DNA of 35,652 nt. It comes from Lentisphaerota bacterium (lineage in GTDB: Bacteria > Verrucomicrobiota > Kiritimatiellia > PWTM01). The DNA is taken from contig VGWF01000040.1 in assembly GCA_016873715.1 (NCBI GenBank), positions 1 through 35,652 on the forward strand. Direction: 5' to 3'. Shown here in pieces: positions 1 through 35,652 of this stretch (position 1 is its first letter; each line of letters begins with the position of its first letter). The notes beneath the pieces were generated by a model, which saw only the letters and a list, made by a program, of their open reading frames with translations, ran no database searches and had not been told where the DNA came from. Both the position numbers and the translations under genes were made by a program.

Positions 1-87
1 GACATCGCGTGGCTCGGCTTCACCACCCCGGACGACGCCGACGGCGTCGTGTATCTCGACGACCTCAAGCTGGAGATCGCGGACTGA
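1..87 (+). CDS. C-terminal end of a truncated protein, probably a carbohydrate-binding-like domain
   Basis: The window opens inside an open frame that ends in TGA at 85-87, leaving 28 residues. The tail reads VVYLDDLKLEIAD. A final strand of the form 'YLDDLKLE' is typical of jelly-roll carbohydrate-binding or glycoside-hydrolase accessory domains in this kind of genome, but the piece is too short to assign a family. The next gene downstream (776-1693) is also a secreted beta-rich protein, which fits a glycan-degradation context. Start and most of the gene lie outside the window. Confidence 0.6.
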   Translation, partial: DIAWLGFTTPDDADGVVYLDDLKLEIAD

Positions 88-195
88 CGGGCGCCCGGCC
101 GCGCCCCCATCATCGGCTGAGCCGGATGTGCGCGAAAGGGTCCGGCGTGACGTACGCATGGATGCGGCCGCGACGGAGCGCGGCCCTCCAGGACC
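88..195. other. Non-coding spacer with an inverted member of the CTCCGTC hairpin family
   Basis: No convincing gene is seen. Positions 166-185 form a perfect hairpin: GGCCGCG (166-172), loop ACGGAG (173-178), CGCGGCC (179-185), followed by CTCCA. On the minus strand the loop reads CTCCGT, the same loop sequence carried by the direct repeats that follow. The same hairpin recurs at 396-415. Confidence 0.6.
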
Positions 196-716
196 TGTTC
201 CATCGATATCGTGAGGACGGCCTTGGAGGGCGCCGCTCCGTCGGCGCCGTGCGAGAGACCCTCGAAGCTATCTTCATCCCTGATCGCCTGACGTGTTCCA
301 TGGAGATCGCGAGAGCGGTCCTGGAGGGCGCCGCTCCGCCTGCCCTGCGAAGCGTCCTCGCGAAACAGGGTCGGCGCCATGCGGCAGAAGCGGACGGCCG
401 CGACGGAGCGCGGCCCTCCAAAACCTGTTCCATGGATATCTCGAAGGCGGCCATGGAGGGCGCCGCTCCGTCGGCGCCGTGCGAGAGACCCTCGATGCAA
501 CGTCTATCCCTGATCGCCCCGACCTGTTCCATGGATATCGCGAGGGCGGTCCTGGAGGGCGCCGCTCCGTCGGCGCCGTGCGAGAGACCCTCGAAGCTAT
601 CTTCATCCCTGATCGCCTGACGTGTTCCATGGAGATCGTGAGGACGGCTTGGAGGGCGCCGCTCCGTCGGCGCCATGCGGGAGACCCTCGAAGCAACGTT
701 CATCCCTGATCGACCC
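196..716. repeat. Imperfect tandem repeat, five units of about 98 bp
   Basis: Five units begin with TGTTCC at 196, 294, 426, 525 and 623. Units 1, 3 and 4 are 98-99 bp, unit 5 about 94 bp, and unit 2 is 132 bp because it holds an extra segment with the inverted hairpin at 396-415. Each unit carries CATGGATATCG-like sequence, then GGAGGGCGCCGCTCCGTC plus GGCGCCGTGC, then GAGAGACCCTCGAAGC and CATCCCTGATCG. The core folds as GGCGCC-loop-GGCGCC. Unit length is too long and spacers too similar for CRISPR. Apparent open frames across it come from the lack of stop codons in GC-rich repeats. A lone copy of the core lies at 24638-24677. Confidence 0.9.
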
Positions 717-720
717 GCCG

Positions 721-750
721 TTGCGTCGCGCCGGGGCAGGCGCGTAGGAT
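721..750 (+). promoter_or_regulatory. Candidate sigma70-type promoter
   Basis: TTGCGT (721-726), an 18-bp spacer, then TAGGAT (745-750). The predicted transcript would begin near 757 and leave a short leader containing GGAGGG (763-768) before the ATG at 776. It lies just past the last repeat unit. Prediction from hexamers only. Confidence 0.4.
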
Positions 751-775
751 GCTGCCGGCGGCGGAGGGACGGCGA

Positions 776-1693
776 ATGCGTGTCGGACTTGCGTGCGGTG
801 GCTCGTGGCTGGGCGCGGCGCTCGTCGCCGCGGCGGCGGCCGGACCGGACACCTCCGGCTGGGAATCGAGGGTTCTCCTGTCGTCGTCGGTGACGTCGCG
901 CCTCTCCGCGGCGGAATCGGCCGTGACCGTGGAGCCGGCCGGCGGCCCCGGGGGCGGCGCCGCGCTCCGCATGGGCGTCGTCGTCGACCACTTCGGCGGC
1001 GAGGCGAAATACCCGGTCGGCTGGCCGCGGATCGCACGCGAGTTCAGGGAGGCCGCGGACCGCGACTGGTCGGCGTGGGACTACCTCCGGCTCCGCGTCC
1101 GCGCCGACACCGCGCGCGCCGCGCTTCCGGCCGCGCCGCTCTCGCTGTCCCTCCGCGCGCCGGACAAGGCCCGCTCGTTCAGCCGGACGCTGGACGAGGT
1201 GAGGAAGGGCGAATGGACCGAGATCCTGGTGCCGGTTCGCGCGATCACGGATCCCTCGGACGTCACCTCGATGACGCTGTCGATCTCCGACGCGAACTAC
1301 AGCCACGGCGACCGCGTCGACTTCCTGATCGGCGAGGTCTCGCTCGTGCGGCCACGGGAGCCGGCGCTGCTGGAGTTCGCCCCCGATGCGGGCGCCATCT
1401 GGTCGGATGCCCGGCGGCTCCCGGTCCGCTTCCGGTTGCTCGGCGTTCCCGAGGGCGGACGCGCCACGCTCCGCTTCGAACTGCGCGAGGGGGCGACCGT
1501 GGTCGGCCGGAGCGCGTTTGCCGGCGGCCGCGGGGATCACCGCGCGCTGGTCGATCTCCCGCCGCTCCGGCCCGGCCCCTACACCCTCCACGCGCTGGCC
1601 GGCCCGCGGGAGGCCGCCCCCGCGGCGCGTGTGACCGTCGTCGAATCGCCGTGGGCGCCGCTCCCGCCGGGCGCGGAAGGAGCCGCGCCATGA
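776..1693 (+). CDS. Secreted beta-rich protein, possibly carbohydrate-binding
   Basis: A 305-residue protein of unrecognised family. The first 22 residues (MRVGLACGGSWLGAALVAAA) look like a signal peptide, so it is probably exported. Residues about 40-200 resemble a jelly-roll carbohydrate-binding domain, with DWSAWDYLRLRVRAD and a closing VDFLIGEVSLVRP strand. Residues about 205-295 look like a second beta-sandwich. The start is ATG 776, because GGAGGG stands 7 nt upstream; an in-frame ATG at 749 has no such site. Its stop codon overlaps the start of the next gene (ATGA at 1690-1693), so the two are translationally coupled, and it may bind glycan for the DUF4091 enzyme. The binding role is inferred from fold-like sequence and context. 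Confidence 0.75.
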   Translation: MRVGLACGGSWLGAALVAAAAAGPDTSGWESRVLLSSSVTSRLSAAESAVTVEPAGGPGGGAALRMGVVVDHFGGEAKYPVGWPRIAREFREAADRDWSAWDYLRLRVRADTARAALPAAPLSLSLRAPDKARSFSRTLDEVRKGEWTEILVPVRAITDPSDVTSMTLSISDANYSHGDRVDFLIGEVSLVRPREPALLEFAPDAGAIWSDARRLPVRFRLLGVPEGGRATLRFELREGATVVGRSAFAGGRGDHRALVDLPPLRPGPYTLHALAGPREAAPAARVTVVESPWAPLPPGAEGAAP

Positions 1694-3990
1694 GCCGCCG
1701 GCTGTCCTGCCTCGCCGCCGCGGCGACCGGCATCGCGGCGGCCGCCGCCGCCTCGCCGCAGCTCTTCGACATGGGCACCGCGTCGTCGTCGCTCGAGCCC
1801 GGCTTCACGCGCATTACCGCCGAGTCGATCGTCTCGCCGGGGACGCCCTCCGGATGGGAGACAAGGGACGGCCTGCGCGCGCAGGCGCGGGTCTTCACGA
1901 ACGTCGTGACCAACGCCAGTCGCGGCACCGAGGAACCGCCGCCGATCTGGACGACGCCGCTGACCGAGGACGCCGTGCTCGGCAGCCGCGGGAACACGTT
2001 CATCCTGCCGCCGCTCCCCGGGAGCGGAACGGTCGCCGTGGTGTGCGGCACCAGCGACGCCGCGCGCGACCAGTTCTTCGACTTCACCGTGGCGGTCGGC
2101 GATCGCGAGCAGCGCCTGCGCTTCGAGGGCGGCCACCAGTTCCGCGTCCTCCGGTTCGAGGTCCCCGCCGGGCCTGCGCCGGTGAGGGTGCGGCTCGTCC
2201 CGCGCAGCCTCTGGGCCGTCAACGCGATCCTCGCATGGTCCGCGGAGGACGACGCCCGGGTCGGGAGGGAGTTCCTGCGCCGGTTCTCGGACGAGCCGGG
2301 CGCGTGGGCGCCGCCGGACGAGTGGGCGAAGTGGAAGCGCGATCCCGATCCCGCCCCCGGGCCGATGCCCGAGCCGTCCGCGGAGGACCGCGCGCGCGGC
2401 TTCCTCGTGTTCGCCCGGCCCTGGGCCGAGTGCGTCTTTCCGCACGACGCCCCGCGGGCGGACGAGATCCCTCCGCGGCTGCGGCTCTTCGCGACGCCGG
2501 GCGAGTACGAGCCCTTCACCTTCACGGTTCGCCCGCTCCGCCCGCTGTCCGCCGTGCGCGTCGCGGTCCGCGGCCTCGGTCCGCTCGCGGCGGGCGACAT
2601 CGACATCCGGCGCGTGCGGTACATGTCGGCGCGGCCGAACTACAGCACGATGCACCGGTGGTGGGTCGCGCCCGACGTGCTCGAGCGGTTCGAATCCGCG
2701 GACCTGCCGGCGGACATCAACACGAGGTTCTGGATCACGGTCCGCATTCCGGACGACGCCCCGGCCGGAATCCACACGGGCGTTGTCGCGGTCGCGGGCG
2801 CACAGGGAGGCGTCGAGATCCCGGTGACGCTGCGCATCCTCCCGTTCCGTCTCCTCGAGGACACGAACCGGCTCTTCGGCATCTACTACCACCATCCCTA
2901 CGACCGGCTGCCGGGCGCCACGGACGAGGTGTCGCGGGCGCACTTCCGCTTCCGCGCCGAACGCGAACACGAGGACATGGTCGCGCACGGCACGCGGAAC
3001 GTGACGCTGTCCTTCTCCACGCGGGCGGCGGACGCGCAGGGGAACTTCCGGTTCAACGGGGACCTGCTCCAGGAGAAGTTCGACCTCTGGAAGCGTCACG
3101 GCTTCCGGGGTCCCGTCGCGATGCACATCAGCGCGGGCGAGGTCTACGCGAAACACGCGGGCGGGCGGTACGGCTCGCATCTTCGGGGCGTGAAGGATCC
3201 GCCGGAGTCCTTCGCGCGGGAGATGACCGCGATGGTCCGCACGATCGAGGCCGAGCGCGTCCGCCGCGGCTGGCCGGAGTTCCTCTACTACCCGGTCGAC
3301 GAGCCCTCCACCGACCCGGCGGCCGTGCGGTTCATGGTGACGGTGCTCCGCGCCTGCAAGGAAGCGGGCGTGCGCACCTACGTCACCGCCGACCGCGCCC
3401 ACGAGGCCTTCGCGCCGATGGCGCCGCACGTCGACGTGTGGTGCATGCAGCCGTTCTCGGTCGATCCGGTCACCGTGCGGCGCGAGGCCGCGCGCGGCGT
3501 GGAGACGTGGTGCTATCCCAACCACATCTCCGGCGAGAACAACCGGACGCCCGTCGCCGGCGCGCGCATGACCTACGGCTTCGGCTTCCGGCTCTCCGGC
3601 TACCGCGCGCTGATCCCGTGGATCTACTCGGCATCCGGCGGCGATCCGATGAACTACCTCGACGGCCCGACGCAGGATTTCCTGAACCGCCACGAGCCCG
3701 ACGGCACCCCCGTGCCCGTCACGCTCTGGGAGGCGATGCGCGAGGGATACGACGACTTCCGCTACCTGCACACCCTCGATCTCGCGCTGGAGCGGGCGCG
3801 CGGGGACGGCCGTCCCGCGGTCCGCGCCGCCGCCGCCCGGGCGGAGGCGGAACTTGCGGAGATCGCGGCGGCCATCCGGGTCCAACCGAAGTACAAGCAC
3901 GACGGGCTGTGGAACGCGGCGGAGTTCGACGTCCATCGCTGGCGCATCGCCCGCCGGATCCTCGACCTCGAGTCGGCGATGGGACGGTAG
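1690..3990 (+). CDS. Secreted DUF4091 / GH123-like glycosidase
   Basis: A 766-residue protein with an alanine-rich signal peptide (residues 1-22). A middle beta region contains FATPGEYEPFTFTVRPL, typical of the part that precedes the barrel in DUF4091 proteins. The C-terminal half is a beta/alpha barrel with FGIYYHHPYDRLP, YYPVDEPS, and near the end LWEAMREGYDDFRYLHTLD, the usual DUF4091 ending. In related GH123 hexosaminidases an adjacent Asp-Glu pair does substrate-assisted catalysis; D537-E538 in the VDEP motif is the candidate pair here. The substrate cannot be read from sequence. The start is fixed by the ATGA overlap with the preceding gene; the frame is open far upstream (from 793), but that extension overlaps the other gene and is not coding. 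Confidence 0.85.
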   Translation: MSRRLSCLAAAATGIAAAAAASPQLFDMGTASSSLEPGFTRITAESIVSPGTPSGWETRDGLRAQARVFTNVVTNASRGTEEPPPIWTTPLTEDAVLGSRGNTFILPPLPGSGTVAVVCGTSDAARDQFFDFTVAVGDREQRLRFEGGHQFRVLRFEVPAGPAPVRVRLVPRSLWAVNAILAWSAEDDARVGREFLRRFSDEPGAWAPPDEWAKWKRDPDPAPGPMPEPSAEDRARGFLVFARPWAECVFPHDAPRADEIPPRLRLFATPGEYEPFTFTVRPLRPLSAVRVAVRGLGPLAAGDIDIRRVRYMSARPNYSTMHRWWVAPDVLERFESADLPADINTRFWITVRIPDDAPAGIHTGVVAVAGAQGGVEIPVTLRILPFRLLEDTNRLFGIYYHHPYDRLPGATDEVSRAHFRFRAEREHEDMVAHGTRNVTLSFSTRAADAQGNFRFNGDLLQEKFDLWKRHGFRGPVAMHISAGEVYAKHAGGRYGSHLRGVKDPPESFAREMTAMVRTIEAERVRRGWPEFLYYPVDEPSTDPAAVRFMVTVLRACKEAGVRTYVTADRAHEAFAPMAPHVDVWCMQPFSVDPVTVRREAARGVETWCYPNHISGENNRTPVAGARMTYGFGFRLSGYRALIPWIYSASGGDPMNYLDGPTQDFLNRHEPDGTPVPVTLWEAMREGYDDFRYLHTLDLALERARGDGRPAVRAAAARAEAELAEIAAAIRVQPKYKHDGLWNAAEFDVHRWRIARRILDLESAMGR

Positions 3991-4029
3991 CCGCCCCGTC
4001 CGTCCCCGCGCGATGACGGCGCGTTCCCC

Positions 4030-4884
4030 TCAATCGCCGGCATCGCCGGCGAGGTGAAGGATGGCCTGCGTCGCCGCGATCAGGCCGAACATCCCGGTGA
4101 GCGTGGACAGGCTTCCGAGCGGGCGGCGCCTGCGTCCGCGGCGGTGCTCGAAACCCGGCGGGGCCGGGTCGGTGGCGGCGTCCGCGGGCACGGCGTTGCG
4201 GGGCGGCTCGACCGAGTAGACGCAGAGGATGCCCGATGCGACCCCGTGGCGCCGGAGGCGCTTCCGGACGAGCCGGGCGAGCGGACAGCGCTCGGTCGAC
4301 GCGATGTCGCCGGCGCGGATCGAGAACGGGTCCGTCCGCGTGGCGGCGCCCATGCACGAGACCGTCCAGACCCCGGCTCCATGCGCCGCGTGGAGAAGGG
4401 CGACCTTCGGGTTGAGGCTGTCGATCGCGTCGATCACGACATCGACATCCGCGGCGACCAGGACCGGCGCGGTATCGCCATCGATGAACACGCGCCGCGC
4501 GTCGATCTCGCACGCCGGGTTGATGTCGCGGAGCCGTTCCGCGGCCACGTCGACCTTGGGCCGGCCGACGGTGGACTCGAGCGCGTAGAGCTGCCGGTTG
4601 ATGTTGCTTGGCTGGACGACGTCGAAGTCCGCGAGGCGAAGATGCCCGACGCCCGCGCGGGCGAGCCCCTCGGCGGCGTAGGACCCGACGGCGCCGAGAC
4701 CGGCCACCAGCACGCGCGAGTCGCGAAGCCGCGCAAGGCCCCCCGGGCCGAGAAGAAGCTCCGTCCGCGCGAAGCGGGTCGCCGCCCCCGCCCGTGCGGC
4801 GGGAGCGTCATCCTGCGGGCGCATCGGGTCATCCGGCAAAGCCATAGCGCCGCCCACAGTCGCGGTTTCCCGGGCCGATTTCAA
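4030..4884 (-). CDS. tcdA: tRNA threonylcarbamoyladenosine dehydratase-like, ThiF/MoeB/HesA family
   Basis: A 284-residue E1-like enzyme. TcdA uses ATP to cyclise the t6A base of tRNA position 37 to ct6A. The Rossmann nucleotide-binding loop GLGAVG is at 62-67, the acidic residue of the ADFD motif at 86, and SNINRQLYAL follows at 93-102 with the conserved Arg/Gln, as in TcdA/YgdL. A cysteine in the CMGAATRTDPF segment matches the TcdA pattern, and a hydrophobic C-terminal stretch is present. The best start is TTG at 4884, with GGCGGAGG 8 nt upstream; ATG 4845 is possible but has a weaker site. It converges on the DUF4091 gene with a 39-bp gap and no clear terminator. A MoeB/ThiF activity is less likely given the SNINRQLYAL match. 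Confidence 0.87.
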   Translation of the reverse strand: MKSARETATVGGAMALPDDPMRPQDDAPAARAGAATRFARTELLLGPGGLARLRDSRVLVAGLGAVGSYAAEGLARAGVGHLRLADFDVVQPSNINRQLYALESTVGRPKVDVAAERLRDINPACEIDARRVFIDGDTAPVLVAADVDVVIDAIDSLNPKVALLHAAHGAGVWTVSCMGAATRTDPFSIRAGDIASTERCPLARLVRKRLRRHGVASGILCVYSVEPPRNAVPADAATDPAPPGFEHRRGRRRRPLGSLSTLTGMFGLIAATQAILHLAGDAGD

Positions 4885-4952
4885 TGCCGAAGCCTCCGCC
4901 GGGGGGATCCACCCGGAGACGCGGAGGCCGCGGCGCCCGGGGGCTGCGGCGT

Positions 4953-6260
4953 CTACTCCGCCGCCTCGACGCGGATCGTGTGCGTGACCGGCACGAAGGC
5001 CGCGCGGATCGCCTTCACGAGCGGCTCGCGCTCCGCCTCGGTGCGGGCGGCGGTCCCCTCCATGTCGGCCTTGCCCTCGGCGCCGTGGAAGCGCTTCTTG
5101 ATCTGGTCCGTCTCGAACGCCTGCTTCGCCAGCACCGCGTCGTCAACGCGCTTGAACGCCTCGCTGAACGGGTTGGCGGGGAAGTCGGCGGCCAGGTTCA
5201 CGCCCGCGCGGAGCGCCGCGGCGTCATAGGTGTTCGTCGCGCCGCCCCAGACGACGCGGCAGCGCGGGGCGGGGGGCGTCCAGACCACGAGGCGCAGCCG
5301 GTTGAGCTCCTCGTTGAACGGCACGAGCGCCATGCCGGCGCGGAGACTCGAGTCCTGGTCCAGCGGGCCGGTCGCGCAGAACGGATAGCGGCGGCTCTCG
5401 ACGACCGCCTCGCCGCGCTTCGCCGACATGACGCGGTGGCCGCCGGTCGCGCTCGCGAGGCCGGTGGCCGGGTCGATCGTGATCGAGCCGAGGTCGCCGC
5501 CCGGCGCAAGGACGCGGAGGAACGCCCAGGCCATCACCAACTGCCCGGCCCAGCCGGGGTGCACGCCGTCCTGCCCCGCGATCATGAAGCCGGGGCCGAA
5601 CTTCTTCTGCGACTCGACGCCGACGGTCAGCATCGGCAGGTAGATGTCGGCGAACGGCTGGCGTTCGGCGCGGGCGACCTCGAGCGCGATATTGCGGAGC
5701 TGGAGCAGGCTGAGGTTCAGGTCCTGGACCGTGCCCGAGGCGGTCTTCACCCAGTGCGGCATCTTGTTAACGGTGCCGGAGGAGCCGGTGACGATGCGGA
5801 CGCCGTGCGCCTTCATCGACCGCACGATCGCGGTCTGCAGCGCGCGGTACTCGGCGCCGACCGCCTCCTCGTAGGGCTTGTAGCGGTGGTCGTTCATTCC
5901 GTAGCAGGTCGTCGCGACCGTCGGTTGGAATCGGAGCACGTCGTTCGTCATGCGCCGCAGGAAGCCGTCGCACCGCTCCCCGCTCCAACCGTACTGGCGG
6001 ACCGCGACGCCGAGGTCCGGCGTGCAGACGGTCAGGTAGGTCTCCATGATCCGCGAGTACATCTTCTGCTCGGTGATCGAGTCGCCGCAGATCGCGAGCC
6101 GGTCGCCCGCGCGCAGCACGGGACGCGACGGCGCCCCGGCCTTCAGCGCCCGGTAGGGCGCGAAGAACGGGTCGGCGGGGAGGGCGGCGAGCTCCGCGGC
6201 GCGGAGGGGGACGGCGGCCGCGAGGGCCGCGACGAGGAGCCATGCGTGCATCGGCTTCAT
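4953..6260 (-). CDS. Secreted SGNH/GDSL-family hydrolase
   Basis: A 435-residue protein with a signal peptide (MKPMHAWLLVAALAAAVPLR, cleavage likely after AA). The four SGNH blocks are visible: ICGDSITE (Ser61), YGWSG (Gly91), YGMNDH (Asn123) and DGVHP (Asp231, His234). Such enzymes are esterases, often removing acetyl groups from glycans. After about residue 245 there is a C-terminal extension of nearly 190 residues, ending in a charged helical region (FKRVDDAVLAKQAFETDQIKKRF). This domain order is common in PVC bacteria but of undefined role. Start ATG 6260 lacks a Shine-Dalgarno site; a GTG at 6269 is an alternative. A TACAGT hexamer at 6273-6268 (minus) leaves only 7 nt before the ATG, so the mRNA may be leaderless. 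Confidence 0.85.
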   Translation of the reverse strand: MKPMHAWLLVAALAAAVPLRAAELAALPADPFFAPYRALKAGAPSRPVLRAGDRLAICGDSITEQKMYSRIMETYLTVCTPDLGVAVRQYGWSGERCDGFLRRMTNDVLRFQPTVATTCYGMNDHRYKPYEEAVGAEYRALQTAIVRSMKAHGVRIVTGSSGTVNKMPHWVKTASGTVQDLNLSLLQLRNIALEVARAERQPFADIYLPMLTVGVESQKKFGPGFMIAGQDGVHPGWAGQLVMAWAFLRVLAPGGDLGSITIDPATGLASATGGHRVMSAKRGEAVVESRRYPFCATGPLDQDSSLRAGMALVPFNEELNRLRLVVWTPPAPRCRVVWGGATNTYDAAALRAGVNLAADFPANPFSEAFKRVDDAVLAKQAFETDQIKKRFHGAEGKADMEGTAARTEAEREPLVKAIRAAFVPVTHTIRVEAAE

Positions 6261-6310
6261 GGGCGCCACTGTAGCCGGACGGCGCGCCGAAGGCGATGCG
6301 GCCGCCGCCG

Positions 6311-6354
6311 GGTCTTACATCCGTTGGTGCGATCGCACCAACGGATGTAAGACC
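6311..6354. repeat. 44-bp perfect palindrome without spacer
   Basis: The two 22-base arms are exact reverse complements with no loop. The left arm begins GGTCTTACATCCGTTGG and the centre is TGCGATCGCA. It lies between the divergent SGNH and MFS genes, about 38 bp from the -10-like hexamer of the first and 25 bp from the -35 of the second. It is richer in A+T than its flanks. It could be a binding site for a dimeric or tetrameric regulator, a cruciform or transcript hairpin insulating the two genes, or a small mobile-repeat scar. Confidence 0.95.
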
Positions 6355-6378
6355 GGATCGGGGCGAGGGGCGGGCGGG

Positions 6379-6407
6379 TTGGCCGGGCCGCGGGGGTCCG
6401 GTATGCT
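6379..6407 (+). promoter_or_regulatory. Candidate promoter of the MFS gene, leaderless
   Basis: TTGGCC (6379-6384), a 17-bp spacer, TATGCT (6402-6407). The predicted first base is near 6414, which is the GTG start codon of the transporter gene. This agrees with the absence of a properly spaced Shine-Dalgarno site. Prediction from hexamers. Confidence 0.4.
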
Positions 6408-6413
6408 GGGGAG

Positions 6414-7874
6414 GTGCCCGTCTTCACTCCAGACCCGCGGCTCGAGGGGGCCGAGTTCGAGCGCGCCGGGGAGCGGACGCGCCGGCTCTCGGTCGCCGAG
6501 GGAGCGGCGTGGTCCGCGATGTACGGCTTCGGCGACGCCTACCTCGCGCCGTTCGCGGTCTTCCTGCGCGCGGGCAACCATGCGATGGCCTTCCTCGGCA
6601 CGGCGCCGCTGGTCGTCGGGGCGATCGCGCAGCTCGCGGGCGCGTCGCTGACCGAGCGCATCGGACGGCGGAAGCCGCTGCTGGTGCTGACGACCGCCAC
6701 GCACGCGGTCTGCTACCTGCTGCTCTTCGCGCTCCCGTTCCTCGCCCGCGACCGCGCGGTCCCGGTGCTGCTGGCCGTCGGGGCGGCGCTGGCGTGGCTG
6801 GCATCGTTCGGGACGCCGGCGTGGACGAGCTGGATGGGCGACCTGACCGCGCCGGCGCAGCGCGGCCGCTATTTCGCGCGCCGCAACTCGACGCTGACGC
6901 TGACCATGGTCGCCTCGATGCTCGCCGCCGCGGCGCTGCTGTCGGCCTTCCGCGCCCGCGGCTGGATCTGGGCCGGATTCGCGGCCCTCTTCACCGTCGC
7001 CGCCCTCGCGCGCGCGACGAGTTCGTGGCTCTTCACGCGGCACCACGAGCCGCCGCTGACGCGGTCCCCGGAATCCTATTTCTCGTTCTGGGACTACCTG
7101 CGCCGCGCGCCCCGCTCGAACTTCACGAAGTTCAGCCTCGCCGTCGCGATGATGAACGGCGCGGTCAACACGGCGGGGCCGTTCTTCAGCGTCTACATGC
7201 TGCGCGACCTGCACTGGACCTACTTCCAGTTCACGTCCAGCACGGTGGTCTACCTCGTCGCCCAGTCGGTCGTGTACCGATGGTGGGGCGCGATCTGCGA
7301 CCGCCACGGCGCGCGCTCCGTCCTGAAGGCGACGAGCGTCATCCTGCCGGTCCTCCCGCTGCTCTGGGCGTCGACGACCAGCTACCCGGCCCTCCTCGGC
7401 GCGCAGGTCCTGTCGGGCTGCACGTGGGCGGGTTTCAACCTCGCCTCGACCAACTTCGTCTACGACGCGGTCACGCCGCAGAAGCGCGCGCGGGTCGTCG
7501 GCTACCACGGGCTGCTCAACGCCTTCTTCACGCTGGCCGGCGGGAACCTGGTCGGCGCGACGATCGCCGAGGCGGTGCCGGCCGCCTTCTCGATCGGCCC
7601 GATCCACGTGACCCTGCTCTCGTCGCTGCCGGTGGTCTTCGTCGTCTCGTCGCTGCTGCGCGTCCTGGCGGCGACGATCATGCTCCCGCGGTTCCACGAG
7701 GTTCGGGAGGTCGAACACGTCGGCACCCTCCAGATCCTCCGCCGCCTCGGCACCGGCGAGCCGGTCGTCACGGCCGGCATGGAACTGGCCACGCGGTTGC
7801 CGATTCTCGGCCGGTTCTTTCCCCCGCGCCCCGGGGATCCGCCGGCGGGGAAGGGCGGGCGGCCTGTTGGTTAG
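6414..7874 (+). CDS. MFS transporter
   Basis: A 486-residue, very hydrophobic protein with about 12 membrane segments, placed in the inner membrane. The N-terminal half carries a loop GASLTERIGRRKPL of the MFS motif-A type after the second segment, and the segment WMGDLTAPAQRGRYFARRNS matches a group of MFS proteins common in PVC bacteria whose substrates are unknown. The second half has the matching WWGAICDRHGARSVLK loop. Position between a secreted SGNH hydrolase and a GH127 glycosidase suggests uptake of a sugar or oligosaccharide, by inference only. The frame opens with GTG 6414; GGGGAG directly abuts the codon and is too close to act as ribosome site, so either the transcript is leaderless or translation begins further in, at ATG 6519. 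Confidence 0.87.
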   Translation: MPVFTPDPRLEGAEFERAGERTRRLSVAEGAAWSAMYGFGDAYLAPFAVFLRAGNHAMAFLGTAPLVVGAIAQLAGASLTERIGRRKPLLVLTTATHAVCYLLLFALPFLARDRAVPVLLAVGAALAWLASFGTPAWTSWMGDLTAPAQRGRYFARRNSTLTLTMVASMLAAAALLSAFRARGWIWAGFAALFTVAALARATSSWLFTRHHEPPLTRSPESYFSFWDYLRRAPRSNFTKFSLAVAMMNGAVNTAGPFFSVYMLRDLHWTYFQFTSSTVVYLVAQSVVYRWWGAICDRHGARSVLKATSVILPVLPLLWASTTSYPALLGAQVLSGCTWAGFNLASTNFVYDAVTPQKRARVVGYHGLLNAFFTLAGGNLVGATIAEAVPAAFSIGPIHVTLLSSLPVVFVVSSLLRVLAATIMLPRFHEVREVEHVGTLQILRRLGTGEPVVTAGMELATRLPILGRFFPPRPGDPPAGKGGRPVG

Positions 7875-7891
7875 GCGTGTTGACGTTCCCG

Positions 7892-7921
7892 TTGACGCCC
7901 TCCGCCGGCGCTTCCTATTCT
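7892..7921 (+). promoter_or_regulatory. Candidate promoter of the GH127 gene
   Basis: TTGACG (7892-7897), an 18-bp spacer, TATTCT (7916-7921). A second TTGACG lies 11 bp upstream (7880-7885). The predicted transcript begins near 7928 and includes GAAGGAGA before the ATG at 7956. Confidence 0.5.
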
Positions 7922-7955
7922 CCACGCAGGTCCACGCGAAGAAGGAGACGCGCTC

Positions 7956-10337
7956 ATGAAGATGGCCGCGCCGCTCGCCCTGGCACTGTCCTGCTGCACG
8001 TCCGTGTTCGTCCATCCGCCGCCGGCCTCCGCCGGACCGGCGGGGGAGGGGCCGCTGGTCGATGTCCCCATGACGGGGCTGAAGCTCGATGGCTTCTGGA
8101 GGCAGCAGGTCAAGCTGCTGACGGAGAAGTGGATCCCCCACTGCGTCCGACAGATGGAGGCGGGCGGCGAGGGGCAGGAGCTTCTGAACCTGATCGCGAC
8201 CGGCCGGGCGCTGCGCGGCGAGGAGCCGGGGCCCTACCGCGGGGCGCCCTGGAGCGACGCCTACATCTACAACACGATCGAGGCGATCAGCCTGGCCCTG
8301 GAGGTGTCCCCCGACGGCGATGCCGGGCTGGCCGCGGCGCAGGCGGCCCTTCGGGCGAAGGTGGAGGAGTGGATCCCCATCATTCTCGCGGCGCAGCAGG
8401 CGGACGGCTACATCCACTCGTTCCACGTGCTGAAGAAGAGGCCGCGGTTCACCGCCATCGGCGACCACGAATTCTACGTGATGGGCTACCTCCTGGAAAC
8501 GGGCATCGCGCACCACCGGATGACCGGCGGGAAGGACCGGCGCCTCTACGACGCGGCGCGCCGGTGCGCGGACCTCCTGTGCGAGACCTTCGGGCCCGCG
8601 CCGAAGCGCACCTGGAAGAACGGACATCCCGGGCTGGAGTACGCGCTGTGCCGCCTCGGCGAGTACGTGGACGGCGTCGAGGGCGCCGGACGCGGCGCCC
8701 GGTATGTCGCGCTCGCGCGCCACTTCCTCGACCACCAGCACACGATCGAGCCAAACCCCTACAACCAGTCGGACCGGCCCGCCGTCGAGATGTCCGATGC
8801 CGCCGGGCATGCCGTGCGCGCCACCTACTTCTACACGGCCATGACGGACATCGCCCTCCTGCAGAACGACGCCGCCTACCGCGCCGCCGCCGGCCGCCTG
8901 TGGGCCAGCGCCATCGACCGCAAGCACTACCTCACCGGAGGCGTGGGCGCCTCGCACAAGGGCGAGGCCTTCGCGGGCGACCACGAGCTTCCCAACCACG
9001 GATACTGCGAATCGTGCGCGGGCTGCGGGCTGAGCTTCTGGGCCGACCGCATGCACCGGCTTCACGCCGACGCCGCCTTCCGCGACGTCCAGGAGCGGGT
9101 GCTCTACAACAACCTGCTCGGCTCCATCGAGCGGACCGGCACCAACTTCTACTATCAGAATCCCCTGGCCTCCAAGCTGCCCCGCTACGCCTGGCACGGC
9201 TGCCCCTGCTGCGTCGGGAACATCCCGCGGGCCCTGATCGCGATCAAGGACCAGACCTACTCCGTCAACGCCGCGCGCGACACGCTGTACGTCAACCACT
9301 ACGTCGCCGGCGAGGGCGACGCGGGCCCGGTCGGCGGCGCGCCGCTCCGCATCGCGCAGTCAACCCGCTACCCGTGGGAGGGCGCGGTCGATCTCCGGCT
9401 GAATCCCGGCGCGCCGGCCGCCTTCACGCTGGCGCTGCGCATCCCGAACCGCACGGAGAGCAGGCTCTACCGGGCCGAGCCGGACCCGGGCCCCCGCTTC
9501 GCCCTGACGATCAACGGCGAAGCCCATCCGGCCGGGGTGCGGAACGGCTACGCGCTCGTGCGGCGGACCTGGAAGGCGGGCGACCGCGCGACGCTGGAAC
9601 TGCCGATGGACCCCCAGCGCGTGCGCTGCGACGAGCGGGTCGAGGCCAACCGCGGGCGCGTCGCGGTGCAGCGCGGCCCCGTCGTCTACAGCTTCGAGGA
9701 CGTCGACAACCGGAAGCCCGTGCGGTCGTCCGTTCTGGACAGGAGCGCGGGGCTGACGACGGTCTGGCGGGGCGACCTGCTGGGCGGCGTGATGGTCCTG
9801 GAGACCGGCGGCCTGACGGGCGTTCCCAACTACGCACGCCTGAACCGCGGCGGCGCGTCGCAGGTGTGGATGATCGAGGACCGGGAGAAGGCGGGCGTCG
9901 TGGACACACCCGCGACCCTGGCGGACCTGACGGTCTCCTTCGCCCGTCCGAACATGGACCCCTCATCCGCCAACGACGGCTGCGCCCCGGGCGAGGCCAA
10001 GGACCACGCGGACGGGCATTTCGACTTCTGGCCCCACCTGGGCACGGCGGAGTGGCTGCAGTACGACTTCGAACAGCCGACGCAGGTCCGGTCCTGCACG
10101 GTCTGGTGGTTCGACGACACCGGCCGCGGCGCCTGCCGCATCCCGGCCTCGTGGCGGCTGATGTACCGGACCGACGCCGGCGCGTGGGAGCCGGTCCGGG
10201 GCGCGAGCGGGTATCCCGTCGCCAAGGACAAGCCCTCCGATCTCTCGTTCGACGCCGTCACGACCCGGGCCCTGCGCCTCGAGGTCCAGCTCCAGAAGGG
10301 CGTCTCCGCCGGCGTGCACGAATGGTCGGTGCGGTGA
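7956..10337 (+). CDS. Secreted GH127 beta-L-arabinofuranosidase-like enzyme
   Basis: A 793-residue protein with a signal peptide (residues 1-26, containing CC at 12-13 that does not make a clear lipobox). Residues about 35-440 form the alpha/alpha-barrel of DUF1680/GH127. In the characterised Bifidobacterium enzyme a Zn ion is held by one Glu and three Cys, one of which is the nucleophile; here these map to E352 and C354 (YCESC) and C418-C419 (GCPCCVGN). C418 is the likely nucleophile. Beta domains follow, and the last 115 residues resemble an F5/8 type C or CBM32 sugar-binding domain ending in VHEWSVR. The expected role is release of beta-L-arabinofuranose from plant glycans. GAAGGAGA stands 8 nt before the ATG. 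It converges on the minus-strand gene with only 5 bp between. Confidence 0.88.
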   Translation: MKMAAPLALALSCCTSVFVHPPPASAGPAGEGPLVDVPMTGLKLDGFWRQQVKLLTEKWIPHCVRQMEAGGEGQELLNLIATGRALRGEEPGPYRGAPWSDAYIYNTIEAISLALEVSPDGDAGLAAAQAALRAKVEEWIPIILAAQQADGYIHSFHVLKKRPRFTAIGDHEFYVMGYLLETGIAHHRMTGGKDRRLYDAARRCADLLCETFGPAPKRTWKNGHPGLEYALCRLGEYVDGVEGAGRGARYVALARHFLDHQHTIEPNPYNQSDRPAVEMSDAAGHAVRATYFYTAMTDIALLQNDAAYRAAAGRLWASAIDRKHYLTGGVGASHKGEAFAGDHELPNHGYCESCAGCGLSFWADRMHRLHADAAFRDVQERVLYNNLLGSIERTGTNFYYQNPLASKLPRYAWHGCPCCVGNIPRALIAIKDQTYSVNAARDTLYVNHYVAGEGDAGPVGGAPLRIAQSTRYPWEGAVDLRLNPGAPAAFTLALRIPNRTESRLYRAEPDPGPRFALTINGEAHPAGVRNGYALVRRTWKAGDRATLELPMDPQRVRCDERVEANRGRVAVQRGPVVYSFEDVDNRKPVRSSVLDRSAGLTTVWRGDLLGGVMVLETGGLTGVPNYARLNRGGASQVWMIEDREKAGVVDTPATLADLTVSFARPNMDPSSANDGCAPGEAKDHADGHFDFWPHLGTAEWLQYDFEQPTQVRSCTVWWFDDTGRGACRIPASWRLMYRTDAGAWEPVRGASGYPVAKDKPSDLSFDAVTTRALRLEVQLQKGVSAGVHEWSVR

Positions 10338-10342
10338 GGGCG

Positions 10343-12445
10343 TCAATGCGGCGGCGCAACGCGTGAGTTCGTGATGCGGGCGGACGGCGCGGCGCCGAGG
10401 TCCGCTTCGACCCGGTTGCCGCCGAGGCGCACGCCCATGCGCGGGCCGTCGACTTCAAGCCCGCGGGCCAAAGCCGCTGCGACGGCCGCCGTTTCGTCGG
10501 CCGTGCGGCCGGGGAGCACGATCAGCCCGCGTCCGGCGATGGCCGCGTCGGCGGCGTGCGGTCCCGGCGGCGGCGGGGCGAGGTGGAGGATCTGCTCGCG
10601 ACGGCCGCGGGAGGGCTTGTCGTTGGGTTGGTAGCGCCAGCCGCCGGTGCCGAGCGCGACGAAGCCCCATCGGTCGTCGATGCAGACCCACTGCGAAGGG
10701 ATGTCGAACGGCTTCGCGGGCTGCCGGCCGTCGATCTCCCGTCCGCCGCCCTCCCAGCGCAGCCGCCGCGGGCCGGCCTGGTGCGGCCATTCCGGCTCGT
10801 TGAGCACGCCGATGGCGCCGGTCTCGACCGTCACGTTGGTCAGGGCGCGCTCCGCGGTGAGCCGCTCCAGGTAGACCGCGCTTCCGTCGGGCAGCGACGC
10901 CATCGCGACCGCCTGCCGCACCGCGCCGCCGGCGCGCCCGAGGACGGCCGCCACCGTGAAGGCGTTGGTCCCCGCCCAGGGCGACGTGGACTCGATCCGG
11001 TCGCGCGCGGCCTTGCCGTCGATCCCCGCAACCGCGACCCGTCCGACGAACCCCTGCTCGTACGGGCTCCCCAGGAGATCGTCCGCGAACGGAATCGCCA
11101 GACCCATCGCGCGCGTCCCCCACGCGAACGAATTCCATCCCTGAGCGGTGCGGTGGGCGATGAACTTCCCCGCGTCGAACCGCCGCAGCCCGGCGAGCCG
11201 CCGCTGCACGGCGGAGGCGGAGGCGGGCGCGGCCCCGTCGCCCCACCAGGCGTGGAAGAGGAAGGCGTTGGCGTAGCACGCGACATACATGCCCGGCAGC
11301 GAAGGGAAGAAGTACTCCTGCGGCAGAAGCGTCCGCCCCGTGCGCGCCTGCATCCGGCGGAGCGTGTCGAGCGAGGCCCGCTCGAAGTACGCCGCCTCGG
11401 CGTCGCCGTGCAGGACGTTCATGATCGCATGCACCATCGGCGTGAGCCGGTGGAGCTCCCAGTCCTGCCCGTCCGGGAAATGCATGCGCCCGTCGGGATG
11501 CGAGAAGAACTTGAGCAGGTCGTAGACCGGCTTCGTGTTGAAATCGAGCGCCTCCGGCGCCGGGCGGCCGGTCCAGCGGTAGGCGAGGTGCGCCATCTGG
11601 TTGAGCGTGATCGTGCCCATGTAGGACGGGTGCACGCGGTCGTGGTTCTCCATCGTGTAGTCGGGATGCACGTTCGCGCCGAGCTTCCAGTCGCGCAGCG
11701 GGCGGCCGTCAACGACCCGGTCGGACGCCGCATCCGCCGCGGTCAGGAACGAAGAGAGATGCCACCGCACCCCCGCCTCGTGACGCGCCGCCGCGCGCGG
11801 GTGGTCCGGGAACATGCACGCGGCCAGCGAGACGACGCTCGCGTTCCACGCGTTCTCCTCGGCCTTCGTGTCGCGCAGGATCTGGAACGGCGGCGGGGCG
11901 TCTAGGAAACGGTCGGCCTCGTGCCCGACCATCGCCTCCACCTGCGCGCGGAGGTCCGCGTCGAGCCGGTCCCAGACGATCCACGCCGCCATCCCCGCGT
12001 ACTGCGCCCACAGGGCCGACTGCCACTGGTTCTTCCATTTCTTCCCGTCGCTGGCCGTCAGCGGCCCGGTATCGTGCGTGGCCGCGACAAAGCGCAGCAG
12101 CGCGACGAGGTCCGCCAGTGCGGCCTCGCGCTCCGCGGCGTCGGGCGACCAGCGCGCCACGGTTGCGAAGCCGGACATCGGCTGCGCGTTGGGCCGGATG
12201 CCGTGCTCGGTATGGCGGCCGTCGGTGACCAGCTTCGCGCGCGGGTCCTTGTCCCACGGCTTCAGGTCGGCGCGGAACGCCGCCACCTCCCGCCGCAGCA
12301 GGTCCATCCACGCCCGCGCCATCTCCCCGCCCGCCTGCGGCGGCTCCGGCACCGGCGGGACCGTCCCGCCGCGCACCGATCCCGCTGCACACGCCAGCCC
12401 CGTCACGAGCCATCCGATGGAACGCCAATTCATATCAGCTTTCAT
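10343..12445 (-). CDS. Secreted protein of unknown family, probably an alpha-helical barrel enzyme
   Basis: A 700-residue protein I do not recognise with certainty. It starts with a signal peptide (MNWRSIGWLVTGLACAAGS). Residues about 60-480 are helical and rich in Trp/Tyr/His, in the way of alpha/alpha-toroid glycosidases and polysaccharide lyases; ENHDRVHPSYMG and FHAWWGDG are prominent. The last 220 residues are beta-rich (AVYLERLTAE, WEGGGREIDG), as in heparinase-like lyases. Together with its glycosidase neighbours this suggests a polysaccharide lyase or glycosidase, but that is inference. Starts are ATG 12445 or ATG 12433; neither has a good ribosome site, and the tandem repeat begins at the base next to ATG 12445, so the repeat may have replaced the original leader. 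The frame reading through the repeat to 12769 is not considered coding. Confidence 0.7.
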   Translation of the reverse strand: MKADMNWRSIGWLVTGLACAAGSVRGGTVPPVPEPPQAGGEMARAWMDLLRREVAAFRADLKPWDKDPRAKLVTDGRHTEHGIRPNAQPMSGFATVARWSPDAAEREAALADLVALLRFVAATHDTGPLTASDGKKWKNQWQSALWAQYAGMAAWIVWDRLDADLRAQVEAMVGHEADRFLDAPPPFQILRDTKAEENAWNASVVSLAACMFPDHPRAAARHEAGVRWHLSSFLTAADAASDRVVDGRPLRDWKLGANVHPDYTMENHDRVHPSYMGTITLNQMAHLAYRWTGRPAPEALDFNTKPVYDLLKFFSHPDGRMHFPDGQDWELHRLTPMVHAIMNVLHGDAEAAYFERASLDTLRRMQARTGRTLLPQEYFFPSLPGMYVACYANAFLFHAWWGDGAAPASASAVQRRLAGLRRFDAGKFIAHRTAQGWNSFAWGTRAMGLAIPFADDLLGSPYEQGFVGRVAVAGIDGKAARDRIESTSPWAGTNAFTVAAVLGRAGGAVRQAVAMASLPDGSAVYLERLTAERALTNVTVETGAIGVLNEPEWPHQAGPRRLRWEGGGREIDGRQPAKPFDIPSQWVCIDDRWGFVALGTGGWRYQPNDKPSRGRREQILHLAPPPPGPHAADAAIAGRGLIVLPGRTADETAAVAAALARGLEVDGPRMGVRLGGNRVEADLGAAPSARITNSRVAPPH

Positions 12446-12850
12446 GAGGGGCGAGGGGCGAGGGGCGGAGGGGCGAGGGAAGACGGAGGCAAGTGGCGAG
12501 TGTCTGAGTGTCGAGCGTCCGTCCTCCACTGCCACACAGCCATACCGCCACACGGGGCCGAGGGGCGAGGGTCGAGGGGCGAGGGAAGACGGAGGCAAGT
12601 GGCGAGTGTCGAGTGTCGGGAATCTCTCCGTCCTCCACGGCCACACGGCCATACTGCCACACGGGGCCGAGGGGCGGGGGTCGAGGGGCGAGGGGAAGGA
12701 CGTGGCAAGTGGCGAGTGTCGAGTGGCGAGTGGCGGGGATCTCTCCGACCTCCACTGCCACACGGCCACACCGCCACACGGTGTCGTGGGTCGGGGGTCG
12801 AGGGGCGAGGGAAGGCAGTGGCAAGTGGCGAGTGTCGAGTGTCGAGCCGA
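12446..12850. repeat. Imperfect tandem repeat, three full units of 109-117 bp and a partial fourth
   Basis: Units run 12446-12559, 12560-12668, 12669-12785 and a partial from 12786 to about 12850. Each contains runs of GAGGGGCGAGGG, then GGCAAGTGGCGAGTGTCGAG, then CTCCGTCCTCCAC and GCCACACGGCCATACC. Inside each unit are shorter degenerate 7-8 bp steps (GTGTCGA, GAGGGGC). All frames are nearly free of stops, which yields long false open frames on both strands. The remaining 12851-12925 has degenerate TTGGCTG/TTGGATG steps and no gene. The block separates two minus-strand secreted enzymes. Confidence 0.9.
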
Positions 12851-12925
12851 GAGCGGAGAGCTGAGTGGAGTTTGACATTGGCTGCCGGGTGTTGGCTGTT
12901 GGATGTTGAGTCCGGCCTCCGGCGT

Positions 12926-15064
12926 TCATGGCGCCGCTTCGATCAGCACCATCGTCGCAGCCGGCGTGCCGAGCGTGAGGGTGAAGGCGCCGGACGCGGC
13001 GGCGACGGGGATTGCGGCATCGGTCGGCGCGCCGGCGGTGGTGAGGGCGCGGGCTCGGAGCGATATCGCGGCGAGGCCGCGCAGCGTGACGGTTCCGGTG
13101 ACCGGCTCGATGAGCACGGGGCCGCGGCCCCAGCCGGGGATCGCACGGCGCTTCTCGTCCCACTGCATGTCCGTGTTGCCGCACCAACCGGTGGCGGCCA
13201 GCAGCAGCCGCGACGACTGCGCGACCGGCTTGCCGTCGAGCGGCACGAGCATCAGCGAGCAGAAGTCGTTCCTCACGTCGGCGGCGAGGTGCTTGGTCGG
13301 GCGCCCGCCCTCGCGGACGTGGCCGATCAGGGCCTGCGCGCCGGCGGCGTCGACGGTCACGAGTCCCTTCTGCCGGTCGGCGCCGGTCCACGCGAGTTCG
13401 CCGGTGTCGGCGACGATCTCGCCGAGCGGCGCCGCGGACGGGAACGGAGTCGCCGCGCCGCCGTCGAAGCGGAAGCGGGTGGCGTGGACGAGCGGCGTCG
13501 AGCGCTCGAATCCGGGCGTGAAGAAAGGCCGCTCCTTGTTGCGGTCCATCCGCAGCGCGTCGATCATCTGCTCCCGCGTGGTCGACCTCACGACGGTCTG
13601 TTTCGCCGGGGCGATGCCGCCCTGGTGCCACAGCGCGCCGCAGGCCACAAGGTTCGCGATCTTCACGGGATCCGGCGGGATCGTGAAGAAGCCGCGCGGG
13701 GGGATGCCGCCGTCCTTCGACGGCTTGCCGTTGTCCCACGTGAACCAGTAGATGCCGTCCCAGTCGTGGAACATCGCGTAGGCGGTGAGGATCGGGAAGC
13801 CCTCGCAGGCGGTCTCGTGCGGGAACGGGTGGTTGACCTCGGAGATCGTGTAGGCGCGGCCGGCGACGGGCGTGCGCGCGAACTGGGTGACGGTCGAGTC
13901 GAGCGGATCGTTGACCATCGGCGTGTTCTTGCAGGAGGGGATGGCGCCCTTGGTGTCCGGGTGCTGCCAGTAGCCGTGGCCGTCGATCCAGTCGAACATC
14001 GCGTTGGCCTCGATGTGGGCGTAGGCCGCGTAGCCGTCGTTGTGGTCGGACGTGCCGACGACGGGCGCCTTCACGCCGAGTTCGTCCTTCAGCAGCCGCT
14101 TCATGCCGGCGAAGAAGCGGTGCTCGATGTCGATGTAGAACTCCGCCTCGGCGCGGAAGCGCGCGACGGAGGCCTTGCCGAACTCCGGCGGCGCGAGCCG
14201 CGGCACCGGCGCGCCCGCCGCGACGCCGGCCTCGGCGCGGAGGGCGGCGACGGCGTCCGCGGGGCGGTTCTTCGCGAGCCACGCGTTGAAGAGGTCGGTC
14301 AGTTCCTCCGCGTACGACACGGGGATCGGCGACCAGGTGTCGGCCTTTTCAACGTCCTTGCCGACGAGCCGTCCGCCGACCCAGCCCTCGAGGACGGAGT
14401 TCTCGTTCACGATCTCGACGGTGGCGACGCACGGCTCGTGGCGGTACTCGGCGCCGGTGTAGGGGTTCGAGTGCGTCAGGAGCTGCCGCGCGAACTCGTG
14501 CTGCAGCTCGATCAGGCGCGGGTTGAAGTAGGTGCAGGACTTGCCGTAGCCGAGCTTGTCCGCGTCGCGCACGCCGTCGCCGGGCTTGAAGCGGCGGCCG
14601 ACGTTGAGGTTGAGGTTCGCGTAGATGCCGCGCTTCTTGAACTCGGCGACGAGGTGATCGAGCCGGTCGAGCGCCTCGGGGCTGAGCTGCCGCGTGTCGT
14701 TCCGCGCCTTGTCGAACATCACGCTCCAGCCGGAGTCCATGTGGTGGAAGCGGACGCAGTTGACGCCCATCCGCGCGAGCTGGTCGGCGAGGGCGGCGGC
14801 GTCGGCCTTCTCCGGGAAGCAGGCGGGGCCGCAGATGTTGACGCCCCAGATGCGGAAGCGCGAGCCGTCGGGCTTCACGAGGCGGCCGTCCGCGGCGCGG
14901 AGGAACCCGCCCCTGCCGGCCGGCGCGTCGAGATGGCGCTCCAGCCCCGCGGCGGACTGCGCGTGGGTGGACCAGTCCATGGGGAAGGGGATCCGGTCCG
15001 GCGGCGCGGCGGCGGCAGCGAGGGCGAGGCAGGGGGCGATCAGGGCGGTGGTGCGGGCGTTCAT
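12926..15064 (-). CDS. Secreted clan GH-A glycoside hydrolase (GH5-like)
   Basis: A 712-residue protein with a signal peptide (MNARTTALIAPCLALAAAAA). The first barrel strands are recognisable: FRIWGVNICGPACFPE (70-85) and MGVNCVRFHHMD (99-110), the pattern of cellulase-like TIM barrels. VEIVNENS puts the acid/base Glu at 221, preceded by the conserved Asn, and AYTISEVNHPFP puts the nucleophile Glu at 409. A C-terminal beta domain follows from about 560. The spacing between the two Glu residues (188) is larger than in short GH5 enzymes because of an insertion around 225-310. Substrate is not evident. GGAGG stands about 9 nt before ATG 15064, directly next to a leader hairpin (15079-15106). It is transcribed away from the Hdr operon. 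Confidence 0.87.
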   Translation of the reverse strand: MNARTTALIAPCLALAAAAAPPDRIPFPMDWSTHAQSAAGLERHLDAPAGRGGFLRAADGRLVKPDGSRFRIWGVNICGPACFPEKADAAALADQLARMGVNCVRFHHMDSGWSVMFDKARNDTRQLSPEALDRLDHLVAEFKKRGIYANLNLNVGRRFKPGDGVRDADKLGYGKSCTYFNPRLIELQHEFARQLLTHSNPYTGAEYRHEPCVATVEIVNENSVLEGWVGGRLVGKDVEKADTWSPIPVSYAEELTDLFNAWLAKNRPADAVAALRAEAGVAAGAPVPRLAPPEFGKASVARFRAEAEFYIDIEHRFFAGMKRLLKDELGVKAPVVGTSDHNDGYAAYAHIEANAMFDWIDGHGYWQHPDTKGAIPSCKNTPMVNDPLDSTVTQFARTPVAGRAYTISEVNHPFPHETACEGFPILTAYAMFHDWDGIYWFTWDNGKPSKDGGIPPRGFFTIPPDPVKIANLVACGALWHQGGIAPAKQTVVRSTTREQMIDALRMDRNKERPFFTPGFERSTPLVHATRFRFDGGAATPFPSAAPLGEIVADTGELAWTGADRQKGLVTVDAAGAQALIGHVREGGRPTKHLAADVRNDFCSLMLVPLDGKPVAQSSRLLLAATGWCGNTDMQWDEKRRAIPGWGRGPVLIEPVTGTVTLRGLAAISLRARALTTAGAPTDAAIPVAAASGAFTLTLGTPAATMVLIEAAP

Positions 15065-15078
15065 CGCGGTCGTCCTCC

Positions 15079-15106
15079 GGATCCCGGCGCGGCCGGGCCG
15101 GGATCC
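15079..15106 (-). promoter_or_regulatory. Leader hairpin adjacent to the ribosome site of the GH-A gene
   Basis: Exact 10-bp arms GGATCCCGGC (15079-15088) and GCCGGGATCC (15097-15106) enclose an 8-nt loop. In the minus-strand transcript the arm is followed at once by GGAGG. It may sit at the very 5' end of the mRNA if the hexamers at 15112-15140 are the promoter. It could be a transcript stabiliser, a translation control element or an operator. Confidence 0.55.
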
Positions 15107-15111
15107 GGGCC

Positions 15112-15140
15112 AGACTACGGAGGCGGGCGGGGGACCGCAA
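15112..15140 (-). promoter_or_regulatory. Weak candidate promoter of the GH-A gene
   Basis: On the minus strand TTGCGG (15140-15135), a 17-bp spacer, then TAGTCT (15117-15112). The -10 match is poor, so this is a suggestion only. Confidence 0.25.
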
Positions 15141-15287
15141 GCCCGGGGCCGGGAACCCTGCGGAGTTGCGGAGGCCCGGGCGGGTTGCCGGTGGCGTCTC
15201 TGCAATCCCCCCCGGCCCTCCCGACCCGCCGCGGACCGTCATGGCGACGCACGGAACCGGAACGCGGAGGATTTTCCCAGAAAGGCG

Positions 15288-15317
15288 TTGACGGTCGCGT
15301 CTTCGGTTTCGTACTTT
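15288..15317 (+). promoter_or_regulatory. Candidate promoter of the arsR-Hdr operon
   Basis: TTGACG (15288-15293), an 18-bp spacer, TACTTT (15312-15317). The predicted transcription start is about 15324-15325, the A of the ArsR start codon, so the first transcript would be leaderless. The candidate operator overlaps the -10 and the start. Confidence 0.5.
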
Positions 15318-15339
15318 CGTACTCATGCGAATACGAAAC
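15306..15339. promoter_or_regulatory. Candidate operator over the -10 box and start codon of the ArsR gene
   Basis: GTTTCGTA (15306-15313) and its exact reverse complement TACGAAAC (15332-15339) are 18 bp apart. TTTCGTAC also occurs as a direct repeat (15307-15314 and 15316-15323). A site of this shape over the core promoter is what an autorepressing ArsR-type dimer would use. Binding is inferred, not shown. Confidence 0.55.
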
Positions 15340-15675
15340 TTCGAGATCTTCGAGCAGCAGGCGAAGCTCTGCGCGATGATGGCCAGCGCGAAGCGGCTGG
15401 CGATCGTCGAGATCCTGAAGCGGGGCGAGGCGAGCGTCGGCGACATCGCGGCGGCGCTGGGCTGCACAATCAGCACGGCGAGCCAGCACCTTCGGCTGAT
15501 GCGCGACAAGCAGGTCGTCGTCGCGCGCAAGGACGCGCAGACCGTCTTCTACCGCCTCCGCAATCCCAAGGTCGTCCAGTGCTGCCACATGGTCCGCGAG
15601 CTTCTGCTGGAGAGCTTCGCGGCCGGCAGCAGGCTGGCGAAGGGCTTCGACCCCGACCGCCTGATCGAGGACTAG
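15325..15675 (+). CDS. ArsR-family transcriptional regulator of the sulfur/Hdr operon
   Basis: A 116-residue winged-helix protein. Residues 20-80 match ArsR: ASAKRLAIVEILKRGEASVGDIAAAL, then the recognition helix ISTASQHLRLMRDKQVV and the wing ARKDAQTVFYRL. Cysteines are C16, C47, C86 and C87. ArsR proteins that sense sulfane sulfur (SqrR, BigR, sHdrR) use a cysteine pair, but the positions here do not clearly match those, nor the arsenic CVC motif, so the signal is open. The gene is the first of nine in tight order and likely represses its own operon through the palindrome at 15306-15339. ATG 15325 has no Shine-Dalgarno site and lies 7 nt past the -10 box, consistent with a leaderless start. 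Confidence 0.88.
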   Translation: MRIRNFEIFEQQAKLCAMMASAKRLAIVEILKRGEASVGDIAAALGCTISTASQHLRLMRDKQVVVARKDAQTVFYRLRNPKVVQCCHMVRELLLESFAAGSRLAKGFDPDRLIED

Positions 15676-15705
15676 GCCGCAACCAACCAACCCGGGGACC
15701 CCGCC

Positions 15706-16260
15706 ATGAGCGATGCCAACGACACCCGCGACGAACTGATCAAGCAACTCCTCGCCCGCGTGGAGGCGCTGGAGGCGAAGGCGCCGAAGGACGCGCTGAC
15801 CCTGGGCGTCATGAGCGGCGACCTCGACTACACCATCGCCTCCTTCATCATCGCGCTCGGCGCCGCGGCCTACGACATGGAGGTGGACATGTTCTTCACC
15901 TTCTGGGCGACCGCCTCGCTGCGCGATCCGAAGAAGTCCGCGAAGAAGAACCTCCTCGACACGATGTTCGGCATGATGCTGCCGCGCGGCTCGAAGAAGC
16001 TCCCGCTCTCGAAGATGCAGATGATGGGCATGGGGCCGGTCATGATCCGCAACGTCATGAAGTTGCACGGTGCCAAGTCGCTGGAGGAGCTCATGAAGGA
16101 CGCGGCGGACTTCGGCGTCCGCATCCACGTCTGCACGATGTCCATGGACGTCATGGGCATCAAGAAGGAGGAGCTCATCGGCTACCCCCACATGGATTTC
16201 GTGGGCGTGGGCACCTTCGTCGACATGTTCTCGAAGTCGAAGCAGTGCTGGTTCATGTAG
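15706..16260 (+). CDS. DsrE-like (DsrE2-type) sulfur-carrier protein
   Basis: A 184-residue protein of the DsrE/DsrF/DrsE-like superfamily. An N-terminal helix (LIKQLLARVEALEAK) precedes the domain, which begins TLGVMSGDLDYTIASFIIALGAAA. The region FGVRIHVCTMSMDVMGIKKEEL carries the family's conserved cysteine (C143) that can hold a persulfide; C181 in the tail QCWFM is a second candidate. DsrE-type proteins pass sulfane sulfur to or from TusA, whose gene follows 43 bp later. The hydrophobic helix near 44-56 and the methionine-rich stretch 103-118 are typical of the DsrE2 group, some of which associate with the membrane. GGGGA precedes the ATG. Confidence 0.85.
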   Translation: MSDANDTRDELIKQLLARVEALEAKAPKDALTLGVMSGDLDYTIASFIIALGAAAYDMEVDMFFTFWATASLRDPKKSAKKNLLDTMFGMMLPRGSKKLPLSKMQMMGMGPVMIRNVMKLHGAKSLEELMKDAADFGVRIHVCTMSMDVMGIKKEELIGYPHMDFVGVGTFVDMFSKSKQCWFM

Positions 16261-16303
16261 GACGGGTCCGGACCCCCGCGACAACACGGAAGGAGCGACA
16301 GCC

Positions 16304-16558
16304 ATGACCAAGGAAGAACTCGAGGCCCTGACGGTGGCGAAGCAGGTGGATGCGCGCGGCACGGCGTGCCCCGGCCCGCTGCTCGAGGCGAAGCGTGCGA
16401 TCGCGGCCTGCCCGGTCGGCGGCGTGATGGAGGTCCTCTCGTCGGACGAGGGCACCAAGGAGGACGTCTCCCGCTGGTGCGGCAAGATGCAGCACGCGTA
16501 CCTCGGCGACATCGAGGCCGACGGTTGCTGGCGCGTGTTCATGCGCCGGACGAAGTGA
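16304..16558 (+). CDS. tusA: TusA-family sulfurtransferase
   Basis: An 84-residue TusA-like protein. The signature DARGTACPGPLLEAKRAI gives the catalytic cysteine C22 in the CPxP motif, which carries a persulfide in characterised members. Two further cysteines are present (C36, C59), plus C75. Length matches single-domain TusA. AAGGAG stands 7-8 nt before the ATG. Only one base separates its stop from the next gene, so it is in the same transcript as DsrE and the Hdr proteins. As in sulfur oxidisers with sHdr clusters, it probably delivers sulfur to the Hdr-like complex rather than serving tRNA thiolation; this is inference from neighbours. Confidence 0.9.
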   Translation: MTKEELEALTVAKQVDARGTACPGPLLEAKRAIAACPVGGVMEVLSSDEGTKEDVSRWCGKMQHAYLGDIEADGCWRVFMRRTK

Positions 16559-16559
16559 C

Positions 16560-16973
16560 ATGAGCGGCGGCGCCCCCCCGGGCCCGGAGAAGCGGATCCT
16601 GGTCTTCTCGACCAACAGCATCTCCGACCCCGGCATCGACCTGGCGGGCAGCGCGCACCTGCACTACTCCACGAACGTGCAGGTGATCCCGCTGCCGTGC
16701 TCCAGCGGCGTGCGCCCCTCGTGGGTCGCGCACGCGCTGGAGAAGGGGTTCGACGGCGTCTTCATCGCCGCCTGCGGGGGGGATTGCGCCTATCTCTCCG
16801 ACTGCACCGACCGCACGGGCCGCGTCATCCGGCAGACGCAGGACCTCCTGAAGGCGCGGGGGCTGAACCCGAAGCGGCTGAAGATGTCCGGCCTCTGCTC
16901 GGTGTGCGCGGACAACTTCGTGAACCACATGGCGAACTTCAGGAAGGAGCTGGCCAAACTTGACCCCTCCTGA
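16560..16973 (+). CDS. MvhD/FlpD-like hydrogenase iron-sulfur subunit with altered cysteine set
   Basis: A 137-residue protein of the MvhD/FlpD family. MvhD carries a [2Fe-2S] cluster and links a hydrogenase or other donor to HdrA. The conserved middle is clear: VQVIPLPCSSGVRPSWVAHALEKG and GVFIAACGGDCAYL. Cysteines are C47, C72, C76, C82, C113 and C116. The usual N-terminal cysteine motif (CNWCSY-like) is replaced by STNSIS at residues 17-22, while two extra cysteines sit in GLCSVCADNF near the end, so the cluster may be bound differently. The ATG is one base past the tusA stop; its own end overlaps the next gene by 14 bp. Confidence 0.85.
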   Translation: MSGGAPPGPEKRILVFSTNSISDPGIDLAGSAHLHYSTNVQVIPLPCSSGVRPSWVAHALEKGFDGVFIAACGGDCAYLSDCTDRTGRVIRQTQDLLKARGLNPKRLKMSGLCSVCADNFVNHMANFRKELAKLDPS

Positions 16974-19692
16974 CCCGGCCCGGGAGCTCGATCACGACGT
17001 GCTGGTCGTGGGTGCCGGCACGGCCGGCATGGAGGCCGCGAACTCGCTCGGCGACATGGGCTACCGCGTCCTGCTCGTCGAGAAGAAGCCGAGCGTCGGG
17101 GGCCGGACGATCCTGCTGAGCAAGGTCTTCCCGACCCTCGACTGCGCGAGCTGCATCGCGACGCCGAGGATGGCCGCGACCGCGCACCATCCCAACGTGA
17201 CGCTGATGGTGAACAGCGAGGTCGACGGCGTCACGCGCGCCGGCAACGGCACCTTCCGCGCCAGCGTCCGCCGCAGGGCGACGTCCGTCGACCCCGACGC
17301 CTGCACCGGGTGCGGGCAGTGCGCCGAGGCCTGCACGGTGCCGATGGTGGACGAGTACAACTACGACCTCGTCGCCCGGCGCGCCGCGCACATCCCGTTT
17401 CCCCAGGCCGTGCCGAAGAAGGCGGTCATCAGCCGCAGCGGCTGCGCACCGTGTCTCCACACGTGCCCGGCGGGCGTGAAGCCCAGCGGCTACGTCTCGC
17501 TCGTGCGTGCGGGGAAGATCGACGAGGCCTTCCGCCTGCACCTGGAGGACGCGCCGCTGGTCGGCAGCCTGGCGCGGGCCTGCTACGCGCCCTGCGAGGG
17601 CGAGTGCACGCGCTGCGACCTCGAGGGCGCCGTCCACATCCGCGCGATCAAGCGCTTCATGGCCGACCGCTACTACGCCACCCACCCCGAGCCCGAGTAC
17701 GGTCCGCCGGAGACGCGGCTCGAGACGCGCATCGCGATCGTCGGGTCCGGCCCGGCCGGGCTCTCGGCCGCCTTCCACCTCGCGAAGCAGGGCCACCGTG
17801 TCACGGTCTTCGAGGCGGAGCCGCAGGCCGGCGGCATGCTGCGCCACGGGATGCCGGCTTACCGCATGCCGCACGACGTGCTGGACCGCGACATCCGGAA
17901 CATCACGGCGCTCGGCGTCGAGATCCGCACCGGGACGCGCGTGGAGTCGGTCGCGTCGCTGAAGGCGCAGGGATTCGCCGCGGTTTTCGTCGGGGTCGGC
18001 AACCAGGTCCCGAAGGTGATCCCGCTGCAGGGACGCGACCTGGCGAACGTCACCGACTGCATGCGGTTCCTGAAGGACTCGAAGGACGGCGGCGAGATGC
18101 CGGACCTGCGCGGGAAGCACGTCGTCGTCCTCGGCGGCGGCAACGTTGCGCTGGACGTCGCGCGCTCGTCGGTCCGCCTCGCCACGGCGAGCACGACGAT
18201 CCTCTGCCTCGAGGACCGCGCCCGCATGCCGGCGCACGGCTGGGAGGTGCAGGAGGCCGAGGAGGAGGGCGTGCGCCTGCTGACCTCGGCCTCGGCGAAG
18301 CGCCTGCTGACCAACGCCGCGGGCGAGCCGATGCTCGAGTACCGCGCCGTCGCGACGATCGATTTCACGCCCGAGGGCCGGATGACCGGCTTCACGGTCG
18401 CGGAGGGCACCGGGCAGCCGATCCGCGCGGACGTCGTGATCCTCGCCGTGGGCCTCGGCCCGAGCACCGCGCCGTTCGCCGGCGAGCTGGAACTGACGCC
18501 GCAGAAGACGATCCGCACCGATCCCGGGACGCTGCAGACCTCCGACCCGGTCGTGTTCGCCGGCGGCGACGCGGTGCTCGGCCCCTCGATCGTCACCGAG
18601 GCGATGGGCCAGGGCCGGCGCGCGGCGTACCACATCGACCGGATGCTCCGGGGCACGACCGGCATCGTCCCGTTCTGGGACCAGCCCGCGACGGTGCGGA
18701 AGGACTCCGTCCTGCAGGGCTGCGCCTGTTCGCACAAGCCGGCCTCGGCGCCGCGCCGCCGGCCGCCGCGCGAGCGCATCCAGAGCTTCGAGACCTACGA
18801 GGACGCCTTCACCGAGGCCGAGGCGCGCGACGCCGCGAACCGCTGCCTCGGATGCGGCGAGTGCTCGCAGTGCCGGCAGTGCGTGAAGGTGTGCCCGGCG
18901 GACTGCATCGACTTCTCGATGCGCGACGAGACGCTCGACGTGCGGGTCGGCGCGGTGATCCTCGCCACCGGCTACGGGATCCTCGACCCCGGCCGCAAGG
19001 AGCTGATGGGCTACGGGCGGTACCCGAACGTGATCTCGGGGCCGCAGATGGACCGGCTGCTCGCGCCGACGCGGCCCTACAACGCGGTGCTGCGGCCGTC
19101 CGACGGCAAGGTGCCGGACAACATCGGCATCGTGCTGTGCAACGGCTCGCGCGACCACACGGTGGACAACCCGCTCTGCTGCCGGATCGGCTGCATGTAC
19201 TCCGCGAAGCACGCGCAGCTGATCATGGGCGCGCTGCCGATGGCGGACATCACGATCTACACGATCGACGCCCGCGCCTTCGGCAAGGGCTACGACGAGT
19301 TCTACGAGCAGTCGAGGGCGATGGGCGTGCAGTACGTCCGCGGCAAGGTCGCCCGCGTCGAGGAACTCGAGAACGGCAACCTGAAGGTCCACTACGAGAA
19401 CATCGCCGGCGGCGGGACGCAGACGATGGAGCACGACCTGCTCGTGCTGACGGTGGGGCTGCTGCCGAATCCGGACGCGCTCGCGCTGATGCGCGGCGAG
19501 ACGCCGGCGGCGGACGACTGGGCGTACGTGCGCGAGCCGGACCCGGTCGCGGAACCGGGGCGCACGAGCCTCGACGGGGTCTTCGCGGCCGGCACGGTGG
19601 TCGGCGCGCGGGACATCCCGGACACGGTGCTGCATGCGGCCGCGGCGGCGGCGCAGGCGGCGGCCTACATCGAGGAAGCGAGGGCCGGGTGA
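16960..19692 (+). CDS. HdrA-like protein with an inserted GltD/NfnB-type NAD(P)H module
   Basis: A 910-residue iron-sulfur flavoprotein. Order: FAD-binding GAGTAG (18-23); the HdrA motif LDCASCIATPRM (about 60-71); a ferredoxin-type C115-x2-C118-x2-C121-x3-C125; then a complete GltD-like unit with its own cysteines (C162, C165, C169, and C208, C212, C216, C219), FAD loop GSGPAG (262-267) and NAD(P)-binding GGGNVA (392-397); then a dense cluster CLGCGECSQCRQCVKVCPADC (about 627-647); last the HdrA C-terminal half with CCRIGCMYSAKHA. So the GltD module splits an HdrA. HdrA is the bifurcating flavin subunit in methanogens and GltD-like NfnB oxidises NADPH, so the fusion probably feeds NAD(P)H electrons into the complex. 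Start is TTG 16960 with AAGGAG 10 nt upstream. Confidence 0.88.
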   Translation: MTPPDPARELDHDVLVVGAGTAGMEAANSLGDMGYRVLLVEKKPSVGGRTILLSKVFPTLDCASCIATPRMAATAHHPNVTLMVNSEVDGVTRAGNGTFRASVRRRATSVDPDACTGCGQCAEACTVPMVDEYNYDLVARRAAHIPFPQAVPKKAVISRSGCAPCLHTCPAGVKPSGYVSLVRAGKIDEAFRLHLEDAPLVGSLARACYAPCEGECTRCDLEGAVHIRAIKRFMADRYYATHPEPEYGPPETRLETRIAIVGSGPAGLSAAFHLAKQGHRVTVFEAEPQAGGMLRHGMPAYRMPHDVLDRDIRNITALGVEIRTGTRVESVASLKAQGFAAVFVGVGNQVPKVIPLQGRDLANVTDCMRFLKDSKDGGEMPDLRGKHVVVLGGGNVALDVARSSVRLATASTTILCLEDRARMPAHGWEVQEAEEEGVRLLTSASAKRLLTNAAGEPMLEYRAVATIDFTPEGRMTGFTVAEGTGQPIRADVVILAVGLGPSTAPFAGELELTPQKTIRTDPGTLQTSDPVVFAGGDAVLGPSIVTEAMGQGRRAAYHIDRMLRGTTGIVPFWDQPATVRKDSVLQGCACSHKPASAPRRRPPRERIQSFETYEDAFTEAEARDAANRCLGCGECSQCRQCVKVCPADCIDFSMRDETLDVRVGAVILATGYGILDPGRKELMGYGRYPNVISGPQMDRLLAPTRPYNAVLRPSDGKVPDNIGIVLCNGSRDHTVDNPLCCRIGCMYSAKHAQLIMGALPMADITIYTIDARAFGKGYDEFYEQSRAMGVQYVRGKVARVEELENGNLKVHYENIAGGGTQTMEHDLLVLTVGLLPNPDALALMRGETPAADDWAYVREPDPVAEPGRTSLDGVFAAGTVVGARDIPDTVLHAAAAAAQAAAYIEEARAG

Positions 19693-21443
19693 TGGCGGCC
19701 CACCGGCGCATCGGGGTGTTCGTCTGCCACTGCGGCGGCAACATCTCCGATCACGTGGACGTGAAGTCCGTCGCCGACGCGGTGGCCTCGGAGCCGGGCG
19801 TGGTCGTGTCGAAGACGCACACGTTCACCTGCTCCGACGCGGCGCAGCAGGAGATGATCGCCGACATCCGCAACGAGAAGCTCGACGGCCTCGTCATCGC
19901 CTCCTGTTCGCCGAAGCTGCACCTGTTCACGTTCCGCGGCATGGCGGAGCGGGCGGGGATCAACCCCTACCAGTACGTCCACGTCAACCTGCGCGAGCAG
20001 TGCTCGTGGGCGCACACGGACGATCCCGGCGGTGCGACGCGCAAGGGCGCGGCGCTGGTCCGCGCGGGGATCGCGAAGGCGGCGCTGTCGCGCTCGCTGC
20101 ACGCGCTGCGCGTGAAGACGGCGCCGTGCGTGCTGGTGATCGGCGCGGGGATCTCCGGCCTGCGCGCGGCGCTGGCGCTGGCGGATCTCGGCCTCGAGGT
20201 GCACCTCGCGGAGCAGGCGGACGAGCCCGGCGGCGCGGTGCGGCGCTGGGGGCCGCTGGCGCCGGACGGCCAGTCCGGCCGCGAGGTGGTCGGCGGCCTG
20301 CTGGCGCGCGTCCGCGCCCACCCGCGCGTGACGCTGCACACGGCGACCGGGCTGGTCGCGAAGAGCGGCAGCATCGGCGACTTCCATCTGACGCTGCGGT
20401 CCGCGGGCGGCGCCGAGACGGCGCTGCACGCCGGCGCGATCGTCGTCGCGACCGGGTTCGACTCCTACGAGCCGAAGCCGGGCGAGTTCGGCCGCGGGCT
20501 GGAGGGCGTCGTGACGCTGCCCGAGTTCCGCGACGGCGCGGACCTGCAGGGCGGCACGCTGACGTTCCGCAACCGCACCGTGAAGTCGGTCGCGTTCATC
20601 TACTGCGTCGGCAGCCGGCAGTCGGAGAGCGAGACCTGCCCGTCGCCGAACGCCTGGTGTTCGCGGTTCTGCTGCACGGCGGCGACGCACCTCGCGGCGC
20701 AGATCGCGGCGCAGGAGGCGCGCGGCGGGGCGGCGGTGACGCAGGTCCATCTCTACCGCGACATCCGCACCTACGGGCACAACGAACGGGTGTACGAGGA
20801 GGCCCGCCGCGGCGGCGCGCTCTTCCTGCGCTACGGCGACGGGACCCCGCCGACGGTCGAAAGGGCGGATCCGGGCCTGCTGGTGAAGGTGAAGGACGAG
20901 CTGACCGGCGACGCGGAGATCGAGATCCCCGCGGACCTGGTCGTGCTGGTGACGGGCATGGTGCCGCGGTCCAATCCCGGGCTGATGGACGTGCTGAAGC
21001 TCCCGGTCAGCAAGGACGGCTTCCTCGGCGAGATCCACATCAAGCTGCGTCCGGTGGAGACGGTGATCGACGGCGTCTTCATCGCCGGCGCGGCGCAGAG
21101 TCCGAAGTCGATGGCGGAGAGCGTCGGCTCGGCCCTGGCGGCGGTGGCGAAGGCCGGCGCGCTGCTGAAGAAGGGCTACGTCGACCTCGAACCCCTGATC
21201 GCGCGCGTCGATGCGGACAGGTGCCTCTGGTGCGACGAGTGCCTGAAGGCGTGCCCCTACGGCGCGATCGAGAAGGTCCCGTGCGGCGGGAAGGAGATCG
21301 CGCAGGTGGTGGCGTCGCAGTGCAAGGGCGAGGGCGCGTGCGTGCCGGTGTGCCCGCACGGCGCGCTCGACATCGAGGGCTACACCGACGCGCAGATCAC
21401 GGCGATGATCGACGCGGGGATCCGCGGGGAGGCCGTGCGATGA
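19692..21443 (+). CDS. hdrA: HdrA-like iron-sulfur flavoprotein
   Basis: A 583-residue HdrA homologue. The N-terminal domain RRIGVFVCHCGGNI has C12 and C14, with C47, C72 and C104 further on, as in HdrA. The FAD loop GAGISG is at 151-156. The second half has YCVGSRQ and CSRFCCTAATHLA, then two ferredoxin motifs, CLWCDECLKACPYGAI and CKGEGACVPVCPHGAL. The segment after the FAD-binding GG lacks the DCxxC insert that the first HdrA-like protein has. Its stop and start overlap the neighbours (TGATG at 19690, ATGA at 21440), so expression is tightly coupled. It presumably docks HdrB/HdrC and the flavoprotein fusion into one complex. Confidence 0.88.
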   Translation: MAAHRRIGVFVCHCGGNISDHVDVKSVADAVASEPGVVVSKTHTFTCSDAAQQEMIADIRNEKLDGLVIASCSPKLHLFTFRGMAERAGINPYQYVHVNLREQCSWAHTDDPGGATRKGAALVRAGIAKAALSRSLHALRVKTAPCVLVIGAGISGLRAALALADLGLEVHLAEQADEPGGAVRRWGPLAPDGQSGREVVGGLLARVRAHPRVTLHTATGLVAKSGSIGDFHLTLRSAGGAETALHAGAIVVATGFDSYEPKPGEFGRGLEGVVTLPEFRDGADLQGGTLTFRNRTVKSVAFIYCVGSRQSESETCPSPNAWCSRFCCTAATHLAAQIAAQEARGGAAVTQVHLYRDIRTYGHNERVYEEARRGGALFLRYGDGTPPTVERADPGLLVKVKDELTGDAEIEIPADLVVLVTGMVPRSNPGLMDVLKLPVSKDGFLGEIHIKLRPVETVIDGVFIAGAAQSPKSMAESVGSALAAVAKAGALLKKGYVDLEPLIARVDADRCLWCDECLKACPYGAIEKVPCGGKEIAQVVASQCKGEGACVPVCPHGALDIEGYTDAQITAMIDAGIRGEAVR

Positions 21444-21727
21444 GCGCGCCCCGTCCCCCGATGCGCGCCCGGGCCGAGATCCTGCGCGACGAGATGGTGC
21501 AGAAGGACCGCATCGCGGCGGCGTTGCGCGACGGCCCGAAGACCATCCCCGCGCTGGCGGAGGCGCTCGGCGCGCCGTCGCACGAGGTCGTCTGCTGGGT
21601 GATGGCGATGCGCCGCTACGGCCAGGTCGAGGAGAAGGGCAAGGCCGACGGCGACGGCTACTTCGCGTACGAACTGAAGGACGCCGGCGGCACGGCCGGC
21701 GCGCCCGCGAAAGGCGGATCCGCATGA
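21440..21727 (+). CDS. Small winged-helix-like protein conserved in Hdr operons
   Basis: A 95-residue protein, residues 14-75 predicted as a helix-turn-helix with wing: ILRDEMVQKDRIAAALRDG, KTIPALAEALGAPSHEVVCWVMAMRRYG, then VEEKGKADGDGYFAYEL. I recall similar small proteins beside hdr genes in sulfate- or sulfur-reducing bacteria, but know no tested function. It could be a DNA-binding regulator or, given a place between HdrA and HdrC with four-base overlaps at both ends, a structural or assembly factor of the complex. The frame reading far upstream to 19634 overlaps hdrA and is not coding. Confidence 0.8.
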   Translation: MSAPRPPMRARAEILRDEMVQKDRIAAALRDGPKTIPALAEALGAPSHEVVCWVMAMRRYGQVEEKGKADGDGYFAYELKDAGGTAGAPAKGGSA

Positions 21728-22026
21728 GGATGTCGACGCGACTGGCCGCGGAGGCGAAGCGCGCGCCGGGGTTCGACGCGCAGGCGTGCATGAGCTGCGG
21801 CGTCTGCACGGCGGTCTGCCCGATGGGCTACGAGGTGCTGCCGCGCTCGCTCTTCCGGATGGTGCTGCTCGGGCTCGAGGAGGGCGTGCGCGAGCACCTG
21901 CCGAAGATCTACTCCTGCCTGCTGTGCCGCATGTGCGAGGCCAACTGTCCCGCCGGGGTGCGGATCGCGGAGAACGTCCGCAGCCTCCGGACCCTGGTCA
22001 ACCGCCGGGAATTCAAGCTCACCTGA
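21724..22026 (+). CDS. hdrC: HdrC-like [4Fe-4S] protein
   Basis: A 100-residue protein with two full [4Fe-4S] motifs: C22-x2-C25-x2-C28-x3-C32 (CMSCGVCTAVCP) and C65-x2-C68-x2-C71-x3-C75 (CLLCRMCEANCP). The spacing and the helical linker between them match HdrC, which carries electrons between HdrA and the active-site subunit HdrB. It is at the short end of the HdrC range. Start overlaps the previous gene (ATGA at 21724). Its stop is followed by GAGG, which serves as ribosome site for the HdrB gene. Confidence 0.88.
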   Translation: MRMSTRLAAEAKRAPGFDAQACMSCGVCTAVCPMGYEVLPRSLFRMVLLGLEEGVREHLPKIYSCLLCRMCEANCPAGVRIAENVRSLRTLVNRREFKLT

Positions 22027-22035
22027 GGCACGGGC

Positions 22036-23046
22036 ATGCCGCTACCCACCGGAGTCATCCTCGGAATCCTGGCCGACAACCTGTCGCGCCGCGGCAGCGT
22101 GCTCCCGCTCTCCGCCGCCGCGACGACGCGCTGGGCGAAGGGCCTCGACCTGCCGCGCGGCGGGGCGACGGTGCTCTACACCGGCCACATGTACCAGCTC
22201 ATCCCGACCATCGAGGCGATGGCCGGCCGGATGGCCGCGCTGGAGAACTCGCCGCTGACGAAATGGTTCGGGCTCGGCCGGATCGCGAACCGCTTCGTGA
22301 ACCTGTCGTTCTTCCTGGGCCTGCTGGCGTCGCGGAGCCGGCAGCGCGACTACGACCGCATGCTCCGCAGCATCGCGGGGCTGCTGCGGAAGGCGGGCGT
22401 GCCGTTCGGCTACCTCTACGGCGACGAGATGTACTCCGGGGCGCTGGTGTACGACGAGGGGATGGACGAGACCTTCGGCCGCCACGCGCGCAAGGTCGCG
22501 GAGGTCTTCCGCCGTCACGGCGTGAGGGAGGTCATCACGGTCGACCCCCACACGACGAACATGCTGCGCGAGGTCTATCCGAAGTTCGTGCCGGGCTTCG
22601 ACGTGAGGGTCCGAAGCTACCTCGAGGTCCTCGCCGAGCGCGCCCCGGCCGTCGCGCGCCCGGCGTCGGGCGAGTTGGTGATCCACGATTCCTGCGTCTA
22701 CGCGCGCTACGAGAAGATCGTCGACCCGCCCCGCGCCCTGCTGCGGCGCGCGGGCGTCACGGTGCGCGAGCCGGCGCTCGCCGGCGCGGCGACGCACTGC
22801 TGCGGGGGGCCGATCGAGGCGCTCTTCCCGGCCGAGGCGCACCGGATCTCGACGAACCGGATCGGGCAGCTTCGCGAGGCCGGGTCGCGCATTGCGACGA
22901 TGTGTCCGATCTGCCTCGTGAACCTCCGCAAGGCCGCGGCCGGGACGGCGGAGGTGGCGGACCTCGCCGAGGTGCTGGCGGCGGCGTACGGCGGGGAAGG
23001 GGAAGGGGAGCGGGAAGACTCCAAACGGCAAGGACGTGGGACGTGA
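22036..23046 (+). CDS. hdrB: HdrB-like CCG-domain protein with one intact cluster site
   Basis: A 336-residue protein with two CCG-type domains. The second has the full set: IHDSCVYARY (C220), THCCGGPIE (C255, C256) and MCPICLVNL (C290, C293), the ligands of the non-cubane [4Fe-4S] cluster that HdrB uses for disulfide cleavage. The first keeps the fold pattern but has lost the ligands: YTGHMYQLIP, YGDEMYSGALVYDEG, VDPHTTNM. So it should hold one catalytic cluster. It lacks a clear membrane segment and is probably cytoplasmic. The final 20 residues are low-complexity (GEGEGEREDSKRQGRGT). GAGG lies 8 nt before the ATG, overlapping the hdrC stop. It is the last gene of the operon. Confidence 0.85.
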   Translation: MPLPTGVILGILADNLSRRGSVLPLSAAATTRWAKGLDLPRGGATVLYTGHMYQLIPTIEAMAGRMAALENSPLTKWFGLGRIANRFVNLSFFLGLLASRSRQRDYDRMLRSIAGLLRKAGVPFGYLYGDEMYSGALVYDEGMDETFGRHARKVAEVFRRHGVREVITVDPHTTNMLREVYPKFVPGFDVRVRSYLEVLAERAPAVARPASGELVIHDSCVYARYEKIVDPPRALLRRAGVTVREPALAGAATHCCGGPIEALFPAEAHRISTNRIGQLREAGSRIATMCPICLVNLRKAAAGTAEVADLAEVLAAAYGGEGEGEREDSKRQGRGT

Positions 23047-23050
23047 GAAG

Positions 23051-23081
23051 GGAAGGGGGTAGACGACCCCCCCGTCCTTCC
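23051..23081 (+). terminator. Possible end-of-operon hairpin
   Basis: GGAAGGGGG (23051-23059) can pair with CCC (23071-23073) and CCTTCC (23076-23081), with two bases bulged, just after the hdrB stop. There is no run of T afterwards, so intrinsic termination is uncertain. Confidence 0.35.
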
Positions 23082-23103
23082 GCCCGGATCCCCTCTTCTC
23101 TTC

Positions 23104-23132
23104 TTGGAGTTCCGCGCTTCCGGCTCTAGACT
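23104..23132 (+). promoter_or_regulatory. Candidate promoter of the FadL-like gene
   Basis: TTGGAG (23104-23109), a 17-bp spacer, TAGACT (23127-23132). It lies between the operon and the FadL-like gene, which suggests that gene can be expressed on its own. It would give a leader of about 110 nt. Confidence 0.35.
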
Positions 23133-23133
23133 T

Positions 23134-23168
23134 CCGCCGCCCGCGCGTGGTACGCGCGTGGACGGCGG
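23134..23168 (+). promoter_or_regulatory. Palindrome in the leader of the FadL-like gene
   Basis: Perfect arms CGCGCGT (23142-23148) and ACGCGCG (23152-23158) around GGT, inside outer arms CCGCCG (23134-23139) and CGGCGG (23163-23168). It begins just past the proposed -10 box, so it is placed like an operator or a 5' hairpin. Confidence 0.4.
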
Positions 23169-23250
23169 CATGCGGGCGGCCGACGGGCGTCGGCGGGGCA
23201 CCGCGGGGGTGGGACCGAACAACCAGCAGGGAAGGGATGCGGGGACAAGC

Positions 23251-24573
23251 ATGAACAAGACCATCGTCATCGCCGGACTCGCCGCCGCGGGCGCGCTCGG
23301 CTGGGCCGCGGCGTCGCGGGCCACGAACGGCATGGACCTCGAGGGCTACGGCCCGATCGCGCAGGGTCAGGGCGGGGCCTCCCTCGCGAGCGACAACGGA
23401 ACGGCCGCGGTGATCAACAACCCGGCGACGCTCTCGCTGATGCCCGATGGGGGCCGCCGCGTCGATGTGGCGTTCGGCCTTCTCGGTCCGGACGTCGAGG
23501 CCTCGGTGCCCGGGATGCCGGTGGCGCATTCGTCCGGCGACGCGTACTTCATGCCGGCGTTCGGCTACGCGAAACGCAGCGGCGACTTCACCTACGGCAT
23601 CGGGGTCTTCGGGCAGGGCGGCATGGGCACGCGCTACGCGGCCTCGTCCTTCCTTGCGCTGAACTCCGGCGAGCCGGTGATGTCGGAAGTGTCGGTCGGC
23701 CGCCTGATCGCGCCGGTCTCCTACAACGTCCTCGACAACCTGGCGCTGGCGGGAACGCTCGATTTCCTGTGGGCGGGCATGGACCTTCGGATGGCGATGA
23801 CCGCGCCGCAGGCGATGGGCATGCTCTCCGGCATGCCGACGCTTGCGATGCCGGCCCTCGGCCCCGGCAACTACCTGCGCGTCGATTTCGCGGACGGATC
23901 GCAGTTCACCGGCGACGCGGCCGGCTACGGCGTCAGCGGGAAGTTCGGCCTCCTCTACCAGATCACGCCGAAGATCCGCGTGGGCGCGATGTACCACGCG
24001 GAGCCCGACCTCGGCGACCTGAAGAGCGAGGACGCGACCCTGTCGTTCGGCGACATGGCGACCGGAACCCGGATGGGCGCGGTCGAGGGGGAGGTCAGGG
24101 TCCACGACTTCCACTGGCCCGCGATGTATGGCGGCGGCCTGGCCGTCGACGCGACGGACCGCCTGACGCTCTCGGTGGACGTGAAGCGGATCCTGTGGGA
24201 GGACGTCATGCGCAGCATGGACATGACGTTCACCGCGGACGGCGGGGGGTCGGTGTCGTTCTCCCTGCCGCAGGGGTGGGAGGACCAGACGGTGTGGTGC
24301 GTCGGCGCCGCCCTCAAGGCGACCGACGCCCTGATCGTGCGCGCCGGCTACAACTTCGGCGAGAACCCGGTGCCGGAGGCCAACGTCAATCCGCTGTTCC
24401 CCGCGATCGTGGAGCACCACATCACGGCCGGCGCGAGCTACGCGCTCGACGACCAGAACTCGGTTCACCTGTCGGTCGTCTACGTTCCGGAGACGGACGT
24501 GACCGCCGCCAGCGGCGTCACCTCGACGCACAGCCAGTTCAACGCGCAGGTCATGTACAGCTACACGTTCTGA
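23251..24573 (+). CDS. FadL/OmpP1-family outer-membrane channel
   Basis: A 440-residue protein with a signal peptide (MNKTIVIAGLAAAGALGWAAASRA) and then NGMDLEGYGPIAQGQGGASLASDNGTAAVINNPA, the N-terminal plug signature of the FadL/TodX family. The rest alternates short amphipathic strands as in a 14-strand barrel (GKFGLLYQITPKIRVGAMYHAE, LTLSVDVKRILWEDV) and ends in an aromatic residue (YSYTF), the usual signal for outer-membrane insertion. Members pass hydrophobic molecules such as fatty acids or aromatics. The start at ATG 23251 has GGGGA just upstream. It follows the Hdr operon by 204 bp with its own likely promoter, so a functional tie to the operon is possible but unproven. A strong hairpin follows. 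Confidence 0.88.
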   Translation: MNKTIVIAGLAAAGALGWAAASRATNGMDLEGYGPIAQGQGGASLASDNGTAAVINNPATLSLMPDGGRRVDVAFGLLGPDVEASVPGMPVAHSSGDAYFMPAFGYAKRSGDFTYGIGVFGQGGMGTRYAASSFLALNSGEPVMSEVSVGRLIAPVSYNVLDNLALAGTLDFLWAGMDLRMAMTAPQAMGMLSGMPTLAMPALGPGNYLRVDFADGSQFTGDAAGYGVSGKFGLLYQITPKIRVGAMYHAEPDLGDLKSEDATLSFGDMATGTRMGAVEGEVRVHDFHWPAMYGGGLAVDATDRLTLSVDVKRILWEDVMRSMDMTFTADGGGSVSFSLPQGWEDQTVWCVGAALKATDALIVRAGYNFGENPVPEANVNPLFPAIVEHHITAGASYALDDQNSVHLSVVYVPETDVTAASGVTSTHSQFNAQVMYSYTF

Positions 24574-24594
24574 CCGCCATCGGGCGGTGATCGC

Positions 24595-24627
24595 GAAAGC
24601 CGGGCGGGGTTTCCCCGTCCGGCTTTC
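24595..24627 (+). terminator. Hairpin after the FadL-like gene
   Basis: A 15-bp stem with one G-T wobble: GAAAGCCGGGCGGGG (24595-24609), loop TTT, CCCCGTCCGGCTTTC (24613-24627), 21 bases after the stop codon. No T-run follows, but the stem is strong and well placed. Confidence 0.7.
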
Positions 24628-24637
24628 TGCCGTCGGG

Positions 24638-24677
24638 GAGGACGGGCTTGAAGGGCGCCGCTCCGTCGGCGCCGTGC
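24638..24677. repeat. Isolated copy of the CTCCGTC hairpin repeat
   Basis: This stretch matches the repeat at 213-252 in all but two of 40 positions and includes GGGCGCCGCTCCGTCGGCG. It lies between the FadL terminator and the kinase promoter. It shows that the element at 196-716 is dispersed and not only tandem. Confidence 0.85.
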
Positions 24678-24740
24678 ACGGGATCCCCCGGAGCGACGGT
24701 CCGCGTCGATCTCCGGGGCGTGGCCGAGGGCGTTCCGGCG

Positions 24741-24770
24741 TTGTACTCGGACATGCGGCCGGAGTATGGT
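24741..24770 (+). promoter_or_regulatory. Candidate promoter of the hybrid kinase gene
   Basis: TTGTAC (24741-24746), an 18-bp spacer, TATGGT (24765-24770). The predicted transcript begins about 24777, leaving at most a few bases before ATG 24781. The in-frame ATG at 24766 would lie inside the -10 box. Confidence 0.4.
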
Positions 24771-24780
24771 GAGCGGCATC

Positions 24781-27700
24781 ATGACGCCGGTGCTGATCCT
24801 CTACGTTGCGCTCCTGCTGGCCTCGGCGGCGCTCTCCGCATGGGGGGCGGTCGCGGCCCTCCGCCGGCACGCCGCGCACGTGTCCGCCTGGCTGGCGGCA
24901 TGCCTCGGCGCCGCGGCGGCGTGGTCGGTTCTGGCGGCGCTGGAAGCGCTGGCCCCGTCGCCCCCCTTGAAGATCCTGGTCTCGAAGGTCCACTACGCCG
25001 CCATCGCCTCGGTGGCCCCCTGCTGGTTGCTGTTCGGCCTGGCGTACGCAGGTCGTGCCGGGCTGCTGGCGGGGCTGCGGTCGGTCGCCATGTGGGTTCC
25101 CTCGGTCGCTGTCCTGCTGCTGGTCTGGACCAACGAATGGCACGGACTGGTCTGGCGGTCGGTCGGCGATCCGCCGGGTGGGCACGGGCCGATGATCTAC
25201 CACCACGGGCCGGCCGTGGCGGCGTTTGCGGCATGGTCCTACCTGGTCGTGATCGTTGGAACCGCCCTGGTTCTGCGCACGGTCTGGCGGGCGCCGCCGC
25301 GCCATCGCCGGTACGCGGTGCCCGTGGGGGTGGCCGCGCTGCTGCCGATCGTTCCCAACCTGGGCTATCTCAGCGGAAGCCTGCCGATGCAGGGACTGGA
25401 TCTCACCCCGGTCGGCTTCGGGATATCGGGGGCGCTTCTGGTCTGGGCCCTTGTGCACCAGCGCTTCCTCACGGTGCCGTCGGTGGCGTTGACGGCTCTC
25501 TTCGCCGGCATGCGTGAAGGGGTCCTGGTGGTGACGTCGGACAGCCTCGTCGCCGCGGCGAATCCCGCCGCGCGGCGCATGCTGGGGCTGCCCGACGATC
25601 CCGCCGGCGAGCCGGCCGGGGACCTGCTTCGCGACCTCCCCGCGCTGCTCGACGCGCTTCGGGAGGGGCGGACCGCCGAACTCACGGTGGAGCGGGAGGG
25701 CGCGCGGCGGCGGATCGAGGTGTCGGTCGAAGACCTGCGCGGCTCCCACGCGGGCTTCACGGGCCGGCTGGCCACTCTGCGCGACGTCACCGAGGCCCGG
25801 GAGGCCGCCGAGGCCGTCACACGGCGGGAGGCCATCCTGAACGCCGTGCGGGAGATCGCCACCCGCTGGCTCCGCAGCTCGAACTGGCGGGATGGAATCC
25901 AGACCTCGCTGCTCGATCTCGGGGTCGCGGCGGATGCGTCCCGCGCCTACATCTTCCAGAACCAGCCGGGCGTCACCGGCCGCGTCTGCATCTCGCAGCT
26001 CTACGAATGGTGCGCCCCGGGCATCACGCCCCAGATCGACAACCCGCGCCTGCAGCGGACGACGTTCCGCGATCTGGGGCTTGCCCGCGTGGAAGCCGTG
26101 CTCTCCGCCGGGGGGGTCTTCTCCGCGACGGTCAGCGTGCTCCAGCCCGAGGAGAGGATGGAGCTCGAATCGGAGGGCATCCGCGCCATCCTGCTGGTCC
26201 CCATCCTGGCCTCGGGGCATGGGTGGGGCTTCATCGGTCTGGACGAGTGCCGGAGCGACCGTGCGTGGACCGCTGCGGAGACGGAAGCCCTCCGGACCGC
26301 GGCCGCGGCCTTTGGCGCCGCCATCGAGCGCGAGGACATGGAGGCCCAGCGGCGCGACAGCATCGAACGGCTTCGCTTCATCATGGACAACATCCCGGGG
26401 ATCCTGTGGGCGGTCGACCGGGATCTCAACGTCGCCGTGCTCTCCGGCAGCGCGGTGTCGGCCGCCGGCATCGGGTCCGCGCCGAAGGACCCCGTCCCGC
26501 TGGCCGGGAGCGACGGTCGGGCACCCTTCGGCCCGGATTCCGTCGACCGGCACCGCCGCGTCCTCGAGGGCGAGTCGTTCGACTACACCCTCGATTTCCG
26601 CGGCCGCCAGTTCGACTGTCACCTGCGCCCGCTGTGCGGCCCCCGTGGCGACATCCAGGGCGCCATCGGGATCGCCCTCGATGTGACCGAGCGCACCCGG
26701 GCCGAGGAGGCCGTACGCCGGCTCACCGACCGCCTCCTGCTCGCCACCCAGGCGTCCGGCGTCGGCATCTGGGAACTGGATGCGCGCACGGGAGCCATGA
26801 TCTGGGACGACCGCATGCGGGAGATCTACGGCTGGGCCGCTCCGACCCCGGTCACCCAGGACGTCTGGTATGCCCTGATCCATCCGGAGGACCGGGCGCG
26901 GGTCCGCAGCGAACGGAGCGGAGCCTTCGCCGAGGGGTGCAAGCTCCACCTGGAGTTCCGGATCGTCCGGCCGGACGGCCAGACCCGCCTGATCCGCAGC
27001 CAAGGGGTCCTGGAGCGCGACGCCGCGGGACAGGTCGTCCGAGCGGTCGGCATGAACCTCGACATCACCGACATCCGGCGGATCGAACGGGAGCAGGCGA
27101 AGCTGGCGATGGCCGTCGGGCAGTCCGCCGAGGTCACGGTCATCACCGATCCGAACGGCCGGATCGAATACGTGAACCCCGCGTTCGAGCGCACGACGGG
27201 CTACCGGCGCGACGAGGTTCTCGGCCGCACGCCGGCGATCCTCAAGAGCGGGCGGCAGGACGGCGACTTCTACGCGGGCCTCTGGTCGACCATCCGTGCG
27301 GGCCGGACATGGACCGGGCATTTCGTGAACCGGCGCAAGGACGGCACGCTCTACGAGGCGGATGCGACCGTTTCGCCCGTCGTGGATGCCGCGGGCACGA
27401 TCGAGAACTTCGTGGCCGAGATGCGGGATGTCACCCAGGAGCGGATGCTCGAGGAGCAGCTCCGGCAGGCCCAGAAGATGGAGAGCATCGGGCGCCTCGC
27501 CGGGGGCATCGCCCACGATTTCAACAACAACCTTCAGACCATCCTCGGGTTCTGCGAGCTGCTTCTGCTCCACCGGCCGGAGAGCGACCCGGAACGCGCC
27601 GACATCCTCGAGGTGCAGAAGGCGGCCCAGCACGCCCGCGGGGTGACGTCCCAGCTGCTCGCCTTCGGCCGGCGGCAGCTCATCCAGCCGAAGGATCTCG

Positions 27701-28611
27701 ACCTCAACGCCATGATCGGCGAACAGCACGAACTGCTGACGCGGACCCTCGGGGAGGACATCCGGCTCGAACTCCGCCTCGGGGCCGACATCGGGCGCGC
27801 ACGGGCCGACCCCGCCCAGATCCAGCAGGTTCTCCTCAACCTCGTCATCAACGCGCGCGACGCCATGCCCTCCGGCGGGCGCCTTCTCGTTGCCACGTCG
27901 CGTCGCGAGTTCGAGGCGGACGACGAACAGCCGGGTTCGGACATCCGCCGGGGCCGCTACGTGTGCCTTTCGGTGTGCGACACGGGAACCGGCATGTCGC
28001 CCGAGACGGTCGCCCACCTTTTCGAGCCGTTCTTCACCACGAAGGACACCGGAAAGGGCACGGGGCTCGGCCTCGCCGTTGTCCACGGCATCGTCAAGCA
28101 GCACGAGGGCTGGATCCACGTCTACACGGAGTCCGGCCAGGGCAGCGAATTCAAAATCTTCCTGCCCGCCGTCGATCGGCCCAAGGGCCGGGACACCGCG
28201 GTCGAGGCCCCCGGCGGCGCCGCGCCGCGGGGCCGGGGCGAACGCATCCTGCTCGTCGAGGATGAGCCCGGTCCCCGGCTCGTCGCCGTCCGGGTGCTCC
28301 GCGATCACGGCTACCACGTCATGGAGGCGGGCAACGCGGCGGACGCGCGGCGCGGCTTCCAGGAGTCGCCTCCGGTCGACCTCGTGATCTCCGACGTGGT
28401 GCTGCCCGACGGCAACGGCGTCGAACTGGTGCTGGCCTTCCGGGAGACCCGGCCCGGGCTGCCCGTCGTCATGATGAGCGGCTACGCCGACGAGCGTGCC
28501 CGCTGGCCCGAGATCCGGGACCGGCGTCTGCCGTTCCTGCTGAAGCCCTTCTCGGTCGCGGAACTCCTGGACGCCGTCGCCCGGACGCTGGCGGGGTCCG
28601 CGGCGGGCTGA
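24781..28611 (+). CDS. Membrane-bound hybrid sensor histidine kinase (7TM-PAS-GAF-PAS-HisKA-HATPase-REC)
   Basis: A 1276-residue sensor. Residues 1-225 hold about seven membrane segments of the histidine-kinase N-terminal 7TM type. Then come a PAS-like domain (about 235-340), a GAF-like domain (about 360-540), and three PAS domains (about 545-650, 655-770, 780-895), the last with [21 protein letters not shown]. The HisKA motif [17 protein letters not shown] gives phosphoacceptor H912; the ATPase has [10 protein letters not shown] (N1024), DTGTGM and [15 protein letters not shown]. The C-terminal receiver (about 1150-1276) has acceptor D1205 in [10 protein letters not shown] and the lysine in LLKPFS. 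No separate response regulator lies nearby, so the partner is unknown. The start is ATG 24781, preceded by GGTGAG; 24766 is an alternative. Confidence 0.9.
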
Positions 28612-28639
28612 GTTCCGGCTCCGGAGGGCTCCGGATGCC

Positions 28640-28836
28640 TGCGGCCACGGCATACGCCTCGTGCGCCGCCGAAGGAGCAACGCGGCGCACCCCAGGCCGA
28701 ACACCCCGGCCGTTCCCGGCTCGGGAATCGCGTCGAGATGGACGACGAAGGCCTCCCAACTCGTGCTCGAGCGGGTTCCCGTGCCCACGATGGTCCGCCC
28801 ATCGGCCGGGACCGCCCGCGCCTCGATCGGGCGGGA
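28640..28836 (-). pseudogene. Remnant of a HAF-repeat-like protein with a PEP-CTERM tail
   Basis: On the minus strand the frame reads AVPADGRTIVGTGTR, then WEAFVVHLDAIPEPGTAG and VFGLGCAALLLRRRTRR. The first part resembles the last blade of HAF-repeat beta-propellers (ADGRTIVG...EAFVV). The second is a classic PEP-CTERM sorting tail: PEP motif, hydrophobic segment, arginine cluster. Only about 60 codons remain, with no start, no signal peptide and no stop after the arginines (the frame stays open into the antisense of the kinase). It begins exactly after the thioesterase stop codon and in the same frame as that gene. It looks like a deletion scar. An exosortase for such proteins is not in this window. 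Confidence 0.7.
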
Positions 28837-29391
28837 CTACACCAACGCCGCGGGCGGTTCATCCACGAAGTCGACGGAGGCCGCGGAGGCGGAGCCTTCG
28901 GGCATCGGCATGTACTTGCCCTCGGCCGTGGCGACCGGCGCGCCGTCCGGTCCGGTCACGGAGGCCTCGGCCAGCACGAGGCGCGCCGTGGCGCGCGTGA
29001 CGCGGCCGGAGAAGCGATAGGCGACGCCGACGGGCATCGGGCGGCGGAACCGCGTCGTCATCTCCGCGGCGACGCACAGCCGCTTCGTCCCGAGGATCGC
29101 GGCCCACGTCATGACCTCGTCCATCAACGTCATCGCGATCCCGCCGTGGACGATGCCGCGGTAGCCGTTGTCCTCCGGCGGCGGGGTGTAGTCGCCCGCG
29201 ACCGTCCCGTCCGCCTCGACCCGCATCGCAAGCCGGAACCCGCCCGGGTTCTCCACGCCGCAGACGTAGCACGTCCGGGTGCGCGGCAACGGGCGGACGG
29301 GGCCGGAGGTTCCGGGTTCCGGGTCCGGCGGTCCGGGCTTGGGCGCCGATCCGCAGGCAGGGGCATCCGGTCCGTCGGGCATCGCATTCAT
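28837..29391 (-). CDS. PaaI-type hotdog thioesterase
   Basis: A 184-residue protein with a 4HBT hotdog fold. After a proline-rich, probably disordered N-terminus (PKPGPPDPEPGTSGP) comes CYVCGVENPGGFRL (C41, C44), seen in many PaaI-like proteins, then NGYRGIVHGGIAMTLMDEVM with the HGG motif (82-84) and the acidic catalytic residue D91. Such enzymes hydrolyse acyl-CoA thioesters. The start is uncertain: ATG 29391, ATG 29382, or a GTG at 29463 that would add 24 residues; none has a clear ribosome site. Its TAG stop (28839-28837) is in frame with the PEP-CTERM remnant that follows. It is divergent from the broken gene at 29487. Confidence 0.82.
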   Translation of the reverse strand: MNAMPDGPDAPACGSAPKPGPPDPEPGTSGPVRPLPRTRTCYVCGVENPGGFRLAMRVEADGTVAGDYTPPPEDNGYRGIVHGGIAMTLMDEVMTWAAILGTKRLCVAAEMTTRFRRPMPVGVAYRFSGRVTRATARLVLAEASVTGPDGAPVATAEGKYMPMPEGSASAASVDFVDEPPAALV

Positions 29392-29486
29392 GCCCGGAGT
29401 CTCGGGGTTCCCGTTCCAGGTTTCAAGGGCGGGCACCGCTCCCGCCGTCCGCCGAGGGTTCACTTCAGCGACGGGAGGATCCGGGC

Positions 29487-29640
29487 GTGAAGACGAGGGC
29501 GGGGTGGATCGGATCGGTGGCCCTGCTGCCGGCGGCGGCCGGCCGCGACCGGCGAGCGGTACCGTGTCGAGTTGCGTTGCGAGACATGGGAGCCGGCGCC
29601 GTTCGACGTCAACGGGAACGGCCGATCGCTGACGGAGAGG
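29487..29640 (+). pseudogene. Broken gene for a small secreted protein
   Basis: GTG 29487 is preceded by GGGAGG with 8-nt spacing and opens a signal-peptide-like MKTRAGWIGSVALLPAAA. In that frame the sequence then becomes basic and non-protein-like (GRDRRAVPCRVALRD). In another frame, from about 29545, the same DNA reads GERYRVELRCETWEPAPF and DVNGNGRSLTE, which looks like genuine protein. A frameshift near 29535-29550 followed by truncation at the aldolase gene explains this best. I do not recognise the family. Confidence 0.45.
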
Positions 29641-29641
29641 C

Positions 29642-30715
29642 CTACTGCGCCGCGATCTTGCTGCGGTAGGACTCGACCTCCCAGTTGTCGATGAAGTCGC
29701 GGGCGCGGTCGGCCAGGTAGCGGATCCCGCCGAACGCGGTGGCGAGTTGCTCGACGAGGGCGCCGTCCTGCGCGAATTCCAGTGCCAGCGCCGCGTTCTT
29801 CGGGGTCGTGCCGACGCCCCACACGGCCCCGCCGGCCGCGACGACCTTTGGCGCGTAGCCGTGCTTCGCCCGGTACCGGGCGACGGCGTTGGCCGTGGGC
29901 GAGACGCGCAGCGGATAGGACTTCGAGTAGACGATGTGGTCCGGGCTGATCGGTCCGGCCGGGACGGGAACCGCCCCTCCCGCGGCGACGCCGGCCGCGT
30001 CGGGTCCGAGCGAGGCGTGGAGCTGCTTCGTCATGTCGGCGACGTCCGCGGCGGCCGGCGGCGGCCCCATCTTGAGGATCGTGGACACGCGGGCCTTCCG
30101 GTACTCGGCCGCCAGCACGGTCATCACGCGGGCGTAGGCGTTGCGCACCCCGGCGGCGGAGTCGGCGGCGACGAAGACGCCGTGGTTCTCGAGGAAGAGC
30201 AGTTCCGGCTCGCGGCCGTCGCGCGCCACGCGCGCCTTGAGCGCCTTGCGGACCTCCATGCACAGCGTGTAGCCCGGGTCGACGTAGGGCATCCACAGCG
30301 CATCCGGGAAGAGCCGGCGGCAGGCCGCCTCGCCGTCGCGGCCGCAGGTCATCCCGTTGACGAGGGCGGGGTGGGTGTGGACGACGTAGCGGGCGGCAAA
30401 CGTGTCGTGCAGCGGCGCCTCGACGGACGGACGCCCCTTCGAGGCCGGCCGCACGGCGGCCGCCATCATGTCCTTCACCAGCGCCTCGCGCGCGGCGGGG
30501 GCGGAGGGGGTCGGCACGGCGTAGAGGCGGGCCAGCTTCGCGCGATCCATCGCGACCATCGTCTGCGCCGTCAGTCCGGCCAGCGTGGTGCCGGACGGCT
30601 TCACCCAGAGTGTGTCGGCGTTCTTGGCCGACGTGTTGCCGCCGCCGCCCTTCACGTAGTCCGGCGTCCCGAACTCGTGCGACAGCCCGATGATCGTATC
30701 CAACAGCCGCGTCAT
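29642..30715 (-). CDS. Class II aldolase/adducin-family protein (RhaD-like)
   Basis: A 357-residue class II aldolase-like enzyme, longer than the 210-270 residues of FucA or AraD and similar to the long sugar-phosphate aldolase forms. Near the start are KGGGGNTSAK (22-31) and VKPSGTTL (38-45), the phosphate-binding loops. E99 is followed by RYVVHTHPALVNGMTCG with metal ligands H113 and H115, and LENHGVFV supplies H178. These bind Zn for retro-aldol cleavage of ketose-1-phosphates, for example rhamnulose- or fuculose-1-phosphate; the substrate is not determined by sequence alone. GGGAG lies 7 nt before ATG 30715. No kinase or isomerase partner is adjacent. A 6-deoxysugar or similar route would suit the glycosidases in the window. 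Confidence 0.85.
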   Translation of the reverse strand: MTRLLDTIIGLSHEFGTPDYVKGGGGNTSAKNADTLWVKPSGTTLAGLTAQTMVAMDRAKLARLYAVPTPSAPAAREALVKDMMAAAVRPASKGRPSVEAPLHDTFAARYVVHTHPALVNGMTCGRDGEAACRRLFPDALWMPYVDPGYTLCMEVRKALKARVARDGREPELLFLENHGVFVAADSAAGVRNAYARVMTVLAAEYRKARVSTILKMGPPPAAADVADMTKQLHASLGPDAAGVAAGGAVPVPAGPISPDHIVYSKSYPLRVSPTANAVARYRAKHGYAPKVVAAGGAVWGVGTTPKNAALALEFAQDGALVEQLATAFGGIRYLADRARDFIDNWEVESYRSKIAAQ

Positions 30716-30984
30716 GGTGTGCTCCCGTCGTGCCGGCGCCGGATCCCCCGTGCGGGCGACGATCCGCACACACTGGCCGAGGCGGGCGAAAAACGCAAAC
30801 GCGAACGGCGGACGGGACGGCTACCAGGCAGCCGTCACGCGCGGATCCGCCCGTCCGATGTCACCCGGCGGGCGCCGTGGCGGCGGGCCCCGGAGATGTT
30901 CAGAACCGTCATGGGGCGCCTTGTGTACACATCGCAGGTACAACACGGGCCGTGGCTGTGCGACTCCGAAGTCGCCCGAAATGA
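30716..30984. other. Intergenic region with nested inverted repeats
   Basis: No gene is seen. At 30811-30856 outer arms GGACGGG and CCCGTCC enclose an inner hairpin ACGGCT-7 nt-AGCCGT (30818-30836). On the minus strand it is followed within about 25 nt by GTTTGCGTTTTTC, so it could act as a back-up terminator for the pyrophosphatase or as an attenuator-like leader of the aldolase gene. A small hairpin GCGACT-CCGA-AGTCGC lies at 30960-30975. Confidence 0.5.
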
Positions 30985-31018
30985 GAAACCCCCCGCGGGT
31001 TGCCCCGCGGGGGGTTTC
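30985..31018 (-). terminator. Terminator of the pyrophosphatase gene
   Basis: A perfect 15-bp stem, GAAACCCCCCGCGGG (30985-30999) and CCCGCGGGGGGTTTC (31004-31018), with a 4-nt loop, lies 19 bp after the hppA stop. The minus-strand continuation is TCATTTCGGG, a weak T-rich tail. Confidence 0.85.
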
Positions 31019-31037
31019 TGGAATCCGTGGCCCCGGG

Positions 31038-33128
<2,091 letters not shown>

Positions 33129-33205
33129 GTGTGCCTTTCCCTTCTTCTGGTGACCTCGGTCCGACAGGCTCCCTTGCTTCGCCGTCGCCGAAAAAAGATC
33201 CGCAT

Positions 33206-33235
33206 ACTGTAGAGCAAACGGCCGCCCCGAGTCAA
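33206..33235 (-). promoter_or_regulatory. Promoter of hppA
   Basis: On the minus strand TTGACT (33235-33230), an 18-bp spacer, TACAGT (33211-33206). This is among the best sigma70-like matches in the window. The leader would be about 70 nt and includes a run of six T (33196-33191). Confidence 0.6.
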
Positions 33236-33564
33236 GGGCGAACCCGGCCGGACGGATATGCCATAAACGTCTTAGGAAGAACCAATTGCGAGATTCACAA
33301 GGGACGTGGGGCGGGGCGCCGTCATCCGTGGTCCATCAGCATCCGGCATCCGGCGGGAGAGGCGCCGACGCGCCCCATCTGCGCTCTCCCGCCGTCCAGC
33401 TCCCGTCCGCCGCAGGGCAGACGCATCTTCCTCGAGGGAGTGGCACCTTTCGGTCGGTGGGGCGCGGAGTGGCTGGTGGACGCTGGAGCCCTTGCGGTTG
33501 CGGGGGTGCGACGCGCACCAGGCCGGCCGGATCGCGCGGGATCCCGCCCCGCCTGCGGCGTTGC

Positions 33565-33601
33565 CGAAGGGGGCGCGGACACGAGTCCAGCGCCCCCTTC
33601 G
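33565..33601. other. Strong isolated hairpin
   Basis: CGAAGGGGGCGC (33565-33576) pairs perfectly with GCGCCCCCTTCG (33590-33601); inside, GGAC (33577-33580) pairs with GTCC (33585-33588) around the loop ACGA, with A33589 bulged. That gives 16 base pairs and a tetraloop. It is far from any gene end (about 330 bp before the glycosidase, 440 bp upstream of hppA) and has no T-run on either strand. Confidence 0.7.
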
Positions 33602-33851
33602 TCGCCTTGCATCCGGGGCGGTCTGCCGCGTTCCCGGCCGGGCCCCTCGCGGGCTCGGGGCCACCCGGTGCGCGCCGCGGCATCGCCTTCGCCTTGATTC
33701 AAGGATCGTTCGGCTGGGATCTCCCTTTCCCGGCGATGGAAGGGGAATCCTGAGGATCCCGCGCACACGGCCCGGTTTCGACAGGAACAAGATGCGTCGG
33801 CCCTGCTTCCCGCCGGTTGCCCCCTGTACGCCGGTGCGCCGGCGGGTGTAC

Positions 33852-33900
33852 CTTCCAACCCTTGGAAGCCCGGCGGGGCGGACCTTCCAATCCTTGGACG
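33852..33900. promoter_or_regulatory. Two TTCCAA-n3-TTGGAA palindromes upstream of a glycosidase gene
   Basis: The first, CTTCCAA-CCC-TTGGAAG (33852-33868), is a perfect 7-bp-arm palindrome. The second, CTTCCAA-TCC-TTGGACG (33884-33900), differs only at its last arm bases. Their starts are 32 bp apart, three helical turns, so proteins bound at both would face the same side. They end 31 bp before ATG 33931. Confidence 0.6.
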
Positions 33901-33930
33901 TCTGCGGCCCCGCGGGGGAGGATTCCGGGC

Positions 33931-35652
33931 ATGGATGGGACCGGCGGGAGCCGTCCGGGGCGTTCCGGGCGCCGGGTTCGGGCCTTCGCGTTGCTGGCTG
34001 CGGTCCATCTCCTGCCCGCCGTCGGGCCGGGGGGCGCGCCGGCGTTGGAGGCGGCGACGAACCGCGTCGGGCGCTTCGAAACCCTCGAGTTCCGCCTCGA
34101 TCCGGGAGCGTCCTACACCAACGTCTTCGACCCGGCCGAGGTCGACTTCCGGCTGGAAGTCCGCGGCCCCGGCGGCGGGGTGACGACCGTCCCGGCCTTC
34201 TGGACGGCCCCGCACGCGCTGAGGACGCCCCCGCAGGGCGAACGCCGCCGCGAATGGACCGAGCCGGACGGGGCCCCGGGCTGGCGCGCCCGTTTTGCGC
34301 CGGTGGAGACCGGCCGCCACAGCGCGGTCGCCCGGCTCCGCGACCGGCGCGGGGAGTCGGCGTCCGGCGCGGTCGCCTTCGAGGCCGTCGCCTCGACGAA
34401 CCGCGGGTACGTCCGCGTGTCGAGGCGCGATCCGCGCTTCTTCGAACTGGACGACGGCACCCCGTTCTTCGCGATCGGGCAGGACGTCGCCTTCGTCGGT
34501 CCGATGCAGCGCGTCACCCCCGGCCGCGTCGGCGGCGTCTTCCGGCGGATGGCGGGGAACGGCGCGAACTACGCCCGCGTCTGGACCTGCTGCGGCGACT
34601 GGGCGATGAGCCTCGAGCCCGGCCGCGGCGGGGCGGGGCCGTCGGACGGCCGGTCGCGCGCCGCGCCCGCGCCGGACGCGCCGCGGGGCATGGGCGTCTA
34701 CAACCAGCCGGATGCGGCGATCCTCGACCGCGTCGTCGCCGAGGCCGAAGCGGCGGGCATCCGGCTGCAGCTCTGCCTGCTCACGCGCGACCGCTACATG
34801 GGGCGGCTGAAGCAGCCGGACGGGCCCGACTACGCCGCCGCGATCCGCGACGCGAGGAACCTGCTGCGCTACGCGATCGCCCGCTGGGGCGCCTCGACCG
34901 CCGTCGCCGCGTGGGAGTACTGGAACGAGCAGGATCCCGGCCTGCCCGCCGGCCGCTTCTACGCGGATCTCGGCGCCTTCGTCGCCGGGACCGACCCCTG
35001 GCGGCACCTGCGGTCGACCAGCGCGTGGGCGCCGGCACCGAAGGACTGGACCCACCCGGACCTCGACGTCGCCGACCTCCACTGGTACCTGCGTCCGAAC
35101 TGGAACGAGCTGTGGAAGGACGCCGCCGCCGCCGTGGCGGACCGCGCGGCCTTCCTCCGCTCCCGCGCGCCCGCGAGGCCCGCCCTCCTGAGCGAATTCG
35201 GCCTGGCCGACGAGAAATGGGGCCCGAGCCCGTTCATGAAACAGGACCGCGATCTCCTCCACGTCCACGATGCGCTGTGGGCGTCCGCGATGTCGGGCCT
35301 CTCGGGCACCGTGATGTTCTGGTGGTGGGAGCGGTTGGACGAGATGGACGGCTACCGCCACTACCGCCCGCTCGCGGACTTCGTCGCCGGCATCCCCTGG
35401 ACCACCGGCGGCCTGCGGTCCATCGACGCGGCGGTCTCGCCGGCCCCCCGGCTGCGCGTCGCGGGGCTCCAGGGCGCCGGCGGGGCGTGGGCGTGGCTTT
35501 CCGACGCCGACGCGGCCTGGTGGAATGTCGTCGTCGACGGCCGGGCGCCGCAGGAGGTGCGCGGGGCGGCGCTTTCGGTCGCGGGGCTCGCGGACGGGGA
35601 GTACGACGCCGGCTGGTGGGACACCACCGCCGGCCGCGTCCTGCGCGAGGAC
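33931..35652 (+). CDS. Secreted DUF5060-like / clan GH-A glycosidase, cut by the window end
   Basis: 574 residues are visible with no stop. A twin-arginine-free, basic N-terminus (SRPGRSGRRVRAFALLAAVHLLPA) looks like a signal peptide. Residues about 35-150 form a beta-sandwich beginning VGRFETLEFRLDPGASYTN and VDFRLEVRGPGG, as in DUF5060 modules that precede cellulase-like barrels. FFELDDGTPFFAIGQD marks the start of the barrel. AWEYWNEQDP gives acid/base E333, and ALLSEFGLAD gives nucleophile E422; GTVMFWWWERLDEMDGYRHY is the last barrel strand. A C-terminal beta domain begins near 510 and runs off the window. GGGGGAGGA precedes ATG 33931 by about 9 nt. Substrate unknown. Confidence 0.87.
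   Translation, partial: MDGTGGSRPGRSGRRVRAFALLAAVHLLPAVGPGGAPALEAATNRVGRFETLEFRLDPGASYTNVFDPAEVDFRLEVRGPGGGVTTVPAFWTAPHALRTPPQGERRREWTEPDGAPGWRARFAPVETGRHSAVARLRDRRGESASGAVAFEAVASTNRGYVRVSRRDPRFFELDDGTPFFAIGQDVAFVGPMQRVTPGRVGGVFRRMAGNGANYARVWTCCGDWAMSLEPGRGGAGPSDGRSRAAPAPDAPRGMGVYNQPDAAILDRVVAEAEAAGIRLQLCLLTRDRYMGRLKQPDGPDYAAAIRDARNLLRYAIARWGASTAVAAWEYWNEQDPGLPAGRFYADLGAFVAGTDPWRHLRSTSAWAPAPKDWTHPDLDVADLHWYLRPNWNELWKDAAAAVADRAAFLRSRAPARPALLSEFGLADEKWGPSPFMKQDRDLLHVHDALWASAMSGLSGTVMFWWWERLDEMDGYRHYRPLADFVAGIPWTTGGLRSIDAAVSPAPRLRVAGLQGAGGAWAWLSDADAAWWNVVVDGRAPQEVRGAALSVAGLADGEYDAGWWDTTAGRVLRED

Follow-up and report, generated by a model that had tools for sequence, protein, structure and literature searches.

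Nine consecutive genes on the forward strand of the window (the whole 35,652-nucleotide stretch analysed here) make up a genuine and strongly conserved operon, found in many bacterial phyla as well as some archaea, that joins TusA and DsrE sulfur carriers to an Hdr-type unit with a built-in NAD(P)H module. We posit, with about even confidence, that it encodes a soluble oxidoreductase acting between NAD(P)H and sulfane sulfur and supplied by TusA/DsrE, with a possible coupling to ferredoxin and a probably reductive direction in this organism. For anaerobes that lack recognised sulfur-respiration genes, the operon offers a candidate, open to testing, for sulfane-sulfur redox chemistry in the cytoplasm.

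Gene content, conservation and host range

Upstream to downstream, the operon encodes an ArsR/SmtB-family regulator (15325–15675; HTH_5 3.6e-9, HTH_metalloreg 6.5e-22), a DsrE-type sulfurtransferase of the DrsE_2 family (15706–16260; PF13686 9.5e-44), the sulfur carrier TusA (16304–16558; PF01206 6e-20), the [2Fe-2S] electron-transfer subunit MvhD/FlpD (16560–16973; PF02662 3.7e-30), a type III HdrA recognised by PDB matches, with an inserted GltD/NfnL-like NAD(P)H-FAD domain (16960–19692), a second HdrA whose best PDB matches are methanogen HdrA (19692–21443; 1.4e-96), a small protein of 95 aa with a winged-helix AlphaFold2 model (21440–21727), HdrC with two [4Fe-4S] clusters (21724–22026; Fer4_17 1.7e-10, TIGR03290 7.9e-12), and an HdrB-like catalytic subunit bearing a single CCG site for a non-cubane cluster (22036–23046; PF02754 7e-10). 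All nine genes lie on the + strand, in the order that an earlier note had read from this DNA, and the tight spacing it described from TusA onward is equally evident, with gaps of +1, −14, −1, −4, −4 and +9 bp. The type III HdrA gene starts with TTG, and this start is uncertain, a later one being possible. The next gene on the same strand encodes a FadL/TodX-type outer-membrane protein (23251–24573; PF03349 2.6e-28), a homologue of which lies near the operon in five other Kiritimatiellales/Verrucomicrobia loci; the gene is possibly tied to the operon in Kiritimatiellales only.

Across genomes, the series tusA-mvhD-HdrA::GltD-hdrA-(winged helix)-hdrC-hdrB is whole in 49 of the 55 relatives with enough flanking (upstream) sequence to be counted, a fixed order that rules out chance neighbours and bears out the conserved association of HdrA/GltD, TusA, DsrE and the winged-helix gene that the earlier note had proposed to look for. 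TusA is present in all 49 complete loci and a DsrE-type gene lies nearby in 47 of them, each operon has one hdrB and one hdrC, and inter-family gene distances are correlated across loci (r 0.47–0.89). A mobile-element or plasmid module was ruled out by a plasmid search, in which the type III HdrA gave GltD-like matches only and the second HdrA a single match, an Ilyobacter HdrA. The hosts comprise Kiritimatiellales, Chloroflexota, sulfate-reducing Bacillota, Acidobacteriota, Zixibacteria and Thermoplasmata, and dsrA is present in half of the 30 carrier genomes tested, so the operon is not the speciality of an anaerobic glycan degrader that it had first appeared to be. Among those 30, dsrA was not found in the Kiritimatiellales carriers, and the source genome has no dsrA-class gene (two weak matches fell far below the cut-off); many carriers, the source genome included, are probably anaerobic fermenters. 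Hydrogenase genes are absent from the window, as noted earlier, and Fe-Fe and Ni-Fe hydrogenase genes lie on other contigs of the source genome.

The CPGP cysteine of TusA (C22) is invariant in 61 homologues and C143 of DsrE in 45, which, together with the presence of TusA in every complete locus, favours the proposed sulfane-sulfur oxidoreductase. Five MvhD cysteines (C47, C76, C82, C113 and C116) are invariant in 58 homologues, and this MvhD is the sole FlpD match in the source genome. Among 21 homologues of the ArsR-family regulator, C87 is kept in 19 and C16 in 13, while C47 and C86 are unconserved. About 20 loci have, close to the operon, an ArsR-family gene that keeps a conserved cysteine, and the ArsR-type regulators sHdrR and SoxR sense sulfane sulfur in Hyphomicrobium (PMC12423496). 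On these grounds the operon might serve sulfane-sulfur homeostasis instead of catabolism, with ArsR controlling the relief of persulfide or polysulfide stress. We regard this as improbable: a seven-gene, multi-cluster complex would be heavy machinery for detoxification, and C16 and C87 do not evidently correspond to the sensor pair of sHdrR/SoxR.

Two dissimilar HdrA paralogues and a single-CCG HdrB

In the type III HdrA, PDB 5odc_A aligns with residues 14–165 and 634–903, and NfnA, NfnI and GltD align with about residues 160–565, so that HdrA matches flank the GltD/Nfn match and the GltD part (approximately residues 158–565) is set into the ferredoxin region, the architecture that defines type III HdrA. 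The "HdrA-GltD fusion" of the earlier note is therefore a single protein, as claimed, but with GltD inside HdrA rather than joined end to end. Its K750 and D698 correspond to K409 and E356 of 5odc HdrA, and the K409 equivalent is K, and the E356 equivalent D or E, in 60 of 60 type III sequences. The second HdrA, composed of an N-terminal Fe-S domain, an FAD domain that lacks the ferredoxin insertion and a C-terminal ferredoxin domain, has H333 at the K409 position (56 H, 10 F and 4 Y; n = 70) and R280 at the E356 position. The type III HdrA thus keeps both of these residues, which in a bifurcating HdrA lie near the FAD, and the second HdrA has lost them, a division that favours the proposed function.

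The FAD and nucleotide motifs of the GltD domain are intact. The end of its second strand reads YRR (NADPH-like) in 38 of 61 homologues and xLE (NADH-like, the version in the window) in 22, and this split alongside intact motifs suggests selection for a functional dinucleotide site; by that site, the window protein leans towards NADH. The adjoining nucleotide motif is of the GGGNVA type (GXGXXA) in 61 of 61 and never GXGXXG, which PMC12054007 takes as an NAD-preferring signature; this rule applied to the GGGNVA of the window would point to NADP, contrary to the xLE reading. Coupling to NAD(P)H is further supported by one locus (L089), in which the GltD part is absent and an unrelated NADH module, a NuoF-type NADH/FMN subunit (Complex1_51K 7e-45) with a HoxU-like protein, takes its place.

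HdrB contains only five cysteines (C220, C255, C256, C290 and C293), all invariant in 81 homologues. These form the C-terminal CCG motif alone, the N-terminal half having no cysteine, and the protein thus differs from the methanogen type with two CCG motifs; its model (pLDDT 89) has a fold resembling EtfD, LutA and HdrB. This one-CCG site with five invariant cysteines also favours the proposed oxidoreductase. In HdrC, eight cysteines are invariant in 80 homologues. The 95-aa protein had no match in Pfam or NCBIfam; an AlphaFold2 model (pLDDT 84), nearest in fold to HlyU, SqrR and SmtB, predicts a winged helix. In 48 of the 49 complete loci its gene separates hdrA from hdrC, and the product probably acts either in a structural or docking role within the complex or as a regulator. 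Homology to the Hyp protein of sHdr systems was rejected, as Hyp has 276–291 aa and gave no match.

Separation from sHdr, Qmo and other Hdr systems

The operon resembles sHdr (hdrC1B1A-hyp-hdrC2B2 with LbpA), which also combines TusA/DsrE carriers with Hdr subunits and in some cases has ArsR-type regulators. However, the operon has no C1/B1 pair, no Hyp and no LbpA, and it adds MvhD and the GltD domain. The full sHdr set (two HdrB, two HdrC, and Hyp between hdrA and hdrC2) was seen in seven bacterial loci (L157–L163), whereas queries with sHdrB1, sHdrB2 and sHyp matched nothing in any of 80 operon loci, nor in the window. True LbpA was absent from the same 80 loci and from the window, in keeping with the earlier remark that the window has no lipoate-binding-protein genes, and the same LbpA queries matched all eight control loci. 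Phylogeny agrees with gene content: in an HdrA tree built without ANME-1/Bathyarchaeota type III sequences and without row L120, the second HdrA of the operon (100/99), type III HdrA (100/100), sHdrA (100/98) and QmoAB (100/99) form separate clades, so neither paralogue falls inside sHdrA or Qmo. The sHdr variant was ruled out by marker absence and this tree, and Qmo by the tree. The presence of Hdr and TusA/DsrE genes in a genome does not, then, automatically mean sHdr sulfur oxidation.

An oxidative, sHdr-like role, in which sulfane sulfur on TusA would be oxidised towards sulfite without a lipoate-binding protein and electrons passed to NAD(P)+ via GltD, could nevertheless be read from the shared carriers, from one Thermoplasmata contig bearing both the operon and a true sHdr cluster with LbpA, and from weak GcvH-like domains downstream of the operon in five loci (L038, L066, L072, L083 and L095). 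We consider it unlikely, given the missing sHdr markers, the separate HdrA clades, the probably fermentative life of many carriers and the GcvH-like domains themselves, which by eye appear to have G at the LbpA lipoyl-lysine position. Far less probable still is an electron donor complex associated with Qmo or Dsr, of the QmoAB-HdrBC type that occurs in Gram-positive sulfate reducers (PMC10504309): the dsrA-bearing half of the carriers would suit it, but both HdrA paralogues fall outside QmoAB with full support and the Kiritimatiellales carriers and source genome are without dsrA.

HdrABC-MvhAGD, MetFV-HdrABC-MvhD and FlxABCD-HdrABC resemble the operon in having a soluble Hdr core whose HdrA is fed by MvhD or a NAD(H) module, but the operon has no hydrogenase, MetFV or Flx genes, carries its NAD(P)H site inside HdrA, and pairs a one-CCG HdrB with sulfur carriers. 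A single non-cubane cluster site is shared with DsrK, where it is thought to act on a protein-bound disulfide or trisulfide, and with other single-CCG proteins; unlike DsrK, the operon HdrB is not membrane-associated by context, has no DsrMJOP or DsrC beside it, and has EtfD, LutA and HdrB as its nearest solved folds.

Type III HdrA itself has been named in ANME-1 and Bathyarchaeota (HdrA9/A10/A11; HdrA-GltD or HdrA-NfnB), the ANME-1 GltD-bearing forms being HdrA9-11 (PMC9012536), with NAD(P)H use proposed (PMC12054007, PMC9012536) and two separate archaeal GltD insertion events inferred (PMC12054007). The likeness is one of architecture, with GltD/NfnB in the ferredoxin region. Those proteins adjoin another hdrA or mvhADG, with TusA/DsrE unmentioned in the accessible parts of both papers, whereas the type III HdrA of the operon, in bacteria and Thermoplasmata, is fixed together with TusA, a K409-less second HdrA, the winged helix and a one-CCG HdrB. 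A protein hitherto found mainly in ANME-1/Bathyarchaeota without a clear partner thereby gains a conserved sulfur-carrier context. The earlier suggestion of an undescribed device holds for the operon, of which a literature search, mostly outside subscription journals and preprints, found no published description, but not for GltD-bearing HdrA.

Proposed sulfane-sulfur chemistry

We infer that the gene products form a cytoplasmic flavin/iron-sulfur complex of Hdr type that would exchange electrons between NAD(P)H and TusA-bound sulfane sulfur, with DsrE loading or unloading TusA. NAD(P)H would bind at the GltD domain within the type III HdrA, and its electrons would travel via Fe-S clusters to the HdrA flavin. 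From there the second HdrA and then HdrC would relay them to HdrB, at whose single non-cubane cluster a protein persulfide may be converted to thiol and sulfide, unless the reaction runs the other way. Because it keeps the K409-type lysine, the type III HdrA may allow flavin-based bi- or confurcation with ferredoxin, which could dock on the C-terminal ferredoxin domain of the second HdrA or by MvhD. With potentials of −320 mV for NADH, about −270 for S0/HS- and −420 to −500 for ferredoxin, NADH-driven bifurcation onto persulfide would be poorly favoured, and linear transfer or confurcation fits better. In the source fermenter, the complex would likely run reductively, as a redox sink turning polysulfide-derived persulfide into sulfide. 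Only tentatively do we extend this to an undescribed, cross-domain, TusA-dependent enzyme, ferredoxin-coupled by its bifurcating type III HdrA, that would provide an energy-linked S0/polysulfide sink for anaerobes without a known sulfur or polysulfide reductase.

Two isolates, Pontiella sulfatireligans (L024) and G397, carry the operon. P. sulfatireligans and P. desulfatans reduce elemental sulfur without recognised sulfur-respiration genes (PMC7356697), and we count this phenotype of an operon carrier, as well as the dsrA found in half of the carriers, for the proposed function; sulfur reduction by Kiritimatiella glycovorans (PMC7356697), where presence of the operon is not established, is counted against it. 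As proof, the phenotype is weakened by a second candidate in P. sulfatireligans, a CoA-disulfide-reductase/rhodanese/TusA/DsrE fusion protein that occurs in 19 of 29 Pontiellaceae (HdrB in 11 of 29) and in the source genome and that could reduce sulfur alone, which counts against our reading. Sulfur reduction in these cells might accordingly be the work of this fusion protein, to whose NAD(P)H-dependent type a polysulfide reductase of Thermotoga maritima is related (PMC9431562), and the Hdr operon would then do something else, such as balancing NAD(P)H and ferredoxin with another disulfide. We think this division of labour rather unlikely, as it leaves unexplained why TusA/DsrE are locked in with the Hdr genes across domains, including in loci with no such fusion protein seen nearby.

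A compact operon with an interrupted HdrA

The nine genes proposed in the earlier note (ArsR, DsrE, TusA, MvhD, an HdrA carrying GltD, a second HdrA, a winged-helix protein, HdrC and HdrB) do lie on one strand at 15325-23046, and the tight packing from TusA onward (intergenic distances −14 to +9 bp) was likewise confirmed. ArsR, DsrE (DrsE_2), TusA, FlpD/MvhD, HdrA, HdrC and the CCG-domain HdrB were all matched by Pfam and NCBIfam; the 95-aa protein had no family match in either, and its predicted model is a winged helix resembling SqrR, HlyU and SmtB. Both parts of the supposed HdrA-GltD fusion are present, but the GltD/NfnL-like domain interrupts HdrA (type III HdrA): residues 14-165 and 634-903 align with a solved methanogen HdrA (structure-database match), and residues about 160-565 with Nfn/GltD structures. 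Across 45-81 homologues per family, TusA C22 (in CPGP), DsrE C143, five MvhD cysteines and eight HdrC cysteines were invariant or nearly so, as were five in HdrB that make up one CCG site. HdrB has no cysteine in its N-terminal half, where a YTGxxYQxxP motif is retained, and its predicted model (pLDDT 89) resembles EtfD, LutA and HdrB.

Distribution and separation from sHdr and Qmo

Full-length HdrB relatives are rare near the window's lineage, with none in the eight genomes of its own family and three, besides the window's genome, among 388 genomes of the phylum. A species-genome scan found 229 HdrB relatives, and the best 80 of these, used for locus comparisons, come from Kiritimatiellales, Chloroflexota, Acidobacteriota, Zixibacteria, Actinomycetota, Bacteroidales, Rhodoferax, Thermoplasmata and others, including Peptococcaceae-type sulfate reducers (Desulfotruncus, Desulfoscipio, Desulfallas and Desulfofundulus). 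The seven core genes, tusA through hdrB, form a complete single run, with median spacings of −4 to +10 bp, in 49 of the 55 loci whose sequence extends 6.5 kb or more upstream of hdrB, and a DsrE-type gene precedes or follows the operon in 47 of those 49, these tblastn-based gene counts being lower bounds. Pairwise distances of subunit families correlate (r 0.89 for the two HdrA proteins, 0.47 for TusA versus HdrC), a pattern predicted for an operon that moves as one block, with host relatedness also contributing. Evolutionarily, the window's HdrA proteins are nearest in the tree to those of an Acidimicrobiia bin from Zodletone (L033), closer than to Kiritimatiellales, which fits either transfer or a misbinned contig.

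The operon is a system separate from sHdr and Qmo, in line with the earlier note. Eight sHdr clusters, seven from bacteria and one from an archaeon (L156-L163), supplied marker proteins as queries: LbpA (lipoate-binding protein), sHyp, sHdrB1, sHdrB2, lipoyl ligase and LipS. These gave zero matches in the window; among the 80 loci with the operon, the sole matches were weak GcvH-like ones to LbpA at five, where the domain has G at the lipoyl-lysine position when aligned by eye. A maximum-likelihood tree resolved four clades: operon HdrA (100/99), type III HdrA (100/100), sHdrA (100/98) and QmoAB (100/99). Moreover, one Thermoplasmata genome (G432; L063, L155, L156) carries the operon and an LbpA-bearing sHdr cluster on one contig, about 20 kb apart. 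Absent markers, separate clades and this co-existence together establish the separation. Since dsrA exceeded the cut-off in 15 of 30 carrier genomes, and in neither the window's genome nor other Kiritimatiellales tested, the operon neither needs nor excludes dsrAB.

HdrA with a GltD/NfnB insert is already known (PMC9012536 and PMC12054007), as is Hdr together with TusA/DsrE, in sHdr (PMC6067878). A literature search covering few subscription journals and no preprints returned no description of type III HdrA combined with TusA/DsrE, nor of the one-CCG HdrB, the second HdrA lacking K409, the winged-helix subunit or the bacterial and archaeal spread. As a side observation, Fer2/Fer4 proteins with a GcvH-like domain, seemingly without the lipoyl lysine, lie near the operon at L038, L066, L072, L083 and L095.

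Redox partners and putative function

There is good evidence that NAD(P)H is a partner of the complex, since one NAD(P)H module has been swapped for an unrelated one: at L089 the GltD part is absent and NuoF-like and HoxU-like proteins precede an HdrA half. At L061 a HoxU-like gene separates the two pieces of a split type III protein. L065 is likewise a variant operon (type III HdrA split or GltD part missing) with a HoxU-like gene. In Rossmann sites YRR suggests NADPH and xLE NADH; the GltD nucleotide site reads YRR in 38 of 61 cases and xLE in 22, the window's included. This reading conflicts with the GXGXXG rule of PMC12054007.

That paper reports K409 and E356 as important for the flavin of HdrA. 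Their equivalents in type III HdrA are K750 and D698 (K in 60/60). The second HdrA, which is without the inserted ferredoxin domain, has H333 and R280 there, its K409 position holding H in 56, F in 10 and Y in 4 of 70 sequences; the canonical HdrA and Qmo reference rows of the alignment retain K. One of the two flavins is thus consistent with bifurcation, and the other is not. By textbook potentials, NADH-driven ferredoxin reduction with a persulfide acceptor is unfavorable except at very low sulfide, so bifurcation is no more likely than linear electron transfer or confurcation.

The favored reading, held at about even odds, is that the operon product is an oxidoreductase between NAD(P)H and sulfane sulfur, supplied by TusA/DsrE; in this host it would probably run reductively, and it may be coupled to ferredoxin. 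The two Pontiella species described in PMC7356697 both reduce elemental sulfur while fermenting, and that paper reports finding no sulfur-respiration genes in them; the operon occurs in P. sulfatireligans (L024) and in G397, possibly P. desulfatans, a correlation across two related strains. It is weakened because Kiritimatiella glycovorans also reduces sulfur (PMC7356697) and may lack the operon, and because a single-chain protein of about 820 aa, uniting CoA-disulfide-reductase, rhodanese, TusA and DsrE, is commoner in Pontiellaceae (19/29, versus 11/29 for the operon's HdrB) and also occurs in the window's genome, away from the operon (G000 C104, L171). That protein adjoins the operon in several Pontiellaceae (L025, L026, L027 and L105).

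Other genes nearby

By the operon lies a FadL/TodX-type outer-membrane protein gene (23251-24573), also found beside it at five Kiritimatiellales/Verrucomicrobia loci (L019, L025, L026, L027 and L029); speculatively, its product might serve as a passage for a hydrophobic compound, S8 for instance. Just downstream, a large 7TM hybrid histidine kinase (24766-28608) combines PAS, GAF, HATPase and receiver domains, and response-regulator-like genes occur near the operon at 17 loci besides the window. A GH127 beta-L-arabinofuranosidase-like gene (7956-10334) is in keeping with the reading of the host as a glycan degrader. On the reverse strand are an H+-translocating pyrophosphatase (31041-33128; PF03030, 5e-271) and a ThiF-family gene (4030-4713).

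Follow-up and report, generated by a model that had tools for sequence, protein, structure and literature searches.

At the end of a contig from a Lentisphaerota bacterium (GCA_016873715.1, VGWF01000040.1), two copies of the palindrome TTCCAA-N3-TTGGAA lie upstream of a candidate glycoside hydrolase gene, which raises the question of whether such a pair is the operator of that gene, a dispersed repeat of the lineage, or the footprint of something that acts on the whole chromosome. The window, the whole stretch of DNA that was analysed, comprises 35,652 nucleotides, and the features needed here are the following:

31038-33128, minus strand: H+-pyrophosphatase gene, on the other flank of the site pair
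33853..33867, no strand: site 1, perfect palindrome TTCCAACCCTTGGAA, TTCCAA-N3-TTGGAA with 0 mismatches
33868..33884, no strand: spacer of 17 bp, its length kept among source-genome pairs, its sequence hardly
33885..33899, no strand: site 2, TTCCAATCCTTGGAC, 1 mismatch (end base), start-to-start 32 bp from site 1
33931..35652, plus strand: DUF5060-type gene (574 aa when read from 33931), truncated by the end of the contig; shown as neighbourhood, not as a proven target

The preliminary description had reported one perfect and one near-perfect copy 32 bp apart before a glycosidase gene. The pair was confirmed at 33853-33867 and 33885-33899, and a gene does lie downstream of it, with a glycosidase identity that is plausible, not proven. 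With the H+-pyrophosphatase gene on the minus strand and the DUF5060-type gene on the plus strand, the pair sits in a divergent intergenic region; an Rfam scan of 33200-34100 returned no match. A candidate start (ATG at 33931) preceded by GGGGGAGG is found 31 bp past site 2, and the gene caller preferred a later one at 33991, 60 bp further on. The 574-aa product had no Pfam match at 1e-3 and no NCBIfam match, its DUF5060 match being below threshold; it matches 9gmj, a solved DUF5060 protein, at 3e-42, and is possibly a glycoside hydrolase. A separate dispersed repeat of about 305 bp, distinct from the motif, occupies window positions 33501-33806 and ends 47 bp before the pair; it is 97% identical to L127:10550-10855, and whole or partial copies occur in L143, L185, L135, L194, L136 and L129 (genomes, contigs and loci are designated below by G, C and L numbers).

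Five matches with up to three mismatches were counted in the window, against 2.0 expected from shuffles. The decisive control for the reality of the motif is not this number but the genome-wide count, which the preliminary description had proposed as a check: the source genome (5.13 Mb in 289 contigs) holds 96 perfect copies and 0 of the reversed pattern. Among all 6+3+6 palindromes, runs of N set aside, TTCCAA ranked top in five of five genome sets, with a lead of 53 vs 2 in 400 kb of G099; in the source genome it is nearly matched by TCACGC (38 vs 35), which is a REP-like element. A comparison of gap lengths between the TTCCAA and TTGGAA arms found a gap of 3 almost exclusively. Among 435 perfect sites (named loci and G013), 98% have a G or C at the centre, and the arms are often bordered by T/A runs, giving the consensus TTTTCCAA-NSN-TTGGAAAA. 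One-mismatch sites are not random either, TTCCAG making up 57 of 135 in G099 and GTCCAA 15 of 28 in the source genome. This structured mismatch spectrum, together with the G/C centre, resembles the specificity of a protein. A search for an alternate motif of like build in the copy-poor genomes G113, G071, G016 and G048 (40-120 kb each) yielded a candidate in G071 that was REP-like and a GC palindrome in G016.

The expansion of this motif is limited to one class, Kiritimatiellia-like. The phylum survey drew evenly on 387 genomes that were at least 80% complete, the source and same-family genomes being counted among the 131 class rows. Within the class, copy number ranges from 0 to 1,339, the maximum being reached in a 5.3 Mb genome: 35 genomes have at least 20 copies (12 of them at least 300), 15 have 2 to 19 and 81 have 0 or 1. 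Three genomes exceed 1,000 copies. No genome outside the class has more than 5, and the reversed control gave 0-3 per genome across the survey. Within the single genus g28, the number swings from 1 to 1,177. A scan of named genomes for the 31/32-bp pair returned at least 116 stretches; most of 80 titles read Kiritimatiellae, Lentisphaerae, Verrucomicrobia or Spartobacteria, and among the matches listed about one quarter were titled 'uncultured bacterium' and one Firmicutes. From the titles among these listed matches, we infer that the class is Kiritimatiellia. The pair was also found in viral contigs (four stretches on three contigs) and in 6 of 18 copy-poor genomes. By eye, pairs of the copy-poor genomes (L145, L146, L147, L148, L150) adjoin restriction, RhuM, nucleotidyltransferase and toxin-antitoxin-like genes, and were perhaps imported from site-rich donors; the open frames read at five of these six loci included no common regulator gene next to the pairs. 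The open full-text literature searched contained no description of the motif, or of such palindromes or repeats in this class, an earlier mention being possible.

The spacing between sites is as constrained as the sites themselves. The unit in the source genome is a pair: 29 of 36 clusters contain sites 31 or 32 bp apart, and among 30 neighbour spacings of up to 140 bp (788 kb, about half of it picked for having sites), 27 are 32 bp and three 31 bp. The named loci had been picked for having a 31/32-bp pair, from listed matches only, and phasing and counts therefore do not rest on them alone. In G099 DNA not picked for sites (up to one mismatch, distances of 18-170 bp), 59 pair distances gave R = 0.84 at a period of 10.45 bp with a mean phase of about 0 (p about 9e-19), and with distances of 29-34 bp removed, the remaining 43 were still phased (R 0.81, p about 5e-13); because distances within one array are not independent, these Rayleigh p values are nominal. 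The corresponding values for G013 were 0.88 (n=73) and 0.79 (n=29). Across 16 whole genomes, G099 and G013 included, the 75 listed of 88 perfect pairs at 33-47 bp comprised 12 at 33 bp, one at 34-39, 59 at 40-44 and three at 45-47. With two genomes dense in arrays left out, 39-44 bp accounted for 45 of the 49 listed pair distances of 34-47 bp. The 44-bp distances in G108 and G122 mostly reflect 22+22 arrays. Site distances thus correspond to whole helical turns (2, 3, 4, 5), with three turns (31-32 bp) favoured, integral turns being what is expected of a cooperatively bound DNA-protein array. The largest array has seven sites (G022:C41). Steps of 22 and 30-31 bp are mixed at L160:7082-7263 and in the G108 and G122 arrays, where the 7-bp spacers of close pairs are mostly A/T-rich.

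Based on these features, the consensus is, with reasonable though far from complete probability, the recognition site of a putative sequence-specific dimeric protein present in part of the class and occupying the chromosome cooperatively. The existence of this protein, its dimeric binding, its cooperativity and its chromosomal function are all inferred from sequence. Putative dimers on adjacent sites would touch, or be linked via a partner, and such contact would require sites on one face of the DNA; this would account for the distances of 2, 3, 4, 5 or more full turns and for the preference for three. Cooperative protein binding would be expected to give helical phasing, symmetry of the dimer type, arms under constraint and spacers free to vary, as seen here.

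Dispersed, often paired palindromes may also be mobile repeats, such as REPINs or MITEs spread by a REP-associated transposase; REPIN and REP elements with their RAYT transposase are dispersed palindromes in pairs, and elements of this type are present in these genomes. In the source genome, a REPIN-like TCACGC-N3-GCGTGA occurs in pairs, most of them at a distance of 41 bp; its flanks are conserved and it sometimes forms tandem arrays (L129:16865-17250, L185:10979-11409, L198:1509-1815 and others). In G071, a REP-like CAGGCG-N3-CGCCTG (L248, L249), also present within a match at G324:C21:8358, has a partly conserved GTACCG flank. Unlike these true REP-like elements of the source genome and G071, which retain their flanks, TTCCAA sites have spacers and flanks that are largely not common to the copies. 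The mean best identity of source-genome spacers was 0.42 vs 0.41 +- 0.006 for shuffled ones, with values of at least 0.85 in 1 of 435 pairs. Spacers were not alike beyond shuffled in G099 (0.333 vs 0.356; near-identical in 0 of 91); those of G013 were somewhat more alike (0.41 vs 0.375), a point in favour of a mobile repeat, with only 1 of 861 near-identical. Flanks of G013 sites gave only six directed short matches. Those of the source genome gave 38 directed matches, and the strongest of the 12 listed was due to the separate 305-bp repeat upstream of this and other sites. Nor was a cognate Y1 (RAYT) transposase found where copies abound: Y1 matches did not track copy number, with 183 sites and 0 matches in G003, 58 and 0 in G007, 3 and 21 in G025, and 0 and 17 in G230. 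Many sites also lie within predicted genes in all frames (see below). A transposase-driven repeat was rejected and is a very improbable origin. Largely unshared flanks, untracked Y1 transposases and intragenic sites together indicate neither a REPIN or MITE nor simply the operator of a glycan regulon.

The placement of sites relative to genes bears directly on the regulon question. Genes were called with a home-made caller, least sure in the source genome with its 71% GC; a retrained version was used for source and G099 DNA, and the named loci were annotated with the first version, which set false antisense genes in the GC-rich source genome. Arrays lie between genes in 30 of 36 cases in the source genome, 23 of 35 in G013 and 142 of 209 in the named loci (49 inside genes, 18 at edges). 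For G099, 40 pieces totalling 800 kb of the 3.88 Mb genome were sampled: genes contain 69 of the 111 perfect sites, spread over all three frames (21/26/22), and the other 42 fall in the 10.9% of bases outside genes. Arrays are not tied to promoters, being no less frequent in convergent regions than in divergent ones: the counts for convergent, divergent and tandem regions were 6/14, 4/15 and 12/51 in G013, and 4/50, 4/70 and 21/241 in the source genome. Genes around or beside sites include DHDPS, Dus and HMG-CoA reductase, assigned by Pfam, and pyrE, lysA, MurC, UvrA and PriA, assigned by reading of the sequence; site-bearing genes seen by eye in G099 were MurC, ClpX, UvrA, PriA, PanB/PanC and several sulfatases. 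Site presence did not clearly differ between core and accessory genes, and the same 40 pieces of G099, inspected by eye, revealed no trend towards origin or terminus.

A classical operator of a limited regulon, bound by a dimeric transcription factor in front of glycan or other metabolic genes, would explain the window pair itself and several neighbourhoods. In the source genome, sulfatase or GH127 genes account for 5 of the 21 that have a site cluster no more than 400 bp upstream, vs 23 of 567 others (Fisher 0.002), in a post hoc test whose families were picked after looking and in which two of the five are adjacent duplicates. At L193:10028-13180, two neighbouring GH127 genes are each preceded by a near-identical site array, apparently duplicated together with them. 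When array neighbours were clustered, only sulfatases, pyrE and lysA recurred next to arrays in at least three genomes (genomes being tagged for L005-L084, and L085-L120 counted by locus), with no regulator among the recurrent genes. Arrays were found 25-37 bp upstream of pyrE in three genomes and 14-15 bp upstream of lysA in two, a third overlapping the predicted start; since 33% of genes in the array-neighbour set are within 300 bp of an array, three of three is weak alone. The region before pyrE would be an old conserved target, and lysA perhaps another. Yet sites are not confined to the promoters of one gene group: most G099 sites are intragenic, convergent regions are as array-rich as divergent ones, and the copy number of three genomes is above 1,000. 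In an otherwise site-rich genome, G099:C1:100001-220000 (L206-L211), a stretch of 120 kb in which many sulfatase and glycan genes were recognised by eye, holds 0 perfect and 8 one-mismatch sites. At 12 of the 22 pyrE loci, the 200 bp preceding the protein motif contain no perfect site. Such an operator is therefore unlikely. Of the earlier proposal of cooperative binding by a dimeric regulator of glycan genes, the dimer-type palindrome and the helical spacing stand, and the restriction to glycan genes falls: a modest sulfatase/GH127 excess exists downstream of sites, which are not specific to such genes, given mixed neighbours, convergent arrays, intragenic sites and the 120-kb stretch. Its other suggestion, a dispersed intergenic element of this lineage, holds for the dispersal in one lineage and fails for a purely intergenic location.

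Sites in convergent regions and inside genes favour a chromosome-wide role over a one-regulon operator. The putative protein probably binds the motif cooperatively all over the chromosome; it would cover up to hundreds or more than 1,000 places, intergenic and intragenic, and may be a nucleoid-associated protein or a global regulator, some of whose targets, the one before pyrE among them, would be old and conserved. Were it lost or less important, sites would decay by point mutation.

Orthologous loci provide examples of both conservation and decay. In coding DNA of two genomes with 72.6% nucleotide identity, an orthologous pair keeps 24 of 24 arm bases and the 31-bp spacing, with centres, spacer and amino acids changed. 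The search that returned it gave eight distinct comparisons, one with both sites intact, two with partners without sites and five partial or degraded. In a comparison of G099 sites with other loci, between 1 and 3 mismatches were counted in the partner in 8 of 8 cases. G099 and G054 both hold a 53-bp pair at 75% overall identity; at the same locus, only one of the two sites is retained in G051, the other being degraded, and G324 has no sites. The pyrE survey comprised 27 matches, of which the 22 with the protein motif used to position sites were assessed. Upstream of this motif, two to three sites, some mismatched, were found in G000, G003, G005, G007 (one perfect and one with two mismatches), G013 and G084, one site and a degraded one in G134, and one site in G174; these arrays occur in two families. 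Among copy-poor relatives, the pair is clearly eroded in G002, and G006 has two sites with one mismatch each, indicating that such relatives lose sites by substitution. Site turnover is fast overall. Orthologous conservation is limited, which counts against the preferred reading, as does the swing within one genus, larger than expected for a core nucleoid protein.

Copies by the hundreds to thousands, in and out of genes, with turnover among species, are also characteristic of the DUS and USS of Neisseriaceae and Pasteurellaceae. If the motif were a DNA uptake signal favoured by the competence machinery, copies would build up by uptake and recombination, genes included, and decay once uptake stops; more than 1,000 coding and intergenic copies, spacers that are not common and decay in copy-poor relatives all agree with this. 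Neisseria uptake sequences are likewise near stop codons, and median distances of arrays to stop codons were shorter than for random placement in the named loci (26 vs 45 bp) and G013 (11 vs 31 bp), a nearness predicted by neither a global regulator nor a nucleoid protein. No such nearness was detected in G099 (42 vs 48) or G054 (119 vs 106). ComEC, the only competence gene considered, is present in 58 of 60 class genomes; it is equally common without sites, and the site-rich G134 has no match, so that the difference between genomes is left unexplained. Moreover, neither the helical phasing, which extends across 2-5 or more turns, nor arrays holding as many as seven sites would be expected where one site suffices, and we know of no uptake signal that is palindromic. 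Altogether, an uptake signal appears rather unlikely, though better placed than the operator.

Positions of HIP1, a palindrome of cyanobacteria, include genes too. As described in PMC4390886, HIP1 is a highly iterated palindrome with a very high and patchy copy number, and the likeness extends to a short palindrome, very many copies and patchiness among relatives. The TTCCAA palindrome is similarly over-represented in coding and non-coding DNA, which would suit a HIP1-kind sequence made and kept by DNA methylation and linked repair. The motif differs by its gapped 6+3+6 build, its G/C centre and its helically phased clusters. A gapped 15-bp site in phased arrays, with free centre and spacer, favours cooperative protein binding, making a HIP1-kind origin quite unlikely, slightly more so than the operator.

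The cooperative dimeric protein has its closest known counterparts in the systems that use parS, NBS (Noc), SBS (SlmA) and matS, short dimer-bound palindromes dispersed on the chromosome and some of them intragenic. TTCCAA sites share the short, dispersed and partly intragenic palindrome, with dimer binding putative; they differ by far more copies, phased arrays, no extra ParB paralogue, and no excess at origin or terminus (by eye, 20% of G099). The ParB family does not separate rich from poor genomes, 56 of 57 having a match, mostly once, and an extra ParB paralogue was rejected as the binder. No binder gene was found among the candidates considered, Y1 transposase, ComEC and ParB all failing to track sites.

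Beyond a conventional regulator, these data raise the tentative possibility, one we hold at less than even, of a new chromatin system in part of the class, in which a dimeric protein would tile hundreds to more than 1,000 sites in helix phase, genes included, bind tightly enough to constrain intragenic DNA, and be gained or lost rapidly between sister species. If an uptake signal were instead the true explanation, it would be a palindromic and helically organised one. A phased pair at 31 bp, with a 36-bp control, offers a simple bait for finding the protein. The motif suggests that this little-studied class harbours a DNA-binding system yet to be discovered. Having an explicit helical grammar, and present in more than 1,000 copies in some genomes vs almost none in sister species, it is also a natural experiment on the spread and decay of sites across a chromosome.
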